From Roseovarius aestuarii (GTDB lineage Bacteria > Pseudomonadota > Alphaproteobacteria > Rhodobacterales > Rhodobacteraceae), in the NCBI GenBank assembly GCA_027214255.1, contig JAPWHL010000009.1, positions 1-64,000 of the forward strand: a stretch of DNA of 64,000 nt, given 5' to 3'. The translations under genes and the position numbers were made by a program. Below are positions 1 to 64,000 of this stretch, one piece after another; positions within the stretch are counted from its first letter, which is position 1; each line of letters starts with the position of its first letter. The notes under the pieces were generated by a model. That model was not told the DNA's origin. It made no database searches and saw only the letters and a list, made by a program, of their open reading frames with translations.

Positions 1-59
1 TGCTGTCACCGGTTGACTATGAAATGAAACAGCAGAAAATGAACGAGGCAGGCGTCTAG
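1..59 (+). pseudogene. 3' end of an IS3-family transposase (OrfB), cut by window edge
   Basis: Only the last 18 codons and a TAG stop lie inside the window. They read LSPVDYEMKQQKMNEAGV, which resembles the C-terminal tail that follows the DDE integrase core in IS3-family OrfB proteins. The catalytic domain would lie before base 1, so intactness cannot be judged. The gene faces the broken orfA on the other strand, and its stop lies within about 20 bases of that gene's last recognisable codons. That fits one IS having landed inside another. The family call comes from a short tail and is moderately uncertain. Confidence 0.5.
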
Positions 60-77
60 GAAGTTAGGGGCACCTCA
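59..77. repeat. Possible right terminal inverted repeat of the first IS
   Basis: Directly after the transposase stop comes GGAAGTTAGGGGCACCTCA. Read from the other strand it starts TGAGGTGCCCC, which has the TG start and C-run common in IS3-family ends. The OrfA frame of the second IS loses its expected sequence at this point. The matching left end is outside the window, so this is a tentative boundary. Confidence 0.3.
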
Positions 78-384
78 TAGCGCTTTTTTCCAAGCGCTTC
101 CTTCAGCAGATCATTTTGCATGCTCATCTCAGCATACATCCGCTTCAGACGCCGGTTCTCTTCGGCCATGTCCTTCACCTCAGACATCAACGACGCATCT
201 ATTACCCGGCAGGCGATTACAAAGTAATCTGCCGAGAGGGCATGCCCCCAAACTTCGCACGCCATTTGTAGAAACTCGCACTGCTCATCCCATGCTCACG
301 TCAAAGCTCAGAAACCGGCACACCGCCCTCCGCCTGCTTCAACACCGCCATGATCTGTGCGTCGCTAAATCGTCCGTTCTTCAT
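78..384 (-). pseudogene. Broken IS3-family transposase OrfA
   Basis: From the ATG at 384 the frame reads MKNGRFSDAQIMAVLKQAEG, the N-terminal helix-turn-helix of IS3-type OrfA, and later SASFYKWRAKFGGM, ENRRLKRMYAEMSMQNDLL and KEALGKK (leucine-zipper region). Two lesions are visible. There is an in-frame TGA after VSEL. A 41-base insert after FGGM (200-240) also shifts the frame. An A-rich AAAAAAG run near 95, where IS3 elements usually shift from orfA to orfB, is retained, but no orfB follows. The element's right half is missing or displaced by the first IS. No functional transposase is possible. Confidence 0.75.
200..240. repeat. 41-base hairpin insert inside IS3 orfA
   Basis: The expected protein junction FGGM-DASLMSE is interrupted by 41 extra bases. 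The core, 207-234, is an inverted repeat: CGGCAG pairs with CTGCCG and GATTAC with GTAATC around an AAA loop, with a small bulge. The insert shifts the frame of the transposase. It may be a tiny mobile palindrome (REP- or MITE-like), or a local duplication or repair product. One copy is seen in this window. Confidence 0.5.
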
Positions 385-420
385 CGTAAATCTCCTCAGA
401 TACCTTGCCGAGAAAATTCT

Positions 421-450
421 ACTTTTGAACACCACTAATTTTAGGGGGGA
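421..450. repeat. Probable left end of the second IS3 element
   Basis: Read on the minus strand, this stretch upstream of the orfA ATG starts TCCCCCCTAAAATTAGTGGT and continues with a TTCAAAAGTAG-type sequence. It is C-rich then AT-rich and resembles left ends of IS3-group elements that carry their orfA promoter. The exact terminus and any target duplication cannot be fixed because the right end is missing. Confidence 0.35.
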
Positions 451-524
451 ATACCGTCCCAACGGCTTTCGCAGCAAGGTCTGCCTAGATTATCTGCCTG
501 AGACGTCATTGTATTTTGAAGATT

Positions 525-552
525 GACGGGCGCTTGATATCAAGCGCCCGTC
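525..552 (-). terminator. Palindromic terminator after the BCCT gene
   Basis: A perfect 28-base palindrome with arms GACGGGCGCTTGAT and ATCAAGCGCCCGTC lies 22 bases past the transporter stop. The T-run is better on the plus strand (GGTTTTT), so it may be bidirectional and only moderately efficient for the minus-strand gene. Confidence 0.6.
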
Positions 553-573
553 GTTGGTTTTTAGAAGTATTGC

Positions 574-2217
574 TTATTTGTTTTCCGCTTGCTCGGATTG
601 CAAGCCACGGAAGATGCAATAGCACAGCCCCAACAAGATCAAAGTGAACAGCAGCCCGGTCGAAATAACCATTGATTGCAACGCTGCTAACCCACCGCCT
701 AGCAGGAGCGCAATTGCGACAGCCCCCTCGAAAACACACCAGAAAACGCGTTGGGTTGCAGGCGCATCGACCTTGCCGCCTGCTGTGATCGTATCAATCA
801 CAAGTGAGCCGGAATCCGAAGACGTAACAAAGAAAACGATGACCAGAATGATGCCGATAAACGATGTAATCGACGCCAATGGTAACTCACCCAGCATCTG
901 GAACAACTGACGAGGTAGTTCGGCATCCTGTGCGCCAGTGAAGCCATCGACGATAACCTGATGGATTGCAGTGCCACCAAAAATAGACATCCATGCCACA
1001 CAGACCATCGAGGGTATCAATAGAACGCAGATGATGAATTCACGTACAGACCGGCCACGGCTGACGCGGGCGATGAACATACCGACGAAAGGGGACCAAC
1101 TGATCCACCATGCCCAGTAGAATGCGGTCCAGCCTTGGCTAAAGTTCACATCTTCTCGACCAAATGGATTGGCAAGTGCGGGAAGGAACTCGATATAGGC
1201 CTTCAAGCTGTCCCAGAAGAATGCGAACAAGAACGCCGTTGGCCCTACAATCAATGTAAACAGAGCCAGTAAACCCGCCAGCCCCATGTTGATTTCTGAT
1301 AGAATCTTGACGCCGCCATCCAGCCCGCGCAGCACTGAAATCAACGCGACAGTCGTGATCGCCGAAATCAGGATGACTTCCGTTGTTCTGCCCATCGGTA
1401 TGCCGAACAATTCGTTCAGGCCCGCACTGGCCTGTGTCGCACCCAACCCAAGCGATGTTGCTAGGCCGAAAAGGGTCGCGAACACTGCAAGAATGTCGAT
1501 GACGTGGCCCGGCCAACCCCAGATACGGTCGCCAAAGATTGGATAGAATGCCGAGCGGATCGTAAGCGGAAGCCCTTTGTTGTAGGTAAATAGCGCCAAC
1601 GCCAAACCGACAATGGCATAGATTGCCCAAGGATGCAGACCCCAGTGATAAATGGTTGCGGCCATGCCAAGGCGAACCGCGCCAGCTTGATCGTCCAGTG
1701 CGCCAGCCAAAGGCGCCCAGTCAGTCCGCATGTCACCGTCCATGGCAGTGCCGCCAACAGAGGAGGAAAAGTGCGATAGTGGCTCGGATACGCCATAGAA
1801 CATCAGCCCGATGCCCATACCAGCAGCAAACAACATAGAGAACCAGCCAACATAGGTATAATCCGGCTGGGCAGTGGATCCGCCAAGTCGGATTTTTCCA
1901 AATGGCGATACGATCAGGAACAAGGCAAAAATCACCACGAGATCGGCCGCGCCGATCAAGAACCAGTCAAAGTTCTTTGTCGTAAAGTTCAACATGCCCT
2001 GAAAAATTGCCCCTGCCTGATCCGGCAGAGCCAAGGTGAAGAACACAAAGGCCACAATCGCGATGCCTGAAATGGCAAATACTGGATTGTGGATATCAAA
2101 CCCGAAGGGTCCAACCGACCCGTCGACATTATCCTGTCCTATCTCATATTCGGTTTCAATGATATCCGCGGCACCTTGTGGGGCTGGGATACCTTGATTA
2201 GCTGTTTCGTCAGACAA
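574..2217 (-). CDS. BCCT-family betaine/choline/carnitine transporter
   Basis: This 547-residue inner-membrane secondary transporter takes up quaternary ammonium or sulfonium osmolytes (glycine betaine, choline, carnitine, DMSP) with Na+ or H+. It has the family length and about 12 hydrophobic segments after a 40-residue acidic N-terminus. The glycine stretch GMGIGLMFYGVSEP, the IYHWGLHPWAIYA segment and the substrate-site helix AWWISWSPFVGMFIARVSRG are present. The start is TTG at 2217, chosen because AAGGAGG sits 9 bases upstream; a closer ATG is out of frame. It ends at a palindromic terminator. A UspA pseudogene lies just upstream in the same orientation. The substrate cannot be read from the sequence. 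Confidence 0.93.
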   Translation of the reverse strand: MSDETANQGIPAPQGAADIIETEYEIGQDNVDGSVGPFGFDIHNPVFAISGIAIVAFVFFTLALPDQAGAIFQGMLNFTTKNFDWFLIGAADLVVIFALFLIVSPFGKIRLGGSTAQPDYTYVGWFSMLFAAGMGIGLMFYGVSEPLSHFSSSVGGTAMDGDMRTDWAPLAGALDDQAGAVRLGMAATIYHWGLHPWAIYAIVGLALALFTYNKGLPLTIRSAFYPIFGDRIWGWPGHVIDILAVFATLFGLATSLGLGATQASAGLNELFGIPMGRTTEVILISAITTVALISVLRGLDGGVKILSEINMGLAGLLALFTLIVGPTAFLFAFFWDSLKAYIEFLPALANPFGREDVNFSQGWTAFYWAWWISWSPFVGMFIARVSRGRSVREFIICVLLIPSMVCVAWMSIFGGTAIHQVIVDGFTGAQDAELPRQLFQMLGELPLASITSFIGIILVIVFFVTSSDSGSLVIDTITAGGKVDAPATQRVFWCVFEGAVAIALLLGGGLAALQSMVISTGLLFTLILLGLCYCIFRGLQSEQAENK

Positions 2218-2262
2218 TTTAACATGCCTCCTTAGTAATAATTGTGGAGAGAGCGATCCCGC

Positions 2263-2608
2263 TTAACGGTGGCGCTCTAGGAACACGGATACATCTGTAT
2301 GGCGTGCCAATTCGTTCCCTATGGCTTTCAGCTTGTTGCCAAAAAAGACAGTTGGATTGCGGCCAACGACGCTATGAAACGTTGTCCGATGAGCTCGGTG
2401 CGCGCCTTGACCTTTAGCAAAATCACCAAGCTTCGCTTCAAACTCTTTGGGGGTGTGCGCGATCACGTTGGACTTGCTGGATGTGACGGCCATCTATGTG
2501 ACGATGATGGCATCAGAAATCGTGGTCAGATCGACCACCGCGGCCAGCACGTGTTCGGGTTGATCGGCATGGGCCAGATCAACCGAGATCAGAATATGTT
2601 TCGTACAT
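2263..2608 (-). pseudogene. Degraded universal stress protein (UspA family)
   Basis: Reassembled, the text reads KHILISVDLAHADQPEHVL, then VTSSKSNVIAHTPKEFEAKL, then KLKAIGNELARHTDVSVFL, matching in order the N-terminal strand, middle and last strand of a small UspA protein. Four lesions are visible. An extra T follows the ATG at 2608. An in-frame TAG precedes MAVTSS. Residues are missing between the first helix and VTSS. The nucleotide-binding GxxG region before the last strand is also deleted. The tail ends ERHR instead of the usual short end. The pseudogene lies 45 bases upstream of the BCCT gene in the same orientation, consistent with a former usp-transporter operon. Confidence 0.6.
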
Positions 2609-2939
2609 GTTCTGATCGCTTTGCTTGGTGAAGTACCTTACATCTGTATGTGTTCTCGTAGTGGGTGTTTCTGTTATTCTTTCATCCGTGTCCTTGTATT
2701 CTAAACTCTAGGTAAGAACGGCGGTATATTTGACCGTCATTCTTAAACCGGTTGAAGGGTTGTTTGTCGTTCCAGCCGCTTATTGTTTTTCACATCAACC
2801 CATAGGTCGATGCATGCGCGTTTGCCGAGCAATCTTGCCTAGTTCGCGGAATAGATCCTGAAACTAATCAACACACGCTGTTCATTGGAATTTGCACCAA
2901 CCACCCTGATTTGCGCCGCCAGCAACTCCAACTTGGCCT
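2609..2939. other. Intergenic stretch without a recognisable gene
   Basis: About 330 AT-richer bases between the UspA pseudogene and the integrase scrap. No frame longer than a few dozen codons looks protein-like, and no strong hairpin is evident. Given the decayed genes on both sides it is probably eroded accessory DNA, but its origin cannot be named. Confidence 0.4.
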
Positions 2940-3044
2940 TTAGCAGGTGTTAACGCTGTTTTCCATGCCTAGATTAAAGAGAACCAGGTGGCGAGGGTTC
3001 TCGGGCCGTTCAAGCCGAGCTTTGATTGCCAAACTGAAGATCTC
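2940..3044 (-). pseudogene. Scrap resembling a tyrosine integrase N-terminal region
   Basis: A 34-codon open stretch ending in TAA reads EIFSLAIKARLERPENPRHL then VLFNLGMENSVNTC. This resembles the segment of short phage-type tyrosine recombinases usually written like IWAIRVRLE..RDLALFNLAIDSKLRGCDL. The DSKLRGCDL part is corrupted and no catalytic R-H-R-Y region follows. The match is from memory over a short stretch, so it is tentative. It adds to the IS and UspA debris nearby. Confidence 0.35.
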
Positions 3045-3081
3045 ATAAAACAGTGCGCAAAACCTGTTTTGGCGCCGCTGG

Positions 3082-3381
3082 CTATTCGAGGCCCCAAACT
3101 TTTCCAAAGTCTCTTTTGAGTGCCTTGAGTTCTATTTGATTAAGATAGGCATGGGCGGCAGCCCGGTCGTTTCCGTGTTTTTTCAGTGCCGCCCTCCATA
3201 CCCGAAGTGCAGAGCGGGGCGACCACGGAAGCGCGGCTTGCCTAAGCCATTCGCGCAAATCGCTTGGCAATCGATCGTACATGGCCATCGGATTCCCCCC
3301 TCGCTTTGAACGGGGTAAACTTGTTCGCGCATTGCTCTTGCGGCGGGTCACAACGTCTTTATGCATTCTCAAAGCGATCAC
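3082..3381 (-). CDS. DUF6525-like small protein downstream of the zinc GTPase
   Basis: A 99-residue basic protein. Its core [40 protein letters not shown] and [14 protein letters not shown] resembles the small alphaproteobacterial family DUF6525, whose function is unknown to me. The GTG start at 3381 overlaps the TGA of the preceding GTPase gene (GTGA), which suggests translational coupling. Later in-frame ATGs (MHKDVV; MAMYDR) are alternatives, and conservation begins near RRGGNPM. No signal peptide, membrane segment or metal-binding motif is seen. Its place as third gene of a Zur-type operon suggests a role in zinc limitation, by position only. Confidence 0.65.
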
Positions 3382-4610
3382 TCAACGTCGGGTGCGCGGC
3401 GCCATGTCGGGAACGGGTCATTCAGGTTGCTCCAAGCGTCGGGCGTAAATGCGTGCGCGTCTGCAACAAGGGCTGCATCCAGCGCTGCCGTGATGCCCGC
3501 CTTGTCCAACCCCGCGCCGATGAACACCAATTCCTGACGACGATCACCAAACGGCTCTTGCCAGTGATGCTGCAGATACTCGAGCGCTTGCGGGCTCGTC
3601 GGACGGCGGTCTTTGGGAACGCTTGCCCACCAGATACCCATTGGTTTGATGCTACTCAACGCACCTGCAAGCGAAAATTCTGCCAGCCAATCAGGGCGTG
3701 TTGCAATCCAGAAATGACCCTTTGCCCGGATGACACCCGGCAACTCACCGTTCAGGACGTCGTGAATCTTCTGCGGCTCAAAGGGCCGTCGCGCGCGATA
3801 CACAAACGAAGAAATCCCGAATTCTTCGGTTTCTGGAATGTGATCTGCGAATCCGTATAATTCTTTTGCCCACAGCGGGTTTTCATGCGCGGTGTCAAAG
3901 TCAAACAGACCTGTATCGAAAATACGGTCATGCGGAACCTTGCCATAATCTGCTTCGATAATCTGGGCATCGGGGTTCAACGCGACAACGATCAGACGCG
4001 CCGCTTGAACGTTGGCAGGCCCCGCGTCATTCGCTTTGTTAAGGATCACCACATCCGCAAACTCAATCTGTTCGACCAACAGATCAACAAGCGTGCGGTC
4101 ATCTGCTTCCCCCATTACCTCACCGCGATCGCGGAGGAAATCGTGGCTGGCATAGTCCTTTAGCAAATTGACTGTGTCGACAACGGTAACCATCGTGTCC
4201 AATCGCGCCACATCCGAAAGGCTCACCCCGTCTTCGTCGCGAAAATCGAATGTCGCGGCGACTGGCAAGGGTTCTGAAACACCGGTGGATTCAATAAGGA
4301 GATAGTCAAAGCGCCCCTCTGCCGCGAGTCGGCTGACTTCTTGCAGTAGATCATCACGCAGCGTGCAGCAGATGCACCCGTTCGTCATTTCAACCAGCGT
4401 TTCTTCTGTGTGACTGAGGTTCGCATCACCGTTGCGAATTACGTCGGCGTCGATATTGACCTCTGACATATCATTAACAATCACGGCAACACGACGCCCG
4501 TCACGATTTCGTAGAACTTCATTCAGAAGCGTCGTTTTTCCAGCCCCCAAAAAGCCTGAAAGGACAGTAACAGGAAGGCGTGAGTCAGTGGTCACAGATT
4601 GGATATTCAT
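3378..4610 (-). CDS. COG0523 zinc-metallochaperone GTPase (CobW/ZigA type)
   Basis: A 410-residue cytoplasmic G3E GTPase. It has the Walker [10 protein letters not shown] (residues 19-27), the metal motif [11 protein letters not shown] with Cys79, Cys81 and Cys82, a switch-like [15 protein letters not shown], the guanine motif ILNKAND, and a C-terminal CobW_C domain from about residue 265. Family members deliver Zn2+ to client enzymes using GTP. The MSEVN following the first strand is typical of the zinc-responsive ZigA/ZagA subgroup rather than cobalamin CobW. It follows zinT by 85 bases on the same strand behind a Zur-type palindrome, which supports zinc rather than cobalt. The start ATG at 4610 gives the conserved length. 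Confidence 0.9.
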
Positions 4611-4695
4611 TCTAGCGTGGCCTTTACGCTGAGGAGGTCAGGGACGGGTTGGCACGCCTGCCTGATGTGGCACGCGTGCTGCGTTGATGTGTGAA

Positions 4696-5355
4696 TCAGT
4701 GCGCAATCATGCTTTCCGCGATCTCAGCTCCGCTCAGATCGGCTGGAAAATATGTCGGCCAATTGGTGACTTCCGTCAGTAACTCGGCGCGGTCATTGCC
4801 CCAATACAGATGGTAATGGTCCGCCTTGGTCGGCACGATGATGTGATCACTGAATTGGATGAACTGCGGTGCAGCTTCGTCGCCGCCCGACTTTTCAAAG
4901 ATGTAACGCACACCTTGGTTGCCGGATTCGTAGGTCAGGATTTCATAGCCGTCGTTTTCGTATTGCCCCTGAACGGGCTGGCCATTCCGGAAAAACGTCA
5001 CGCTGGATCCGTCGATCAGAATGCGTTCCACATCAGTGGCATAACCCGTGGTATAGTACGCGCGGTATTCTTCGACGGTTTTGTCGCCGTCTTCGGCCTT
5101 ATGGGCAAGGACAGCGTCCAAGGTACCATCCTGCAAGAACGGATAAATCGACTGCCAATCGTTTTCCCAATCTGACAGATCGCGGGGCTGTACGTCTGCT
5201 TCATTTATCAACGACGGCTCATGGGCGTGGTGTTCGTGGCTTTGGGTGTCCGTTGTCTCGGTGTTCGAGGTTTGGGCGGGGGCCTGCTGCGCTGTCAATG
5301 TGACCAACGCACCGATGGCGATGACGGCTGTTTGTTTGAGGGTGAAGTTTAGCAA
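4696..5355 (-). CDS. zinT: ZinT periplasmic zinc-binding protein
   Basis: A 219-residue exported protein. A hydrophobic signal peptide (about residues 7-27, ending APA-QT) is followed by the His-rich linker HEHHAHEP and the ZinT/YodA lipocalin-like domain. Recognisable blocks are LSDWENDWQSIYPFL, YRAYYTTGYATDVERI and the zinc-site strand DHYHLYWGND. ZinT captures zinc in the periplasm during starvation and passes it to importers. The start is TTG at 5355, with GGAGA seven bases upstream. A Zur-type palindrome lies at 5383-5400, and the COG0523 GTPase follows in the same direction, so this is the lead gene of a zinc-starvation operon. Confidence 0.92.
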   Translation of the reverse strand: MLNFTLKQTAVIAIGALVTLTAQQAPAQTSNTETTDTQSHEHHAHEPSLINEADVQPRDLSDWENDWQSIYPFLQDGTLDAVLAHKAEDGDKTVEEYRAYYTTGYATDVERILIDGSSVTFFRNGQPVQGQYENDGYEILTYESGNQGVRYIFEKSGGDEAAPQFIQFSDHIIVPTKADHYHLYWGNDRAELLTEVTNWPTYFPADLSGAEIAESMIAH

Positions 5356-5382
5356 AAGATCTCTCCGGTCACTTCATGATTC

Positions 5383-5400
5383 GTTATGCTATAACATAAC
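5383..5400. promoter_or_regulatory. Zur box upstream of zinT
   Basis: GTTATGCTATAACATAAC is an 18-base near-perfect palindrome, with one mismatched pair between the arms. It matches the GTTATATTATAAC-type sites of proteobacterial Zur repressors. It lies 28 bases upstream of the zinT start, where repressor binding would block initiation. A related palindrome precedes the second zinc locus at 18823. Confidence 0.75.
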
Positions 5401-5641
5401 ATAGCGACGTTTAGAATCTCTGGCCCGGTTAGGCAAGGTGCGCTGACAAATAGGTTAAGCGTGAAAAAGGTTCGCCAAGGGCAAGCGGATCATTCGGGCC
5501 CAAGCCGCGACCGCCGATAATGCCCTGCATAGCGAAACTTCAGGTGGTAGATTGACGCAGGTTGCTCGAACGACAGCTTGGACGGTTTGCACCGCAGCAT
5601 TTGCAAGCTATGGACAAGATTCGTTGTTGGGACGCGATTGA

Positions 5642-6628
5642 TTATATGCCGATGAAGGTCATGAACAACAGGGCGCAGGCCAACAAGAACAAGGTTTCGA
5701 CAATCAAGATAACGCTATAGCTCGCCTTCACTTGAGCGATGCGAGCCAGACTGGTTTTCACCCCCAGTGCCGAAATTGCGATGACGAGGCACCACCGAGA
5801 GACCTCCTCGAAAAGCGCCAACGGGGTTGCGGGGACCACCCCAAGATTTGTGACAACGGCGCAGACCGCAAACATCACAAGGAACCAAGGGACACTTAAC
5901 CGCTGCTGCTGGGCTCCGCGGAAACTGAGCATGACAACCAGCATCACCACCGGCAACAGCGCGACTCGCAGGATTTTGACGTAGGTGGCGATAACACCTG
6001 CCTCATCTCCGATCGAATAGCCTGCCCCGACGACCTGCGCGACATCGTGGATGGTTGCCCCCACAAGGAAACCGCTTTCCAGATCGCTTAGTCCCAAAGC
6101 CTGAAACAGGATCGGATAGGCGATCATCGCAATGGTCGATAAGGCTGTTACGCCGATAACAACAAACAATGTGTCCTGTTCGCGGTCCTTGTGGGGGGGC
6201 AAGACAGAGGCGATGGCAAGGGCTGCGGATGCGCCACAAATAGCGACGGACCCACCGGCCAGCATGCCAAAGGCCATCCGACGGCCAAGCAGGTAGGACA
6301 TCAACGCCCCACAGGCCAGCGTAGCCATCACAAAGCCGATGATGGCAATAACCGGACCAAACCCCAGACTGGTGACTTCGGCCAGCCCCAGACGAAAGCC
6401 TAGCAATCCCACCCCAAAGCGCAGCAATGTCTTGGCCGCAAAATTGATCCCTGCCGCACAGCGCTCGTTCTCGGATAGAAAGTGAAAGGCGATACCGATC
6501 AGCAGCGCAAACAACATCACCGGCGCACCGTAATGTTCGGACATGAACATTGCGGCAATGGCGATAACCGAAGCAAGCATTACCCCGCCAAAATACGGCT
6601 CAACACGGGATTTGACGAAGGTAATCAT
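5642..6628 (-). CDS. cuyZ: CuyZ/YeiH-family (UPF0324) putative sulfite exporter
   Basis: A membrane protein of 328 residues with about ten hydrophobic segments, of the UPF0324/YeiH family (COG2855). Typical blocks are FGVGLLGFRLGL, AGGSVAICGASAALAIASVL, GATIHDVAQVVGAGYSIG and KILRVALLPVVM. In Ruegeria pomeroyi the family member CuyZ sits with the cysteate sulfo-lyase CuyA and is proposed to export sulfite. Here it is the last gene of the strand carrying cuyA and an hpsN-like gene, so the same role is inferred. The start ATG at 6628 is preferred over one 11 codons earlier because AGGGGAA precedes it. The exported ion has not been shown from sequence. Confidence 0.78.
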   Translation of the reverse strand: MITFVKSRVEPYFGGVMLASVIAIAAMFMSEHYGAPVMLFALLIGIAFHFLSENERCAAGINFAAKTLLRFGVGLLGFRLGLAEVTSLGFGPVIAIIGFVMATLACGALMSYLLGRRMAFGMLAGGSVAICGASAALAIASVLPPHKDREQDTLFVVIGVTALSTIAMIAYPILFQALGLSDLESGFLVGATIHDVAQVVGAGYSIGDEAGVIATYVKILRVALLPVVMLVVMLSFRGAQQQRLSVPWFLVMFAVCAVVTNLGVVPATPLALFEEVSRWCLVIAISALGVKTSLARIAQVKASYSVILIVETLFLLACALLFMTFIGI

Positions 6629-6767
6629 GAGGGATTCCCCTAAAAGATGTGGGATGAGCAAATAGCGTAGCTTGGGCAGAATGTCAGGCTGCCGCTTTCA
6701 GGCTTGGAAAGGGGAGCATTTAGCCAATGCAGTGGGGGCAGGCGAGGGCCTCGTCGGACTCAGATTA

Positions 6768-8036
6768 TCATGTATTCAGCCTGATTTCTGCGGCTCTGGC
6801 GTGACCTTCCATGCCTTCTACTCGGCTGATACGTGCCGTGCGTAGGGCAAGTTCATGTGCGGCGTCCGGGGTGCAGCGTTGCCAAGTGACGGTCTTGGTG
6901 AACTTGTGTACAGACAGCCCACCTGTATAGCGCGCTGCGCCGCTGGTTGGCAGCACGTGGTTGGGGCCTGATGTCTTGTCGCCGAAGGCTACGGTGGTGT
7001 CTTTGCCCAAAAAGAGCGAGCCATAGGCTGTCAGGCGGTTCAGCCACCAATCCAGATTCTCGGCTTGTACCTGCAAATGTTCAGGGGCGTAGCGGTCTGA
7101 AACCTCGGCGGCTTCTTCGCGGCTGTCACAGAGGATCACTTCGGCGCGCTCTTCCCATGCGATGCGCGCAGCGGTTGCGTTGGGTTCCGGCAGGGCATCA
7201 ATCAGGGAGGCGACGCGGCTTAGCACGCCTTCGGCCAATGCGCGGTCCGTTGTAATCAGCCAAACAGGGCTGTCTGCGCCGTGCTCGGCCTGACTGACCA
7301 GATCCATCGCCACAGTATCGGGCGAGGCCGTGTGATCGGCCACAACCAGCGAGTCGGTGGGACCGGCGAACATGTCGATGCCGACGGACCCAAACAACAT
7401 GCGCTTGGCTTCGGCGACATAGCTGTTACCCGGGCCAACAAGGATATCGGCGGGCTTGCCGCCGAACAGCCCGCCAGCCATCGCTGCGATGCCCTGCACG
7501 CCACCAAGGTTCAAAATCAGGTCCGCGCCACACAGGTCCATGGCAAAGACAATAGCATCGGGGATGCCCGTGTCGGGGCGGGTCGGGGATACGGCCGTGA
7601 TGTGGGGAACGCCCGCGACCTTGGCGGTTGTCACTGTCATCAAGGCGCTGGCGATATGGCTGTAACGACCGCCCGGCACATAGCAGCCGGCGCTGGAGAC
7701 GGGGATGTTCTTTTGGCCCGCAATCAGGCCGGGCATCACTTCGACTTCACATTCGCCCATCGTTGCCTTCTGGGCCTCGGCAAAGCGGCGGATGTTGGCA
7801 TGGGCAAACCGGATATCATCCTTCAAACTGTCCGGGACGCGATCACAAGCGGCCTTGCGGGCGGAATCGGACAACACGATCGGGCCGCTCCAACCGTCCA
7901 GCTTCTGGGCATAGTTACGCACTGCCTCTTCGCCTTCGCGCGCGATATTGGACAGCATAATAGTAACGATATCGCGGATATCCTTGTTTTCGACAGCGGG
8001 ACGGGGGGTGGCGGTCTTGAGGTATGTGGTGGCCAT
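6768..8036 (-). CDS. HisD-superfamily dehydrogenase, HpsN-like (sulfonate amino- or polyol)
   Basis: A 422-residue Zn- and NAD-dependent alcohol-to-acid dehydrogenase of the histidinol dehydrogenase fold. The HisD metal and catalytic positions are present: Gln and His in VSQAEHG, Glu-His in RYAPEHLQV, Asp in FGDKTSGPNHVLP, and His in EGMEGHARAAEIR. The segment LDWWLNRLTAYGSLFLGK and the AYAQKLDGW block look like HpsN, which oxidises 2,3-dihydroxypropanesulfonate to sulfolactate, more than biosynthetic HisD. No his genes lie nearby. Its neighbours are cuyA (97 bases upstream, with a hairpin between) and cuyZ. By context the substrate is a C3 sulfonate. Cysteinolate is an attractive candidate because it is the sulfonate analogue of histidinol. 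Confidence 0.8.
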   Translation of the reverse strand: MATTYLKTATPRPAVENKDIRDIVTIMLSNIAREGEEAVRNYAQKLDGWSGPIVLSDSARKAACDRVPDSLKDDIRFAHANIRRFAEAQKATMGECEVEVMPGLIAGQKNIPVSSAGCYVPGGRYSHIASALMTVTTAKVAGVPHITAVSPTRPDTGIPDAIVFAMDLCGADLILNLGGVQGIAAMAGGLFGGKPADILVGPGNSYVAEAKRMLFGSVGIDMFAGPTDSLVVADHTASPDTVAMDLVSQAEHGADSPVWLITTDRALAEGVLSRVASLIDALPEPNATAARIAWEERAEVILCDSREEAAEVSDRYAPEHLQVQAENLDWWLNRLTAYGSLFLGKDTTVAFGDKTSGPNHVLPTSGAARYTGGLSVHKFTKTVTWQRCTPDAAHELALRTARISRVEGMEGHARAAEIRLNT

Positions 8037-8082
8037 GGAGTCAACTCGATTTCATCTGCTGATGGGCGCGGTTTGCGCCGTG

Positions 8083-8115
8083 TGGCGGCAGGGCATTGAT
8101 GCCAATCCCCCGCCA
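8083..8115. other. Intercistronic hairpin between cuyA and the hpsN-like gene
   Basis: Arms TGGCGG and CCGCCA enclose a smaller stem GGCAT/ATGCC. There is no T-run, so it is more likely an mRNA processing or stability element than a terminator. Confidence 0.35.
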
Positions 8116-8132
8116 CCGCACGGCATTCGATT

Positions 8133-9146
8133 TTAGATGGTGACCCAACGGTCAGCGTTGTCGAAGGCAAAGTCGTACCCACCCAGGGCCGCTGCGCCGC
8201 CTGTGTGCAGGAATACCACGCGTTCGCCTTTGAACGTGCCCTTGCGCGCCAGATCAATCAGGCCCGCTGCACCCTTGGCGGAATAGCAAGGATCCAAAAG
8301 AATGCCTTCCAACTCGGCAAACATACGGATCGCTTCGATGCCGCTCTCGGTGGGCAGGCCATAGCCGTCGCCGACGTAATCGGTGTTGGCCATCACATCT
8401 TCGCGTTTGACCACCCCGGGACAGCCCAGTTTCTCGGCGGTTTTACAGGCCAGATCATAAACCATCTGTTCCTGCTTGGGTTGCGGTGCGCGGGTGCCGA
8501 TGCCCAGAACGGGGATTTGGGCGTTCATCGCGCACAAGCCGGTCACAAGGCCGGCCTGTGTGCCTGACGAACCGGTTGCGTGCGTCAGCCGGTCGATCAC
8601 CAGCCCCGCGTTGTTGGCCTGACTTACCAGTTCGAAGGCGCAGTTCACATATCCCAAGGCACCGGTCGGGTTAGATCCGCCACCGGGAATGACATAGACG
8701 TTGTGGCCTTCGGCGCGTTTCTTTTCCGCGGCGCGTTCCATTTCACCGGGCATGTCGTGACCGGCAGGGAATTTTTCGGTGGTTGCGCCGTGCAGGTGAT
8801 CCAGCAACACGTTGCCGTTGGTGTTGTAGTTCGAGTTGTTATAGCCGGTTCGATCCTCCAGCAGGATATGACAGCCAAGACCCAGTTTGGCGGCATAGGC
8901 CGCAGTTTGACGACCGTGATTGGTTTGCGTCGCACCTTGGGTCATGACCATGTCGGCGCCTTGCTCCAGCGCTTCGGCCATCAGGAATTCCAGTTTGCGG
9001 GTCTTGTTGCCGCCAGTGGACATGCCAGTGCAATCATCGCGCTTGATCCACAGCTCGACGCCAAGTTCTTTGGACAGACGCTTCATCGGCTCCAGCGGTG
9101 TGGGCAGGTGGGCAAGGTGTACGCGCGGGAATCTGGACAGGTGCAT
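8133..9146 (-). CDS. cuyA: L-cysteate sulfo-lyase CuyA (PLP-dependent)
   Basis: A 337-residue fold-type II PLP enzyme of the D-cysteine desulfhydrase/ACC deaminase family. The PLP-lysine block [13 protein letters not shown] (residues 43-55), [19 protein letters not shown], the phosphate-binding [14 protein letters not shown] and the C-terminal [13 protein letters not shown] are present. CuyA splits L-cysteate into pyruvate, sulfite and ammonium; close relatives act on D-cysteine. The CuyA assignment rests on overall resemblance and on the neighbouring CuyZ-type exporter and HpsN-like dehydrogenase. AAAGGA precedes the ATG. The upstream regulator frame runs 113 bases into this gene. D-cysteine desulfhydrase activity remains possible. 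Confidence 0.82.
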
Positions 9147-10140
9147 TGTGGGATCCTTTTGGATGGGATGTGTGAATACGTGAAACGGAATTGGTTGTTA
9201 GTTGCGCCCGCCGCCGTGAGGGGGACACGCCAAACTCGATACCATAAACTTTCGCAAAGCTCGAAGAGCTCCCAAAGCCGCAGGCCACTGCGATTTCGGT
9301 GATGGGCAAGGCGGTTTGTTCTATAAGAGTCTTGGCGCGGCGCAGGCGCAGCGATCGATAGAATGCCATCGGAGTCTGTCCGAGGTATGCTTTGAACTTG
9401 CGTTCGAACTGGCGTATCGAAACCCCGGAAATGGCCGCCAAATCCGTCATCGCAAGCGGCTCTTCCAGATTGCTCTCCATGGCTGCGATTGCTGTTTCCA
9501 GCTTGATCAAGCGCAGGGCGTTGACATCGTTTTCACTACGCGGCTGGCGGGCACCATCGTCACGGATACGATCCATCAACATGATATTGCTTACCGCCTG
9601 AGACAGCCAGCTGGACCGTGGCGCGACGATCTGGCTTAGAATGATGTCCGCAGCGGACGCCATGCCAGCCGCAGTCGTGATGCGCCCAAGTTTGGTAAAC
9701 AGGGGCAGTTTATCATGTTGATCGCAGGTGGCTGAGGACCAGACTTGGTGATCTTCCCAATGGGTGGTGATCCAGTTCGCCTCGGGGTTCAGGCCGCGCC
9801 AAGCAGCCGCAGCGTCTGACATCAGGATGATGCTCTGGCCCATGCGTTCGCACCACCGCAGGCGGGTACGCAGCTTGTTGAAACAGGCACCAATGCCGGT
9901 GCCGCCCAGCACCACCAGATAATCTGACAAAACGGCATCATCTGTCGGTAGCGGGTCGGCCTGTACGAACATTCCGCCCTTGCCTTCGACCACGTCAGTT
10001 TCGGTCGTCGTGCACAGATTAACATCAAAGCGGATGCCATGGCCAAGCCGATTGGCGATGCGCAGGACATCCTGCACCATCGCCAGTTCGGTGGGAACGA
10101 ACCCTTGTTCCACCAGAACAGTGACCTGAACCTCGACCAT
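9034..10140 (-). CDS. GlxA-family AraC-type transcriptional regulator
   Basis: 368 residues. An N-terminal DJ-1/PfpI-like amidotransferase-fold domain (about 1-185) acts as a ligand sensor, and a C-terminal AraC HTH pair follows (about 215-315: [20 protein letters not shown] and [20 protein letters not shown]). The fold family includes GbdR and CdhR, activators of glycine betaine and carnitine catabolism, which fits the oxidase seven bases upstream. Family members normally stop soon after the second HTH. This one runs about 50 more residues of low-complexity basic sequence, overlapping cuyA by 113 bases. The probable reason is loss of the original stop. It probably activates this operon in response to the substrate. 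Confidence 0.85.
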
Positions 10141-10147
10141 GATCCGG

Positions 10148-12583
10148 TTAGCCCCGCATCAGGGAATAGTCAGGATCATAGGGCGAGGGCGCGATGACTT
10201 CGACATTCACAAGGTCTCCGTACAGATCCAGTTGCATGATGCTGCCCGGTGAGGCCAGCGCAGGATCGACAAAGCCATAGGCCAGATTCATGCCAACCCG
10301 ATGTCCCCAATCGCCTGAGGTGATTGTGCCGACGACCGTATCACCCTGCATCAGCGAGGCACCGCCATGGGCCGGGGCATGGGTGGCATCGACCTTTAAT
10401 GTCACCAGCGTCTTGCGATGTCCTTCGGCGTGTCGTTTCAACAGAGCGTCTTTGCCGATGAAGGTGGGTTTCTCCAGTTTCACAAAGCGATCCAGCGCCG
10501 TTTCAAACGGGTCGAACTCGGTCAGAAGGTCGGCTTTCCAGTGCAGGAAACCTTTCTCCATCCGCATTGATTCAACCGCACGTGCGCCAAACAGTTTCAG
10601 GCCGTGTGCCTCGCCCGCTTTGCGCAATGCCAGATAGGCGGCATAAAGCGACGCGTTGGGTACGTGGATTTCATAGGCCAGTTCGCCAGAGAAACTGACG
10701 CCCAGAACCGTTGCCGGGGCAAATCCAATAAAGCACTCACGCGCGCTTAGCCATGGAAAGGCCGTACGCGACCAGTCACCGCGCGAACAGGCAGATAGCA
10801 CATCACGCGCCTTGGGGCCTGCCAGAACCAAAATGGCCTGATCGTTGGTCAGGCTGCGAATTTGGACATCTTCGTCGGATGACAGGTGTTTTTGCAACCA
10901 GTCCATGTCGTGCAGTTCGCTGGCCGCAGCGGACCCGTACCACACGCGCGCAGGCCCGCGATCGCTGGCAGGCAGGTTGGCAACCGTTGCTTCGCCTTTG
11001 ACCATGCCGTGTTCGTTCAGCAGATACCCCAGCCCGACGCGGCCATCCCGTTTGGTGACGGCCCCACAGAACATCCGATCAAGGAACGCATGGCGATCCG
11101 CGCCGGTGATCTCGAACCGGTTAAAGCCGTTGACCTCGCAAAGGCCGACGTTTTCTTGCACGTTTTTGATTTCGGCGGCGACGACGTTGAATGCTTCGTC
11201 AAAGTTGAAGCTTAGTGTTGGGTGAAAATCGGGAGACGGTTTGATATAATCTACGCGCTCCCAGCCATTCACAACTGTAAATTCGGCTCCTTCGGCGGCC
11301 ATGATTGGCGTTAGCGGTGTGGTTTTGGCCGGGCGGCCCGCTGGACGGTGTTCGTGCGGAAAGTGAAACCGGAACTCGTTTTGATAGTCTTCGATTGCCT
11401 TCAGCGCCGTCAACTCGACATTGGTATGTCCGGTAAAGCGGCGCGGGTCGATGACCCATGTGTCATAGCACGCTTCGCCATGCACAATCTGTTGCGCCAA
11501 AAGCCAGCCATGCCCACCGCCTTCGCCCAGACCGGCCCGCAGGCCAATGATGCAGAATGCATTGCGTTTACCTGGAATCGGACCAACAAGCGGCGCGCCG
11601 TCGATTGTGTAAGTAATCGGGCCGTTCACGACCCGCTTGATGCCGACCTCTGTCAGCACTGGCATCCGCTCGAACGCGCCTTCCAGCACATCCATTACGC
11701 GCTCTAGATCGTCAGGGCACAGGTCGTTGGAGAAGTCCGGGCTGATTCCGTCCATGCCCCATGTCCGACAATCCTGTTCGTAAAAACCTACCAGAAGGCC
11801 GTTTTTTTCCTGACGGGAATAGTAATCTGAGATTGGGCAGCGTAGCAGGGGCATCCGGTGGCCTGCCTCAACGATGGCCGGAATATCCTCAGTTACAAAA
11901 TACTGATGTTCCATCGAGGCGACAGGGTGATGCACGCCCATCATCGCACCGACTTCGTTCACGCGATACCCGCAGGCGTTCACAACGATATCGGCGTCGA
12001 TGGTGCCCTTGTCGGTTTCAACTGTCCACGTGTCGTCTGCTTTCTGGGTCAGACCGGTGACTGTGGTCTGGCGGTACACTTCGGCGCCTGCCTTGCGCGC
12101 ATGAAAGGCCAGTGCCTGACACAGCTGTGCAGGGTCGATATCGCCGTCTTCGCCATCCCAAAGACCGCCCAGCAGGTTGTCGGTCGAAATCAGTGGGTGA
12201 CGGCGCGCGCATTCTTCGGCGTCGATCACTTCGTAGGTCACCCCCATGCCGCGCGCCATGGATGCAAAATGACGATAGCCCTGCATCTGTGCTTCGGTGT
12301 TGGCCAGACGGATTCCACCATCTCCGTGGTGATACCCCACGGGATACTCCGGATCGTCACGCAATTTTTTGTAAAGGGCGATGGAATGGCTTTTCAGGCC
12401 CACCATGGTCTGGTTGGCGCCAAAGTTCGTCACCTGAGCAGCTGAATGCCACGTGGTGCCCGAGGTCAGTTCGTCGCGTTCGATCAAAACGACATCACTC
12501 CAACCCTCCTGCGTCAAGTGATAGAGAGTCGAGCAGCCGGCGATGCCGCCACCGATAACAACAACTTTGGTTCGCGATTTCAT
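10148..12583 (-). CDS. FAD- and folate-dependent amine oxidase/demethylase (dimethylglycine dehydrogenase family)
   Basis: 811 residues: a DAO-type FAD domain (1-370; dinucleotide motif VVVIGGGIAGCSTLYHL), an FAO_M linker (about 373-430), a GcvT-like tetrahydrofolate domain (about 440-710) and a GcvT C-terminal barrel (720-805). TSGTTWHSAAQ keeps the His that carries covalent FAD in dimethylglycine and sarcosine dehydrogenases. Such enzymes oxidatively remove N-methyl groups and hand the one-carbon unit to folate. It is first in the minus-strand operon, followed 7 bases later by the GlxA regulator and then cuyA. The divergent gene is an MttB-type methyltransferase. The likely substrate is a secondary or tertiary N-methylated amine, possibly sulfonated. 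Confidence 0.85.
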   Translation of the reverse strand: MKSRTKVVVIGGGIAGCSTLYHLTQEGWSDVVLIERDELTSGTTWHSAAQVTNFGANQTMVGLKSHSIALYKKLRDDPEYPVGYHHGDGGIRLANTEAQMQGYRHFASMARGMGVTYEVIDAEECARRHPLISTDNLLGGLWDGEDGDIDPAQLCQALAFHARKAGAEVYRQTTVTGLTQKADDTWTVETDKGTIDADIVVNACGYRVNEVGAMMGVHHPVASMEHQYFVTEDIPAIVEAGHRMPLLRCPISDYYSRQEKNGLLVGFYEQDCRTWGMDGISPDFSNDLCPDDLERVMDVLEGAFERMPVLTEVGIKRVVNGPITYTIDGAPLVGPIPGKRNAFCIIGLRAGLGEGGGHGWLLAQQIVHGEACYDTWVIDPRRFTGHTNVELTALKAIEDYQNEFRFHFPHEHRPAGRPAKTTPLTPIMAAEGAEFTVVNGWERVDYIKPSPDFHPTLSFNFDEAFNVVAAEIKNVQENVGLCEVNGFNRFEITGADRHAFLDRMFCGAVTKRDGRVGLGYLLNEHGMVKGEATVANLPASDRGPARVWYGSAAASELHDMDWLQKHLSSDEDVQIRSLTNDQAILVLAGPKARDVLSACSRGDWSRTAFPWLSARECFIGFAPATVLGVSFSGELAYEIHVPNASLYAAYLALRKAGEAHGLKLFGARAVESMRMEKGFLHWKADLLTEFDPFETALDRFVKLEKPTFIGKDALLKRHAEGHRKTLVTLKVDATHAPAHGGASLMQGDTVVGTITSGDWGHRVGMNLAYGFVDPALASPGSIMQLDLYGDLVNVEVIAPSPYDPDYSLMRG

Positions 12584-12660
12584 AGGAAGCGCCTCTGATT
12601 CATTTTACGGGAATAAGGGGTGCAAGGCGGTAAGGCCGCAATCCGTATTATGGTAAGTCG

Positions 12661-12672
12661 CAAAATTTCGAA
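12661..12672. promoter_or_regulatory. 12-base motif shared by the two intergenic regions of the amine island
   Basis: CAAAATTTCGAA lies in the divergent region between the FAD oxidase and mttB. The identical 12 bases occur at 15328-15339 between the lysR gene and the ABC transporter. An AT-rich run flanks both. It is a candidate operator for the adjacent LysR or GlxA-type regulator. Confidence 0.45.
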
Positions 12673-12762
12673 TAATATATTTGATGAATTAGTACAAAGT
12701 GGGAATGCTTTGCCTTCTCGTCAGCAAAGTACCTTCACTCCGCCTGAAACAGGAGGGGTGCT

Positions 12763-14280
12763 ATGACAGAACAACGCGCAAGACGAACCGGACGGCGGGA
12801 ACGCATGGCACTGCGTGCGGCAGGGCCGGCATCGGATCCATGCCCGCCCGGTCAAATCGGTGGAAGCTACAAGCCACTGACCGACGCCGAAGTGCAGAAA
12901 ATCTACGGTACTGCGCTGGATTTGCTGGAAAAGCTCGGAATGGGCGATGTCCCTTCTCGTTTGTACACTGACTTGCTGGCGGTTGGGGCAATCGATAACG
13001 GCGCTGGGCGTGTTCTGTTTCCACCCACGTTGGTCCAGACCGCGATTGATCAGGCAGCCAAGACGTTTGTCCTGCACGGACGTGATCCCGAACGTTCGAT
13101 CGAGGTGGGCGGTAATCGCGTTCACTTTGGCACTGGCGGTGCTGCGGTCCAGACATTGGACATGGACAGCGGCATCTATCGGCCCTCAACCCTGACGGAT
13201 TTGCACAACTTCACACGATTGCAAGACACGCTGGCGAATGTCAGTTGGTTCACCCGCTGTTGTGTGGCGACAGATGTGCCGGATAACTTTGATCTGGACG
13301 TTAATACCGTTTACGCCCTGCTTAAGAACACGACCAAGCCGACGGCCACGTCTTTCACCTTGGCTGAACATGTGGATCCGATCGTTAAAATGCTGGACAT
13401 CGCCGCAGGCGGGCCAGGTGCGTTCGCCAAACGCCCGTTTATGAAGGCCCATATCAGCCCGGTTATTTCACCTATGCGTTACGGCGAAGATGCAGTGGAC
13501 GTGGTCTATGAGTGCATCAAGCACAACATCCCGATGTCCTGTATCACCGCGGCACAGGCCGGGGCGACTGCGCCTGCTACGTTGGCCGGATTTCTGGCAC
13601 AGTCGCTGGCTGAAACATTGGCCAGCCTTGTAATGGTGCACGCGATCCAGCCCGGCTTTCCGATGGTGTTCTCCAACTGGCCGTTGGTCGTTGACCTACG
13701 CACCGGATCGTTTTCAGGCGGGAGCGGCGAAACCGCCGTGCTGAACGCGGCCTCGGCGCAATTGTCCAACTGGCTGGGTTTGCCGTCCGGCGTGGCCTGT
13801 TCAATGACCGACGCCAAGGCGATTGATGCGCAATACGGCGCGGAAAAAGGGATTACCTCGTTGGCTGCGGCCCTAGCAGGGGGCAATTTGATTTATGAAA
13901 GCTCGGGGATGACGGCATCCCTTCTGGGCGCTAGCTTTGAGGCCTTTGTTCTGGATGACGAAATGCATTCGGCCACCTATCGCGCATTGCGCGGAATCGA
14001 AGTGACCGACGAAAACCTTGGCTTTGACGTGATCTGTGATGCGGTTCTAGGGGCGGGACATTTTCTGGGCAATCAGCATACCTATGCCGCTATGGAGCGC
14101 GATTATTTCTATCCGTCGCTGGCGGATCGTGATGAGCCACGCACATGGGCCGAGAACGGGGCTCAAGATGCGTGGGGCAGGGCGCGCGCCCGTGCGCAGG
14201 ATATCCTGCAACGTCACCAGCCTGCATATCTGAGCGATGAGCAAGACAAGGCAATCCGCGCCCAGTTCAACATTCTTTGA
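12763..14280 (+). CDS. MttB-family methylamine:corrinoid methyltransferase, non-pyrrolysine type
   Basis: A 505-residue TIM-barrel methyltransferase of the trimethylamine methyltransferase superfamily. Blocks include YKPLTDAEVQKIYGTALDLL, a glycine-rich FGTGGAAVQTLD, FMKAHISPVISPMRYGEDAV and FSGGSGETAVLNAASAQLSNWL. The frame has no internal TAG, so it is a non-Pyl member like MtgB, which transfers methyl from glycine betaine, or MtpB, which uses proline betaine. AGGAGGGG precedes the ATG. It is divergent from the FAD/GcvT oxidase and convergent with lysR. No corrinoid-binding MttC-like protein or activase is in the window, so the acceptor must be encoded elsewhere. The substrate is probably a quaternary amine. 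Confidence 0.85.
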   Translation: MTEQRARRTGRRERMALRAAGPASDPCPPGQIGGSYKPLTDAEVQKIYGTALDLLEKLGMGDVPSRLYTDLLAVGAIDNGAGRVLFPPTLVQTAIDQAAKTFVLHGRDPERSIEVGGNRVHFGTGGAAVQTLDMDSGIYRPSTLTDLHNFTRLQDTLANVSWFTRCCVATDVPDNFDLDVNTVYALLKNTTKPTATSFTLAEHVDPIVKMLDIAAGGPGAFAKRPFMKAHISPVISPMRYGEDAVDVVYECIKHNIPMSCITAAQAGATAPATLAGFLAQSLAETLASLVMVHAIQPGFPMVFSNWPLVVDLRTGSFSGGSGETAVLNAASAQLSNWLGLPSGVACSMTDAKAIDAQYGAEKGITSLAAALAGGNLIYESSGMTASLLGASFEAFVLDDEMHSATYRALRGIEVTDENLGFDVICDAVLGAGHFLGNQHTYAAMERDYFYPSLADRDEPRTWAENGAQDAWGRARARAQDILQRHQPAYLSDEQDKAIRAQFNIL

Positions 14281-14287
14281 CGAAGCC

Positions 14288-15262
14288 CTAGGTCAGCAAC
14301 TTGAAGCTGTCCACCAACCAAGGGTTGCTTTGATGAAAGGGCACAATTGCGTGATCCCGTATCAGGCTGCGCATTTTGCTGTCGACAAGTTCGACCACGG
14401 ATCGTGAACAGTCCGGTGTCGAGACTATGGCCAAGGTGCGCGAAAAGCTTTTGCCCGGAAACCGATGCATGCGCAGCCGTGATTGAAACCGTTTGGCCCG
14501 CGCGAACAAAAGGGGGGTCGTGATCGTCCAGCCGGCCCCGGCCGCAACCATGGCCATAAGCGTCTGGTTGTTGCTGCATTCAAATTTATGCGGTGACGTT
14601 ACGCCCATTCGGCGCAGTTGGGATTCGATCTGTCGTGCTATCATCAGGTTGCTGGAAAACCGCAGGAAGGGCAGTCTGGTATGTCCTTCGACAATATCGG
14701 AAAGGGATTGCTCGTTGACCAGCGGCAGCACTACGACGAATGGGTCACGCAGCAACGGGCGATCCTGAAGGTCGCTTAGCCGTTCGGTCGGCTCGGTGGT
14801 TATTCCCAAATCCAACTGGCGGTTTCGCAGCATTTCAATAAGGTCAAAGCTGGAACCGGTTTGGTACATGAAATCGCAGGTTGGCATGTTCGTTGACAGG
14901 TAGACGGCCAGTTCCGGAGTAATGTCGCTATCAAAATCCTCGATCGTGCCTAACCTCAGATAGCTAGCCTCAGACACACTTCCGGCCGAGGCTTCAGCCT
15001 TGGCTTTGCGAATGGAAAACAGGGCGCTGTCAATGTTGCGCAAAAAGGCGCGGCCCTTTGGGGTCAGAACCATAGGCCGTCGGGCATGATTGAACAGCTC
15101 TACGCCCAAATTGTCTTCTAGATTGCGCAAATGGTGCGACACTGTGCTGACTGTCAGCCCGCTTTCCCGGGACGCGGCCTGAAGCGAGCCATTCTTGGCG
15201 CAGATCTGAAACAGCTCCAGCGATTTGAGGCTGATATCTTTGGACGATGAAAGGCGTGACAT
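14288..15262 (-). CDS. LysR-family transcriptional regulator
   Basis: 324 residues. The N-terminal winged HTH is at about 12-70 (LKSLELFQICAKNGSLQAA, SHHLRNLEDNLGVELFNHAR), followed by a LysR substrate-binding domain (about 98-305). It is convergent with mttB (7 bases apart) and divergent from the ABC transporter operon, the classic arrangement for a regulator of the neighbouring genes. The CAAAATTTCGAA motif lies in its own upstream region and also upstream of mttB. The ligand is unknown and is likely the transported amine or a breakdown product. Confidence 0.88.
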   Translation of the reverse strand: MSRLSSSKDISLKSLELFQICAKNGSLQAASRESGLTVSTVSHHLRNLEDNLGVELFNHARRPMVLTPKGRAFLRNIDSALFSIRKAKAEASAGSVSEASYLRLGTIEDFDSDITPELAVYLSTNMPTCDFMYQTGSSFDLIEMLRNRQLDLGITTEPTERLSDLQDRPLLRDPFVVVLPLVNEQSLSDIVEGHTRLPFLRFSSNLMIARQIESQLRRMGVTSPHKFECSNNQTLMAMVAAGAGWTITTPLLFARAKRFQSRLRMHRFPGKSFSRTLAIVSTPDCSRSVVELVDSKMRSLIRDHAIVPFHQSNPWLVDSFKLLT

Positions 15263-15327
15263 CAGACGGACCCCAGAGCGCTGTTGAATGAAAGCACATT
15301 ATTAACAAAATATGAAATTATAAATAT

Positions 15328-15339
15328 CAAAATTTCGAA
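15328..15339. promoter_or_regulatory. Second copy of the CAAAATTTCGAA motif
   Basis: Identical to the site at 12661. It sits 66 bases upstream of the lysR start and 103 bases before the transporter start, inside a strongly AT-rich divergent promoter region. This is consistent with a regulator binding site. Confidence 0.45.
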
Positions 15340-15441
15340 CATGCGCATTAAACATCTGTGGGTTTTGAAAAACGTGGAAGCGTCGCTCCGTATTGATGAG
15401 CACGGGCTATTAGCCGCTCAGTCCAACAAAGTGGAGAAGAC

Positions 15442-16404
15442 ATGAAACGACTGATTTTGACAACTGCATGTGTCGTTGGGTTTGCTGCCCCTGCCGTGGC
15501 TGATACCTGTGGTGAAGTGACCATCACTCAGATGGACTGGGCCTCGGCAAACGTGGTGACATCGGTGGCCAAATTCCTGATGGAACAAGGCTATGGCTGT
15601 GATGTGACAGCTGTGCCGTCGTCAACACCGACTGCGCTGACATCAGTTGCCGAAACAGGTACGCCAGACATCCTGACCGAACTGTGGGTCAATACCGCCC
15701 CCGCCTATGACAAGCTGATTGCCGAAGGCAAGCTGGTGGAACTGACCGATGTGCTGTCCGACGGTGGCATCGAAGGGTGGTGGGTGCCCCAATACGTGGT
15801 TGATGCCCATCCCGAAGCCGCCACTTTGGAAGGCATCCTTGCCAATCCAGATCTGGTTGGGGGCCGCTTTGACAACTGTCCGGATGGCTGGGGGTGCCGG
15901 ACGGTCAATGACAACATGAACCGCGTCATCGACATGCAAGGCAATGGGATCGAGGTGTTCGATCATGGATCAGGCGAAACTCTGGCCACGGCGATTGCTT
16001 CGGCATACGCCAACAAAGAGCCATGGTTTGGTTTTTACTGGTCGCCTACCGCCATCTTGGGCAAGTACCCGATGGTGCAGGTCGACATAGCGCCATATGA
16101 GGCCGAGGTTCACACCTGCAACAGCTCGAAAGAATGTGCCGAACCAGGCCTGTCGGCCTATCCAAGTGCAGCTGTGAAAACAGCCGCAACCAACAGCTTT
16201 CAGCAGCGCGAGCCCCAGATTGCCGAACTGATGTCCAACATCAGTTTCACCAACGAGCAGATGAACGGGATTCTGGCATGGATGGAAGACAATAACGCGT
16301 CCGCCGAAGAAGGCGCTGTGTACTTCCTGACCAGCAATAAAGATCTCTGGGCTGACTGGCTGAACGACGCAGCACGCGAAAAACTGTCGGCGGTTTTGAA
16401 GTAA
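15442..16404 (+). CDS. Betaine-type ABC transporter periplasmic binding protein (OpuAC/ProX)
   Basis: 320 residues with a cleavable signal (CVVGFAAPAVAD, cut near residue 20), then an OpuAC-type binding domain. Tryptophans and tyrosines at family cage positions are visible (ITQMDWASANV, TELWVNTAPAYDKL, EPWFGFYWSPTAILGKYPM), as used to hold trimethylammonium groups by cation-pi contacts. Paired cysteines (CPDGWGC; CNSSKEC) suggest disulfides. It starts a three-gene transporter operon with permease and ATPase and is divergent from lysR. Preceding AAAGTGGAGAAG supports the ATG. The ligand may be glycine betaine or another N-methylated zwitterion. Confidence 0.88.
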   Translation: MKRLILTTACVVGFAAPAVADTCGEVTITQMDWASANVVTSVAKFLMEQGYGCDVTAVPSSTPTALTSVAETGTPDILTELWVNTAPAYDKLIAEGKLVELTDVLSDGGIEGWWVPQYVVDAHPEAATLEGILANPDLVGGRFDNCPDGWGCRTVNDNMNRVIDMQGNGIEVFDHGSGETLATAIASAYANKEPWFGFYWSPTAILGKYPMVQVDIAPYEAEVHTCNSSKECAEPGLSAYPSAAVKTAATNSFQQREPQIAELMSNISFTNEQMNGILAWMEDNNASAEEGAVYFLTSNKDLWADWLNDAAREKLSAVLK

Positions 16405-16482
16405 CCCACCATAGTTTGCGTGGCCCGGTCATAACGATGATCGGGCCATGTTGGCGTTATTGAGCAAGCAGGAGAGGCAGCC

Positions 16483-17517
16483 GTGGCGAGCTACGAAAAG
16501 ATATTCGATGGAATTGGCTTGCGGGATTGGTGCGACGCCGACGCGTCCGAATCCCCCATGACCATGGCTCAACTGCTGGCTCAAAGCAGCGGCGGCGCGG
16601 ATGGAGATTCGGGGCCGTCTATACCGTTTCCTTCCCTTGATACGTTACACGAAGCCTGCGCAGCTATCCCGCAATCGCGGGATCTAACTGTAAACGTCGA
16701 GGCCGGATTTCTTGCGATCAAGGACAGCCTGAAGTTCGTTCTTGACCCATTGACGCAGCCTTTGTCGTGGATGTTGGAAGGCGCTCTTTACGCCTTTGCG
16801 ACGATCCCTTGGTGGATATTGATCCCGTTGTTGATTGCCGCAGCATGGTTTGCGACCCGAAAAACAGGTATCACGGTTTTTGTCGCGGTCGCTTTCTTGT
16901 TCTTCGGCATCACGGACCATCTGGATGTCGCATTGCAAACGCTGTCTATCATATTTGTCTGTACCGGGCTGAGCGTCGTGTTGGGCGTACCCATAGGCAT
17001 TTTGATGTCCCGGTCCGACCGGTTTCAGAGAATAATGTTACCCATCCTGGACATGCTACAAACCTTGCCCAGCTTTGTTTATCTTATTCCGCTCATCTTT
17101 TTGTTTTCCGTGACCGAACCCAAATTGTACGGTATCGCAATCATCCTGTACGCGATTGTGCCGGTGATCCGGTTGACCGATCTGGGTATTCGACTGGTTG
17201 ACCCTGATGTGACTGAGGCTGCCGATGCCTTTGGGATGAGTTCCCGACAAAAGCTATATGGTGTGCAACTGCCTCTGGCGCTGCCCAACATCATGGCGGG
17301 GGTAAATCAGACGATCATGATGAGCCTCGCGATGGTGGTGATTGCCTCGCTGGTGTCCGCTCCGGGGTTGGGCGTTCTGGTGCTGCGCGGTATCCGCAAC
17401 CTTGAGTTGGGCGTGGGGCTGGTCGCCGGTTTTGGCATCGTCCTGCTGGCTGTTGTTCTTGATCGTTGCTCAAAGGCCGCATTGCAGCGCATTGATCCAA
17501 CCCATGAAGCGGAATGA
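16483..17517 (+). CDS. Betaine-type ABC transporter permease (ProW/OpuAB)
   Basis: 344 residues. A hydrophilic N-terminal segment of about 75 residues precedes about seven membrane segments and the BPD_transp_1 core (about 150-335). The ATPase-coupling loop follows the pattern EAADAFGMSSRQKLYGVQLP-LALPNIMAGV. The start is GTG at 16483, with AGGAGAGG upstream; an internal ATG at 16558 is less well placed. It lies 78 bases after the binding-protein gene and 7 before the ATPase gene, so the three are co-transcribed. Confidence 0.88.
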   Translation: MASYEKIFDGIGLRDWCDADASESPMTMAQLLAQSSGGADGDSGPSIPFPSLDTLHEACAAIPQSRDLTVNVEAGFLAIKDSLKFVLDPLTQPLSWMLEGALYAFATIPWWILIPLLIAAAWFATRKTGITVFVAVAFLFFGITDHLDVALQTLSIIFVCTGLSVVLGVPIGILMSRSDRFQRIMLPILDMLQTLPSFVYLIPLIFLFSVTEPKLYGIAIILYAIVPVIRLTDLGIRLVDPDVTEAADAFGMSSRQKLYGVQLPLALPNIMAGVNQTIMMSLAMVVIASLVSAPGLGVLVLRGIRNLELGVGLVAGFGIVLLAVVLDRCSKAALQRIDPTHEAE

Positions 17518-17524
17518 TAGACCA

Positions 17525-18583
17525 ATGAGTACTCCGAAAATTCGCGTTCGAAACCTGTATAAGATCTTTGGGTCGACGCCCGAAAAAGTGCTGCCTTTGG
17601 TGCGCGATGATGGCATGGGCAAGCCCGAGCTACTGGAGTTGCACAAACATGTGCTGGGTTTGCAGAACATCAATATTGATATGCAGGCCGGTGAAATTTC
17701 GGTGATCATGGGATTGTCGGGATCCGGTAAATCGACTCTGATCCGGCACTTGAACCGCCTGATTGAGCCGACTGCCGGTGAAATCCTGTTGGACGGGCGG
17801 GATGTGACCGAACTGGATGATCTAGGTCTGCGCCAGATGCGCCAGAAATCCATGTCGATGGTGTTTCAGAAATTCGCCTTGTTGCCCCACAAGACAGTGC
17901 TTGAAAACGCCGCGACGGCCCCTCGTATCTGCGGTGTCGCCCGCGAAACCCGAGAGGCCGAGGCGCGCAAATGGTTAGAACGCGTTGGGTTGTCTGGTTT
18001 TGAGGATCGTTATCCCCGCCAGTTGTCAGGCGGGATGCAACAACGGGTGGGGATTGCCCGCGCGTTGACAGCCGACACAGATATCATGCTGCTGGACGAG
18101 GCGTTCTCTGCCCTTGATCCGTTGATCCGAACGGACATGCAGGACCTTCTGATGGAGCTGCAAACCGAACTGAACAAAACCATTGTCTTCATCACGCATG
18201 ATTTGGATGAGGCACTGAAACTGGCGGACCATTTGGTTATTCTCAAGGATGGCGCTGTTGTCCAACAGGGTGCCCCGCAGGAGATTGTCATGAACCCCGC
18301 CGATCCTTACATTGAGGCGTTCGTCGGCGATATCAATCGCGCCCGCGTTCTGCGCGCCGGTACGATCGCCAGTGAGGGTAAGCCAGACGGCGTTGTGGCC
18401 GGGCAAGTGGATTGGCAAGATACGCTAGAGGCCGTCATAAGGGTGGCCAAAGGGCGCGCTGATGTCACGGTTCTGGTGGTCAAGGGCGGCCAAACCGTCG
18501 GTAAGATAGAGATGCGTGAACTTTTGTCGGCGCTGATCCCGTATAGTTCTGCGCACAGCAGGGCCACGCAAAGCGCCAGCTAA
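17525..18583 (+). CDS. Betaine-type ABC transporter ATPase (ProV/OpuAA)
   Basis: 352 residues. Walker A GLSGSGKST, Q-loop VFQKFALLPHKTVLEN, signature LSGGMQQRVGIARAL, Walker B IMLLDEAFSALDPL and switch His in VFITHDLDEALKLADH are all present. The extended N-terminus before Walker A (IFGSTPEKVLPLVRDDGM) is typical of ProV. Only part of a regulatory C-terminal region is seen, without two clear CBS repeats. The ATG at 17525 is preferred over an in-frame upstream start that would overlap the permease by 60 codons. Confidence 0.9.
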   Translation: MSTPKIRVRNLYKIFGSTPEKVLPLVRDDGMGKPELLELHKHVLGLQNINIDMQAGEISVIMGLSGSGKSTLIRHLNRLIEPTAGEILLDGRDVTELDDLGLRQMRQKSMSMVFQKFALLPHKTVLENAATAPRICGVARETREAEARKWLERVGLSGFEDRYPRQLSGGMQQRVGIARALTADTDIMLLDEAFSALDPLIRTDMQDLLMELQTELNKTIVFITHDLDEALKLADHLVILKDGAVVQQGAPQEIVMNPADPYIEAFVGDINRARVLRAGTIASEGKPDGVVAGQVDWQDTLEAVIRVAKGRADVTVLVVKGGQTVGKIEMRELLSALIPYSSAHSRATQSAS

Positions 18584-18822
18584 ATTCTTTGACGCGGGTA
18601 GAAATCCCAGTCGCGCTAAGTGCCTGATGTCGATCTGCGCTGCGGGTCTTTGGTGGTTTTGGGTGACCAGTATGGTGCGTGGAATCGGCTAAACAGAAAC
18701 TGTGGCCCGCGTTTTACGAACCCCTGTCTTGGGTGCTTGCGCAACCTTCAAAATCAGTTTTTCCGACAGGGCCTAACCCGCGCCAGACGAAGGGGGTGAC
18801 AGAAGAAATTGGTTGTCAATTT
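18584..18822. other. Gap between the betaine transporter and the zinc locus
   Basis: No convincing gene or terminator is seen. The small plus-strand frame beginning at 18679 has no ribosome site and no protein-like composition. With the Zur site and leader that follow, the gene-free stretch extends to 19030. Confidence 0.4.
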
Positions 18823-18844
18823 GTATGTTATACCATAACAGTAC
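18823..18844. promoter_or_regulatory. Zur box upstream of the ZrgA-like operon
   Basis: GTATGTTATACCATAACAGTAC contains the palindrome TGTTATACCATAACA at 18826-18840, related to the site before zinT. It lies about 190 bases upstream of the first gene, so a long leader is implied. It links this ABC operon to zinc limitation. Confidence 0.7.
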
Positions 18845-19030
18845 CTGCAAGCTCTGAAAATTGCACATTTGGATTGTGAATACAGGTAACTGTTCGGTGC
18901 ACATCACAGACTGCCGTCGCCCGGTTTCATAGCGCCGCTGTAGGGCGTTACCATCATATCCACCCCAACGGCTTGGCAACATTGTGCGGATAGCGAAAAC
19001 CCCCTTAGATGAATGGAAAAGGACTCGACC

Positions 19031-19702
19031 ATGAGAGCACTTCAACTGACACTTCTGGCTTCGGTCATGGCCGCACCACTTTCGGCCCAAGAAACGCGTG
19101 AACTAGATGCCCATGTGCACGGGGTCAGCACGCTTGAGCTGGCTATCGAAGATGGCATTGTTGAGATGAGCCTCATGTCGCCGGGCATGGATATTGTTGG
19201 CTTTGAGTATTCTGCGTCAACGGCTGCGGACAAGGATGCGGTCGAGAGCGCCCTTCGCAAGCTGACGGTGCCGGAAAATGTCGTGACGTTGCCCGAAGCG
19301 GCCGAGTGCCGTCTTGCCGAAGTTCTGGTGCATGTCCATTCAGAGGACCATGAAGGCCATGATGAAGATGAAACGCATGGGCATGGCGATCACGAAAAAG
19401 AGGCGCACGGGCATGATGAGCATGAGCACGAAGACCACAACGATGATGCACATGAACACGACAAGCAGGAACATGACGATCACGACGACGATGCGCATGA
19501 ACACGCCGAACACGGCCAGCACAACGAATTTCACGTGCGCTACAAGTTTGCATGTGATCACTCTGACGACCTGAGTGCGATCACTTTCCCGTTTTTTGCG
19601 CAGTTTGAGCATGCGCAGGAAATCGAAGCGCAATATGTCACCGAGACGGGCTCAGGATTGGCCGAGATCGAGCGCGACGCCCCGCAATTGTCATTGGAGT
19701 AA
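19031..19702 (+). CDS. zrgA: ZrgA-like (DUF2796) histidine-rich periplasmic zinc-binding protein
   Basis: 223 residues. A signal peptide (residues 1-19, ending PLSA-QE) is followed by DAHVHGVSTLELAIEDG, the DUF2796 opening block. A central stretch of roughly 70 residues, about 105-165, is built almost wholly of His, Asp and Glu (HDEHEHEDHNDDAHEHD-type repeats). A conserved C-terminal part, FPFFAQFEHAQEIEAQYVT, closes the protein. Vibrio ZrgA belongs to this family and feeds zinc to an ABC importer under Zur control. A Zur palindrome upstream and ABC genes 2 bases downstream fit that role. The ATG at 19031 directly precedes the signal peptide; an upstream in-frame ATG adds only MEKDST. Confidence 0.85.
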   Translation: MRALQLTLLASVMAAPLSAQETRELDAHVHGVSTLELAIEDGIVEMSLMSPGMDIVGFEYSASTAADKDAVESALRKLTVPENVVTLPEAAECRLAEVLVHVHSEDHEGHDEDETHGHGDHEKEAHGHDEHEHEDHNDDAHEHDKQEHDDHDDDAHEHAEHGQHNEFHVRYKFACDHSDDLSAITFPFFAQFEHAQEIEAQYVTETGSGLAEIERDAPQLSLE

Positions 19703-19704
19703 GC

Positions 19705-20400
19705 ATGACGGATCCCGCCCTTGCCCTGACAGATGTCACATTTGCCTGGCCGGGCAGGGGCGGGTTCGTTCTGTCTTGTGCGGATTTCAGTATGTCGCGC
19801 GGTGAAACGGTTTTGTTGCTGGGGGCCAGCGGTTCGGGGAAATCGACCTTGCTGTCTCTGATCTGTGGAATCGTTGCCGCCGATGCGGGTCAAATAAGCG
19901 TCAGCGGGGTCGATATGAAAACGCTGGGCGCGGGTGGGCGTGACCGGTTTCGCGCGGAAAACATCGGAGTGATTTTTCAACAATTCAACTTGCTGCCCTA
20001 TGCAAGTATTGCCGACAACATTCGTCTGCCTTTGCGGTTTGCCCCCAAGAGACGCAATCGCGCTAAAGATAGCTTGGCCGAGGCTGCGCGCCTGTGTGCG
20101 GCGCTGGGCCTTCCGGACGAGGTGCTGCGTACCACTGCCGGACGGTTAAGCGTGGGCCAACAACAACGTGTGGCCGTCGCGCGCGCCCTGATCGGACAGC
20201 CCCCGTTGATTGTCGCGGACGAACCGACGTCGGCCTTGGACGCGGCCACGCAGGATACCTTCCTCGGGCTTCTTTTTGATCAAGTGGCAAGCGCCGGGTC
20301 TTCCTTGTTGATGGTCAGTCACGACGAAAGGCTTGGCGCGCGATTTGATCGGGTACTGCGCATCGAAGACATCGCGACGTCGCAAAGGGCCGTCGCATGA
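19705..20400 (+). CDS. ABC transporter ATPase of the ZrgA-like system
   Basis: 231 residues, LolD/MacB-type size. Walker [16 protein letters not shown]-loop [17 protein letters not shown], signature [15 protein letters not shown], Walker [14 protein letters not shown] and switch [11 protein letters not shown] are present. It starts 2 bases after zrgA, and its stop overlaps the permease start (ATGA). The pairing with an FtsX-type permease and a DUF2796 protein is that of the Zrg-type zinc system rather than a ZnuC-type importer. Confidence 0.88.
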
Positions 20401-21644
20401 TCTTGCGCCTTGCTGCACAGTCCCTTTGGGCACGCGTTCTGACTGTCGGAATGACCATCCTGGCCATCGCGCTGTCTGTCGCGCTGTTTCTGGGCGTTGA
20501 AAAAACCCGAACCGGGGCGCGGGCCAGTTTCGCCGACACGATCTCGGGGACGGACCTGATTGTGGGGGCGCGATCCGGGTCCGTGCAACTGTTGCTGTAT
20601 TCAGTCTTTCGTATTGGCAATGCCACCAACAACGTTACATGGCAAAGCTATCAGGACATTGCCGCACGGCCCGAAGTCGACTGGATCGTGCCGATATCTC
20701 TGGGCGATAGTCACCGCCAGTTTCGTGTGATGGGTACCACGGATGCGTTTTTCACGCGCTACAAATTCCGGGGCGGGCGTTCTCTGGGATTTTCTCAGGG
20801 GCAGGGGCTGAACGATCTTTACGACGCGGTGATCGGGGCCGATGTTGCCGCCACGCTGGGCTATTCGGTTGGTGATCCCATTATCGTATCCCACGGGGTG
20901 GCGTCTTTTACCGAGCACGACGATCAACCGTTTCGTGTGTCTGGAATACTTGCCAAAACCGGAACGCCGGTGGACCGCACCGTGATTGTCGGTTTGGAAG
21001 CGATCGAGGCGATCCATGTGGATTGGAAGAATGGTGGGCAAACAGGCCGCACGACCCCGGCAGAGGTCATACGCCAGATGGATCTGACACCCACTGCGAT
21101 TACAGCGGCCCTTGTCGGTGTCAATTCGCGGCTACAGATCTTTAAGCTCCAACGCTGGATCAATGAGTATCCCGAAGAGCCGTTATTGGCCCTTTTGCCC
21201 GGCGTGGCCCTGCAAGAGTTGTGGCAGATCGTCGGCGTCGCTGAAAAGGCGCTGATCGGCGTTTCGGGGATGGTCGTGGTGACGGCTTTGCTGGGGATGA
21301 TGGCCATGGTTTTCGCCAGCCTGAACGAGCGGCGGCGCGAAATGGCGATCTGGCGTGCGATGGGCGCAAGGCCCATGACTATTCTTGGATTACTGGTGCT
21401 AGAAGCGATGTTGATGGCAGGCATTGGCGCCATCTTGGGGTATTGTCTGTTGTATGTCGGGCTGCTGGGGCTGCGACCATGGGTTGATAGCGCCTTTGGA
21501 ATCTGGTTACCCATAGAAGCGCCCAGCATACGAGAGCTATGGGTTGTGACAGGTGTGGTTGGCGCCGCCGCGCTGGCAAGTTTGCTTCCGGCGCTCAGGG
21601 CTTACCGGTTGTCACTGGCCGATGGAATGATGGTAAAGATATGA
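20397..21644 (+). CDS. FtsX/MacB-type ABC permease of the ZrgA-like system
   Basis: 415 residues. A first membrane segment (about 14-36) is followed by a MacB-like periplasmic region (about 40-270) and three C-terminal membrane segments (about 285-400) forming the FtsX domain (FASLNERRREMAIWRAMGA, LLVLEAMLMAGIGAILGY). Such permeases act on periplasmic or outer-membrane processes rather than by classic substrate translocation. How the Zrg group promotes zinc uptake is unclear. It is coupled by 4-base overlaps to the ATPase before it and the DUF3299 gene after it. Confidence 0.87.
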   Translation: MILRLAAQSLWARVLTVGMTILAIALSVALFLGVEKTRTGARASFADTISGTDLIVGARSGSVQLLLYSVFRIGNATNNVTWQSYQDIAARPEVDWIVPISLGDSHRQFRVMGTTDAFFTRYKFRGGRSLGFSQGQGLNDLYDAVIGADVAATLGYSVGDPIIVSHGVASFTEHDDQPFRVSGILAKTGTPVDRTVIVGLEAIEAIHVDWKNGGQTGRTTPAEVIRQMDLTPTAITAALVGVNSRLQIFKLQRWINEYPEEPLLALLPGVALQELWQIVGVAEKALIGVSGMVVVTALLGMMAMVFASLNERRREMAIWRAMGARPMTILGLLVLEAMLMAGIGAILGYCLLYVGLLGLRPWVDSAFGIWLPIEAPSIRELWVVTGVVGAAALASLLPALRAYRLSLADGMMVKI

Positions 21645-22156
21645 ACAAATCCCCGTTGATCACCCGCCGACAATTCGCCTTGATGGCTGCGGGCGCTGCC
21701 TGTTTGCCGCAAGTCGCCCTTTCCAATCCGTTCAAGGAAATCACCTGGGATGATCTGATCCCGCCCGGCGTGCCCTATTCCGAGATCATCGGCCAAGGGG
21801 CTGTTGACGAAGTGAACGATACTTGGGACCCGATATTTGACGAAAACGCGACCAAACTGAACACCAGCCTTGATGGCGCGTCTGTCAAACTACCCGGCTA
21901 TATCATTCCGATTGACATGGGGTCCGAAGGCCTGCGCAGTTTCATGTTGGTACCCTATGTCGGAGCCTGTATCCACGTGCCCCCGCCCCCGCCAAACCAA
22001 TTGGTCTTTGTGACAACCAAAACGCCTTGGCCCAGTGATCAGCTGTGGGATGCCGTATGGGTGTCAGGCCGTCTAAGTGCACGGCTTCAAACCACCGAGA
22101 TTGCCGAAAGCGGTTATGAAATCGCGGCGGACACAATCGAAATATACGAATGGTAA
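21641..22156 (+). CDS. DUF3299 exported protein of the ZrgA-like operon
   Basis: 171 residues. The N-terminus MNKSPLITRRQFALMAAGAA looks like a twin-arginine signal ending near ALS-N. The mature part contains ITWDDLIPPG, VKLPGYIIPID and YVGACIHVPPPPPNQLV, the hallmark block of DUF3299. The Cys-His pair in GACIHVPPPPP could bind metal. The start ATG overlaps the permease stop (ATGA); an earlier in-frame start would lie deep in the permease gene. It is probably an accessory lipoprotein-like partner of the zinc system. Function has not been established to my knowledge. Confidence 0.82.
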   Translation: MNKSPLITRRQFALMAAGAACLPQVALSNPFKEITWDDLIPPGVPYSEIIGQGAVDEVNDTWDPIFDENATKLNTSLDGASVKLPGYIIPIDMGSEGLRSFMLVPYVGACIHVPPPPPNQLVFVTTKTPWPSDQLWDAVWVSGRLSARLQTTEIAESGYEIAADTIEIYEW

Positions 22157-22409
22157 GACCTTTTACCGAGAGAATGATCAGGCTCGGACGCATCGTGTGA
22201 TGTGACGTTGGCCCACCTTTTCTGTCAGGCGCTTACTGCTCCCTCAATGTCAGTTTTTCAGGCTTATGGCGAAGCAAAACCCATATGTCTCAATGCCATA
22301 AAGCCCCCCTCCCTCAACTTTAAGCCGCACGTAGTAGCGCATTAATACCCGTTGGCCTGCTTAATCCCTATCATGGGGATCAAGCCGAATTGAGCACATG
22401 GGAGGAACA

Positions 22410-22805
22410 ATGGCCAAAGCAATTCACTCGATGATCCGCGTTCTGGATGAAGAGCGGTCTGTCGCGTTCTATAAAACGGCCTTCGGTCTAACCGTGGCCG
22501 AACGATTGGATTTTGACAGTTTTACGCTGCTGTATCTCAGCAACGATGAAACCGAATTTGAACTGGAATTGACTGTAAACAAGGACCGTACCGAACCTTA
22601 CGATCTGGGGGATGGTTATGGGCATTTGGCGTTCACTGTTGATGATCTGGATGCCGAGCACGCGCGCTTTGAGGCAGCTGGTTTCAACCCGCGCAAGATC
22701 GTGGATTTTAAAAGGGAGGGGACATTGTTGGCCCGGTTCTTCTTTGTGAAGGATCCGGACGGCTATGAGATCGAAGTCATGAAAAGGCATGGCCGCTACA
22801 AATAA
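22410..22805 (+). CDS. VOC-superfamily lactoylglutathione lyase-like protein
   Basis: 131 residues, a single glyoxalase/VOC unit. HSMIRVLDEERSVAFYKTAFG opens the first beta-alpha-beta-beta-beta module, and GYGHLAFTVDDLDAEHARFE with DPDGYEIEVMKR closes the second. His7, Glu55 or Glu57, His77 and Glu124 are candidate metal ligands. Glyoxalase I converts the methylglyoxal-glutathione adduct to lactoylglutathione. GGAGGAA precedes the ATG at 22410. It lies 23 bases before the GMC small-subunit gene, so the three may be co-transcribed. Confidence 0.8.
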   Translation: MAKAIHSMIRVLDEERSVAFYKTAFGLTVAERLDFDSFTLLYLSNDETEFELELTVNKDRTEPYDLGDGYGHLAFTVDDLDAEHARFEAAGFNPRKIVDFKREGTLLARFFFVKDPDGYEIEVMKRHGRYK

Positions 22806-22828
22806 CGTCAACTTTTGGGAGGAAGAAA

Positions 22829-23347
22829 ATGACGCAATCACTAAAGAAATTGACTCGGCGGCAGCTGTTGTCGCGCAGCGTGGCAGCCAGTGCCGCGCTG
22901 GTCGTTGGGCCGGGTTTTGTTGCCGGATCTGATGCCGCATGGGCGCAAACGATGAACGCCCTGAAGCCTGAAACCATGGCCACGTTGATCCAGATGGCGC
23001 GAGATATCTATCCGCACGATCAGGTTGGCGATCAGTTCTATGCAATGGCGGTCAAGGGGTATGATGTGCCCGAGGCGGTCGAAGAGACCGAGGCCGGAAT
23101 TCTGGCATTGGACGAGGCCGCGCGCGCCGCTGGCTTTGACAGTTATCTCAAAACCGGATGGGAAAAGGACCGCGTCGCGATCTTGACCAGCCTTCAGGAC
23201 ACAGCGTTCTTTCAGAAGGTGCGCGGCGGTCTTGTGACCGGACTCTACAACCAAAAGGATGTCTGGCCGATCTTTGGCTACGAAGGCGAAAGTTACAGCT
23301 TTGGTGGCTACATTGATCGCGGCTTTAACGACATCACTTGGATTTAA
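22829..23347 (+). CDS. Tat-exported small subunit for a GMC dehydrogenase (gluconate dehydrogenase subunit 3-like)
   Basis: 172 residues. The signal LTRRQLLSRSVAASAALVV has the twin-arginine motif and cleaves near AWA-QT. The mature domain (LKPETMATLIQMARDIYPHD, FFQKVRGGLVTGLYN, FGYEGESYSFGGYIDRGFND) matches the small gamma-subunit type of membrane sugar or gluconate dehydrogenases. It chaperones or co-exports the flavoprotein, which itself lacks a signal. The GMC gene begins 15 bases downstream. No cytochrome c subunit gene follows, unlike the usual three-gene set. Confidence 0.82.
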   Translation: MTQSLKKLTRRQLLSRSVAASAALVVGPGFVAGSDAAWAQTMNALKPETMATLIQMARDIYPHDQVGDQFYAMAVKGYDVPEAVEETEAGILALDEAARAAGFDSYLKTGWEKDRVAILTSLQDTAFFQKVRGGLVTGLYNQKDVWPIFGYEGESYSFGGYIDRGFNDITWI

Positions 23348-23362
23348 GGGAGGGACGGCACC

Positions 23363-24937
23363 ATGACGGCACCTTTTGACCTCAATGACGACAGTGTTGT
23401 CGTTATCATCGGAACGGGCGCAGGCGGCGGCGTTCTGGCAAATGAACTGGCCCAGAAAGGCGTCAGCGTTGTCGCGCTGGAGGCGGGCGGGCGGTATTTG
23501 CCGCAGGATTACATCAACGACGAATGGGATAGTTTTGGCCAACTCGCATGGTTGGACGGGCGCACCACATCGGGTGATTGGCGCGTGGCCAATGATTTCT
23601 CGGGCCTGCCTGCGTGGATCGTCAAGGCGGTTGGCGGCACGACAACACACTGGGCCGGTGCATCACTGCGCTTTCAGGAACACGAATGGAAGGCCAAGAC
23701 AAACTATGGCGCGGTTGAGGGGGCAAACCTGTTGGATTGGCCGATTGATGGGGCCGAGATGGCGCCCTATTATGACAAGGCCGAGAAAAAACTGAATGTC
23801 ACCCGCACCAATGGCAATGCGGGCTTGCCGGGCAACAACAACTACAAAGTGTTCGAGGCCGGAGCCAAGGCGCTGGGCTATACCGAGGTCCACACAGGCC
23901 GCATGGCGATCAATTCGGCGGATTCCGAAGACGGGCGCATGGCGTGCCAGCAAACCGGGTTTTGTTTTCAGGGCTGCAAATGGGGGGCCAAATGGTCATC
24001 CGCCTATACCGACATCCCTGCGGGTGAGGAAACGGGTAATCTGGAGGTACGAGAAAAAGCGCATGTTCTAAAGATTGAACATGACGCAAGTGGCAAAGTT
24101 TCGGGTGTTGTCTATGTCGACGCCGACGGCAATCAACAGATGCAAAAGGCGCGCATCGTTTGCGTTGCGGGCAATTCCCTTGAAAGTCCCCGTTTGTTGC
24201 TGAATTCGGCGTCGTCGATGTATCCTGACGGCATGGCCAACTCGTCCGGGCAGGTCGGGCGCAATTATATGCGTCACCTGACGGGTTCGGTTTATGGCAT
24301 CTTTGACAAACCGGTGAAGATGTGGCGCGGTACGACGATGGCCGGGATCGTTCAGGACGAGGCGCGTCATGACCCATCCCGCGGGTTCGTCGGCGGTTAC
24401 GAACTGGAAACGCTGAGCCTTGGATTGCCGTTCATGGCTGCGTTCCTCGATCCGGGCGCGTGGGGGCGCGAATTCACAACCGCGCTGGATCATTACGAAA
24501 ACATGGCGGGTATGTGGATTGTAGGCGAAGACATGCCGCAGGAAACCAACCGTGTTACGCTTAACACCGACGTGTTGGATCAGCACGGTCTGCCGGTTCC
24601 GAACGTGCATTACTCGGATCACGCCAATGACAAAGCGATGCGCGCTCATGCGTATGACCGGGGTCAGGCGATCTATGATGCGATCGGGGCCACGCGCACT
24701 ATGCCGACGCCACCCTATCCGTCAACGCACAACCTGGGCACCAACCGGATGTCGGAAAAGGCGCAGGACGGTGTGGTCAACCGTTGGGGACAGACGCATG
24801 ATATTGCGAACCTGTTCGTCTCGGACGGGTCGCAATTTACCACCGGGGCTGCGGAAAACCCGACACTGACGATTGTCGCGCTGGCCATTCGTCAGGCAGA
24901 TCACATCGCCGCTGAGATGAGCAAAGGTAACCTTTGA
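23363..24937 (+). CDS. GMC-family FAD-dependent dehydrogenase (sugar/gluconate dehydrogenase type)
   Basis: 524 residues. The FAD-binding motif is VIIGTGAGGGVLANELAQKG (residues 11-30), with VGGTTTHWAGASLRF and a Cys-containing QTGFCFQGCKWGAKWS. The C-terminal active-site region has STHNLGTNRMSE (catalytic His) and GAAENPTLTIVALAIRQAD. Enzymes of this group oxidise sugars or polyols in the periplasm, passing electrons to cytochromes or quinone. It is paired with a Tat-exported small subunit 15 bases upstream and closed by a strong terminator. The substrate is not predictable. A cytochrome partner must be encoded elsewhere. Confidence 0.87.
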   Translation: MTAPFDLNDDSVVVIIGTGAGGGVLANELAQKGVSVVALEAGGRYLPQDYINDEWDSFGQLAWLDGRTTSGDWRVANDFSGLPAWIVKAVGGTTTHWAGASLRFQEHEWKAKTNYGAVEGANLLDWPIDGAEMAPYYDKAEKKLNVTRTNGNAGLPGNNNYKVFEAGAKALGYTEVHTGRMAINSADSEDGRMACQQTGFCFQGCKWGAKWSSAYTDIPAGEETGNLEVREKAHVLKIEHDASGKVSGVVYVDADGNQQMQKARIVCVAGNSLESPRLLLNSASSMYPDGMANSSGQVGRNYMRHLTGSVYGIFDKPVKMWRGTTMAGIVQDEARHDPSRGFVGGYELETLSLGLPFMAAFLDPGAWGREFTTALDHYENMAGMWIVGEDMPQETNRVTLNTDVLDQHGLPVPNVHYSDHANDKAMRAHAYDRGQAIYDAIGATRTMPTPPYPSTHNLGTNRMSEKAQDGVVNRWGQTHDIANLFVSDGSQFTTGAAENPTLTIVALAIRQADHIAAEMSKGNL

Positions 24938-24956
24938 TCCATAGCACGTAAAAACC

Positions 24957-24988
24957 AAGCCCGGCGCGGATCCTTCCACGCCGGGCTT
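24957..24988. terminator. Bidirectional rho-independent terminator
   Basis: A perfect 10-pair stem, AAGCCCGGCG and CGCCGGGCTT, surrounds a 12-base loop between convergent genes. T-runs follow in both directions (TTTT on plus; GGTTTTT on minus). Confidence 0.85.
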
Positions 24989-25004
24989 TTAGTTGTCTCA
25001 ACGT

Positions 25005-25394
25005 TTAGTGTTGCGTTGAATTGACCGCCCGGCGGTTCTTGCTGGCGGCGCGCTGCTCGCGCTCTTTCAGCAAGATTTCTTCGGCCGGAAGAGCGTCGAA
25101 ATCATGGGCGGATTCCGTGGCAATCAAACCGTTGAGCTGAAGATCAATAAAGCGCAGGCAACAGACCCGCAGGAACGACGTAAAGTTCCCCAGATCGTGA
25201 CCTTCATCAATTGATTCATTGTACAGTTGATGCAGCAACTGACGCACGTTCAGGTCTTGGCGCGCAGCGATGTCTTCCAGCACGTTCCAGAACATATGTT
25301 CCAGTCGGACACTCGTCACCATGCCATCCATGCGAAACGAGCGCGTGACACTTTCCCAAAGTTCAGGGTCGGCTCCGATAAACAGGCGGCACAT
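25005..25394 (-). CDS. Ribbon-helix-helix domain protein
   Basis: 129 residues. MCRLFIGADPELWESVTRSF is followed by the DNA-binding-type strand TSVRLEHMFWNVLEDIA and helix RQDLNVRQLLHQLYNESI. The type is RHH_4, in which dimers form a two-stranded sheet that contacts DNA. The C-terminal tail is charged (KEREQRAASKNRRA). ATG at 25394 with AAAGGAC upstream is preferred over an in-frame start 11 codons earlier. It stands alone, convergent with the GMC gene. The target is unknown; several alphaproteobacterial homologues are annotated only by domain. Confidence 0.8.
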   Translation of the reverse strand: MCRLFIGADPELWESVTRSFRMDGMVTSVRLEHMFWNVLEDIAARQDLNVRQLLHQLYNESIDEGHDLGNFTSFLRVCCLRFIDLQLNGLIATESAHDFDALPAEEILLKEREQRAASKNRRAVNSTQH

Positions 25395-25603
25395 GGCAAG
25401 TCCTTTCACGAAAATGCTAGGAAACAACCCTATCAGAGATCGCGTCGAGAGGTCAAATTTGCACGGTGACAGCGGTGACAGCGATGCCGATATGGAGGGT
25501 GTTCAATGGTGAGGTTATCCATGCACAAGGGGCAAAGAACTGCTGTGTGTAAGGGGTTGATTGTGCTCCATGCGTCTGTGGTGCCTGCCGCCTGTTGGCC
25601 GCA

Positions 25604-26653
25604 TCAATCGGATTTGATCATCATTGGCCCCGACAGGATCAGCGCGATCAGGTCGGCCTGCCGGTTTGTACCGGTTTTTTGAAACAGATTGCGCATGTGG
25701 AAGGCGATGGTTGTTTGTGACACGCCCATTTCGGCCGCCACATCCGCAGGGCGTGCGCCACAGGCCAAAGCCCCCGCGATGCGGGCCTCGGTCGGTGTCA
25801 GGCCAAACAGATCAATGAGCAACGCCTGGGACACCCGCTGACGATCCGGCGAGGATAAAAACAACGCGACACGAGGCGCGTCTGATCCGGCGTTTGAATG
25901 GTTTGGCAATGCGCAGGCCAGCGCCGAGATATTGGTGGCATCCAGCCTGCTCAGCAACATCGCACCAACCACTTTCTCGGTTCCGTCCTGCGCCGCGTCC
26001 AGCGTTGCGGCGATGGCCTGTTGGAGCTGGCGGTCTGATGGCGGGTCATTGGCGTAAACACCATCTGCGCCAATGCGAATGAACTGAAATTCGGCGGCCA
26101 TGTCATGCGCCGCCCGGTTGGTCAGAACGGGTTTGCCCTGCTTGCCCAACAACACGATTCCAAGTGACATCAAGTCCAACGCCTGTTCGACCCCCTCGCC
26201 GGTCAATCCGTCAAACGCGCCGCGCAGGTGGGTCATCTCATCATCATGGCGTGTACGGATGCGTTCCACCTGACGCAGGCGGGCGCTGATTGTGGCCAGC
26301 ATCAGGTCGTAATCCACAGGTTTGACCAAATAATCGTCAGCGCCGGATAGCTTGCCTTCTACGACCTCACGCGGCTCGGACAGGGCTGTTAGGAATACAA
26401 ATGGTGTCATCGCCATATCGGGGCGTCGTGTGCGCAGTGCTTTTAGAACGCCGTAGCCGTCAAGGCCGGGCATGTTGATGTCACACAAAAGCAGGTCTGG
26501 CGTGTATTCGGCCAACACCGCAAGAGCGGCGTCGCCATCTTTGACTGCGCGCGTGCGGTATCCGGCGTCTGTCAGTTCTTCTACGATATCACAGCGCAAC
26601 GCGTCTTCGTCTTCGATTACCAGAATCAAGGCTGGTTGCGAGTCCTGTGTCAT
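25604..26653 (-). CDS. REC-LuxR response regulator
   Basis: 349 residues. The receiver domain (about 9-125) has LVIEDEDALRCDI, phospho-acceptor Asp in LLLCDINMPGLDGYG, Thr in FLTAL and Lys in YLVKPVDYD. A PAS-like or linker middle part (about 140-270) is followed by a LuxR HTH (about 285-345: LTPTEARIAGALACGARPAD, SQTTIAFHMRNLFQKTG). It is the third gene of a tightly coupled operon, with its ATG overlapping the kinase TGA. The domain order, with a long middle region before the HTH, is unlike the short NarL type. It is the output of the upstream kinase. Confidence 0.9.
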   Translation of the reverse strand: MTQDSQPALILVIEDEDALRCDIVEELTDAGYRTRAVKDGDAALAVLAEYTPDLLLCDINMPGLDGYGVLKALRTRRPDMAMTPFVFLTALSEPREVVEGKLSGADDYLVKPVDYDLMLATISARLRQVERIRTRHDDEMTHLRGAFDGLTGEGVEQALDLMSLGIVLLGKQGKPVLTNRAAHDMAAEFQFIRIGADGVYANDPPSDRQLQQAIAATLDAAQDGTEKVVGAMLLSRLDATNISALACALPNHSNAGSDAPRVALFLSSPDRQRVSQALLIDLFGLTPTEARIAGALACGARPADVAAEMGVSQTTIAFHMRNLFQKTGTNRQADLIALILSGPMMIKSD

Positions 26654-28422
26654 ATCAAGCTCTCATAGAAGCGGGGGAGGGTCAGGCGAAAAGTTGTCGT
26701 TTCGGCACTGGAAAGAAGGCTGACGTCGCCGCCTTGCATGCGTGCCAATGTACGCGCAATGAACAATCCCACGCCGGTGCCCTTGCTGCCGACGCTGTTT
26801 GTCCCGCGAAAATTACGGACGAATATCTGGGCGCGCTCTTTCTCAGGAATGGGGTTTCCCTCATTGCTCACATCACAAAACAGGTTCTCGGCATCGCTAT
26901 GGTAGGTCACTACAATTGGCGTGTCGGGTGCTGCGTATTTGACGGCGTTTGAGACAAGGTTTTCCAATACCTGTTCGGCATGGGCAGGGTCGCAAAAGGC
27001 TGTTCCCGGATCTTCGGTGGGTTGGCGGATGACAATTTGCCGCCCGTCAGCAGTGGTGCGTTGATAGGCGCACACGGTATTGACGATCTGACCCAGATCA
27101 CAGGCAGTGCGGCGTGCCCCGATCAGGCCTGCATCCAGTCGTGCAGCATCCATCGTGCTGTCCACCAGCCGCGTTAGGCCATCGATCGCGTCTCTGGCAC
27201 GGGTGGCGCGTTCGTTTATTTCTTCTGGCGTCGCGCGGGTTCCGCGCCGTATCAGCCTTTGCAAAGCCGAATCCGCAACGGCCAGAGGCGTGCGAAACTG
27301 GTGCGATACCATTGCAGCAAAATTGCGATAAAGTTTGGCGGCAGATCGTTCGCGTTGCAGCGCATTATCCAGATCACGGGTACGCTCGCTAACCAATTCC
27401 TCTAGTCGGTCCCGGTCTTGTGCATCCTTTTGCAGAGCCTTGTATCGATCCGTTGCGTCATTCAGAAACAGGATCGCGCCCAAGGTTTCATCGTCGTTCC
27501 GCAAGGGAAAAAAACGCAGATCAACGCGTAATGGAATGTCTCTATGGGGCTGAAACAGTGGTTGAAGTGTGAGATGTTCTGTGTGCCCGTGTAGTGCCCG
27601 CGCAATCCCTTCGCGCACCGGGGAAATGTCAAAGAACCCCGCCACATTCCTTAGTGGTCGCCCCACAGCCTGCTGCGCGGATTTGCCCATTAGTTTCTCC
27701 ATGGCATCGTTCCATAGGGTGCAGCGTCCGGTGCGATCCACAGCGAGGATACCTTCGCCGCTGGACGAGATTAGAAGCCCCGAAAAATCACGTTCACGCC
27801 GCAGCATGCTGTTGTCACGACGCGACTGGCGCAGTGACAGAAACAACGCCACTGTCAGGATACCGCCGGCCAACATGATCCCGATCAGTGACGCGATCGT
27901 TTGTCGCAAATGGGATCGATAAACCTCTAACCTTCCCCCCAATTCGTCCCAGTCCGCGATCATCGCGGCGTTGGCAGCCCGCCCGAAAAGACGTGGTACT
28001 GGTTCAAGAGTCGCACGTAATCGGGGGCCATCGGCAGGTTTGAATTTATCGATCAACGGTTGGATTTCTTCCAGCGTGAGGGTCAGGTCATCCAGCTCTT
28101 TTGCAAGCCCGATCCCTTCCACAAACCGGCGCTGTGGCCCATCATTCAGAAGGGCAATCCGGCTTAAAAGGATGTCAAACCGTAGCGAGATCTGATCTTG
28201 ATCCGTTGCGTTGTTTTCAGCCAGCGCCATCGTTTCTGCCATACGCAGGGCCGCTACTTCGCCTTTGTGCAACACCCACAGCATGTTGTGCTCGGCGTTG
28301 ACACGCATCGCATTCTCGACCTCGAACATGCGGAACATTGAGAACACCATTAAAACGGCGAACAGGAAAACCGCCGCCAAAGTCAGGCCAAACCCAACAG
28401 CAGGATTCCAACGGAGCGTCAT
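26650..28422 (-). CDS. Membrane PAS sensor histidine kinase
   Basis: 590 residues. Transmembrane segments at about 10-32 and 175-197 flank a helical periplasmic sensor region (33-174). A PAS domain follows (about 215-335; SSGEGILAVDRTGRCTLWN), then a short coiled region, the HisKA H-box VSHQFRTPLAVADSAL and the HATPase (LENLVSNAVKYA; GTGVGLFIARTLARMQGG). It autophosphorylates and passes phosphate to the REC-LuxR partner, whose gene overlaps by 4 bases. Upstream, also overlapping by 4 bases, is a periplasmic molybdopterin-fold protein that could be its ligand-binding partner. Confidence 0.9.
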   Translation of the reverse strand: MTLRWNPAVGFGLTLAAVFLFAVLMVFSMFRMFEVENAMRVNAEHNMLWVLHKGEVAALRMAETMALAENNATDQDQISLRFDILLSRIALLNDGPQRRFVEGIGLAKELDDLTLTLEEIQPLIDKFKPADGPRLRATLEPVPRLFGRAANAAMIADWDELGGRLEVYRSHLRQTIASLIGIMLAGGILTVALFLSLRQSRRDNSMLRRERDFSGLLISSSGEGILAVDRTGRCTLWNDAMEKLMGKSAQQAVGRPLRNVAGFFDISPVREGIARALHGHTEHLTLQPLFQPHRDIPLRVDLRFFPLRNDDETLGAILFLNDATDRYKALQKDAQDRDRLEELVSERTRDLDNALQRERSAAKLYRNFAAMVSHQFRTPLAVADSALQRLIRRGTRATPEEINERATRARDAIDGLTRLVDSTMDAARLDAGLIGARRTACDLGQIVNTVCAYQRTTADGRQIVIRQPTEDPGTAFCDPAHAEQVLENLVSNAVKYAAPDTPIVVTYHSDAENLFCDVSNEGNPIPEKERAQIFVRNFRGTNSVGSKGTGVGLFIARTLARMQGGDVSLLSSAETTTFRLTLPRFYESLI

Positions 28423-28895
28423 CGCACCTCAAGCTGGCTCAGCTGCCACACCCAGCGATAGTCATAGCGAATGTCCTGTAATACTTCGTGCTCATCGCGC
28501 GGGTAAATTATCCACAATGGTCCCTTGTCAGCCCTGCTCAGCGCCACCCCATCCATGCTATCCGCAACGATCACGTCGTAATCATAGAAATCGGCCATCG
28601 GTATGTCGACGACGTAGTCATTCACGGCAATGGCCGTCACCGTTTCGCCCTCGGCATCCAGGCGATCCAACAGGTCGCGCATTAAAAAACCTGTAAAGCT
28701 GTGCTTACCATCTGTCACAGACGTTGTGGTGATGATTTGGACACTTGGCAGGGCTGATATCGCCTCACGATCAAGGCTGACTGTTCCGCCCGATATTTGG
28801 CCCGATACCCGCAAAATGACATCGTTTTGGGCATTTGCGGTGAAGGCAAATACACATAACACCCCGACAAGCCCAGCACCTGCTTGCGTTTGCAT
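28419..28895 (-). CDS. Periplasmic molybdopterin-fold protein lacking the cofactor cysteine
   Basis: 158 residues. A signal peptide (1-22, cut after ANA) precedes a domain like the oxidoreductase molybdopterin-binding (SUOX) fold: ILRVSGQI, VSLDREAISALPS, FTGFLMRDLLDRL, DYVVDIPMADF, GPLWIIYPRD. In catalytic members a cysteine ligates molybdenum. The only cysteine here is in the signal peptide, so redox catalysis with Mo is unlikely. It is translationally coupled to the sensor kinase (ATGA overlap), which suggests a sensory accessory protein. AGGAG precedes the ATG. Confidence 0.75.
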   Translation of the reverse strand: MQTQAGAGLVGVLCVFAFTANAQNDVILRVSGQISGGTVSLDREAISALPSVQIITTTSVTDGKHSFTGFLMRDLLDRLDAEGETVTAIAVNDYVVDIPMADFYDYDVIVADSMDGVALSRADKGPLWIIYPRDEHEVLQDIRYDYRWVWQLSQLEVR

Positions 28896-29239
28896 TTAGG
28901 AATCTCCTTTCGGGGCGGGCGATTTACACTGCATACGCGTGCTTTGTTCACTTACCCACAAATTTTCTGGCATGCCCCGTCTAAACGAACGGGGCGCAAC
29001 CTGACCTTCGCATGCAAGTATCCGCGCATAAAGCCCCGCTTTTCAAGTGGGTTGCGTTACTACGGCGCGGATGTGTTGTGGTCGCGTCATTAAACCCGAC
29101 GTTACGCCAGTGTTTGTGGCATGTTTGATTCGGCGTCGGTAATAAAGTAATTTTAAGATCGTGGTCCCGGCGGCCCTTAAAACCGCTGGGGCCATATTTC
29201 TCATTTTGCTTTTACCACGAATTGCAAACAGGAGACACC
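28896..29239. other. Divergent intergenic region with two hairpins
   Basis: A region of 344 bases between the kinase operon and the membrane-protein gene. A 7-pair stem, GCCCCGT with ACGGGGC, lies at 28974-28995. A wobble-containing stem of about 11 pairs lies near 29162-29192 in what would be the leader of the downstream gene. Promoters for both directions must lie here. No clear operator palindrome was recognised and no small gene is convincing. Confidence 0.4.
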
Positions 29240-30211
29240 ATGTGGGATTTCAGCATGGGCCGCGCGATGGGAATGATGCTGCGCACGTTGCCCTTTATCC
29301 TTTTACGTATGGCGGTCTATTTCGGTATCACGCTAGGCTATATACTTGTCACGGGAATTGGTGCCGGCGTTGGGTATGGCGTAGGTGGCTTTGGCGATGA
29401 AAGCTTTCAGGCAAGTACGACGCTTTGGGGCGGGTTTGCTGGCTTTGGTATTTTCGGGGCCATCATGTATTGGGCGCGTGAATACATCCTGTACATCGTC
29501 AAGGCGGGGCATATCGCCGTCCTGATCGAATTGATCGACGACAAGCCGATGCCCCAAGGACGCGGTCAGATTGATCACGCAACCGCTGTAGTCAAAGAAC
29601 GCTTCCCGCAAGCCAGTATGCTGTTTGTTATGGATCAATTGATCAAGGGCGTGATCCGGGCCATCACCGGGTTGGTCCGTGGTATCATGACGATCCTGCC
29701 AATCCCCGGTGCCCAACAGTTCGCAGGGCTGCTGTCGGCCTTTTTGCGCGTTGCGGTTGGGTTCATCGACGAAGTGATCCTTGCCTATGCGATCAGAACG
29801 CAGTCCACCAATGCATGGATGTCTGCCAAAGAGGCGTTGGTACTCTATGGGCAGAACTACAAGGTTTTGCTGAAAAATGCGGCTTGGTTGGCGTTGTTCG
29901 TCTATGGGCTTAGTTTTCTGGTGTTTTTGCTGATGCTCGCTCCGGCCGCTTTGGTTGTTTACTTGATGCCGGGGGCATGGGCGGCCGGGGGGGTGGTTTT
30001 TGCCCTACTGTTCGCTTGGAGTGTGAAAACCGCTTTGTTAGAGCCGTTTGCGATCACTTGCATGATGCAAGTCTATTTTAAGGTCATCGAAGGCCAGCAG
30101 CCTAATCCCGAATGGGAGGCTAAGCTTGAACAATTGTCCGGTAAGTTCCGCAAACTAAAGGACCGGGCATTAGGTGCGGCGAATGATGCACCGAACACGC
30201 CCACAGTTTGA
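29240..30211 (+). CDS. Unrecognised polytopic membrane protein, partner of the VWA protein
   Basis: 323 residues that I cannot assign to a named family. Hydrophobic segments lie near residues 14-60 (glycine-rich: GIGAGVGYGVGGFG), 68-90, 135-170 and 215-265. A hydrophilic C-terminus (PNPEWEAKLEQLSGKFRKLK) looks cytoplasmic. AGGAG lies just before the ATG at 29240; an upstream TTG start would add six residues. Its stop falls about 50 bases before the start of the secreted von Willebrand A protein on the same strand, so the two are probably co-expressed. Confidence 0.75.
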   Translation: MWDFSMGRAMGMMLRTLPFILLRMAVYFGITLGYILVTGIGAGVGYGVGGFGDESFQASTTLWGGFAGFGIFGAIMYWAREYILYIVKAGHIAVLIELIDDKPMPQGRGQIDHATAVVKERFPQASMLFVMDQLIKGVIRAITGLVRGIMTILPIPGAQQFAGLLSAFLRVAVGFIDEVILAYAIRTQSTNAWMSAKEALVLYGQNYKVLLKNAAWLALFVYGLSFLVFLLMLAPAALVVYLMPGAWAAGGVVFALLFAWSVKTALLEPFAITCMMQVYFKVIEGQQPNPEWEAKLEQLSGKFRKLKDRALGAANDAPNTPTV

Positions 30212-30264
30212 CGCGAGCCGCCGGGTCACATTCAAAACCACGAGCACACGTAAGGACGGATGAA

Positions 30265-32025
30265 ATGCGACACTGTACTGCTAAATTTGCGGCTTTCATG
30301 GTGGCCGGAACTTGCGCCTTTTCGGCCCCGGCTTTTGCGGGCGAGGATGTCGTGATCGTCTATGATGCGTCGGGCTCCATGTGGGGGCAGGTTGACGGCA
30401 CCAGCAAGATCGAGATCGCCCGCGATGTTCTGGCCGATTTGGTTGGGAAATGGGACGCTGGAAACAATCTGGGCCTCGTCGCCTATGGGCACCGCAGAAA
30501 CGGCGATTGCACAGATATAGAGACGATGATCGCCCCCGGCAAAGTGGACACGTCCAGTTTCATCGCGACGGTCAACGCGATCAAACCTATGGGCAAAACT
30601 CCGATTTCTGCCGCAGTGCAACATGCCGCCGATCTGATGGCTTATCGTGACGTGCCTGCCACGGTCATTCTGATTTCTGACGGGGTGGAAACATGCAACG
30701 CGGATCCTTGCGCATTGGCGACGCAACTGGCGCAACAAGGGGTGAAATTCACCACCCATGTCGTTGGATTTGACTTGGAGGATGAGGCCTATGCCAGCCT
30801 GTCTTGCATTGCGGAAAACACAGGCGGTGTATTCGTGCCTGCCAGCAACGCCACGGAATTGAACGATGCTTTGGCACAGGTCCAATCTGTCGTGGTTGAG
30901 CAAGCCACCGCGCCAGTGCCTGAACCCGAACCAACAACGCCCGCTCTTCCCGAGGTGACCATCACCGGCCCCGCTCAGGCGACGACCGGTGCGGAGTTTG
31001 ACGTGGCGTGGTCGCAGACGATCAGCCCCAGAGATGTGATCACCATTGTTCCTGCCGGAAACGACGAAGGCATGAGCGAGAACCACATCCGCACGCGTGA
31101 CGTCACCGAAGGCACGCTGACCGCGCCCTCCGAGCCGGGGCTGTACGAACTGCGGTACTTGCTGAACGAAGGCCGCAAGACGCTGGCGACGGCGGGGATC
31201 GAAGTGGTGGCGGCCGAGGTGACCATCACCGGCCCCGCTCAGGCGACGACCGGTGCGGAGTTTGACGTGGCGTGGTCGCAGACGATCAGCCCCAGAGATG
31301 TGATCACCATTGTTCCTGCCGGAAACGACGAAGGCATGAGCGAGAACCACATCCGCACGCGTGACGTCACCGAAGGCACGCTGACCGCGCCCTCCGAGCC
31401 GGGGCTGTACGAACTGCGGTACTTGCTGAACGAAGGCCGCAAGACGCTGGCGACGGCGGGGATCGAAGTGGTGGCGGCTGAAATTGGCATTGCAGGCCCG
31501 GGGGTTGTCCGGGCGGGCAGTGACGTGGATGTGTCATGGTCCAGTACTGTCAATCCCGGCGATATCGTCACAATTGTCCCTGCTGGCGCAAATGGGGACG
31601 CGGTCGACACGCATATTCGCACCCGAAACCAAACCGAAGGCAGGCTGGAAGCGCCCACTGATCCGGGTCTGTATGAAATCCGTTATGTTCTGAATGAAGG
31701 TCGTCGGATGCTGACCAGTACGCCATTGGAAGTGGTGCCAGCCGATGCACCTTTAGATGACGGCGCAGGCCTGTCTGTGCCCACCAACGCGGGTGTCGGT
31801 GAAACGATCACCGTGTCATGGACCGTGAGCAGTGAGAGCGCGGATCAACGAATCGCCCTGGCGCGGGTGGATCAGCCCGACTTTAGCTGGGTTACTGTGC
31901 AATCGGTGGGTGCGGGGAAATCCCTGCAACTGGCGATGCCCGACACTGCGGGCAGCTATGAAATACGGTATCTGGATGTATCCGGCCGCCAGATACTGGG
32001 ACGTTCGATCATCGAGGTGAAATAG
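30265..32025 (+). CDS. Secreted von Willebrand factor A protein with four repeat modules
   Basis: 586 residues. Signal peptide 1-24 (ends AFA-GE). VWA domain at about 25-215 with a MIDAS site DASGSMWG and the later Thr and Asp positions (GKTPISAAV; SDGVETC). After a Pro-rich linker, four beta-sandwich-like modules follow at about 230-317, 318-405, 406-493 and 500-586, each ending in a GLYE-RY-L-EGR-like pattern. Modules 1 and 2 are identical at DNA level, and module 3 is clearly diverged. The ATG at 30265 is followed directly by the signal peptide, and an AAGGACGG site precedes it. Probably a periplasmic or surface adhesion or assembly protein. Confidence 0.85.
   Translation: MRHCTAKFAAFMVAGTCAFSAPAFAGEDVVIVYDASGSMWGQVDGTSKIEIARDVLADLVGKWDAGNNLGLVAYGHRRNGDCTDIETMIAPGKVDTSSFIATVNAIKPMGKTPISAAVQHAADLMAYRDVPATVILISDGVETCNADPCALATQLAQQGVKFTTHVVGFDLEDEAYASLSCIAENTGGVFVPASNATELNDALAQVQSVVVEQATAPVPEPEPTTPALPEVTITGPAQATTGAEFDVAWSQTISPRDVITIVPAGNDEGMSENHIRTRDVTEGTLTAPSEPGLYELRYLLNEGRKTLATAGIEVVAAEVTITGPAQATTGAEFDVAWSQTISPRDVITIVPAGNDEGMSENHIRTRDVTEGTLTAPSEPGLYELRYLLNEGRKTLATAGIEVVAAEIGIAGPGVVRAGSDVDVSWSSTVNPGDIVTIVPAGANGDAVDTHIRTRNQTEGRLEAPTDPGLYEIRYVLNEGRRMLTSTPLEVVPADAPLDDGAGLSVPTNAGVGETITVSWTVSSESADQRIALARVDQPDFSWVTVQSVGAGKSLQLAMPDTAGSYEIRYLDVSGRQILGRSIIEVK
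30952..31479. repeat. Perfect 264-base tandem duplication within the VWA gene
   Basis: Copies 30952-31215 and 31216-31479 agree at every base compared except the last one (C versus T). The unit is 88 codons and in frame, beginning EVTITGPAQATTGAEFDVAW. The near-zero divergence of two adjacent modules, beside a third that differs widely, indicates recent duplication or gene conversion. Confidence 0.92.
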
Positions 32026-32047
32026 CCATCTATGGCAGGGGGAGGGC

Positions 32048-32230
32048 CTAGAAATCGACGGCCAGCCCCTTTTTCTCCCAGTCGCCGAACCGCACTGGCT
32101 CGGGGCCTTTGCGTCCGCCCAGCTCGGGTGGGAGATCCAGCGCCTGAGCTGCCTTTCGACGGTCCTCGGCTTCGGCGAGGGCACGTTGGGCGGCGGGAGG
32201 CAAATCGGGTTGATTGTTGGTATCGGTCAT
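32048..32230 (-). CDS. DUF1674 / SDHAF4-like succinate dehydrogenase assembly factor
   Basis: 60 residues. The C-terminal signature GPEPVRFGDWEKKGLAVDF is that of DUF1674, whose mitochondrial relative SDHAF4 binds flavinated SdhA and aids its assembly. The N-terminal half is an Ala- and Glu-rich helix. The start at 32230 follows AAGGAA and leaves only the conserved part; the longer in-frame start would run into the divergent rsmB gene. It is convergent with the VWA gene and divergent from rsmB. Confidence 0.85.
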   Translation of the reverse strand: MTDTNNQPDLPPAAQRALAEAEDRRKAAQALDLPPELGGRKGPEPVRFGDWEKKGLAVDF

Positions 32231-32300
32231 CCGCAGGGTTCCTTTTAGCGCGTGCCCTTGATATACGCCGCCGTCACCATACGGCAAGGAGATGTCCGTC

Positions 32301-33566
32301 ATGCCCCCCACCGAATCCGCCCGCCGCAGTGCGGTTAACATGCTGGATCAGATTTTGGGCGAAGGTCGGCTAATGTCCGAGCTGCTTGGATCCGGGGCGT
32401 TGGAACGTTTACCCCCGGCAGAGCGCGCCCGTGCCCAACGTCTGACAACGCAGACACTGCGTGGATTGGAACGTGCGGATAAATTGTTGGCGCGACATCT
32501 ACGCAAATCTCCGCCGCTGCATGTTCACAATGTTCTCCGACTGGGTACGGTCGAACTGGCCTTGGGTGGGGACGCGCATGGTGTGGTCAATGATTGTGTC
32601 GGGTTGGTCAGCGGGCACAAGAAATTCGGCTCGCTCAAGGGGCTGATCAACGCTGTTTTGCGCAAAATGGCCGTTGAAGGGCCGCGCGACTGGGACAGTT
32701 TGCGAGCGCCACAAATGTCTAAGTGGCTGCGTGACCCATTGCGGCAGGCCTATGGGGCCGACGCGATCCGTGGGTTTGAGGCGGCTCATTTTGCCGGTGC
32801 TCCCCTTGATCTCACGGCCAAGGGCGATGCCGCGGCGGTGGCGCAGGCCGTGGGCGGGACGGTTTTGCCGACCGGATCGGTCCGTCTTCAAGATGCCGGA
32901 CAGGTCAGCGCATTGCCGGGCTTTGACACTGGCGATTGGTGGGTTCAGGACGCTGCCGCCGCTTTGCCTGCGCGCATGCTGAATGTTCAACCGGGTGAAA
33001 CGGTGCTGGACCTGTGTGCGGCACCCGGCGGCAAGACCCTACAACTGGCTGCTGCCGGCGCGAACGTGACTGCGTTGGATGTGTCGGCCTATCGGATGGA
33101 GCGGGTGGTTGAAAACCTATCCCGCACCAAGCTGACTGCGCAAATCACTGTTGGTGATGCTCTGACCCATGAAGGTGGGCCATATGATGCCATTTTGCTG
33201 GATGCGCCCTGTTCTGCGACGGGCACCATCCGACGCCATGCTGACCTGCCTCATGCCCGTGACGGTGCCGAGATTGGTGAATTAATCTCCCTTCAGGCTC
33301 AGATGATCGACGCAGCTTTGGCGCTGTTAAAACCCGGCGGACGACTGATGTTTTGCACCTGTTCGCTTTTGCCGGATGAGGGGGAATGTCAGGTGGATGA
33401 GGCACTGTTGCGCCATAAATCACTGACCGTGGATAGCTCCGCGCGTGATGTCCCCGGTGTTGATCCCGCCTGGCATACGAGCGAAGGGGGATTGCGCCTG
33501 CGGCCTGATTACTGGGCCGACCAGGGTGGAATGGACGGGTTTTACATGGCTTTGCTGCGCACCTAA
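32301..33566 (+). CDS. rsmB: 16S rRNA m5C967 methyltransferase RsmB
   Basis: 421 residues. An N-terminal NusB-like RNA-binding domain (about 8-135) is followed by the SAM-dependent m5C methyltransferase domain (about 160-420). SAM motif I is VLDLCAAPGGKTLQLA. Motif IV is DAPCSATGTIRRHADL and motif VI is FCTCSLLPDEGECQ, whose two cysteines act in catalysis. It modifies C967 of 16S rRNA. ATG 32301 is chosen because AAGGAG lies nine bases upstream; ATG 32292 directly abuts that site. It is followed by heparinase-like, purH and lspA genes on the same strand, a recurrent order in Rhodobacteraceae. Confidence 0.9.
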   Translation: MPPTESARRSAVNMLDQILGEGRLMSELLGSGALERLPPAERARAQRLTTQTLRGLERADKLLARHLRKSPPLHVHNVLRLGTVELALGGDAHGVVNDCVGLVSGHKKFGSLKGLINAVLRKMAVEGPRDWDSLRAPQMSKWLRDPLRQAYGADAIRGFEAAHFAGAPLDLTAKGDAAAVAQAVGGTVLPTGSVRLQDAGQVSALPGFDTGDWWVQDAAAALPARMLNVQPGETVLDLCAAPGGKTLQLAAAGANVTALDVSAYRMERVVENLSRTKLTAQITVGDALTHEGGPYDAILLDAPCSATGTIRRHADLPHARDGAEIGELISLQAQMIDAALALLKPGGRLMFCTCSLLPDEGECQVDEALLRHKSLTVDSSARDVPGVDPAWHTSEGGLRLRPDYWADQGGMDGFYMALLRT

Positions 33567-33678
33567 GAGCCGCCGCGCCAGTGCGATCGCGATTTTCGCA
33601 ATGTTTCGGTGACTTGATCACACCGTCGCGGTATATTGCTTGCAAGAGGCGTCGCAAAGAGCGCCCAGAGGCGAGCAT

Positions 33679-35421
33679 ATGGCACAGACAGACACTTTAA
33701 CCGCGCGGTGGGTCCGTTTCAGAAACCGTGTTGCGGCGCGGCAGGCGGCATGGGCTAAACCCGCCACTGCCTTTGTGTCATCACCCGAGCCGCGCACAAT
33801 CGGCAGTTTTGCCAGAGGACGGCAGTTGTCTGCGGGTAACTTCTTGTTTGCCGGTCACCTTTTGCAGGAACCTGACCTGCAGATGTGGGATCTTCATGCG
33901 CCTGACCCACGCTATGAGGCTGAATTACACGGGTTCGCATGGCTGGATGATTTGGCTGCTGCTGGTGATCTGGCGGCGCGTCGTTGTGCGCAGGACTGGC
34001 TGTGGGGCTGGATCGCGCGATATGGCGCGGGTCGTGGCCCGGGCTGGACCCCCGATTTAACTGGGCGGCGTCTGATCCGGTGGATCAATCACGCATTATT
34101 TGCATTGAATGGGCAAGATAGCGCCGCATCGACGACGTTCTACCGCTCGTTGGCGCAGCAAACTCTGTTCTTGGGCAAGCGTTGGCACGTTGCCGCGCCG
34201 GGGTTGCCGCGTTTTGAGGCCCTGACAGGGTTGATCTATGCCGGACTGGCATTGGAGGGAATGCAGGCGCATGTCGATCCGGCTCTGCGGGCGTTGGAAC
34301 AGGAATGCAGACTGCGGATTGGTTCGGAAGGCTCGCTGCCCACCCGCAACCCCGAAGAATTGTTGGACGTGTTTACCTTATTGACCTGGACTGCCGAGGC
34401 CTTGGATGATGCTGGCAGATCGCCTGGCGATGCCCTGTCCGATGCGATTGAGCGAATCGCGCCCACCCTGCGCACCCTACGCCATGCCGATGGAGGGCTG
34501 GCCCGGTTTCATGGTGGTGGTCGCGGACTGGAAGGGCGACTGGATACTGCGTTGGCGGCCAGTGGAGTAAAGGGGCGTCAGCCCGATGGGCTGTCGATGG
34601 GATATGCACGGCTCAGTGCAGGGCGCACATCGGTTATTATTGACGCTAGCGCACCGCCTACTGGGCCTGCCTCGCGCAATGCCCATGCATCGACCATGGC
34701 GTTCGAGCTGACATCGGGGCGGCGGCCATTGATCGTCAACTGTGGGTCAGGTGAGACGTTTGGCACGGATTGGCGGCGTGCGGGGCGCGCCACGCCCTCG
34801 CATTCCACGCTGGTTCTGGCGGGTGAATCCTGTGCGCGATTGGGCGCGGACGCCGCCACGTCTGATTGGTTGGTCAGTGGGCCAAGCCATGTTCCGATCC
34901 AGATGAGCCATGCCCCGGACGGCCTGAGGTTTGAGGGGGGGCATGATGGGTATGTCGCCCGCTTTGGCCTGACCCATGCGCGCACTATGGAGATGACATT
35001 TGATGGACGCGGTATCGCGGGCGAGGACATGCTGTTGGCGCTGGAGCGCCCTGCGCGCCGCCGGTTTGATCGCGCTTTGGATGCCACGCAATTGCAAGGC
35101 GTCAAGTTCCAGATCCATTTTCACCTGCATCCTGACGTGGACAGTGCCATCGACATGGGCGGTGCTGCGGTCTCTTTGGCGCTGCGCAGTGGCGAAATAT
35201 GGGTGTTTCGTACCGATGCACGTGCCGAAATTACGCTGGAACCCAGCGTTTATCTGGAAAAAGACCGATTAAAGCCGCGTGCGACGAAACAGATTGTTCT
35301 ATCTGGGCGCGCAATGGAGTATGCGACCCGCATCAGGTGGTCCCTTGCCAAGGCGCAGGACACTCCGGTCAGTATTCGTGATCTGGCGCAGGATGACCCG
35401 TTCCCGCAGGACGATGGCTGA
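33679..35421 (+). CDS. Heparinase II/III-family protein
   Basis: 580 residues. An N-terminal alpha/alpha barrel-type region (about 40-290; [20 protein letters not shown]) precedes a C-terminal heparinase II/III beta-sheet domain (about 300-560), including [18 protein letters not shown] and a His-containing [10 protein letters not shown]. No signal peptide is seen. Family members cleave acidic polysaccharides, but the copy always found between rsmB and purH in this bacterial group has no demonstrated substrate that I know of. The ATG at 33679 follows a GAGGCGAG site. Confidence 0.83.
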
Positions 35422-35468
35422 CGGGGCCACCAACCAGATGCAACGCTTATCGCAGGACCCGTGCCGAC

Positions 35469-37058
35469 ATGACCCAGAACCTTCCTATCCGCCGCGCCCT
35501 TTTGTCTGTTTCGGACAAAACCGGGCTGATTGATCTTGGCACCGCATTGGTTGCGCGTGGCGTTGAACTGTTGAGCACCGGCGGCAGTGCCAAAGCCCTG
35601 CGCGATGCGGGGCTTGAGGTGCGCGACGTTGCGGAAGTAACGGGCTTTCCTGAAATGATGGATGGACGGGTCAAAACCTTGCACCCGATGGTACATGGTG
35701 GGTTGCTGGCGCTGCGCGACAATGACGATCACGTTGCGGCGATGAGCGAACATGGAATCGGCGCAATCGATTTGCTGGTCGTCAACCTTTACCCGTTTGA
35801 GGAAACCGTGGCCAAAGGCGCGGATTATGACACATGTGTCGAGAATATCGACATTGGCGGCCCTGCAATGATCCGTGCAGCGGCCAAGAACCACGGGTTT
35901 GTGTCAGTTGTGGTCGATACCGAAGACTATGACGCGCTGCTGGCGGATATGGATCACAACGACGGTGCCACCAGCCCCGCGTTCCGCCGTACATTGGCCC
36001 AGACTGCCTATGCACGCACGGCGGCATATGATGCCGCCGTTTCCAACTGGCTGGCGGGTGCGCTGGGCAACAAGGCCCCGCGCCGTCGTGCCGTGGCCGG
36101 AACATTGGCGCAGGTGCTGCGATATGGCGAAAACCCGCATCAGGCAGCAGCGTTCTACACTGATGGCAGTGCACGCCCCGGCGTGGCGACAGCCCGCCAG
36201 CATCAGGGCAAGGAACTGAGCTATAACAACATCAACGACACAGACGCTGCGTTTGAGCTGGTCAGCGAATTTGACGCCGCTCAGGGCCCGACATGCGCGA
36301 TTATCAAACATGCCAACCCCTGTGGTGTTGCGCGAGGCCAGACCCTGCGCGAGGCCTATATGCGCGCGTTTGATTGCGATCGCACATCCGCCTTTGGCGG
36401 AATCATCGCCCTGAACCAAACGCTGGATGGGGCCACGGCCGAAGAAATCTGCCAGATTTTTACAGAAGTGGTGATTGCGCCTGACGCTGATGCGGATGCA
36501 ATGGGTATTTTCGCCAAGAAAAAGAACCTGCGTTTGCTGACCACTGGCGCGTTGGCCGATCCCAGCGCTGCGATGCAGACGATCCGGCAGGTGTCGGGTG
36601 GCTATCTGATGCAGGATAAGGATAACGGGAAAATCACTGTAGATGATCTGAAGGTGGTTACAAAGCGCGCGCCGACCGATGCCGAGATGGCGGATATGCT
36701 GTTTGCTTGGAAGGTGGCCAAAAACGTCAAATCCAACGCGATCATTTATGTCAAGGATGGAGCCACTGTCGGCGTTGGGGCCGGACAGATGAGCCGTGTT
36801 GACAGTTGTCGGATCGCTGCGCGCAAGGCGCAGGACATGGCCGATGCTTTGGGTCTGCCTGCGGCGTTGACGCAAGGCTCGGTCGTGGCGTCGGACGCGT
36901 TTTTCCCGTTCGCTGACGGATTGCTAACCGCCGCCGAAGCGGGGGCGACTGCCGTCATCCATCCGGGCGGGTCGATGCGCGACGATGAAGTGATTGCAGC
37001 TGCTGACGAAGCGGGGCTGGCTATGGTCTTGACCGGGATGCGGCATTTCCGTCACTAG
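35469..37058 (+). CDS. purH: Bifunctional AICAR transformylase / IMP cyclohydrolase PurH
   Basis: 529 residues, the normal length. The N-terminal MGS-like IMP cyclohydrolase domain (about 1-150) contains [35 protein letters not shown] and [15 protein letters not shown]. The C-terminal AICAR transformylase (about 200-529) has the catalytic [11 protein letters not shown] and [11 protein letters not shown]. It catalyses the last two steps of purine synthesis, from AICAR to IMP, in the cytosol. It lies 47 bases downstream of the heparinase-like gene and upstream of lspA on the same strand. Confidence 0.97.
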
Positions 37059-37130
37059 GCTTAAACGTAACCGGGGTCTGATCACAGGGCCCTGACACGT
37101 CAGCGCAAGATGCGGGGCAAGGAACAGGCG

Positions 37131-37601
37131 ATGAAATTGGTTTTTTGGACGGCCCTGTGGGTGTTCATTCTTGATCAGGTCAGCAAATACGTCGTCGTGC
37201 ACGCGATGAATCTGGCCCAATTGGGCCAGATTGACGTGTGGCCACCCCTGATCAATCTGCGTATGGCGTGGAATTATGGCATCAATTTTGGCCTGCTGGC
37301 CGGTGATTCGCCGCTGACCCGGTGGGTGTTGATCGCCGTGGCCCTGGTGATTGCCGGGGCTGTGTTGTGGTGGATACACCATGAGCCAGGCAGCAAGTGG
37401 CAAAAAATCGCCGCGGGTTTGATGGTTGGCGGTGCGTTGGGTAACATCGTGGACCGTGTGATGTACGGCGCTGTCGCCGATTTTCTGAATATGTCCTGCT
37501 GTGGATTGAACAATCCTTATGCGTTCAACGTCGCCGATATTTCGGTTTTCGCGGGCGCAATCGGCATGGTGATTTTCTCGCCAGGTAAAAAGCCTGCGTG
37601 A
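37131..37601 (+). CDS. lspA: Signal peptidase II (lipoprotein signal peptidase)
   Basis: 156 residues with four membrane segments. It contains ILDQVSKYVV, the NYGINFGLL block, GALGNIVDRVMYGAVADFLN and FNVADISVFAGA, including the two catalytic Asp residues (in IVDR and VADIS). It cleaves prolipoprotein signals in the inner membrane. The ATG at 37131 is preceded by AAGGAACAG. The next gene encodes a lipoprotein. Confidence 0.95.
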   Translation: MKLVFWTALWVFILDQVSKYVVVHAMNLAQLGQIDVWPPLINLRMAWNYGINFGLLAGDSPLTRWVLIAVALVIAGAVLWWIHHEPGSKWQKIAAGLMVGGALGNIVDRVMYGAVADFLNMSCCGLNNPYAFNVADISVFAGAIGMVIFSPGKKPA

Positions 37602-37654
37602 CCTTGGTGCGAGTTTACGATACACCACCGGAAAACCCGTTCAGGAGAGTGGCC

Positions 37655-38182
37655 ATGAGCGCGCCCCGCAGTATCATTCTGATAGCGATTGCAGTCCTTG
37701 CCTTGGCCGGGTGCGGACGCGGAGACCGTGATGTTACGCTGACCCGGATCAAGAACACTGGTAACGGCCCGGATGAATTCTCCGTTTTGCCCAGCAAGCC
37801 GTTGCAGACGCCCGAAAGCTATAACGCGCTGCCGGCTCCGACGCCCGGATCGGCAAATCTGGTAGATCCTAATCCTATTGCCGAAGGTGTTGCCGCGATG
37901 GGCGGTAATCCCGCAGCGACTGTTCCGGCCGGCGTGGGGCGCTCGGACGGTGGGTTAGTGAACTATGCAAACCGGTATGGCGTCAATCAAGGTATCCGTC
38001 AGACACTGGCTGGAGAGGATGCAGAAACGCGTCGGCGCCATGGCCGGGTTAATATTTTCAACATCGGTCCGAACGATGATTACACCGATGCGTACAAACG
38101 CCAATGGCTGGACAGCTATGCAGAACAACAGCGTCTGCAGCGCAGTGGTGTTGTCACCCCATCGGCGCCGCCACCGGGCTGA
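37655..38182 (+). CDS. DUF3035 lipoprotein
   Basis: 175 residues. Lipoprotein signal with lipobox LALAGC (Cys20). The mature part is Pro-, Gly- and Asn-rich, with FSVLPSKPLQTPE and NPAATVPAGVG, then a helical C-terminal half (ETRRRHGRVNIFNIGPNDD, YKRQWLDSYAEQQRL) as in the alphaproteobacterial DUF3035 family. AGGAGAG precedes ATG 37655. It follows lspA closely and is closed by a strong terminator. Function unknown; an envelope role is likely. Confidence 0.83.
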   Translation: MSAPRSIILIAIAVLALAGCGRGDRDVTLTRIKNTGNGPDEFSVLPSKPLQTPESYNALPAPTPGSANLVDPNPIAEGVAAMGGNPAATVPAGVGRSDGGLVNYANRYGVNQGIRQTLAGEDAETRRRHGRVNIFNIGPNDDYTDAYKRQWLDSYAEQQRLQRSGVVTPSAPPPG

Positions 38183-38205
38183 TCGTTTATGCTAACCGCT
38201 AATTT

Positions 38206-38242
38206 CAATAACGCCCCCGGACCCAATCCGGGGGCGTTATTG
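38206..38242 (+). terminator. Strong terminator after the DUF3035 gene
   Basis: A 15-pair perfect stem (CAATAACGCCCCCGG with its complement) surrounds a 7-base loop. There is only a short T stretch beyond it. It separates the rsmB-to-lipoprotein block from the M16 peptidase pair. Confidence 0.8.
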
Positions 38243-38370
38243 CTTATGTAAACTTTTGCGTACCGGTGTACGGGCTCAGCAATCTCGGATCACAGCCTCG
38301 TCATCGTGGGTTGCAAGCGGCCACCGGCATTGTATCTAAGACGTCCAAGCCCTTCTACAGGAGGTGTCGC

Positions 38371-39702
38371 ATGCGCGCACTGATCACTGTCCTTACGTTT
38401 CTTATGGCTTTGCCTCTTCCCGCCGCCGCTGCAGATCAGGTCACATCCTTTACCTTAGACAATGGAATGGACGTGGTTGTGATCGAGGATCACCGCGCCC
38501 CCGTCGTGGTGCATATGGTGTGGTATCGCGCCGGATCGGCGGACGAGCCCCCGGGCAGCTCCGGTGTGGCGCATTTTCTGGAACACTTGTTGTTCAAGGG
38601 CACTGACACGCTGGCCCCGGGTGAATTTTCGGCGACTGTGGCCAAGCAGGGTGGGCGTGACAATGCGTTTACCAGTTATGACTACACCGCGTATTATCAA
38701 CGCGTGGCTGCGGATCGTTTAGAAATGATGATGCGGATGGAATCCGATCGCATGGTCAATTTGCGCCTTGGCGAAAAGGAAATCGCAACCGAGCGCGAGG
38801 TGATCATCGAAGAACGTAACCAACGCGTCGAAAACAATCCGTCGGCCCTGTTTCGCGAACAGCGCAATGCGGCGCAGTATCTGAACCATCGTTACGGCAC
38901 ACCTGTCATTGGCTGGCAGCACGAGATGCCCCTGTTGGGCCTTGAAGAGGCCACGTCCTTTTATCGCACCTACTATGCGCCCAATAATGCGGTTCTGGTC
39001 GTTGCCGGTGATGTCGATCCTGCTGAGGTTCGCAAATTGGCGGATACATATTATGGCGTTCTTCCTGCCAACCCTGATTTACCTCAACGTGCACGCCCTC
39101 AAGAACCTCGGCAGATGGCTGAACGGCGCATTCTGTACGAGGACCCCCGCGTCGCCCAGCCCTATGTCAGCCGTTCGTACTTGGCTCCGGAACGCGACAC
39201 GGGCGATCAAGAGAGAGCGGCGGCCCTGACCCTTTTGTCCGAAATTCTGGGGGGAGGAACCACCTCGGTTCTGGCTGAGAAATTGCAGTTTGACCGCCCG
39301 CTGACGGTGCAGTCATCGGCATGGTATGATGGCATGTCGTTGGATGACACGACGTTTAACTTGATTGTTGTTCCGGCCGCTGGCGTGACCCTGCAAGAGG
39401 CCGAGGACGCCATGGACGAGGTTCTGGCTGACTTTCTTGAAACCGGGGTAGACGAACAGCAACTTGAACGGATCAAGATGCAGGTGCGCGCGGCTCAGGT
39501 CTATGCCCGTGATGATGTAAACGCTTTGGCCAATCGTTATGGCGCGGCCCTGACGCAAGGGCTGACTGTGGCTGATGTTCAGGCTTGGCCCGACATTTTG
39601 CAATCCGTCACAGCCGATCAGATTATGCAAGCCGCCCGCGATGTTCTGGTTCGGCATAACTCGGTCACCGGCTGGTTGACCGCCCCGGAGGTTACTCAAT
39701 GA
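38371..39702 (+). CDS. M16 zinc metallopeptidase, catalytic subunit
   Basis: 443 residues. Signal peptide 1-20 (PAAAA-DQ). The zinc and catalytic motif HFLEH (HxxEH) is in SSGVAHFLEHLLFKGT, with the distal Glu in EREVIIEERNQRVENN. Two M16 half-domains are present (about 25-190 and 195-430). It acts as a periplasmic oligopeptidase, probably as a heterodimer with the next gene product, as in bacterial M16B pairs. AGGAGGTG precedes ATG 38371. Its stop overlaps the start of the second gene. Confidence 0.92.
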   Translation: MRALITVLTFLMALPLPAAAADQVTSFTLDNGMDVVVIEDHRAPVVVHMVWYRAGSADEPPGSSGVAHFLEHLLFKGTDTLAPGEFSATVAKQGGRDNAFTSYDYTAYYQRVAADRLEMMMRMESDRMVNLRLGEKEIATEREVIIEERNQRVENNPSALFREQRNAAQYLNHRYGTPVIGWQHEMPLLGLEEATSFYRTYYAPNNAVLVVAGDVDPAEVRKLADTYYGVLPANPDLPQRARPQEPRQMAERRILYEDPRVAQPYVSRSYLAPERDTGDQERAAALTLLSEILGGGTTSVLAEKLQFDRPLTVQSSAWYDGMSLDDTTFNLIVVPAAGVTLQEAEDAMDEVLADFLETGVDEQQLERIKMQVRAAQVYARDDVNALANRYGAALTQGLTVADVQAWPDILQSVTADQIMQAARDVLVRHNSVTGWLTAPEVTQ

Positions 39703-41045
39703 TGCTGCGTTCAATCCCACACCGATCTGTGTTCCGCCTTGCCCTTGCCGGGGTGATGCTGTGCCTTGCCACCCTGCCTTTACGAGCTGAAATCGAGGTG
39801 CAGGAATTGACCACTCCGGGTGGAACGGATGTGTGGTTGGTCGAAGAACATGCCATTCCCTTTGTTACTTTAGAATTGCGGTTTCGCGGCGGCGCATCGT
39901 TGGACTTGCCGGGCAAACGGGGGGCAACCAATTTGATGGTCGGTTTGCTGGAAGAAGGGGCTGAAGGAATGGACAGCCGTGCCTTTGCCAAATCTGTCGA
40001 GTCTCTGGCCGCCTCGTTCTCATATAACGTAACGGACGATACTGTTTCGGTTTCCGCGCGCTTCCTGACCGAAAATCGCGATCAAGCCGTGGCATTGTTG
40101 CGGGCCAGTTTGGTGAATCCTGATTTTGATCAGCCATCTATCGACCGTGTTCGCGGGCAGGTGTTTTCGATGATCCAGTCAGACCTGAAAGATCCTAGCG
40201 CGATTGCCGGACGGGCCTTTGACGCGCTGGTCTATGGGGACCATCCCTATGCCACATCCAAAGATGGCACGATGGACAGCGTTGCGGCACTGACGCGCGA
40301 TGATATCGTTGCGGCACACCGCGCGGCCTTGGTGCGGGATCGGCTATATGTCTCGGCCGTGGGGGATATCACCCCCGACGATCTGATGGATCTGATCGAC
40401 ACATTGTTTGATGGCCTGCCGCAAACCGGACCGGACCTTCCCGGTATGGCAGATGTCTCATTGCCCGGCGGCGTAAAGGTGGTGGATTATGATACACCTC
40501 AATCTGTTGCCGTGTTTGCTCAACCCGGTATTGATCGCGACGATCCAGATTTTTTCGCGGCCTACCTGCTCAGCCAGATTCTGGGGGGTGGCGGTTTTGA
40601 AAGCCGTCTGATGCAGGAAGTCCGTGAAAAACGCGGCCTGACTTATGGGGTGTATTCATATCTTGTGGACAAAGACGGTGCGCAGTTGTGGTTGGGCAAT
40701 GTCGCGTCGGCCAATGATCGCATCGGGCAAGCCATCGAAGTGATCCGCGAAGAATGGGCTCGCATGCAAAAAGACGGTGTAACCGCTCAAGAACTGGAAG
40801 ACGCCAAGACCTTCATGACGGGCGCCTATCCGCTGCGTTTTGATGGAAACGCGCCCATCGCAAACATCGCGGTCGAGATGCAGATGGAGGGCCTGCCCAC
40901 CGATTACATCACGTCTCGCAACGACAAGGTGAACGCGGTCACGTTGGAACAGATCAACCGTGTCGCGCGCGATCTGTTGGACCCCAGCAAACTTACATTT
41001 GTTGTGGTCGGTCAACCCGACGGGGTCAGCAGTACGATAAACTGA
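39699..41045 (+). CDS. M16 peptidase-like protein, non-catalytic subunit
   Basis: 448 residues. Signal peptide about 1-27 (TLPLRA-EI). The M16 fold is conserved (LPGKRGATNLMVGLLEEGAE, RVRGQVFSMIQSDLKDPSAI, and the C-terminal half-domain with FESRLMQEVREKRGLTYGVY), but the HxxEH site is replaced (TNLMVGLLEEG), so it cannot bind the catalytic zinc. An R/Y pair (REKRGLTYG) that supports substrate binding is kept. It overlaps the active subunit by four bases, the arrangement of heterodimeric M16B enzymes. Confidence 0.92.
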   Translation: MMLRSIPHRSVFRLALAGVMLCLATLPLRAEIEVQELTTPGGTDVWLVEEHAIPFVTLELRFRGGASLDLPGKRGATNLMVGLLEEGAEGMDSRAFAKSVESLAASFSYNVTDDTVSVSARFLTENRDQAVALLRASLVNPDFDQPSIDRVRGQVFSMIQSDLKDPSAIAGRAFDALVYGDHPYATSKDGTMDSVAALTRDDIVAAHRAALVRDRLYVSAVGDITPDDLMDLIDTLFDGLPQTGPDLPGMADVSLPGGVKVVDYDTPQSVAVFAQPGIDRDDPDFFAAYLLSQILGGGGFESRLMQEVREKRGLTYGVYSYLVDKDGAQLWLGNVASANDRIGQAIEVIREEWARMQKDGVTAQELEDAKTFMTGAYPLRFDGNAPIANIAVEMQMEGLPTDYITSRNDKVNAVTLEQINRVARDLLDPSKLTFVVVGQPDGVSSTIN

Positions 41046-41106
41046 CCGTCGCCTTGGCTTTTTCTTGGTAAAAGTACCCGGTTCACCGCCCCTGATCATA
41101 ATCAAA

Positions 41107-41132
41107 AGGCCTCGGGGGTGACGCCGGGGCCT
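41107..41132 (-). terminator. Terminator after livF
   Basis: A 9-pair stem, AGGCCCCGG with CCGAGGCCT on the minus strand and one G-T wobble, is followed by TTTTGATT on that strand, ending the branched-chain-type ABC operon. Confidence 0.75.
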
Positions 41133-41144
41133 CAACAAGGCCCA

Positions 41145-41840
41145 TCACACGCCGATGTAGCGATCAATTACAGAGTGGTCCGCGCGCAAGGCTTCGGCCG
41201 ACATGACGTCCCCTCCGCGCCCGTTCTCGATAAACATCACCCGGTCTGCAACAGACAACACGGCATCAACCCGCTGTTCGACCAGCAAAATTGCCACGCC
41301 TTGCGCACGCATTTTTACGATCACGTCACGGATTGCCGCGATCATTGAGGGTTGCAGCCCCTCTGTCGGCTCATCCAGCAACAGCGCCTTGGGGCGCAGG
41401 CACAGTGCGCGGGCTGTGGCCAACATTTGTTGCTCGCCACCCGAAAGGGTTTGTGCGCGCTGGCCCATGCGCTCACGCAGGCGCGGAAACAAGTCCAACA
41501 CTTCGTCTAGCACTTCGGGGGCACTCCGGCGCGCCTGCATCCCGATTTCCAAGTTCTGTGCGACGGTCAATCCGGTAAACAGTCTACGCCCTTGAGGAAT
41601 GTACCCGATACCCGCGCGCGCAACGTCATGCTTGGCCAGGGCGCTTACCTCTTCGCCGTCCAGCATCACACGCCCAGACATCAGGGGCAGCAGCCCCATG
41701 ATCGTTTTCATTGTTGTCGTTTTGCCTGCCCCGTTTCGCCCCAATAGGCACAGGATTTCTCCGGCTTCGACTGTCAAACTCAGATCGCGCAGCACTTGTG
41801 CACGACCATAGCCTGAATTGACCCGCTCCAACGTCAGCAT
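41145..41840 (-). CDS. livF: Branched-chain-type ABC transporter ATPase (LivF)
   Basis: 231 residues. Walker A LLGRNGAGKTTTMKTIMG, signature LSGGEQQMLATARAL, Walker B LLLDEPTEGLQPSMI and a switch region ILLVEQRVDAVL are present. IPQGRRLFTGLTVAQNLEIG is typical of LivF. Its ATG overlaps the livG stop (TAATG). It is last in an operon of binding protein, HAD hydrolase, two permeases and two ATPases. Confidence 0.9.
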   Translation of the reverse strand: MLTLERVNSGYGRAQVLRDLSLTVEAGEILCLLGRNGAGKTTTMKTIMGLLPLMSGRVMLDGEEVSALAKHDVARAGIGYIPQGRRLFTGLTVAQNLEIGMQARRSAPEVLDEVLDLFPRLRERMGQRAQTLSGGEQQMLATARALCLRPKALLLDEPTEGLQPSMIAAIRDVIVKMRAQGVAILLVEQRVDAVLSVADRVMFIENGRGGDVMSAEALRADHSVIDRYIGV

Positions 41841-42547
41841 TAGTCGCCTCCCAGATAGGCGGCTTGTACTTCCGCGTTGGCGCGCACTTCGTCTGGTGTT
41901 CCTTCGGCCAGTACCTCACCAAAATTCAGCACGGTAACACGGTCGGCGGTCTCCATTACAACGCTCATGTTATGTTCGATCAACAGGATCGTGGTTTCAC
42001 CCGCCAACTCGCGGATCAGTGCCTTGAAACGGTCCACTTCAGCCTCGGTCAGGCCTTGGGTGGGTTCGTCCAAAATTAACAGCCGTGGACCCTGCACCAA
42101 ACCCATGGCGATTTCCAGCAGCCGCTGGTGTCCATAGCTTAGGTCTCCAGCCTCTTGTTCGACGTGCTCTGACAGCCCCACCCGCCTCAGTGCTGTTGTC
42201 ACAGCGTCCGAGAGGCCGGAATGTGGCACGCGTCGTCTTGCCGCCAAAGTGACGTTCTCGGCCACAGATAACCCGGTAAATACCGATGTGATCTGAAACG
42301 TATAGGCCATTCCCATCAACATCCGCTTGTGTGCGGGCAGGCGCGTGATCTCGCGCCCGTCAAACATGACCTGCCCGGAAGTCGGTGTGATCCGGCCACA
42401 AATCATCCCAACCAAAGTCGTCTTTCCCGCCCCATTGGGTCCGATCAGCGCACGCACTTCGCCTTGGCGCAGATCCAGATCGACACCGGATACGGCCTGC
42501 AATCCAGCAAAGCTTTTGGAGAGGCCACGCGTAGATAGCAGCGTCAT
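41840..42547 (-). CDS. livG: Branched-chain-type ABC transporter ATPase (LivG)
   Basis: 235 residues. Walker A LIGPNGAGKTTLVGMICG, signature LSYGHQRLLEIAMGL, Walker B LLILDEPTQGLTEAEVDR and switch LLIEHNMSVVMETADRVTVL are present. Start 42547 is set by the ATGA overlap with the livM stop; an upstream in-frame start would add five residues. The transported solute is undefined; it may be an amino acid, amide, or carboxylate linked to the HAD enzyme. Confidence 0.9.
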   Translation of the reverse strand: MTLLSTRGLSKSFAGLQAVSGVDLDLRQGEVRALIGPNGAGKTTLVGMICGRITPTSGQVMFDGREITRLPAHKRMLMGMAYTFQITSVFTGLSVAENVTLAARRRVPHSGLSDAVTTALRRVGLSEHVEQEAGDLSYGHQRLLEIAMGLVQGPRLLILDEPTQGLTEAEVDRFKALIRELAGETTILLIEHNMSVVMETADRVTVLNFGEVLAEGTPDEVRANAEVQAAYLGGD

Positions 42548-43488
42548 GGCAGCCACCTCCACAACCGTCGGCGTAACTCGCCCACCAGCCCTTGGGGGGC
42601 GAACAGCGTGACAGCCACCAGAACGACACCCGCGATCAGCATATGCGCTGTCGTGATGCCCGAGCTGAGGTCGATCAGGTAGAACATGAACACCGTGCCG
42701 ACAAAGGGCCCCAGAACAGTTCCCGTGCCCCCGAGCAGAACGTATAGCAACGGCAAAATCGAATGCGGCACGGCGGTGAAACTTGCCCCGACATACCCAA
42801 ACAACAGGCCGTACACCGCGCCAGACACGGCCGCAATCGTGCCTGAAATTACCACCGCGCCCAGTTTGTGCGCTTGAATGTCATAGCCCAGCATGCGCAC
42901 GCGTTCTTCGTTCTCGCGGATAGCAACCAAGGTTTTGCCAAACGGGCGGCGCACCAACCACAGGCTGATCAGCAAGGATATGGAAAACAGTAAGAGCGCG
43001 GCAAAATACCGGTTGGACGGATCGCTCAGGTCAATTCCCCACAAGATACGCTGTGCTTGCTGGATGACGAACCCTTCGTCGCCGCGCGTCCAATCGACAA
43101 AGTACAGCACCGTTAGATAGCCCGCCTGCGCAAACATCAGCGTGACAATCATGAATGCGACACCGACAGTGCGCAACGCCAACAGCCCGATAATGGTCGA
43201 AACGGCAACACCCGCGATCAACCCGGCAAGCAGTGCAGGTGCAGGGCTGAATCCCAAGTGCTGGATGCTCAGGCCCATGCCATACATGCCAGCACCAAAG
43301 AACAGCGCATGACCAAGGCTCAAAAGGCCCGTATAGCCGAACAGGATATTATAGCCGACCGCATAACTGGCCAGCACCATGATACGCGCCAGATTGCCAT
43401 GGTGATAGGCAGGCAGCACAAACTGTAGCGCAAAAAGGACGCATAACAGTCCGCCATGCAGCAGTAATATCTTGCCCGTCGCTGTCAT
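42544..43488 (-). CDS. livM: Branched-chain-type ABC transporter permease (LivM)
   Basis: 314 residues, about eight membrane segments. It includes LASYAVGYNILFGYTGLLSL-GHALFFGAGMYG, the coupling-loop pattern RMLGYDIQAHKLGAVVISG, and LGGTGTVLGPFVGTVFM. It forms the pore with LivH. It overlaps livH and livG by four bases at each end. Confidence 0.9.
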   Translation of the reverse strand: MTATGKILLLHGGLLCVLFALQFVLPAYHHGNLARIMVLASYAVGYNILFGYTGLLSLGHALFFGAGMYGMGLSIQHLGFSPAPALLAGLIAGVAVSTIIGLLALRTVGVAFMIVTLMFAQAGYLTVLYFVDWTRGDEGFVIQQAQRILWGIDLSDPSNRYFAALLLFSISLLISLWLVRRPFGKTLVAIRENEERVRMLGYDIQAHKLGAVVISGTIAAVSGAVYGLLFGYVGASFTAVPHSILPLLYVLLGGTGTVLGPFVGTVFMFYLIDLSSGITTAHMLIAGVVLVAVTLFAPQGLVGELRRRLWRWLP

Positions 43489-44411
43489 GATCTACGCGCT
43501 CCGAACAAGCCCTGCGGGCGAAAGACCAACACCAGTGCGACCAACAATGTCGCCAGAATTTTGGCCAATGTTGGCGAAAAGAAAACCGAGATGATCCCGT
43601 CACTTAATCCGATGAGGATTGCCGCAACCACGGTTCCGGGCAAACTGCCTAAACCGCCGATGATGACAACAATAAATGCCAGCAATAGCGGGTCGGCTCC
43701 CATCAGGTAATGCGCCTGCTGGATCGGTACGATCAAAACGGCGGCCAGCGCGGCCAGCCCGGCACCGATTCCAAAGACCAGCGCATAGACACGTTCCACC
43801 GGGATACCAAAGGCCTGAGCCATATCGCGATCTTGCTGTGTGGCGCGCATCAACAGGCCAATACGCGTGCGGGCCATCATCGCCCAAACGCCCAGCAACA
43901 CGACAATCGCCGCGCCAATGACAGCCAGTTTATAGCTCGTCGTGCTCAGGCCCCACGGCCAATACATCGACAGTGCGCCGTCTTTGAATTCAAACCATGG
44001 CAGGGCCAGTCGCGTGTTGAATGGGGGGGCTACCGGGCGGGCTTCGGGCCCGTATCCCATCAAGGTTAACTGCTGGATGATATAGAGCAACCCGATCGTG
44101 GCAACGATGGTGCGTTCAGGATCATAGGAAACGCGCTTCAGGATGGTCATGTCTGCGGCCACTGCGATAGCCCCGACAACCAACGGGGCGACCACCAGTG
44201 CCACGGCAAAGCCTAACGCCGGGTGGCCACCCATCCAATGCGCGATATACCACGCAAACACCGCGCCAAGCATGTAAAATTCACCATGGGCGATGTTGAC
44301 GACGCGCATCACGCCAAACACAAGGCTTAGCCCGACAGCCGTCAATGCCAGAACCGAGGCCATGACAGCCCCTTCCAGCGTCGCCAACAAAAGATAGGGA
44401 CCCAATTCCAC
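43485..44411 (-). CDS. livH: Branched-chain-type ABC transporter permease (LivH)
   Basis: 308 residues, about eight membrane segments. It includes LTAVGLSLVFGVMRVVNIAH-GEFYMLGAVFA, AFGIPVERVYALVFGIGAGL and IIGGLGSLPGTVVAAILIGL. Its start follows the HAD gene by three bases, so the hydrolase and permease are made from one message. Confidence 0.9.
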   Translation of the reverse strand: MELGPYLLLATLEGAVMASVLALTAVGLSLVFGVMRVVNIAHGEFYMLGAVFAWYIAHWMGGHPALGFAVALVVAPLVVGAIAVAADMTILKRVSYDPERTIVATIGLLYIIQQLTLMGYGPEARPVAPPFNTRLALPWFEFKDGALSMYWPWGLSTTSYKLAVIGAAIVVLLGVWAMMARTRIGLLMRATQQDRDMAQAFGIPVERVYALVFGIGAGLAALAAVLIVPIQQAHYLMGADPLLLAFIVVIIGGLGSLPGTVVAAILIGLSDGIISVFFSPTLAKILATLLVALVLVFRPQGLFGARRS

Positions 44412-44414
44412 GCG

Positions 44415-45137
44415 TCAGCCTGCCAATTCTTTTTTATGCGCGGCCACCAGATCGGCCATTGAGTGATACATCAAATCATAGGTCGGCATGGCGCCCGGAT
44501 TCATCGTCGCCCCGAACCCGTCCTTGTCATGACGTCGATAAATCCAACAATTCTTCAGACCATGCCGGTTTGCGGGCCCATGATCGTGGAACATGCTTTC
44601 GGCCGTGTGCAAGATTTCGTCCTTCTCGACGCCTAACCGCGTCAGATGCTCTAGCATATAGTCGAAATTGCGCGGATCAGGCTTATAGCTGCCGATATCT
44701 TCTGCAACATAGGTTGCTGTAAAAGGGTGCCCCAGTTTGGCATCGCTATGTGCGAAACTGGCGTTGTCCACATTGGACAAAACGATCAGTTTGAAATGAT
44801 CTTTCAGATAGGCCAGTGATGCGGCGCTATCGGGGAACGCAGGCCAATGTTCAACCGAATGACCATAAACCCGTGCCTCGTCCCAAGTGGCCGACAGGCC
44901 CCATTCCTCGGCCAGCCGTTTATACACCGTGCTCAGAACATCGACATAGCTTTTGCCCGGCGTATAGTGCTGGCACGTGCTTTCATAAAACGCATGTGCC
45001 TCTAAAACAGTATCCCGGCTTGGTGGGGTGCGCAGCTGGTCTGTCAGGGGTTTCAACCCTGCGATCATCCCGCTTTCCCAATCAATCAGAGTGCCGTAAA
45101 CGTCAAAAGTCAGCACCTTGTAGTCACTTAATTTCAT
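44415..45137 (-). CDS. HAD hydrolase, 2-haloacid dehalogenase type II
   Basis: 240 residues. The N-terminal nucleophile motif LTFDVYGTLIDWESG is the haloacid dehalogenase type II form (Asp nucleophile in DVYGTL). VLSNVDNASF and the later GSYKPDPRNFDYML supply motifs II and III, and HTAESMFHDHGPANRHGLKN the acid motif region. Type II enzymes hydrolyse 2-haloacids with inversion, though many family members are phosphatases or of unknown activity. It is embedded between the binding-protein and permease genes of an uptake operon, so it probably acts on the imported compound. Confidence 0.82.
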   Translation of the reverse strand: MKLSDYKVLTFDVYGTLIDWESGMIAGLKPLTDQLRTPPSRDTVLEAHAFYESTCQHYTPGKSYVDVLSTVYKRLAEEWGLSATWDEARVYGHSVEHWPAFPDSAASLAYLKDHFKLIVLSNVDNASFAHSDAKLGHPFTATYVAEDIGSYKPDPRNFDYMLEHLTRLGVEKDEILHTAESMFHDHGPANRHGLKNCWIYRRHDKDGFGATMNPGAMPTYDLMYHSMADLVAAHKKELAG

Positions 45138-45196
45138 GTAAACGTCCTTGCTGGAGTAGGCCCTGCCTCATCTTCTGGCTGAAAATATCCCGGGGG

Positions 45197-45228
45197 GAGC
45201 GTGGGATTTCTCTGGAAATTCCACGCTC
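45197..45228 (-). other. Strong hairpin between the binding-protein and HAD genes
   Basis: A 14-pair stem (GAGCGTGGGATTTC with GAAATTCCACGCTC, one wobble), followed by a GGGGC/GCCCC mini-stem but no T-run. Its position between a highly expressed periplasmic protein gene and the rest of the operon suggests differential expression by partial termination or mRNA protection. Confidence 0.55.
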
Positions 45229-45259
45229 GGGGCAGAGCCCCAAAGCCCCGTGCTTTCGC

Positions 45260-46564
45260 CTAGAACGATTGCGTGGTGTAATCCACCTCGTCGGGATAGA
45301 GCGTATCTTCGATCGAGGTTCTATGCACACGCACCAGGCGTCCGTTTTCCACTCGGCTGATGTTTTGGTGGCCAAAGACCTGATGCGTCTTGCCGTTGAA
45401 CAGCTTCGCCCCTTGCGGGTGCGCCTGGCTTTCGGGCATTTCGGACATGGCTTCGACCGCCTCAATCAGCTTGGTGCGGTCATCCGGTCCGGCATAACCG
45501 GACGCCTCCATCCCGGCCTTGATCACATGTAATGTTTCCCAGCAGCCGAACATGTGGCCATAGGTCGATACATCCGTCGGATCGCTGATGGACGCGCCGC
45601 GCGCGTCCACGCCGAGGGCGGCACGATAAAACGCGGCATGCTCGGTGGCATCGGGCTGGGCCTCTCGGCACATCCCTTCCCACATGTAGGTGCCTTCCAG
45701 AAACTCCAGGCCGGGGCTTGCGATATCTACCGCCTCAAGGCTGTCGATAAAGCCAAACATTTCTGGGCGGCTGGGGCCGAAAAATTCACCCAACTCCTTG
45801 ACGAAAGTCAGAACGGCGGGGCCGACCATCACGTGATACAGTACTTCGGTATCACGGGGAATTTTGGGGAAATACTTGGTAAATGAAGTCTCGGCGGGGG
45901 GGATTGCGATCTGAGCCAGAACTTCGCCGCCCTGTGCCTCGATTGCGGCGCTGAAATAGTCGCGATGATCGTGGCCAAAAGCAAAATCCGGAAAGATCAT
46001 GGTGACTTTCTTGCCCAGATTATTGGCCACATAAGGTGCCATCGCCTGCACCTGGCTTTTGACGTCGGTGATGCCGGGTTGCAGGGTGTAGCGGTTCAAC
46101 ATGCCACTGGCGACATGATGCCCCTCTGACACCACAAAATAAGGCAGTTTCAGTTCACCCGCACGCGGGGCTGAGCCGATGACAACATGGCTGAACAGCG
46201 TGCCGAACCCTACGTCACAGCCGTGCTGGTTCGCGAACTTCTCGACCACTTCGGCGCCACGGCGTGGATCAGTGCCGTCGTCCTCTGCAACGATTTCGAC
46301 CATGCGGCCATTGATACCGCCAGCATCGTTGATCACCTTGACGGCGGCGTCCGTCGTACGCCCGTACCAGCGCCCATAGGCCGCGCCAATGCCGGTGCGG
46401 TGAATCTGAAAACCGATCTTAATCGGTGCCGCAGTCTGGGCATGGGTATAGCGCGCCCACATCGGCAGGCTGGCCGCCCCCACACCTGCGGCAAGGCCGG
46501 TCAGCGCGCCGCGCCGAGAAATTCCCTTGGGTGTTGTCGAAGTCGTCTTGGGGCTATCGGTCAT
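45260..46564 (-). CDS. Branched-chain-type ABC transporter binding protein (Tat signal)
   Basis: 434 residues from ATG 46564. The signal is ISRRGALTGLAAGVGAASL, with a twin-arginine motif, cleaved near THA-QT. The rest is a Peripla_BP_6 fold: IKIGFQIHRTGIGAAYGRWY, VKVINDAGGINGRMVEIVAE, DGTDPRRGAEVVEKF, GTLFSHVVIGSAP. It captures the solute for LivHMGF. GGGAG lies 8 bases before this ATG; an upstream ATG would overlap that site. Ligand unknown. The location next to a HAD type II gene hints at a (halo)carboxylate, and amides are another possibility. Confidence 0.88.
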   Translation of the reverse strand: MTDSPKTTSTTPKGISRRGALTGLAAGVGAASLPMWARYTHAQTAAPIKIGFQIHRTGIGAAYGRWYGRTTDAAVKVINDAGGINGRMVEIVAEDDGTDPRRGAEVVEKFANQHGCDVGFGTLFSHVVIGSAPRAGELKLPYFVVSEGHHVASGMLNRYTLQPGITDVKSQVQAMAPYVANNLGKKVTMIFPDFAFGHDHRDYFSAAIEAQGGEVLAQIAIPPAETSFTKYFPKIPRDTEVLYHVMVGPAVLTFVKELGEFFGPSRPEMFGFIDSLEAVDIASPGLEFLEGTYMWEGMCREAQPDATEHAAFYRAALGVDARGASISDPTDVSTYGHMFGCWETLHVIKAGMEASGYAGPDDRTKLIEAVEAMSEMPESQAHPQGAKLFNGKTHQVFGHQNISRVENGRLVRVHRTSIEDTLYPDEVDYTTQSF

Positions 46565-46653
46565 TTCATACTCTCCCATGTTCGGGCGATCTTTTGCCGC
46601 CGGATTGCTTTAATCCTGCGAATGTAATGGTCTTTTGTCCAGTGAATTACGCA

Positions 46654-48048
46654 TCAGACTCCTCGCGGTGAGGCCAGAAGCCACAGCCCGAACAGTGTAT
46701 ATCCAATCATGAACAGGGCCAGCGGGGCCTGACTTAGCACTGCGGCGCGGCGTGACTGAAACACGCGCAAGGCCAATTCATGGGCCAGTATAATCGCGAT
46801 GATATGACCGCCCACCACCGCACCGGCCTGTGATAGCCAGATGATCCGCACGGTATCGGGCGTATGCAAAAAACCGGTCGTAATGCTGTATGCCCCTCGT
46901 TTTAAGAGATCAGCGCCCAGTTGAAGCGGGTCGCTAAGCAGTTCCAGCACGTATTGCCCGTCTACAAGAAAGCTCGTTAGATAATGTGCAATGTGATACC
47001 CCAGCGCAATCGGCAGCACTGCCGGTGCGAATGCTTGGACGGCGTGGCCCAAAGAAACATCGCTGTGCGCCAGACGCAGGCCGATCCATGTCGTCAAGAC
47101 AAAGACGATGATCAGACCCAGATTGGCAGCGATCAATCCGCCTAAATTTTGCGCAACGACACTTGAACGGCCGGTGAATTCCAACGGGTTCATGCCCAGT
47201 TGTCCGAACCACCAGAAGGTTTCGTTCAACCCGTCAAAGCTGCCACACCCTAGCAACAGCAGAATAAATACTGCCCAGCCCAGCCCGCGTGCGCGGCCGC
47301 GTTTTAGAACCTGCCAGCCGGGGAACCCGACGGCAACCCTGCTACCCATGCGCCCAAGTATGGCCATCCGCGCATAGGTCCGCATCAGAACTGTCACGGC
47401 TTCGCCCCGCACTAGCCAGCGTGGGCCAAACAGCGCGACGCCGATTAACATTGCTGTCCAATACAGGCCCACAACCATTGCCAGACGCGGGGGGTCATTC
47501 GGGGCGCGATCTGCCATCAGAAATCCGGCAAAGGCGACAATCCCAACAATAGCGGGTGCATAACCCAAGCCGCGTGGATAGCGCCAAAGTGGGCCGCGTG
47601 CCGTGATCGTGGCCAGAACCCTTGCAGGTCCGGTCAGTGGATTGATCCATTTCCACAGGTCCCCGACAATTCCTTGCACCGTGACAAGGCCGATCCACCA
47701 AACGACCCATACGGTTAAGGGGAGTGGGTTCTTCACCGGGTCGCGCGGGCCGGAATAGCCGAACAAGATAATCCCGATCAATAAAAGCGCTGAGATGCAA
47801 CTGGCCCAATAGCGCACTCGCAGACGCCTTACCGGCAACACGACAGGGCGGAATAGCCATGCCCCCGCACGCTCGGGCAGGATGATCAATAGCAATACTG
47901 TCAGCGCCACACACGCCACGCCAGCTGTGATGTAGATATCCGTCGGCAGCAGTAGGGCGAACCCTTGATCAGACGCATGGGCCTGCGCGCGCCCGGCCCA
48001 AAGCGCCCCCAACGCAGCCATGCTAACAGTTCGACCGCGCATGTTCAT
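46654..48048 (-). CDS. Polytopic membrane protein of unknown role (fenitrothion hydrolase-like annotation family)
   Basis: 464 residues with about 10-11 hydrophobic segments after a short signal-like start. Conserved-looking blocks are LPLTVWVVWWIGLVTVQGIV-GDLWKWINPLTGP, LFGPRWLVRGEAVTVLMRTY, GCGSFDGLNETFWWF and IAHYLTSFLVDGQYV with a buried His pair. Databases attach fenitrothion hydrolase to some such proteins, by my memory; that name is not supported by catalytic motifs here. His residues in helices (IALGYHIAHYL, GAVVGGHIIAIILAHELAL) could bind heme or metal. It lies downstream of the ABC binding-protein promoter region on the same strand but is probably separately transcribed. Confidence 0.6.
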   Translation of the reverse strand: MNMRGRTVSMAALGALWAGRAQAHASDQGFALLLPTDIYITAGVACVALTVLLLIILPERAGAWLFRPVVLPVRRLRVRYWASCISALLLIGIILFGYSGPRDPVKNPLPLTVWVVWWIGLVTVQGIVGDLWKWINPLTGPARVLATITARGPLWRYPRGLGYAPAIVGIVAFAGFLMADRAPNDPPRLAMVVGLYWTAMLIGVALFGPRWLVRGEAVTVLMRTYARMAILGRMGSRVAVGFPGWQVLKRGRARGLGWAVFILLLLGCGSFDGLNETFWWFGQLGMNPLEFTGRSSVVAQNLGGLIAANLGLIIVFVLTTWIGLRLAHSDVSLGHAVQAFAPAVLPIALGYHIAHYLTSFLVDGQYVLELLSDPLQLGADLLKRGAYSITTGFLHTPDTVRIIWLSQAGAVVGGHIIAIILAHELALRVFQSRRAAVLSQAPLALFMIGYTLFGLWLLASPRGV

Positions 48049-48275
48049 TTCCCAGTCACCCTATGCCGTTGGTTCTATTCTTAGGTTCGGCGACTGCTTT
48101 GTTCTACTGTAATTGTAGGTAACCACGCCTGTGTGGGGCGCATTTGGGCAAAGAGCGCTATGCGCCACGCGTTCGAAGGCGGATGATACAAGGGGTTGCC
48201 CCTTATCGATCTAAGACAAAGCAAGCTTTGAGATGCTCAACAATTTCCAGCGCAGGGCAGGCAGGTGCCAATAGC

Positions 48276-51200
48276 CTACGCGCCTTGGGCTTGCGCGGCT
48301 TGCAGCTCTTCTTGCAGGCGTGCTTCTTCGTGCGCTTTGGGTGTCGAAAAACGCGCCAGCAACAGATAGGCAACCGGGGTCAGGTACAGGGTTGATAGCG
48401 TGGCCAGACCCAGCCCGCCAACGATCACCCATCCCAAGGCTTCGCGTGCTTCGGCCCCCGCGCCTGCGGACATCACCAATGGCACCCCGCCCAACACGGT
48501 AGAGGTCATCGTCATCATCACCGGGCGCAGCCGGATCGTAGAGGCATCCAGAATGGCGTCATGCACCGTACTGCCCTTGTCGCGGAGTTGGTTGGCGAAT
48601 TCGACAATCAAGATCCCGTTCTTGGCCATGATCCCGATCAACATCACCAAGCCGATCTGACTGTAAACATTCAGGCTTTGTCCCGTCAGCAAAAGCGAGA
48701 ACACAGCGCAAGCCAGCCCAAGTGGCACGGTGGCCATGACCACCACGGCGGAAATGAAGCTTTCGAATTGTGCGGCCAGCACCAGAAAGACCACAAGAAT
48801 CGCAAAGCCGAACGTGACCAACAGGCCCGCGTTGGTTTGATCCAGTGTTGCGGCCTCGGCCAGTGGCACGATGCGGTTGTGCTCGGATAGAATATCGTCT
48901 CCGATTTCGCGCACGATGGTCAGGGCATCACCCAATGACAGGTCTGGTGTCAGCCCGGCGGTCATTTCAACCGAGCGGTTCTGCCCTTCGCGGTCTAGCT
49001 CGGGCGCGACAGCGCGTTCCTCCAATGTAACGAACGTGGCCAAGGGAACCATCTGTCCGTTCCCTGCTTGAACAAAGACATTTTCCAGATCGCCGGGGTC
49101 ATTGATCGGGTTCGAAGTTGCCAGCATCTGCACATCAAAGCTTTTGTCCTCGATAAAGACCGAGCTGACTGTGCGTCCGTCCAGAACGGCCTGCAAAGCC
49201 TGCCCCAGTCCGGTAATGTCGATGTCCAGATCAGCGGCCAAAGACCGGTCGATCTGAACGAACAGTTGTGGCTGCGTGCGTTCGTATTCTAACTGTACCT
49301 TACCCATGCCGGGGATTTCGCGCAGACGGTCCACCATGGTTTCAGCCACCTCGGACAGTTGCTCATAGCTGTCGCCAGTGATTGCAAAGGCCAGACCGCG
49401 GCCTGCCCCACGGATGCCCAAAGAATTGGGTTGAATGGCAAAGGCCCGCACGCCGATCACGTTGCCCAGATGTGTATTGATTTCGGTGACGATTTCTTGC
49501 TGGCTGCGGGCGCGATCCTCCCACTTGGCAAGGGTGAAGACCATGAAACCACGGTTGTCCCCGCTGAAACCACTAAAGGCAAAAACGTTGGTTATTTCAC
49601 CACTGTCCTGCATCGGCGCAATCAGGTCTTCGATCTCGTGCATCTTGGATTGAGTATAATCCAGCGAAACGCCTTGCGGCGCGGTGATCCTAAGCAGGAT
49701 AACGGCACGGTCTTCGCGCGGTGTCAGTTCCTGACGGATGCTGCCCGCCATCAGCGCGGCTGTTGCAGCCACAAAGACAGCCACTATGACAACAACAAAG
49801 GGCATCGCCAATGCGCCGCGCAGCGTGAATTCGTAAATGCGCATCAAACGGTTACCCAGCCAGATCATCGGTCCGCGCGCGTCTACCTTGGGCGCTTTGG
49901 TCAACAACCGGCTGGCCAGAACGGGGCACAGGCTGAGTGCGACAATCGAGGACAGCAATACCGCCATGGCAAGGGTAAAGCCAAATTCGCGGAACAGCCC
50001 GCCTGCCTGTCCGGGCAAAAATGACAGCGGAACAAAGACAGCTGCCAATGTGGCGGTTGTGGTGACCACGGCAAAGAACACCTGCGCCGTTCCGTTGACG
50101 GCCGCCGCACGGGGCCCCATGCCCGCCGCGCGCTGGCGCACGATGTTTTCCAACACGACGATGGCGTCATCCACCACCATGCCGGTGGCCAGAACCAACG
50201 CCAGAAGGGTGAGGATGTTGATCGAAAAGCCGACCAGATAGATTGCCGCCAACGTGCCGATCAAAGCCACGGGCAAAGTTAGCGCCGGAATCAACGTCGC
50301 ACGCCAATCGCGAAGGAACAAAAAGATCACGGCGACGACGATGACCACGGCAATGCCAAGAGTTTTCAGCACTTCTTCGATAGATCCGGAAATGAATGTA
50401 GCGTCATCTGACGTGACGATCACACTGATATCATCAGGCAGGGTGCGGTTAAGTTCCGCGACCACGGCGTGTACGTTGGTGGAAATCTCTAACGTGTTTG
50501 AGGTGGCCTGCCGGATCACGCCCATTCCCACGCCCAATTGCCCATTGGCGCGCAGGATCGTTTCATTGGGGGCAGGGCCCACCGTAACCTTGGCAACGTC
50601 ACGTATCAGAACATTGTTCTTCAGTTCCAGCGCCTCAAATGCCTCGGCTGTTGCGACATTGGCGGTGGTACGCACGTTGATGGACTGGCGATCACCAGCC
50701 AGATCGCCAGCGGGTGTATCAAGAGCGATGTCTTCCAGCGTGCTTTGCACATCTCCCAAGGTCAGGCCCCTGCTGGCCAATTCCAGTTGATTGATATCGA
50801 CACGAAAGATTGGTTCGCGGTCGCCGTAAACCTGCAAGTCGGCCACGCCTTCCACCGAGATCAGGCGGTCTTCGATGCGATCCTGAACAATGGCTGTCAA
50901 CTCTTGTGGCGAACGTCCGGTTGATGTCACGGCAATACGCATTACAGGCTGCGCATTTGCGTCAGCCTTGACCACGGATGGCGGGTCCGCGTCTTCGGGC
51001 AGTTGGTCCGCGATTCTGGCCACTGCATCACGTACATCCGTGGCGGCCACGTCGATGTCGACATTGTCGTTGAATTCAACTGTGACACGGCTGCGCCCAA
51101 ACCGTGAGTTAGAGGAAATTGAGCGCACGCCAGATACCCGGCCCACCGCACCCTCGATCCGTCCGGTCAGTTCCTGATCAATGGATTCCGGCGACGCGCC

Positions 51201-51371
51201 CGCAAAGTAGGTCGTGATCGTGACCACTGGCCGATCCACGTTGGGTAACTCGCGGATTTCCGCACCGAAAAGACCCGCGATACCCGCCAGAACGATGAGC
51301 GCGTTCAACACGAATGCCAGAATCGGCCGGCGGACAAACAGAGCGGTGCCAGCGGAGGTCGAGGCGGTCAC
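48276..51371 (-). CDS. RND-family efflux pump inner-membrane subunit
   Basis: 1031 residues, the family length. Twelve membrane segments and two large periplasmic loops. It contains FVLNALIVLAGIAGLFG, TYFAGASPESIDQELTGRIE, LATGMVVDDAIVVLENIVRQ (TM4 proton-relay Asp pair) and GIMAKNGILIVEFANQLRD. It works as the proton-driven core of a tripartite multidrug or metabolite exporter. GTG start, overlapping the adaptor stop by four bases. No outer-membrane TolC-type gene is adjacent, so the pump must use one encoded elsewhere. Confidence 0.93.
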   Translation of the reverse strand: MTASTSAGTALFVRRPILAFVLNALIVLAGIAGLFGAEIRELPNVDRPVVTITTYFAGASPESIDQELTGRIEGAVGRVSGVRSISSNSRFGRSRVTVEFNDNVDIDVAATDVRDAVARIADQLPEDADPPSVVKADANAQPVMRIAVTSTGRSPQELTAIVQDRIEDRLISVEGVADLQVYGDREPIFRVDINQLELASRGLTLGDVQSTLEDIALDTPAGDLAGDRQSINVRTTANVATAEAFEALELKNNVLIRDVAKVTVGPAPNETILRANGQLGVGMGVIRQATSNTLEISTNVHAVVAELNRTLPDDISVIVTSDDATFISGSIEEVLKTLGIAVVIVVAVIFLFLRDWRATLIPALTLPVALIGTLAAIYLVGFSINILTLLALVLATGMVVDDAIVVLENIVRQRAAGMGPRAAAVNGTAQVFFAVVTTTATLAAVFVPLSFLPGQAGGLFREFGFTLAMAVLLSSIVALSLCPVLASRLLTKAPKVDARGPMIWLGNRLMRIYEFTLRGALAMPFVVVIVAVFVAATAALMAGSIRQELTPREDRAVILLRITAPQGVSLDYTQSKMHEIEDLIAPMQDSGEITNVFAFSGFSGDNRGFMVFTLAKWEDRARSQQEIVTEINTHLGNVIGVRAFAIQPNSLGIRGAGRGLAFAITGDSYEQLSEVAETMVDRLREIPGMGKVQLEYERTQPQLFVQIDRSLAADLDIDITGLGQALQAVLDGRTVSSVFIEDKSFDVQMLATSNPINDPGDLENVFVQAGNGQMVPLATFVTLEERAVAPELDREGQNRSVEMTAGLTPDLSLGDALTIVREIGDDILSEHNRIVPLAEAATLDQTNAGLLVTFGFAILVVFLVLAAQFESFISAVVVMATVPLGLACAVFSLLLTGQSLNVYSQIGLVMLIGIMAKNGILIVEFANQLRDKGSTVHDAILDASTIRLRPVMMTMTSTVLGGVPLVMSAGAGAEAREALGWVIVGGLGLATLSTLYLTPVAYLLLARFSTPKAHEEARLQEELQAAQAQGA

Positions 51372-52537
51372 AATGTGGCTCCATCTTGGGGGACGGACAG
51401 GTCACTTGCCGCCTCGTCAAGGTTTTCAACGCTGACTTCGCCGCCTTCGCGCAAGGTTTGCACACCCTCGGTTACGACATTGTCGCCGACTTTCAAATCA
51501 TCGGATGTGACAAGGACGGAGTCCCGGTTGCGTTGAACGATTGTGACCGCCACCTGTGTGACCTTGGCGTCATGCACCACCCAGACAAAGGGGCCATCGC
51601 TGGACCATTGAACGGCGAGGGGGGCGATGGACAAAACTGTTTCCCCCGGAAAAGTCATGTTTACCGCAAAGGCCATTCCGGCGCGCAGTTGTTCATCCTT
51701 GTTGGGCAGACGTCCTTGCACCAGCAAGGTTCGGCTGGACCGGTCGACGACCGTGTCGATCGCGCTGATTTCTCCGGTCAGTGTCAGTTCGCGTAGGCCC
51801 AAAGGTGTCACTTCTATCGGAAGCCCGGCCCGGATTTTTCCCACCACCCGTTCTGGTATGCGAAAATCTATCAGGATTTCCGAACGATCCGTGATGGTTA
51901 CCAGTAGATCCTGCGCGCTGACGCGATCCCCGACTTCGAGATTGATAATGCCGACCCAGCCAGAAATCGGCGCCTCGATCTGGCGTTGGGACAAATCAAA
52001 TTCGGCCTGTCGCACGGCCAGTTCGGCACTACGCAAGGCCAGCTCGGATTCGCGCAGGCGGACTTCGGTAACGGCACCTGTTCCCTGCAGCTGCCTGATG
52101 CGCTCGGCGTCGGTGCGCGCGTCTTCTAATTGGATTTGTCCTTGTTCCAAGGCGATTCTCTCGGCTTCGTCCTGAAGGCGGGCAATGACCGTCCCGGCCT
52201 GAACATAGCCACCCGGAACAAGGTTCAGATGCGTTATCGTGCCCATCGCGTTAGAGCGCACGTCGACGGATCGCCGGGCCCGCCCGTCACCAATGGTGCT
52301 GATGCGATCCACCAACGCCTGTTCGCCGACCTTGGCGATGATCACGCGCGCAGGGCCGCCGCGCGGGCCACCAGTTTGTTGTTCGCTATCCTGTTCCATT
52401 GGGGGCTCAATGCCCAGCGCCTCAAGTACGCCCAACCGATCCAGCATCGGCAACGAGGCCGGAACATATGAGACCCACACGTATAATCCCGCTGCAAGCA
52501 CCGCGAGCGACAGGATAAGTTGGCGAAACACTTTCAT
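51368..52537 (-). CDS. RND efflux periplasmic adaptor (membrane fusion protein)
   Basis: 389 residues. N-terminal membrane anchor at about 5-25. Lipoyl/barrel-sandwich parts (RRSVDVRSNAMGTITHLNLV-PGGYVQAGTVIARLQDEAER) surround an alpha-hairpin (about 125-180; ALEQGQIQLEDARTDAERIR and LALRSAELAVRQAEFDLSQR). Beta-barrel and membrane-proximal domains follow (LRAGMAFAVNMTFPGETVLS). It bridges the RND pump to an outer-membrane channel. First of the two-gene operon; ATG at 52537. Confidence 0.92.
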   Translation of the reverse strand: MKVFRQLILSLAVLAAGLYVWVSYVPASLPMLDRLGVLEALGIEPPMEQDSEQQTGGPRGGPARVIIAKVGEQALVDRISTIGDGRARRSVDVRSNAMGTITHLNLVPGGYVQAGTVIARLQDEAERIALEQGQIQLEDARTDAERIRQLQGTGAVTEVRLRESELALRSAELAVRQAEFDLSQRQIEAPISGWVGIINLEVGDRVSAQDLLVTITDRSEILIDFRIPERVVGKIRAGLPIEVTPLGLRELTLTGEISAIDTVVDRSSRTLLVQGRLPNKDEQLRAGMAFAVNMTFPGETVLSIAPLAVQWSSDGPFVWVVHDAKVTQVAVTIVQRNRDSVLVTSDDLKVGDNVVTEGVQTLREGGEVSVENLDEAASDLSVPQDGATL

Positions 52538-52830
52538 TGTGGGGCTTTCAACAGAGGACGGGAACTTTTAGCATAAAACGTATCATTTGGAAAAGCTGGT
52601 CCTTTCCATTGTGTAACAATGATTGGCACTCAGGGGAACACCGGTGAAAAACTGTGCGTTTCAAGGGCTGGCGGCGGGGCATCGGTGTTTGAAAATGAGA
52701 ACGTGACAGCGCAAGACCCCATTCAACAGCCAATAGTGAGGTATACCCCCTTGACTTGGAACCTTTGGTTAGAACACAGCCGATAGTGCGGGCATGCGTG
52801 CCACCTTTGATCGCGCGAAAGGAAACGGGT

Positions 52831-54450
52831 TTGACCGAATTCGATTACATCATTGTCGGCGCGGGCTCGGCCGGATGCGTGTTGGCTGATCAATTGTCCA
52901 AGGACGGTACCTGTTCGGTACTGGTTCTTGAGGCGGGGGGATCTGACAACAGCTTTTGGATTCGCACGCCTATCGGCTATGGGAAGACCTTCTTTAATCC
53001 GCGTTTCAACTGGAAATATGAAACCGAGAGCGACCCGAACACTGGTGGTCGAGCAGGCTATTGGCCCCGCGGCAAAGTGATTGGAGGATCGTCTTCGATC
53101 AACGCTTTGGTTTACTGCCGTGGCATGCCGGGGGATTTCAACGATTGGGAAAAATCCGGCGCGGCGGGCTGGGGCTGGGACACGGTTCGGTCCCACTATG
53201 AAGCGATTGAAACCCGCGTTGACGAGAACGGCAACACCGATGGTAATGGCCCGATGTATGTCACCAACGTGCAGCGCGACATCCACCCGTGCAATCGTAA
53301 CTATTTTGCAATGGCACGGGAATTGGGCTTGCCGGTAACGGACGACTGTAACGGGCCGGACCCCGAAGGTGTCACACATTACCGCATCACGACCAAAGGT
53401 GCGCGTCGATGGTCCAGTGCGGACGCCTTTCTAAAGCCGGCATTGAAGCGGCCCAACGTAACGCTGATTAAAAATGCTATGGTCGAGCGGGTGATCGTAT
53501 CCAATGGCCGGACCACGGGGGTTTCGGTTCTGCTGCCGACCGGCAAGACCCAGTTTGACGTTCGCCAAGAGGTGATCGTCAGCGCCGGTGCTGTCAACTC
53601 GCCCAAGCTGCTGCAGATGTCAGGCATTGGCCCGGGTCGGCTGCTTAGGGAGATGGGGATCGAGGTTGTGCGCGACAATGGCAATGTTGGCGGAAACCTA
53701 CAGGATCACCTAGGGATTAACTATTATTACAAAGCGACCGAACCGACGTTGAATTCGATGCTGTCGCCGTGGTGGGGGAAATTGTTTCACGGGGTGCGCT
53801 ATATGTTGATGCGGCGCGGGCCCTTGGGCCTCAGCGTTAATCAATGCGGCGGGTTCGTACGTTCGGACGCTGCGCTGGACGCGCCGGATCAGCAACTGTA
53901 CCTTAATCCGGTAACGTATAACACGACATCATCAACGACCAAAAAGCCGGTGATCAATCCTGATCCGTTTGACGGGTTTATTCTGTCGTTCCAGCCGACA
54001 AGACCCACCAGCCGAGGCCGGATTGATATCGCATCACCTGATGTCAGCGCCGCGCCGCGCATTGTGCCCAACTATCTGTCGACCCAAAAGGATCTGGACG
54101 ATGTTGTGGCGGGTGGGCGTCTCATACAACGTATGGCGCGCACAGCGTCTATCCGGTCCTTCGCTAAAGAAGCCATCGCTCCGGATATCGACACATTTGA
54201 CGATGCAGGAATTCTTGAGGATTTCCGCCAGCGCTGCGGCACCGTGTTTCATCCGGTGTCGACATGTCGAATGGGGGCCGATGATGCAACGGCTGTGGTT
54301 GGGCCGGACCTGAAGGTTTTTGGGATTGAGGGGCTACGGGTTGCGGATGCGTCCGTGTTTCCCAACATAACATCGGGTAACACCAATGCACCCACCCTTA
54401 TGCTAGGACATCGCGCCGCCGGCCTGATCCTGAAAGACCGGCGACACTAA
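52831..54450 (+). CDS. GMC-family choline/alcohol dehydrogenase
   Basis: 539 residues. FAD motif DYIIVGAGSAGCVLADQLSK at the N-terminus. GMC signature 1 is RGKVIGGSSSINALVYCRGM and signature 2 is SAGAVNSPKLLQMSGIGPG. The C-terminal catalytic region is VFHPVSTCRMG, with FPNITSGNTNAPTLMLGHRA. It resembles choline dehydrogenase and polyethylene glycol or alkanol dehydrogenases. TTG start at 52831, directly before TEFDYIIVGAG and preceded by AAAGGA. Divergent from the RND operon and convergent, 4 bases apart, with a zinc alcohol dehydrogenase. The substrate is an alcohol, possibly choline, but this is not fixed. Confidence 0.87.
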   Translation: MTEFDYIIVGAGSAGCVLADQLSKDGTCSVLVLEAGGSDNSFWIRTPIGYGKTFFNPRFNWKYETESDPNTGGRAGYWPRGKVIGGSSSINALVYCRGMPGDFNDWEKSGAAGWGWDTVRSHYEAIETRVDENGNTDGNGPMYVTNVQRDIHPCNRNYFAMARELGLPVTDDCNGPDPEGVTHYRITTKGARRWSSADAFLKPALKRPNVTLIKNAMVERVIVSNGRTTGVSVLLPTGKTQFDVRQEVIVSAGAVNSPKLLQMSGIGPGRLLREMGIEVVRDNGNVGGNLQDHLGINYYYKATEPTLNSMLSPWWGKLFHGVRYMLMRRGPLGLSVNQCGGFVRSDAALDAPDQQLYLNPVTYNTTSSTTKKPVINPDPFDGFILSFQPTRPTSRGRIDIASPDVSAAPRIVPNYLSTQKDLDDVVAGGRLIQRMARTASIRSFAKEAIAPDIDTFDDAGILEDFRQRCGTVFHPVSTCRMGADDATAVVGPDLKVFGIEGLRVADASVFPNITSGNTNAPTLMLGHRAAGLILKDRRH

Positions 54451-54454
54451 GCCA

Positions 54455-55546
54455 TCACGCGTTGTCAAAGACAATCACGGAGCGGGCAAATTGCCCGGCG
54501 CGCATGTCGTCGAATCCTTCGTTGATCTGGTCCAACTGAATGCGCTTTGCGATCATCTGGTCTAGATGCAGTTTACCGGACATATAGAAATCGACATAGC
54601 GCGGCATATCCACCCGGAACCGGTTTGACCCCATATTCGACCCTTGGAGGCGCTTTTCCAACAGCAGTGACGCGGCGTCGATTTCCAGCTTCTGTCCCTC
54701 GGGGACCATGCCGATGATGGTTGCCACGCCTGAACGGCGCAGCATTTCATAGGCCTGCTCGGACGTTTTCTTCAGGCCGAGTGCCTCGAAGGAATATTCG
54801 ACGCCGCCGCCGGTCATCTCCTTCACGGCGTCGACCGGATCGACCATGGCGGCGTTAACGACATCCGTCGCGCCGAATGTGCGCGCCAGATCCAGCTTAC
54901 TGTCCTGCACATCAATGGCGATAATGCGCCCCGCCCCCGCGATTGCCGCCCCGTTGATCGCCGAAAGACCCACACCGCCACAGCCGATAACCGCAACTGT
55001 GGAACCAACTCGAATGCGCGCAGTGTTCGTGACTGCCCCCATCCCGGTGGTGACGGCGCAGCCGATCAGTGCGGCACGGTCCAACGGCATGTCCGGACGG
55101 ATTTTAACGACGGCATGTTCATGGACCAGCATCTGTTCGGCAAAGGCCGACAACTCGTAAAATTGTTGAACCGGCCTGTTGTTCTGATGTAGGCGGCTGG
55201 GTTGATCCTGTCTGCGGGCTGTTTCATCCTGATGGTCGCAGTTGAAGGGGCGCCCTGTGGTGCAAAACTCACAATGGCCACAGAACACCGACAAGCAGGT
55301 AATGACGTGATCGCCGGGCGATAGGTCGATGACATCTGTGCCGACCTGTTCGACAATGCCGGCAGCCTCGTGTCCCAAAACAGCAGGTGCGTCAAAACTG
55401 TAATCTCCTTCGATGTAGTGAAGATCCGAATGGCACAACCCGACAGCGGCGGTGCGGATCAACACTTCGCGTGGGCCAGGAGAACTGATCGACATGGTTT
55501 CGATGGTCAGCGGCTGTCCGGGTCCGTGGAAAAGGGCGGCTTTCAT
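54455..55546 (-). CDS. Zinc-dependent alcohol dehydrogenase (class III-like)
   Basis: 363 residues from ATG 55546. It has an MDR fold with catalytic-zinc ligands in GLCHSDLHYIEG and GHEAAG, and a structural-zinc cluster CGHCEFCTTGRPFNC. The Rossmann motif VAVIGCGGVGLSAINGAAIA is followed by IAIDVQDSKLDLARTFGATD. It resembles S-(hydroxymethyl)glutathione or aryl-alcohol dehydrogenase branches. GGAGACG lies just before the chosen ATG; the longer frame adds a basic 18-residue start. The neighbouring GMC gene suggests a shared alcohol or aldehyde oxidation route. Confidence 0.87.
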   Translation of the reverse strand: MKAALFHGPGQPLTIETMSISSPGPREVLIRTAAVGLCHSDLHYIEGDYSFDAPAVLGHEAAGIVEQVGTDVIDLSPGDHVITCLSVFCGHCEFCTTGRPFNCDHQDETARRQDQPSRLHQNNRPVQQFYELSAFAEQMLVHEHAVVKIRPDMPLDRAALIGCAVTTGMGAVTNTARIRVGSTVAVIGCGGVGLSAINGAAIAGAGRIIAIDVQDSKLDLARTFGATDVVNAAMVDPVDAVKEMTGGGVEYSFEALGLKKTSEQAYEMLRRSGVATIIGMVPEGQKLEIDAASLLLEKRLQGSNMGSNRFRVDMPRYVDFYMSGKLHLDQMIAKRIQLDQINEGFDDMRAGQFARSVIVFDNA

Positions 55547-55813
55547 GCGGATTCGTCTCCGTTCAAAGATGTGACGCCGCCATGGGAAATGGCGACGCAA
55601 GTGGCAATGGGTTCTTCACCTTAGCGCGTTTCGCATCGGTTCATAGATGTATCCATGCACAGCAGTCCGTCCCGGTCGTGCGGTATCCAAACTTGATTTG
55701 GGTGGGGGTGCGATGACACTGAAGATGAAAACAATCTACAACTTGATGTGTTAAGGCGGCAGTAACGTCCGCCCTGCTACCTCTGACCTTGGGTGAGATA
55801 AATAGGTGGTGAG

Positions 55814-56647
55814 ATGAGCGCGCAAAACAATGTGGCGCCAGTCATCATCAAACGGAAAAAGGTCGTTGCAGGCGGTGGGCATCATGGCGGTGCCTGGAAG
55901 GTCGCGTATGCGGACTTCGTCACAGCGATGATGGCGTTTTTCCTGCTGATGTGGCTGTTGAACGCGACAACTGAAAAACAACGCAAAGGTTTGGCCGACT
56001 ATTTCAGCCCAACCGTCCCGATCCACCGGGTTTCGGGCGGAGGAATGGACAGTTTGAACGGCAATAGCTTTGCTTCCGAGGATGCGTTGCCCTTCGGCGG
56101 TGCAGGTGAATCGCAAAACAGGGCCACTGAATCCTATCAGGCCAGAGATGCGACCGGCGCAACTGCCGCCAATGATCAGGCGTTGGAAGATCTACAGCGC
56201 AAGATAGAAGACGCATTACAGGGCCGCACCGGCGAAAGCATGATTGCCCCTGAACTTCAGCGGCACATTATCACCCGTGTTACCGACGAGGGGTTGGTGG
56301 TGGAATTGTTCGACCTGCAAGATGCGGTGCTGTTCGAAGAGGGGCAGGATAAACCGACCGCACTGTTGATTGCGTTGGCCGATCTACTGGCTGAATTAGG
56401 CGCATTGGTTGAGAACCCGTTAGCAGTCGAGGGCCACATCCGCGCGGCACCGGTGATCGTAAAGGACAATCCGGTTTGGGATAGGTCCACGGATCGCGCC
56501 CTTGCTATGCGCGGCTTGCTGGTTAGCGAAGGACTGGACGAGGCGCGGATGCGCCGTGTCACAGGCCATGCCGATCGTGAGCCCGCGGTTCGCAACCCAA
56601 TGGCCGTACGCAACAATCGATTGGAAATCATTTTTCTAAGGACATAA
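55814..56647 (+). CDS. motB: Flagellar motor stator protein MotB
   Basis: 277 residues. A short cytoplasmic basic segment, then the single membrane helix with the proton-binding Asp in YADFVTAMMAFFLLMWLLN. A plug region and a C-terminal OmpA-like peptidoglycan-binding domain follow (about 145-275; LQDAVLFEEGQDKPT, VTGHADREPAVRNPMAVRNN). It anchors the stator to the wall. motA is not in the window. The ATG at 55814 follows a GGTGG site. It is followed by flgE 143 bases later. Confidence 0.88.
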   Translation: MSAQNNVAPVIIKRKKVVAGGGHHGGAWKVAYADFVTAMMAFFLLMWLLNATTEKQRKGLADYFSPTVPIHRVSGGGMDSLNGNSFASEDALPFGGAGESQNRATESYQARDATGATAANDQALEDLQRKIEDALQGRTGESMIAPELQRHIITRVTDEGLVVELFDLQDAVLFEEGQDKPTALLIALADLLAELGALVENPLAVEGHIRAAPVIVKDNPVWDRSTDRALAMRGLLVSEGLDEARMRRVTGHADREPAVRNPMAVRNNRLEIIFLRT

Positions 56648-56790
56648 ATCCGCGGTTGATCCGGCCTGATCGACGGGTGGCACAAGATCAATTTTGGGAA
56701 TGTCTCGCATTTTATCTGTTAGCGCGCTGTTAAACTGGAGGGCGTATGCCTGTCCCCTGACAACAGTCGGCGCAGCAGAAAGGCGTAACT

Positions 56791-58095
56791 ATGACAATTT
56801 CCTCTTCGATGAATGCGGGCGTGGCGGGGCTTAGCGCAAATGCCACGCGTCTGGCGACCATTTCAGACAACATAGCGAATTCGGCCACTTATGGTTACAA
56901 ACGGGTCGAAACTGATTTCCAATCAATGGTGATCAGTGGCACCGGTGGCGGTTATTCTGCGGGCGGCGTGCGGACCCTAACGACCCGTCTGATCGATCAG
57001 GGGGGATCGTTGCTGACGACATCCAACGCAACCGATTTGGCGGTGCGGGGACGGGGCATGTTACCCGTCGCCAAATCCAGCGAGGTGGCTTTGGGCAATG
57101 GCGAGAACCAGATGTTGTTGACCACGACGGGGTCGTTTCGCACCGACGCCGACGGCTTGCTCAAGACGGAAGGTGGCCTGGTTCTGCTGGGGTGGCCCGC
57201 AAATCCAGATGGGACTGTCTCGGAATTTCCGCGTGATACGTCGGATGGTCTGGAACCTGTGCGCATCAACGTCAGCCAAATGACGGGCGAGCCGACAACC
57301 AAGGTCAATCTGGGCCTTAACCTGCCGGCAACTGAAACCAACGCGGCGTCAGACGGCACCACACAACCACTGTCGGTGAAGTATTACGACAACCTTGGAA
57401 AATCCGAGACGATCTCGTTTGACTTCACCCCCACTATTCCCGGGGCAGGCGATTCGAATGAATGGACCATGACGATCAAGGACAGCGCACAAGGCGGGGC
57501 TGTCATTGGTGAGTATACATTGACGTTTGATGATTCGCGGGCGTCTGGCGGGACATTGATGAATGTGGCAACTGGCGGGGTTGGCGGGATCTATGACGCC
57601 GCTACAGGGTCAGTAATCATCAATGTCGCAGGTGGCCCGATGGAGATTAACATTGGCCGGTTGGGTACGTCTGATGGCCTGACACAACTGTCTGATAGCT
57701 TTGCACCTCTGTCGATTTCCAAGGACGGATCGCCGGTGGGCAACATGACCTCGGCCGAGGTGGATGAAAACGGGTTCGTTCATGCGTCGTTCGACACGGG
57801 AATCACGCGGATCATCTATCAGGTGCCACTGGTGGATTTGCCCAACTACAACGGCATGATCGCGCTAGATCAACAGACCTACATGCCTTCGCCCGAAAGT
57901 GGGCCTTTCTTCCTGTGGGATGCTGGGGACGGTCCGATTGGTGATGTTGTGTCCTATGCCCGCGAAGAAAGCGCGACAGATGTCGCCGGAGAATTGACGG
58001 ACATGATTCAGACGCAGCGCGCTTATTCGTCCAACGCGAAGGTGATCCAGACCGTTGATGAAATGCTGCAAGAAACGACCAACATCAAACGATAG
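56791..58095 (+). CDS. flgE: Flagellar hook protein FlgE
   Basis: 434 residues. The N-terminal rod/hook signature is MTISSSMNAGVAGLSANATR, SDNIANSATYGYKRVETDF. A central D1/D2 region includes FDFTPTIPGAGDSNEWTMTI. The C-terminal LTDMIQTQRAYSSNAKVIQT, DEMLQETTNI forms the coiled core. It polymerises into the hook outside the cell. An AGAAAGG site precedes the ATG. Confidence 0.92.
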   Translation: MTISSSMNAGVAGLSANATRLATISDNIANSATYGYKRVETDFQSMVISGTGGGYSAGGVRTLTTRLIDQGGSLLTTSNATDLAVRGRGMLPVAKSSEVALGNGENQMLLTTTGSFRTDADGLLKTEGGLVLLGWPANPDGTVSEFPRDTSDGLEPVRINVSQMTGEPTTKVNLGLNLPATETNAASDGTTQPLSVKYYDNLGKSETISFDFTPTIPGAGDSNEWTMTIKDSAQGGAVIGEYTLTFDDSRASGGTLMNVATGGVGGIYDAATGSVIINVAGGPMEINIGRLGTSDGLTQLSDSFAPLSISKDGSPVGNMTSAEVDENGFVHASFDTGITRIIYQVPLVDLPNYNGMIALDQQTYMPSPESGPFFLWDAGDGPIGDVVSYAREESATDVAGELTDMIQTQRAYSSNAKVIQTVDEMLQETTNIKR

Positions 58096-58163
58096 GCCAT
58101 GGCGCTTAATGCAGCGGGCGTGTTTGGGACGCCCGCGCCTCCCTTCCAATGAAAGGCACTCAG

Positions 58164-59609
58164 ATGAGTCTCTCTTCAGCCCTCAGCAATGCCCTCAGTG
58201 GTTTGACCGCAAATTCTCGCGCGGTCCGCGTCGTGGCGTCCAATCTGGCCAATCTGCAGACGGATGGATACGGGCGGCGCGATGTCACGCTGGCTTCAAA
58301 TCGCAATGGCGGCGTGCAGGTGACAGGTGTTGTCCGACACGTTGATCAGGCGGTCTTGGCCGATCTCAGGTCCGTGGGCAGTGATCTGGCCTATTCTGAA
58401 ACACGTGCGCAGTTTATGGAAAATTTTCAGATACAGCTGGGCACGCCTGATCAAGCCGGATCGCTTCCTGATCGGATTGCGGCGCTGGAGGCCAGTCTAG
58501 TCAACGCCGCCAGTCGCCCCGACGCAGAGGACCGACTTCATGCTGTTGCGCTGCGGGCGAATGATGTGACGGCGGGGCTCACCCGGTTGTCCGATAGCAT
58601 TCAATCGGCCCGCATGTCCGCAGAAGAAGGTATTGCGCAGGGGGTACGCACAATCAATTCAGCCCTCAATCAGGTCAGCGAATTGAACAGTCAAATTCTG
58701 GATGCACGCCTACGAGGCATTGAATCATCAACTCTTTTGGATCAACGCCAGCGGGTGATCGACACTATCTCGGAATACATCCCCGTGCGAGAAGTGCCGC
58801 GTGATAACGGGGCAGTGGCATTGATGACACCCGGTGGTGCAATGCTGGTTGATGGGGCTGCCGTGTCGTTTGCTTTCAGGAAAAGCAACGTGATAGCGCC
58901 CCATATGACGTTGGAAAGCGGCCTGTTGTCGGAAATTTCAATCAATGGCCGGGATGTCATTACCACAGGCGCGCGCAGCTCGATTTCCGGTGGCCGCCTG
59001 TCGGCATTGTTCGAAATACGCGATTCTCTGGCGGTAGACGCGCAGACGCAGGTTGATGCGATTGCGCGCGATTTGATCTCCCGGTTTCAAGATATAGGGG
59101 TTGATCCCTCACTCGCGGGTGGGGCGGCGGGCCTGTTCACCGATGGGGGTGCGGTTTTCGATATCGCAGATGAGGTGGGAATCGCGGGGCGTATTGAACT
59201 GAATGCTCTGGTCGACCCCGGGCAATCCGCTGAGTTTTGGCGATTGCGTGACGGTATGGCCGCCGCAACCAGTGGCCCCGAAGGCGATGCAACCCTTTTG
59301 AGGGCGATGTCAGATGCCCTGTCGGAACGGGGTACAATCGCCTCGGGCGGCTTGGCTGGCACGTCCGGTTCGATGGCCGAGCACTTAGGTGCGCTGGTTT
59401 CGCGGACGGCGCAGAATCAACTTGCCGAGGATCGATCCAGTAGTTTCACCGCCATGCGGCATTCCGAACTACAGGAGCGTTTGGCACTGGATGGCGTCGA
59501 TTCCGACGCTGAAACGCAGCGTTTGCTTTTGATAGAGCAGGCTTACAGCGCGAATGCACGTATGATCCAGACACTTGATGAAATGATGCAAACCCTGTTG
59601 AGGATTTAA
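58164..59609 (+). CDS. flgK: Flagellar hook-associated protein FlgK (HAP1)
   Basis: 481 residues from ATG 58164. N-terminal ALSNALSGLTANSRAVRVVA, SNLANLQTDGYGRRDVTL and C-terminal LLIEQAYSANARMIQTLDEM form the terminal coils common to axial proteins. It links hook to filament. An upstream in-frame ATG at 58149 is less likely because the AAAGG site lies right after it. Followed by flgL three bases downstream. Confidence 0.9.
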   Translation: MSLSSALSNALSGLTANSRAVRVVASNLANLQTDGYGRRDVTLASNRNGGVQVTGVVRHVDQAVLADLRSVGSDLAYSETRAQFMENFQIQLGTPDQAGSLPDRIAALEASLVNAASRPDAEDRLHAVALRANDVTAGLTRLSDSIQSARMSAEEGIAQGVRTINSALNQVSELNSQILDARLRGIESSTLLDQRQRVIDTISEYIPVREVPRDNGAVALMTPGGAMLVDGAAVSFAFRKSNVIAPHMTLESGLLSEISINGRDVITTGARSSISGGRLSALFEIRDSLAVDAQTQVDAIARDLISRFQDIGVDPSLAGGAAGLFTDGGAVFDIADEVGIAGRIELNALVDPGQSAEFWRLRDGMAAATSGPEGDATLLRAMSDALSERGTIASGGLAGTSGSMAEHLGALVSRTAQNQLAEDRSSSFTAMRHSELQERLALDGVDSDAETQRLLLIEQAYSANARMIQTLDEMMQTLLRI

Positions 59610-59612
59610 TCC

Positions 59613-60620
59613 ATGAATTTTACAGCCATCGGAGACCTTGCTCAATCCATCGCCATGCGCCGCCAAAGCAGCAGTTTGCAAAGCCGTCTGTCCCAATTGA
59701 CCCAAGAGTTAACAACAGGTCAGGCGGTTGATGTGTCGCGCCATTTACAGGGCGGGTTTCATCATTTGGCGGATATCGAGAACCAGTTAACGTTGAATGT
59801 CAGCTACAAATCCGCCGCGTCCGAGGCTGGGTTGTTTACCAATGCGATGCAGGTTGCGTTGGAGCAGGTGCAAACGCAATTAAGCGATTTGTCAGGTGAT
59901 GTTATGTTGGCGGCGCATAGTTCTGGATCGGCCGAACTTCAGGCCACCGCAGGAAAGGCCCGCGCAGCGCTTAACTCGATTGTTGCGGCGATGAACACGG
60001 AAGTTGCAGGCCGCCCGTTGTTTTCAGGTACTGACCTGAGAAATGCCCCCTTGCGAGACGCTGACGTTTTGCTGGATGCCGCGCGAACTGCCATTGCTGC
60101 AGCGCCGGATACGGCTGCTGCCGATGCGGTGCTGGAAACGTTTTTTATGACATCCGGGGCAGGGTTTGACGCGTTGATCTATAAGGGTGGGACGCAGGAT
60201 ATGTCACCATATCGGTTGGCCGCCGACGAGGATGTGACGCTGGCGATCCGTGCTGATGATCCAGTTATTCGCGCGGCGTTGAAGGATACTGTGATGGCGG
60301 CCTTGGCGGATGACGCCACATTGGCGATGGACGCCAGCAATCGCCGGGGCCTTATAGAGCGTGCAAGTTCGGGGTTGCTGCAACAGATCGATGGGGTGAC
60401 GGGGCTGCGTGCCAAACTTGGTTTTGCCGAAGAGCGAATCGAACAGATCGCCAGCCGCACTGCTGCTGAAACAACCAGTTTGCAAATGGCGCGAACCAGT
60501 CTGTTAGAAGTCGATCCATACGAAACCGCCGGCGCATTGGAAGAAACGCAGCTGCGCCTAGAGACGCTCTATACTATCACTGCGCGTACCTCGCGCCTTA
60601 ATCTGGTGAACTTCCTATGA
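59613..60620 (+). CDS. flgL: Flagellar hook-filament junction protein FlgL (HAP3)
   Basis: 335 residues. The N-terminal FTAIGDLAQSIAMRRQSSSL, QSRLSQLTQELTTGQAVDVS, and the C-terminal TSLLEVDPYETAGALEETQL, RLETLYTITARTSRLNLVNF match the flagellin-like termini. It forms the second junction layer between hook and filament. GAGG precedes the ATG, and the stop overlaps the flgI start. Confidence 0.88.
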   Translation: MNFTAIGDLAQSIAMRRQSSSLQSRLSQLTQELTTGQAVDVSRHLQGGFHHLADIENQLTLNVSYKSAASEAGLFTNAMQVALEQVQTQLSDLSGDVMLAAHSSGSAELQATAGKARAALNSIVAAMNTEVAGRPLFSGTDLRNAPLRDADVLLDAARTAIAAAPDTAAADAVLETFFMTSGAGFDALIYKGGTQDMSPYRLAADEDVTLAIRADDPVIRAALKDTVMAALADDATLAMDASNRRGLIERASSGLLQQIDGVTGLRAKLGFAEERIEQIASRTAAETTSLQMARTSLLEVDPYETAGALEETQLRLETLYTITARTSRLNLVNFL

Positions 60621-61732
60621 TCGCTATGATGCGTTTTCTCGGAGTCGCCGCGATGTTGTGCGTCGCCACCCTGACCTCGGCTATGGCAAGTCAGATTCGT
60701 ATTAAGGATCTTGTTGAATTTGATGGGGTGCGCGGGAATGATCTGGTTGGATATGGTCTGGTCGTGGGGTTGAATGGTACGGGTGACGGGTTGCGCAATG
60801 CACCGTTCACCGAAGAAATCATGAGCAATATCCTTGAGCGGTTGGGTGTTAACGTCGCCGGAGAGCAATTTCGCCCTAAAAATGTTGCGGCAGTGTTCGT
60901 AACGGCCAGCTTGCCGCCCTTTTCCCGAGCTGGCGGGCAAATAGACGTCACGGTGTCGGCGATTGGCGATGCACAAAGCCTATTGGGGGGGACGTTGGTC
61001 ATGACGCCTCTGAATGCCGCTGATGGTCAGATTTATGCGGTAGCGCAGGGGACCATCATCGCCGGTGGCGCAGTTGCCGAAGGGGATGGTGCGAAGGTGA
61101 CCCAAGGAGTGCCGACCGCCGGGGTTATCCCGTCGGGGGCACGGGTCGAACGTGAGATCGCGTTTGAGCTGGGCGCGCTTGACTCGCTTCGTCTTGCCCT
61201 CCGAGAGCCCGATTTTACGACGGCCGGACGGATCGAGACGGCGATTAATCGAAACTTTGGCCGTTCGGTCGCCGTTATGCTGGACAGCGGCACAGTGCGT
61301 CTTGATATTTCCGGAACACGCATGGCTTCACCCGCACATGCCTTGGCCCGGATTGAAAACTTGTTGGTCCAACCGGAACGCAAGGCGCGTGTGGTGGTTG
61401 ATCAACGGTCGGGCACAATCGTTATGGGGCAGGATGTTCGGATCAGCAGGATCGCGGTTTCACAAGGCAATCTGACGCTGCGTGTGAAAGAGGCCCCGTT
61501 GGCCGTGCAGCCCAACCCATTTGCTCAGGCTGAAACAGTGGTTGTGCCGCGTACCGAAGTAGATATCGACGAAGAGCCGGGCATCGGTTTGGCCGAAGTG
61601 CCGCCGGGTACGACCTTGGCCGAGGTGATCGCAGGATTAAATGCATTAGGGGTCGCACCGCGGGACATGATCGATATTCTCAAAAGTATAAAAGCCGCAG
61701 GCGCACTGCATGCCGAATTCGTTGTGCGTTGA
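60617..61732 (+). CDS. flgI: Flagellar P-ring protein FlgI
   Basis: 371 residues. Signal peptide (about 1-25, SAMA-SQIR), then RIKDLVEFDGVRGNDLVGYG, LVVGLNGTGDGLRNAPFTEE, NVAAVFVTASLPPFSRAGGQ, and the C-terminal LAEVIAGLNALGVAPRDMID, LKSIKAAGALHAEFVVR. It builds the peptidoglycan-level bushing of the rod. Overlaps flgL by four bases; last gene of the motB-flgEKLI block. Confidence 0.95.
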   Translation: MIAMMRFLGVAAMLCVATLTSAMASQIRIKDLVEFDGVRGNDLVGYGLVVGLNGTGDGLRNAPFTEEIMSNILERLGVNVAGEQFRPKNVAAVFVTASLPPFSRAGGQIDVTVSAIGDAQSLLGGTLVMTPLNAADGQIYAVAQGTIIAGGAVAEGDGAKVTQGVPTAGVIPSGARVEREIAFELGALDSLRLALREPDFTTAGRIETAINRNFGRSVAVMLDSGTVRLDISGTRMASPAHALARIENLLVQPERKARVVVDQRSGTIVMGQDVRISRIAVSQGNLTLRVKEAPLAVQPNPFAQAETVVVPRTEVDIDEEPGIGLAEVPPGTTLAEVIAGLNALGVAPRDMIDILKSIKAAGALHAEFVVR

Positions 61733-62160
61733 TGTGATCAATGAGGTCGCGCGACAGACGTAGGTGTGCAGGGATGATGACTGCGCGACTTTGGGGGCAA
61801 ACCCATTGAAAAAGTGACTCGATTTGGCGGGGCTTTTCGTTTGAAACAAACATGAGAGGAACCGGGTAAAAAGCGCAGCATGTCATGTAGGGCATGACGC
61901 TCATTTGCGTTGATCAAGCGCCCCGCATTCATGGCTTCCTGTGCCGCGTTAAAAGATGGCGAGTACATCGACCTTCGCAACCCATTGCAGACTTGCCTGC
62001 CTCAACATGGCTTTGGCCGTTCGCCGGGCGAATCCGTGCCAACACTGAACACCGAATATTGATTGAGATGAGCGCATGGCGTGGCCTGAAAGATGGCTTT
62101 GCGCATCGTTTTGACGCGTCTCCTGGGATGCCAGAATTGCCCACCATTGGGGGCAGGGCG
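61733..62160. other. Intergenic region between flgI and pstS
   Basis: About 430 bases without a supported gene. A minus-strand frame of 80 codons (61738-61980, containing ANERHALHDMLRFLPG) is the only slightly protein-like one; it lacks a clear ribosome site and ends in basic low-complexity sequence. Several small hairpins are possible. No T-run terminator after flgI was found. Confidence 0.4.
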
Positions 62161-62180
62161 GGTGTCATAAAAGTGTAATA
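62161..62180 (+). promoter_or_regulatory. PhoB-type Pho box upstream of pstS
   Basis: GGTGTCATAAAAGTGTAATA has two direct TGTCAT-like half-sites 11 bases apart with an AAAA spacer, close to the CTGTCATAAATCTGTCAC consensus. It lies about 87 bases before pstS, suggesting activation at low phosphate. Confidence 0.75.
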
Positions 62181-62266
62181 AAACTTTAACATTAGCATCA
62201 CAGTAGATTGTTAGACCGCGCCTAGTGGTCGGCTGCTTCGGCCCGCAAAGTTTATTAGGAGATACT

Positions 62267-63304
62267 ATGTCCACTCTAAAGTTTTCCGTGTCGGCGCTGG
62301 CTTTGGTTGCCGTGTCCGCCACCGCTGCTGCCGCACGTGACGAAATTCGCATCGTTGGATCGTCCACCGTATTCCCTTACACTCAAGCGGTTGCCGAGCA
62401 GTTCGCGAACAATACAGGCGCCCCGTCGCCCATCGTCGAGTCCACCGGGACAGGCGGCGGCATGAAAATTTTCTGCGGCGGTATCGGCGAACAACATCCC
62501 GACATCACCGGCGCGTCGCGCGCGATGAAAGCGTCGGAATACGAGCTGTGCCAAACAAATGGCGTGACCGATGTTTCCGAAGCGTTGATCGGCTTTGACG
62601 GTCTGTCGATGGCGATTTCGCGCGGCAATGATTTTGCATGGGATCTGTCGCTGGGCGAAATCTATCTGGCGCTGGGTGCACAGGTGCCGGTGGACGGAAA
62701 ATGGGCGGACAACCCATATACCACATGGGATCAGATCAACCCTGACCTGCCTGCCGTCGAAATCCTGGCCTATGGCCCTCCGCCCACATCGGGCACGCGC
62801 GATGCATGGGTCGAGCTGGCCATGCACGCAGGCTGTGAGGAGCTGGAATTCGTCGAGGCAGGTGGTTTTGACGGCAAATGGGTCAAGGAAAACTGCTCGC
62901 GTATGCGTACTGACGGGCCGTTTGTCGAAGCGGGCGAAAATGACAACCTGATCGTTCAGCGCCTTGAGGCCGACAAGAACGCAGTGGGCATCTTTGGTTA
63001 TTCCTTCCTTTATGAAAACCTCGACAAGCTGAAAGGCGTTATGATCGAGGGCGTCGAGCCGAAGATGGAAACGATTGCCGACAAATCCTACCCTGTGTCG
63101 CGTCCCCTGTACTTTTACGTCAAGAACGCACACCGCGGCGTGATCCCCAACCTGAACGAATTCATCGAAGAATACATGTCGGATGATGCGTTGGAAGCGG
63201 GCGGTTATTTGGCCGAGCGCGGTCTGGTTGCTCTGGCTGACGACCGTCGGATGGAACTGCAGGATGCAGTGCTGGAAGGCAAAGCGATGATGGCGCCCAA
63301 GTAA
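62267..63304 (+). CDS. pstS: Phosphate-binding protein PstS
   Basis: 345 residues. Signal peptide 1-23 (TAAAA-RDE). Phosphate-site blocks are IRIVGSSTVFPYTQAVAEQF, STGTGGGMKIFCGGIGEQHP, DITGASRAMKASEYELC and GPPPTSGTRDAWVELAMH. It captures inorganic phosphate in the periplasm for PstCAB. Two Cys pairs may form disulfides. TTAGGAGA precedes the ATG. A Pho box lies upstream, and a strong terminator-like hairpin separates it from pstC, so the binding protein can be made in excess. Confidence 0.95.
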   Translation: MSTLKFSVSALALVAVSATAAAARDEIRIVGSSTVFPYTQAVAEQFANNTGAPSPIVESTGTGGGMKIFCGGIGEQHPDITGASRAMKASEYELCQTNGVTDVSEALIGFDGLSMAISRGNDFAWDLSLGEIYLALGAQVPVDGKWADNPYTTWDQINPDLPAVEILAYGPPPTSGTRDAWVELAMHAGCEELEFVEAGGFDGKWVKENCSRMRTDGPFVEAGENDNLIVQRLEADKNAVGIFGYSFLYENLDKLKGVMIEGVEPKMETIADKSYPVSRPLYFYVKNAHRGVIPNLNEFIEEYMSDDALEAGGYLAERGLVALADDRRMELQDAVLEGKAMMAPK

Positions 63305-63325
63305 GGCCCTGCATCGGATCGAAAA

Positions 63326-63358
63326 CCCGGAGCGTCCCGACGCTCCGGGCGTTTTTTT
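63326..63358 (+). terminator. Hairpin between pstS and pstC
   Basis: An 11-pair perfect stem, CCCGGAGCGTC and GACGCTCCGGG, with a 2-base spacer and then GCGTTTTTTT. It is a textbook intrinsic terminator and probably acts as an attenuator, allowing partial read-through to pstC. Confidence 0.85.
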
Positions 63359-63373
63359 GGAAAGTTCAGGCCC

Positions 63374-64000
63374 ATGACCACGCTTCCTTTTCTATTGCTT
63401 ATATTGGCCGTTATCGTTGGATATGTACTTAACCGCGTTGCGGCTAAGACGATCCGAGATGGCGGAAACAGGCTCCATTCCATGACATCCTATCATGGGA
63501 TGTTTTCGGCTTTGTTGATCCTTGTACCCGTTCTGACATTTATCCTGCTGTGGCTGGTTCTGCGTGGACCGGTCATTGACGGCATGGTGATGGGTGGTTT
63601 GCCAGATGGTGTTCTGGTTGATCTGGATTCGGGTGGTGTTCAGCTGGTCCTGGCCGAGATCAAATCGGTATCACGTGGGCAGGTGTTCGGAACGCCGGAG
63701 GATTGGAAAATCGCCGCTGCGGACCGGTTTGTTATCCTTCACCAGCGAGCTGATTGGCTATTGATTGCGGCAGTTGCTGCGATCTCGCTGCTTTTGATGG
63801 GATTCGCACGGTCGCGCGTGACGGCAGATTTCCGTGCCCGTCAGGGTGTCGAGGGGATCGTGTCTGGCTTGATGATCTTTTGTTCGACCGTGGCGATCTT
63901 CACCACCATCGGTATCATTGTCTCGCTGACTTATGAAACGTTTCGGTTTCTGGAAGCGGTCCCGCTGACCGATTTCCTGTTTGGAGTGAATTGGGAGCCA
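63374..64000 (+). CDS. pstC: Phosphate ABC transporter permease PstC, N-terminal part (runs off window)
   Basis: 209 codons are visible with no stop. The first membrane helix is near residues 2-20 (FLLLILAVIVGYVLNRVAAK), then MTSYHGMFSALLILVPVL, a periplasmic stretch, and IVSGLMIFCSTVAIFTTIGI-IVSLTYETFRF leading to LTDFLFGVNWEP. The last part marks the start of the PstC permease core. The extra N-terminal helices are the long alphaproteobacterial form. AGTTCAGG precedes the ATG at 63374; pstS lies upstream. Confidence 0.88.
   Translation, partial: MTTLPFLLLILAVIVGYVLNRVAAKTIRDGGNRLHSMTSYHGMFSALLILVPVLTFILLWLVLRGPVIDGMVMGGLPDGVLVDLDSGGVQLVLAEIKSVSRGQVFGTPEDWKIAAADRFVILHQRADWLLIAAVAAISLLLMGFARSRVTADFRARQGVEGIVSGLMIFCSTVAIFTTIGIIVSLTYETFRFLEAVPLTDFLFGVNWEP

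Follow-up and report, generated by a model that had tools for sequence, protein, structure and literature searches.

A gene island in Roseovarius aestuarii that joins N-demethylation with CuyA-type desulfonation suggests a catabolic pathway for N-methylated C3 sulfonates

Results

Positions 5642..18583 of the window (the whole 64,000-nucleotide stretch of DNA that was analysed) hold a gene island that we read, with a probability of roughly 0.6, as encoding a single, modular pathway that breaks down an N-methylated C3 aminosulfonate of the cysteinolate type. The island is a union of known enzyme families, and the comparison with described systems suggests that the joining of N-demethylation with CuyA-type desulfonation is what is new. 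A literature search found no published description of the full demethylation and desulfonation route. The genes, their conserved linkage, the residue signature of HpsN, a change in the importer pocket and the presence of corrinoid-protein and CuyB genes in the genome were observed directly.

Layout of the island

An earlier note on this DNA had placed an FAD/GcvT demethylase, a GlxA-type regulator, CuyA, an HpsN-like dehydrogenase and a CuyZ-like exporter on the minus strand, adjoined by an MttB-type methyltransferase, a betaine-type ABC importer and a LysR regulator. All of these open reading frames were recovered in place, and family matches (MTTB, LysR, OpuAC, permease and ATPase for the adjoining part) bore out both groups:

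5642..6661, minus strand, cuyZ-like sulfite exporter of the YeiH type (PF03601, 201 bits)
6768..8036, minus strand, HpsN-type zinc alcohol dehydrogenase, annotated HisD (PF00815 HisD)
8133..9146, minus strand, cuyA, predicted cysteate sulfo-lyase (equivalog NF052482, 518 bits, cut-off 450)
9034..10140, minus strand, GlxA/GbdR-like regulator of the AraC type (glxA; best NCBIfam match GbdR)
10148..12583, minus strand, fadT, FAD and GcvT demethylase, dimethylglycine-dehydrogenase-like (PF01266 DAO, PF16350 FAO_M, PF01571 GCV_T, PF08669 GCV_T_C)
12584..12762, no strand, divergent region between fadT and mttB (measured spacing 179 bp)
12763..14280, plus strand, mttB, methyltransferase of the MttB/MtgB family (PF06253 MTTB, 363 bits)
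14288..15262, minus strand, lysR, regulator of the LysR family
15442..16404, plus strand, substrate-binding protein of the OpuAC family
16483..17517, plus strand, ABC permease of the ProW/ChoW type (TIGR03416, 235 bits, below the cut-off of 363)
17342..18583, plus strand, ABC ATPase reading frame of the ProV/ChoV type (TIGR01186, 344 bits, above the cut-off of 327)

The genes cuyZ, hisD, cuyA, glxA and fadT form one minus-strand run, with mttB divergent from it and lysR and the importer beyond. The spacing is 7 bp between fadT and glxA, 96 bp between cuyA and hisD and 106 bp between hisD and cuyZ, and the glxA and cuyA frames overlap by 113 bp; in the annotation of the Leisingera methylohalidivorans locus the same two genes overlap by 92 bp at the same place. 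The gap between fadT and mttB is presumably the site of both promoters, and a letter count of the ATPase frame puts its true start likely near 17525. In other loci lysR is often kept beside fadT or mttB. Neither CuyB, a cysteate racemase, nor DegT is encoded within the window's own cluster, and CuyB is encoded on another contig of the same genome. No clean empty site for the island inside a zinc gene group was found when the relative L279 was examined; in L279, which is without the island, cobW-zinT and zrgA-ABC-DUF3299 lie ~6 kb apart in another order.

Desulfonation genes and the HpsN-like dehydrogenase

The window CuyA is 78% identical to the CuyA of the Ruegeria pomeroyi megaplasmid and is assigned as a cysteate sulfo-lyase by its equivalog match above the cut-off. 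The exporter scored 113 bits with TIGR00698, below the cut-off of 232.6, and was named for its nearness to R. pomeroyi CuyZ and its place in a cuyA cluster, with hisD between cuyA and cuyZ. It is 73% identical to the megaplasmid protein adjoining cuyA, and SPOA0157, which adjoins cuyA, is listed as CuyZ (PMC4334477). The AraC-type regulator fails the GbdR model NF052371 (144 bits against a cut-off of 480).

Over the aligned letters, the window HisD is 61% identical to RpHpsN (8wwe) and 56% to CpHpsN (8v35). It carries the residues that serve zinc binding, catalysis and sulfonate recognition in CpHpsN (H126, Q248, H251, E318, H319, D352, K353, H359 and H411, where the chain index is the paper number plus 1, which places the D-to-A change of the 8v37 chain on D352), and S226 of CpHpsN is replaced by Thr, as it is in RpHpsN. 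The sulfonate residues H126 and K353 are both Tyr in the histidinol dehydrogenase 9lbv, in an alignment read by eye. A role as biosynthetic histidinol dehydrogenase was rejected on this difference and on the three further relatives in the same genome, at 49, 48 and 37%. In a tree of 45 rows (matches longer than 380 residues and free of stops, many of them fetched for lying beside fadT, with identical rows merged and interrupted copies such as G241 left out), the window HisD fell into a 21-row clade with support of 100/99, apart from RpHpsN. Because it has its own clade and does not group with the proven HpsN, we class it as HpsN-like rather than HpsN proper, and it is proposed to be a cysteinolate-type dehydrogenase.

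The tree also bears on a different reading, in which the HpsN-type enzyme acts on R-DHPS, CuyA ends a route from DHPS through sulfolactate and sulfopyruvate to cysteate, and N-demethylation merely supplies C1 units. PMC11382572 describes DHPS catabolism with a branch through CuyA, and RpHpsN groups with the hisD genes adjoining fadT-mttB in L073, L085 and L194. However, the window HisD lies in the separate clade, neither a sulfolactate dehydrogenase nor a further DHPS dehydrogenase appears among the general family matches of 5642-18583 or in the L. methylohalidivorans annotation, and a run that holds fadT with ETF, FolD and PurU is not called for by the DHPS route. We consider this reading quite improbable.

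Demethylation genes

FadT matches human DMGDH (5l46) over nearly its full length (E 1e-148) and combines DAO, FAO_M, GCV_T and GCV_T_C in a single chain, the domain content of the DMGDH type, and is predicted to be a DMGDH-type demethylase. The closest solved relative of the window MttB is glycine betaine methyltransferase (9yce/2qne). With a PF06253 match that exceeds the cut-off of 25 bits, and with a corrinoid protein in the genome, MttB falls within the MttB/MtgB superfamily and is presumably a corrinoid-dependent quaternary-amine demethylase. It was rejected as an MttB trimethylamine methyltransferase: the TIGR02369 score of 351 bits is below the cut-off of 525, and the frame has no internal stop and hence no pyrrolysine codon. 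Orthologs with at least 62% identity occurred in 59 of 295 family genomes (the window included), and the next matches reached at most 47%. The sole PF02607 match in the genome is a stand-alone protein of 256 aa with B12-binding_2 and B12-binding domains (C88), which is therefore the probable corrinoid partner of the window MttB.

The importer and its binding pocket

The solved protein closest to the OpuAC-type binding protein is 7yle (E 7e-135), which we regard as RnDmpX (PMC10030565), since each of the eight pocket residues reported in that paper falls in place. This match, together with the high specificity for DMSP that PMC10030565 reports for R. pomeroyi DmpX, would suit a plain DMSP transporter, DmpXWV, unrelated to the other island genes. 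The window protein, however, keeps six of the eight DMSP pocket residues and carries A153G and Y200F, and the Tyr at 200 is said to bond the DMSP sulfonium (PMC10030565). Both changes were present in all five mttB-linked copies that were read (window, L041, L124, L128 and L272) and not in the single copy without mttB (L127, the same as L196); the L132 protein, matched in pieces only, was left out. Owing to the pocket change a plain DmpXWV was not adopted, and we retain it as an unlikely rival.

A betaine-type importer was found at 10 of 72 non-redundant fadT loci with mttB and at 1 of 92 without it (p 0.001). These counts leave out L041, which has mttB without fadT and was added for its binding protein; with L041 they become 11/73 and 1/92. 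The taurine-type importer showed no significant difference (4/73 loci with mttB, L041 counted, against 14/92 without, p 0.076).

Linkage in other genomes

One of the two outcomes that the earlier note named as refuting its single pathway was that the two halves lie unlinked in all relatives. They are linked in L. methylohalidivorans, Mesorhizobium 131-2-1 and Ruegeria SCSIO 43209, and in the first of these in the window's order, which lends support to one pathway as judged from gene content. The L. methylohalidivorans plasmid NC_023136 (L272) reads importer-lysR-mttB-fadT-glxA-cuyA-DegT-cuyB-hisD-cuyZ, that is, the window's order plus CuyB and a DegT aminotransferase, and its island genes are 47-91% identical to those of the window. 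The Mesorhizobium and Ruegeria plasmids hold mttB, fadT, cuyA, cuyB and hisD inside ~30 kb.

Plasmids of Mesorhizobium, Paracoccus and Pseudomonas carry fadT with cuyA, cuyB and hisD in orders unlike the window's. The Mesorhizobium plasmid has proXVW-lysR-mttB-fadT-glxA and, ~15 kb on, cuyA-DegT-cuyB-tauABC-hisD, and Pseudomonas MPC6 has cuyA-cuyZ-hisD-DegT-TRAP-cuyB-fadT-proX-etfBA-purU-folD-ETFQO-proVW. P. seriniphilus has fadT-etfBA-folD-purU-ABC-cuyA-DegT-cuyB-hisD, adjoining a GbcAB-like Rieske pair and a GbdR-like regulator. The ETF, FolD and PurU genes, present at two of these plasmid loci, fit the C1 disposal that would be expected. In R. pomeroyi, CuyB directly follows fadT (276 bits, cut-off 190), and fadT without mttB lies inside cuyA/cuyB/hisD clusters in Roseovarius, Sulfitobacter, Phaeobacter, Paracoccus and Pseudomonas.

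Among the 45 sampled family genomes with both genes, window excluded, cuyA lay within 10 kb of fadT in five, whereas 0.26-0.28 such pairs were expected by chance from genome size (P ~1e-5, or ~1e-4 if every genome is set to 2.2 Mb). Around 80 named fadT loci we counted hisD at 19, a tauA-type binding protein at 17, cuyB at 9 and cuyA at 8. Any sulfonate marker was present at 24 of these loci, compared to 0 of 17 loci that surround mttB genes of a paralogous class and served as controls (p 0.01). In a genus-spread set, one member of which is a further contig with part of a split gene (G142), the difference was not significant (13/94 against 0/17, p 0.21). Merging loci with an identical fadT sequence reduced 175 loci to 165, and at 132 of 164 non-redundant fadT loci the sequence retrieved, in some cases a short contig, contained none of the markers hisD, cuyA, cuyB and tauA.

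These marker-free loci favour two independent modules side by side, one (cuyA-hisD-cuyZ) for cysteinolate, cysteate or DHPS and the other (mttB-fadT-importer) for glycine betaine or another ordinary betaine, brought together by horizontal transfer of useful genes. The solved relatives of FadT and MttB, a DMGDH and a glycine betaine methyltransferase, and the GbdR-like island regulator would fit as well. Against two modules, fadT and the cuyA set are co-directional, in a run that includes a gap of 7 bp and two overlapping genes; in L097, L136, L164 and L166 hisD comes no more than 210 bp after fadT, without cuyA; and the linkage recurs in differing orders in Rhodobacterales, Hyphomicrobiales and Pseudomonas. 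Moreover, the families with catabolic meaning in at least 10 of the 175 loci are mttB, hisD, cuyA, cuyB, DegT and fadT; the other families at that frequency belong to transporters, to regulators of the LysR type or to frames that overlap the named genes. Two separate modules appear doubtful to us.

For the single pathway we count the L. methylohalidivorans order, the Mesorhizobium, Pseudomonas, P. seriniphilus and R. pomeroyi clusters, the fadT-cuyA excess, the marker counts, the association of importer and mttB, and H126 with K353. Counted against it are the marker-free loci, the genus-spread result, the DMSP-binding relative of the importer, the lack of CuyB and DegT in the cluster, the non-significant difference for the taurine-type importer, the failure of a literature search to show any N-methylated cysteinolate, and other settings of fadT or mttB: Marinovum has them with DMSP genes, R. 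litoralis with arylsulfatases and R. pomeroyi with arginine-type genes. Agmatinase-like genes lie near some proXVW loci, and a 367-aa reading frame in L088 had no family match.

Proposed pathway

We infer the substrate, the order of reactions and each enzyme activity from these genes. The simplest substrate would be N-methyl, N,N-dimethyl or N,N,N-trimethyl 2-amino-3-hydroxypropanesulfonate. The OpuAC-type ABC system would import the quaternary form, MttB would transfer one methyl group from the quaternary nitrogen to the corrinoid protein, and FadT would remove the remaining methyls oxidatively, yielding methylene-tetrahydrofolate and passing electrons to ETF. The HpsN-type enzyme would, after or before demethylation, oxidise CH2OH to COOH to give L-cysteate, CuyB, encoded elsewhere in the genome, would yield D-cysteate, CuyA would release pyruvate, ammonia and sulfite, and CuyZ would export the sulfite. 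We see about an even chance that the pathway is devoted to a sulfonate betaine, N-methylated cysteinolate or cysteate, and that both its front end (MttB corrinoid, GbcAB-like Rieske, or none) and its importer can be exchanged.

Relation to known systems

N-methyltaurine dissimilation in Alcaligenes and Paracoccus versutus also starts from an N-methylated sulfonate, but from a C2 compound and with release of methylamine, whereas the proposed island substrate is C3 and demethylated. With the CuyA branch of C3-sulfonate catabolism (cuyRAZ of R. pomeroyi; HpsN-SlcD-CuyA) the island has CuyA, CuyZ and an HpsN-type dehydrogenase in common, and pyruvate, ammonia and sulfite would be the products here as well. 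It differs in adding N-demethylation (fadT, mttB) and a betaine- or taurine-type importer, and in the hisD clade. FadT has the same FAD and GcvT domains as dimethylglycine dehydrogenase over nearly its whole length, but at some of its loci it has C3-sulfonate genes as neighbours. The DmpXWV importer of PMC10030565 provides the closest solved binding protein, from which the mttB-linked copies differ by the two pocket changes. As in MtgBCD glycine betaine demethylation in R. pomeroyi (PMC12478193), the island has an MttB-family demethylase and could share one stand-alone corrinoid protein, but the window MttB forms a separate ortholog group.

In PMC12478193, up to seven MttB-family paralogs are described, several in roseobacters without an assigned substrate, and other methylated substrates are suggested. 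According to PMC8703288, cysteinolic acid is a solute widespread among algae, and its cellular levels can be higher than those of DMSP. A literature search found no report of N-methylated cysteinolate. If the proposed pathway is correct, the island connects algal cysteinolic acid with these substrate-less paralogs, and one orphan MtgB-type paralog, a B12-dependent demethylase, gains a substrate class together with its DmpX-like importer. It would also imply that N-methylated C3 sulfonates make up a class of marine osmolytes not yet described, and predict that the sea contains a pool of methylated sulfonate. The cysteate racemase of R. pomeroyi is called unknown in PMC11382572, and SPO_RS20085, which accompanies SPO_RS20090, is a candidate for it; the two would then be testable genes in this model strain.

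The gene cluster and its setting

The window spans bases 1-64000 of contig 121 in its assembly, and named matches place its genome, by inference, in the Rhodobacteraceae/Roseobacteraceae. The minus-strand run, the divergent mttB and the importer with its LysR regulator described in the earlier note were all borne out in the window, with the open reading frames and their families in place.

Genes of the island, the minus-strand run first in transcription order
10148-12583, minus: fadT, FAD and GcvT demethylase, first in the run
9034-10140, minus: GlxA/GbdR-like regulator, second, after fadT
8133-9146, minus: cuyA, cysteate sulfo-lyase, third, after the regulator
6768-8036, minus: HpsN-type dehydrogenase hisD, fourth, after cuyA
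5642-6661, minus: cuyZ, sulfite exporter, last in the run
12763-14280, plus: mttB, methyltransferase, divergent from fadT
14288-15262, minus: lysR, beyond mttB
15442-18583, plus: OpuAC-type binding protein, permease and ATPase, beyond lysR

Along the run, 7 bp separate fadT from the regulator, which overlaps cuyA by 113 bp, and the cuyA-hisD and hisD-cuyZ gaps are 96 and 106 bp. The CuyA, HpsN, MtgB and DMGDH families are each already known. Their union as a pathway, of which the earlier note knew no description, was likewise not described among the best matches in the open-licence literature, which leaves subscription journals and preprints outside. Zinc-type genes lie on both flanks of the island: the left flank (3378-5355) has a CobW-type GTPase and ZinT, the right flank (19013-22156) ZrgA, an ABC ATPase, an FtsX-type permease and DUF3299. 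In one relative (L279) the same genes lie inside about 12 kb, in a different order and without the island, and a former zinc gene group may have been the island's site. A BCCT-type betaine/carnitine/choline transporter (574-2217) lies upstream of the zinc-type genes, outside the cluster.

Linkage in the family and in whole clusters

The linkage check proposed in the earlier note was run in a family sample of 295 genomes, about one per genus, with the window included in ortholog counts. Orthologs of mttB (at least 62% identity) were found in 59 genomes, with a sharp break to the next matches at no more than 47%; fadT was found in 93 genomes and cuyA in 89. Leaving the window out, 55 of the 58 mttB genomes also held fadT, and the two genes lay within 10 kb in 46 of the 58. 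cuyA was present in 45 of 92 genomes with fadT compared to 43 of 202 without it (p 4e-6), a co-presence to which genome size or life-style could contribute. Proximity was also above chance: fadT and cuyA lay within 10 kb in 5 of the 45 genomes with both, against 0.26-0.28 expected (P about 1e-5, or 1e-4 under the assumption of 2.2 Mb for every genome). The anticipated linkage of mttB, fadT, cuyA and hisD was found in the window's gene order on the Leisingera methylohalidivorans plasmid NC_023136. Identity to the window was 82-91% for the three importer genes (ATPase, permease and binding protein) and for mttB, fadT, cuyA and hisD, but 78% in lysR, 55% in the regulator and 47% in cuyZ. The plasmid also has a DegT aminotransferase and the cysteate racemase CuyB, both between cuyA and hisD.

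In Roseovarius dicentrarchi and Sulfitobacter CW3 the order is fadT-glxA-cuyA-DegT-cuyB-hisD-cuyZ; both loci also have lysR and a taurine-type importer, and both lack mttB. In Mesorhizobium sp. 131-2-1 the genes form two blocks, proXVW-lysR-mttB-fadT-glxA and, some 15 kb further along, cuyA-DegT-cuyB-tauABC-hisD. A plasmid of the gammaproteobacterium Pseudomonas sp. MPC6, typed as conjugative, holds cuyA, cuyZ, hisD, DegT, cuyB, fadT and a proX/proVW importer together with ETF, ETF-ubiquinone oxidoreductase, purU and folD. A DMGDH-type demethylase is expected to hand its electrons and C1 units on to ETF, FolD and PurU. The Paracoccus seriniphilus cluster comprises fadT, ETF, folD, purU, a taurine-type importer, cuyA, DegT, cuyB and hisD; adjoining it (L275 2820-5206) are a GbdR-like regulator and a GbcA/GbcB-like Rieske pair, both under the cut-off (469 bits against 670 and 338 against 500). 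GbcA-like homologs were also seen within fadT loci L119 (67%) and L172 (59%). At these three loci, Rieske genes perhaps stand in place of MttB as the first demethylase. Among five plasmid records holding mttB orthologs, three also carried cuyA on that plasmid. The Ruegeria pomeroyi DSS-3 megaplasmid had no mttB ortholog at the search threshold used; there, fadT (SPO_RS20090) is directly followed by CuyB (SPO_RS20085; L265 14549-15247; 276 bits, cut-off 190). The cysteate racemase of this strain is called unknown in PMC11382572, and SPO_RS20085 is a candidate for it.

Neighbourhoods of fadT

Sulfonate markers (hisD, cuyA, cuyB, DegT, tauA, tauC, cuyZ) were counted around fadT. The genus-spread set of 94 loci, in which one split gene was counted on two contigs, had any marker in 13 and hisD, cuyA or cuyB in 10. 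In the named set, the best 80 of 572 confirmed stretches by match to the window fadT, 24 loci had any marker (hisD 19, tauA-type 17, tauC-type 15, cuyB 9, cuyA 8, DegT 5, cuyZ 3). None of the markers occurred near paralogous mttB genes, 17 loci of which served as the control; this control differed from the named set (p 0.01) and not significantly from the genus-spread set (p 0.21). Clustering of open reading frames gave, as families in at least 10 loci, fadT, mttB, lysR, hisD, cuyA, cuyB, DegT, taurine-type transporter genes, a second LysR type, ProV-type and other ABC ATPases, and frames overlapping these genes. Within the fetched stretches, hisD, cuyA, cuyB and tauA were all absent in 132 of 164 non-redundant fadT loci, so the demethylation pair is often alone or in other company. 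At L150 and L161 (both in the named set) and L271 (a plasmid), ETF, FolD and PurU come after fadT and the vicinity has no sulfonate genes, by gene content a bare demethylation and formate-release run. In six loci (L039, L040, L048, L085, L144, L169) mttB-fadT adjoins a ProXVW-type importer; L040 and L144 additionally encode a protein of the arginase/agmatinase family, homologs of which occur in L039, L048, L169 and L173, a hint that these demethylases may also serve a different class of substrate.

The dehydrogenase and the importer

Over aligned letters, the window HisD shared 61% identity with RpHpsN and 56% with CpHpsN, both HpsN sulfopropanediol dehydrogenases. The CpHpsN residues for zinc, catalysis and sulfonate binding, as reported in PMC11382572, were all conserved with the exception of S226, replaced by Thr in the window protein and RpHpsN alike. 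The histidinol dehydrogenase 9lbv has Tyr at the H126 and K353 positions in an alignment judged by eye. CpHpsN was inhibited by, and crystallised with, L-cysteate (same paper), thus an amino analogue fits the HpsN site. L-cysteate would be the product of HisD oxidation, which would account for the presence of a CuyB racemase in the other clusters; the window genome encodes CuyB on another contig (C88:46817-47476, 268 bits, cut-off 190). The window HisD fell in a 21-row clade (support 100/99), HisD of L073, L085 and L194 grouped with RpHpsN, and L082 and L088 formed a third group. On this tree, the rows of which were partly picked for adjoining fadT, three HpsN-type lineages neighbour fadT-mttB.

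The nearest solved relative of the window binding protein was 7yle, taken to be the DMSP-binding RnDmpX, and the numbering of its chain reproduced all eight pocket residues published in PMC10030565. Mapped on this pocket, positions 153 and 200 are G and F in the window protein, and likewise in L041, L124, L128 and L272, all of which adjoin mttB; the single copy without mttB (L127, the same gene as L196) retains A and Y. The Tyr at 200 is said there to hydrogen-bond the DMSP sulfonium, so its loss would suit a quaternary nitrogen better than DMSP. A betaine-type importer was found in 10 of 72 fadT loci with mttB versus 1 of 92 without (p 0.001), and a taurine-type importer leaned the opposite way without significance (4 of 73 versus 14 of 92, p 0.076).

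Proposed pathway

Beyond the observed linkage, residues and gene content, we infer the substrate, the enzyme activities and the order of the reactions. The substrate would be imported by the OpuAC-type ABC system, demethylated by MttB via the only PF02607 protein of the window genome, demethylated further by FadT and oxidised by HisD, after which CuyB, CuyA and CuyZ would act in turn. One guess for DegT is a transaminase between keto form and amine. The PF02607 corrinoid protein (256 aa) is encoded on the contig that carries CuyB, with DUF1638 and homocysteine methyltransferase genes nearby. Besides this single protein, the 4.4 Mb assembly has PF06253 (MttB) matches in eight places on eight contigs, of which seven are genes that pass the cut-off and one is a fragment under it.
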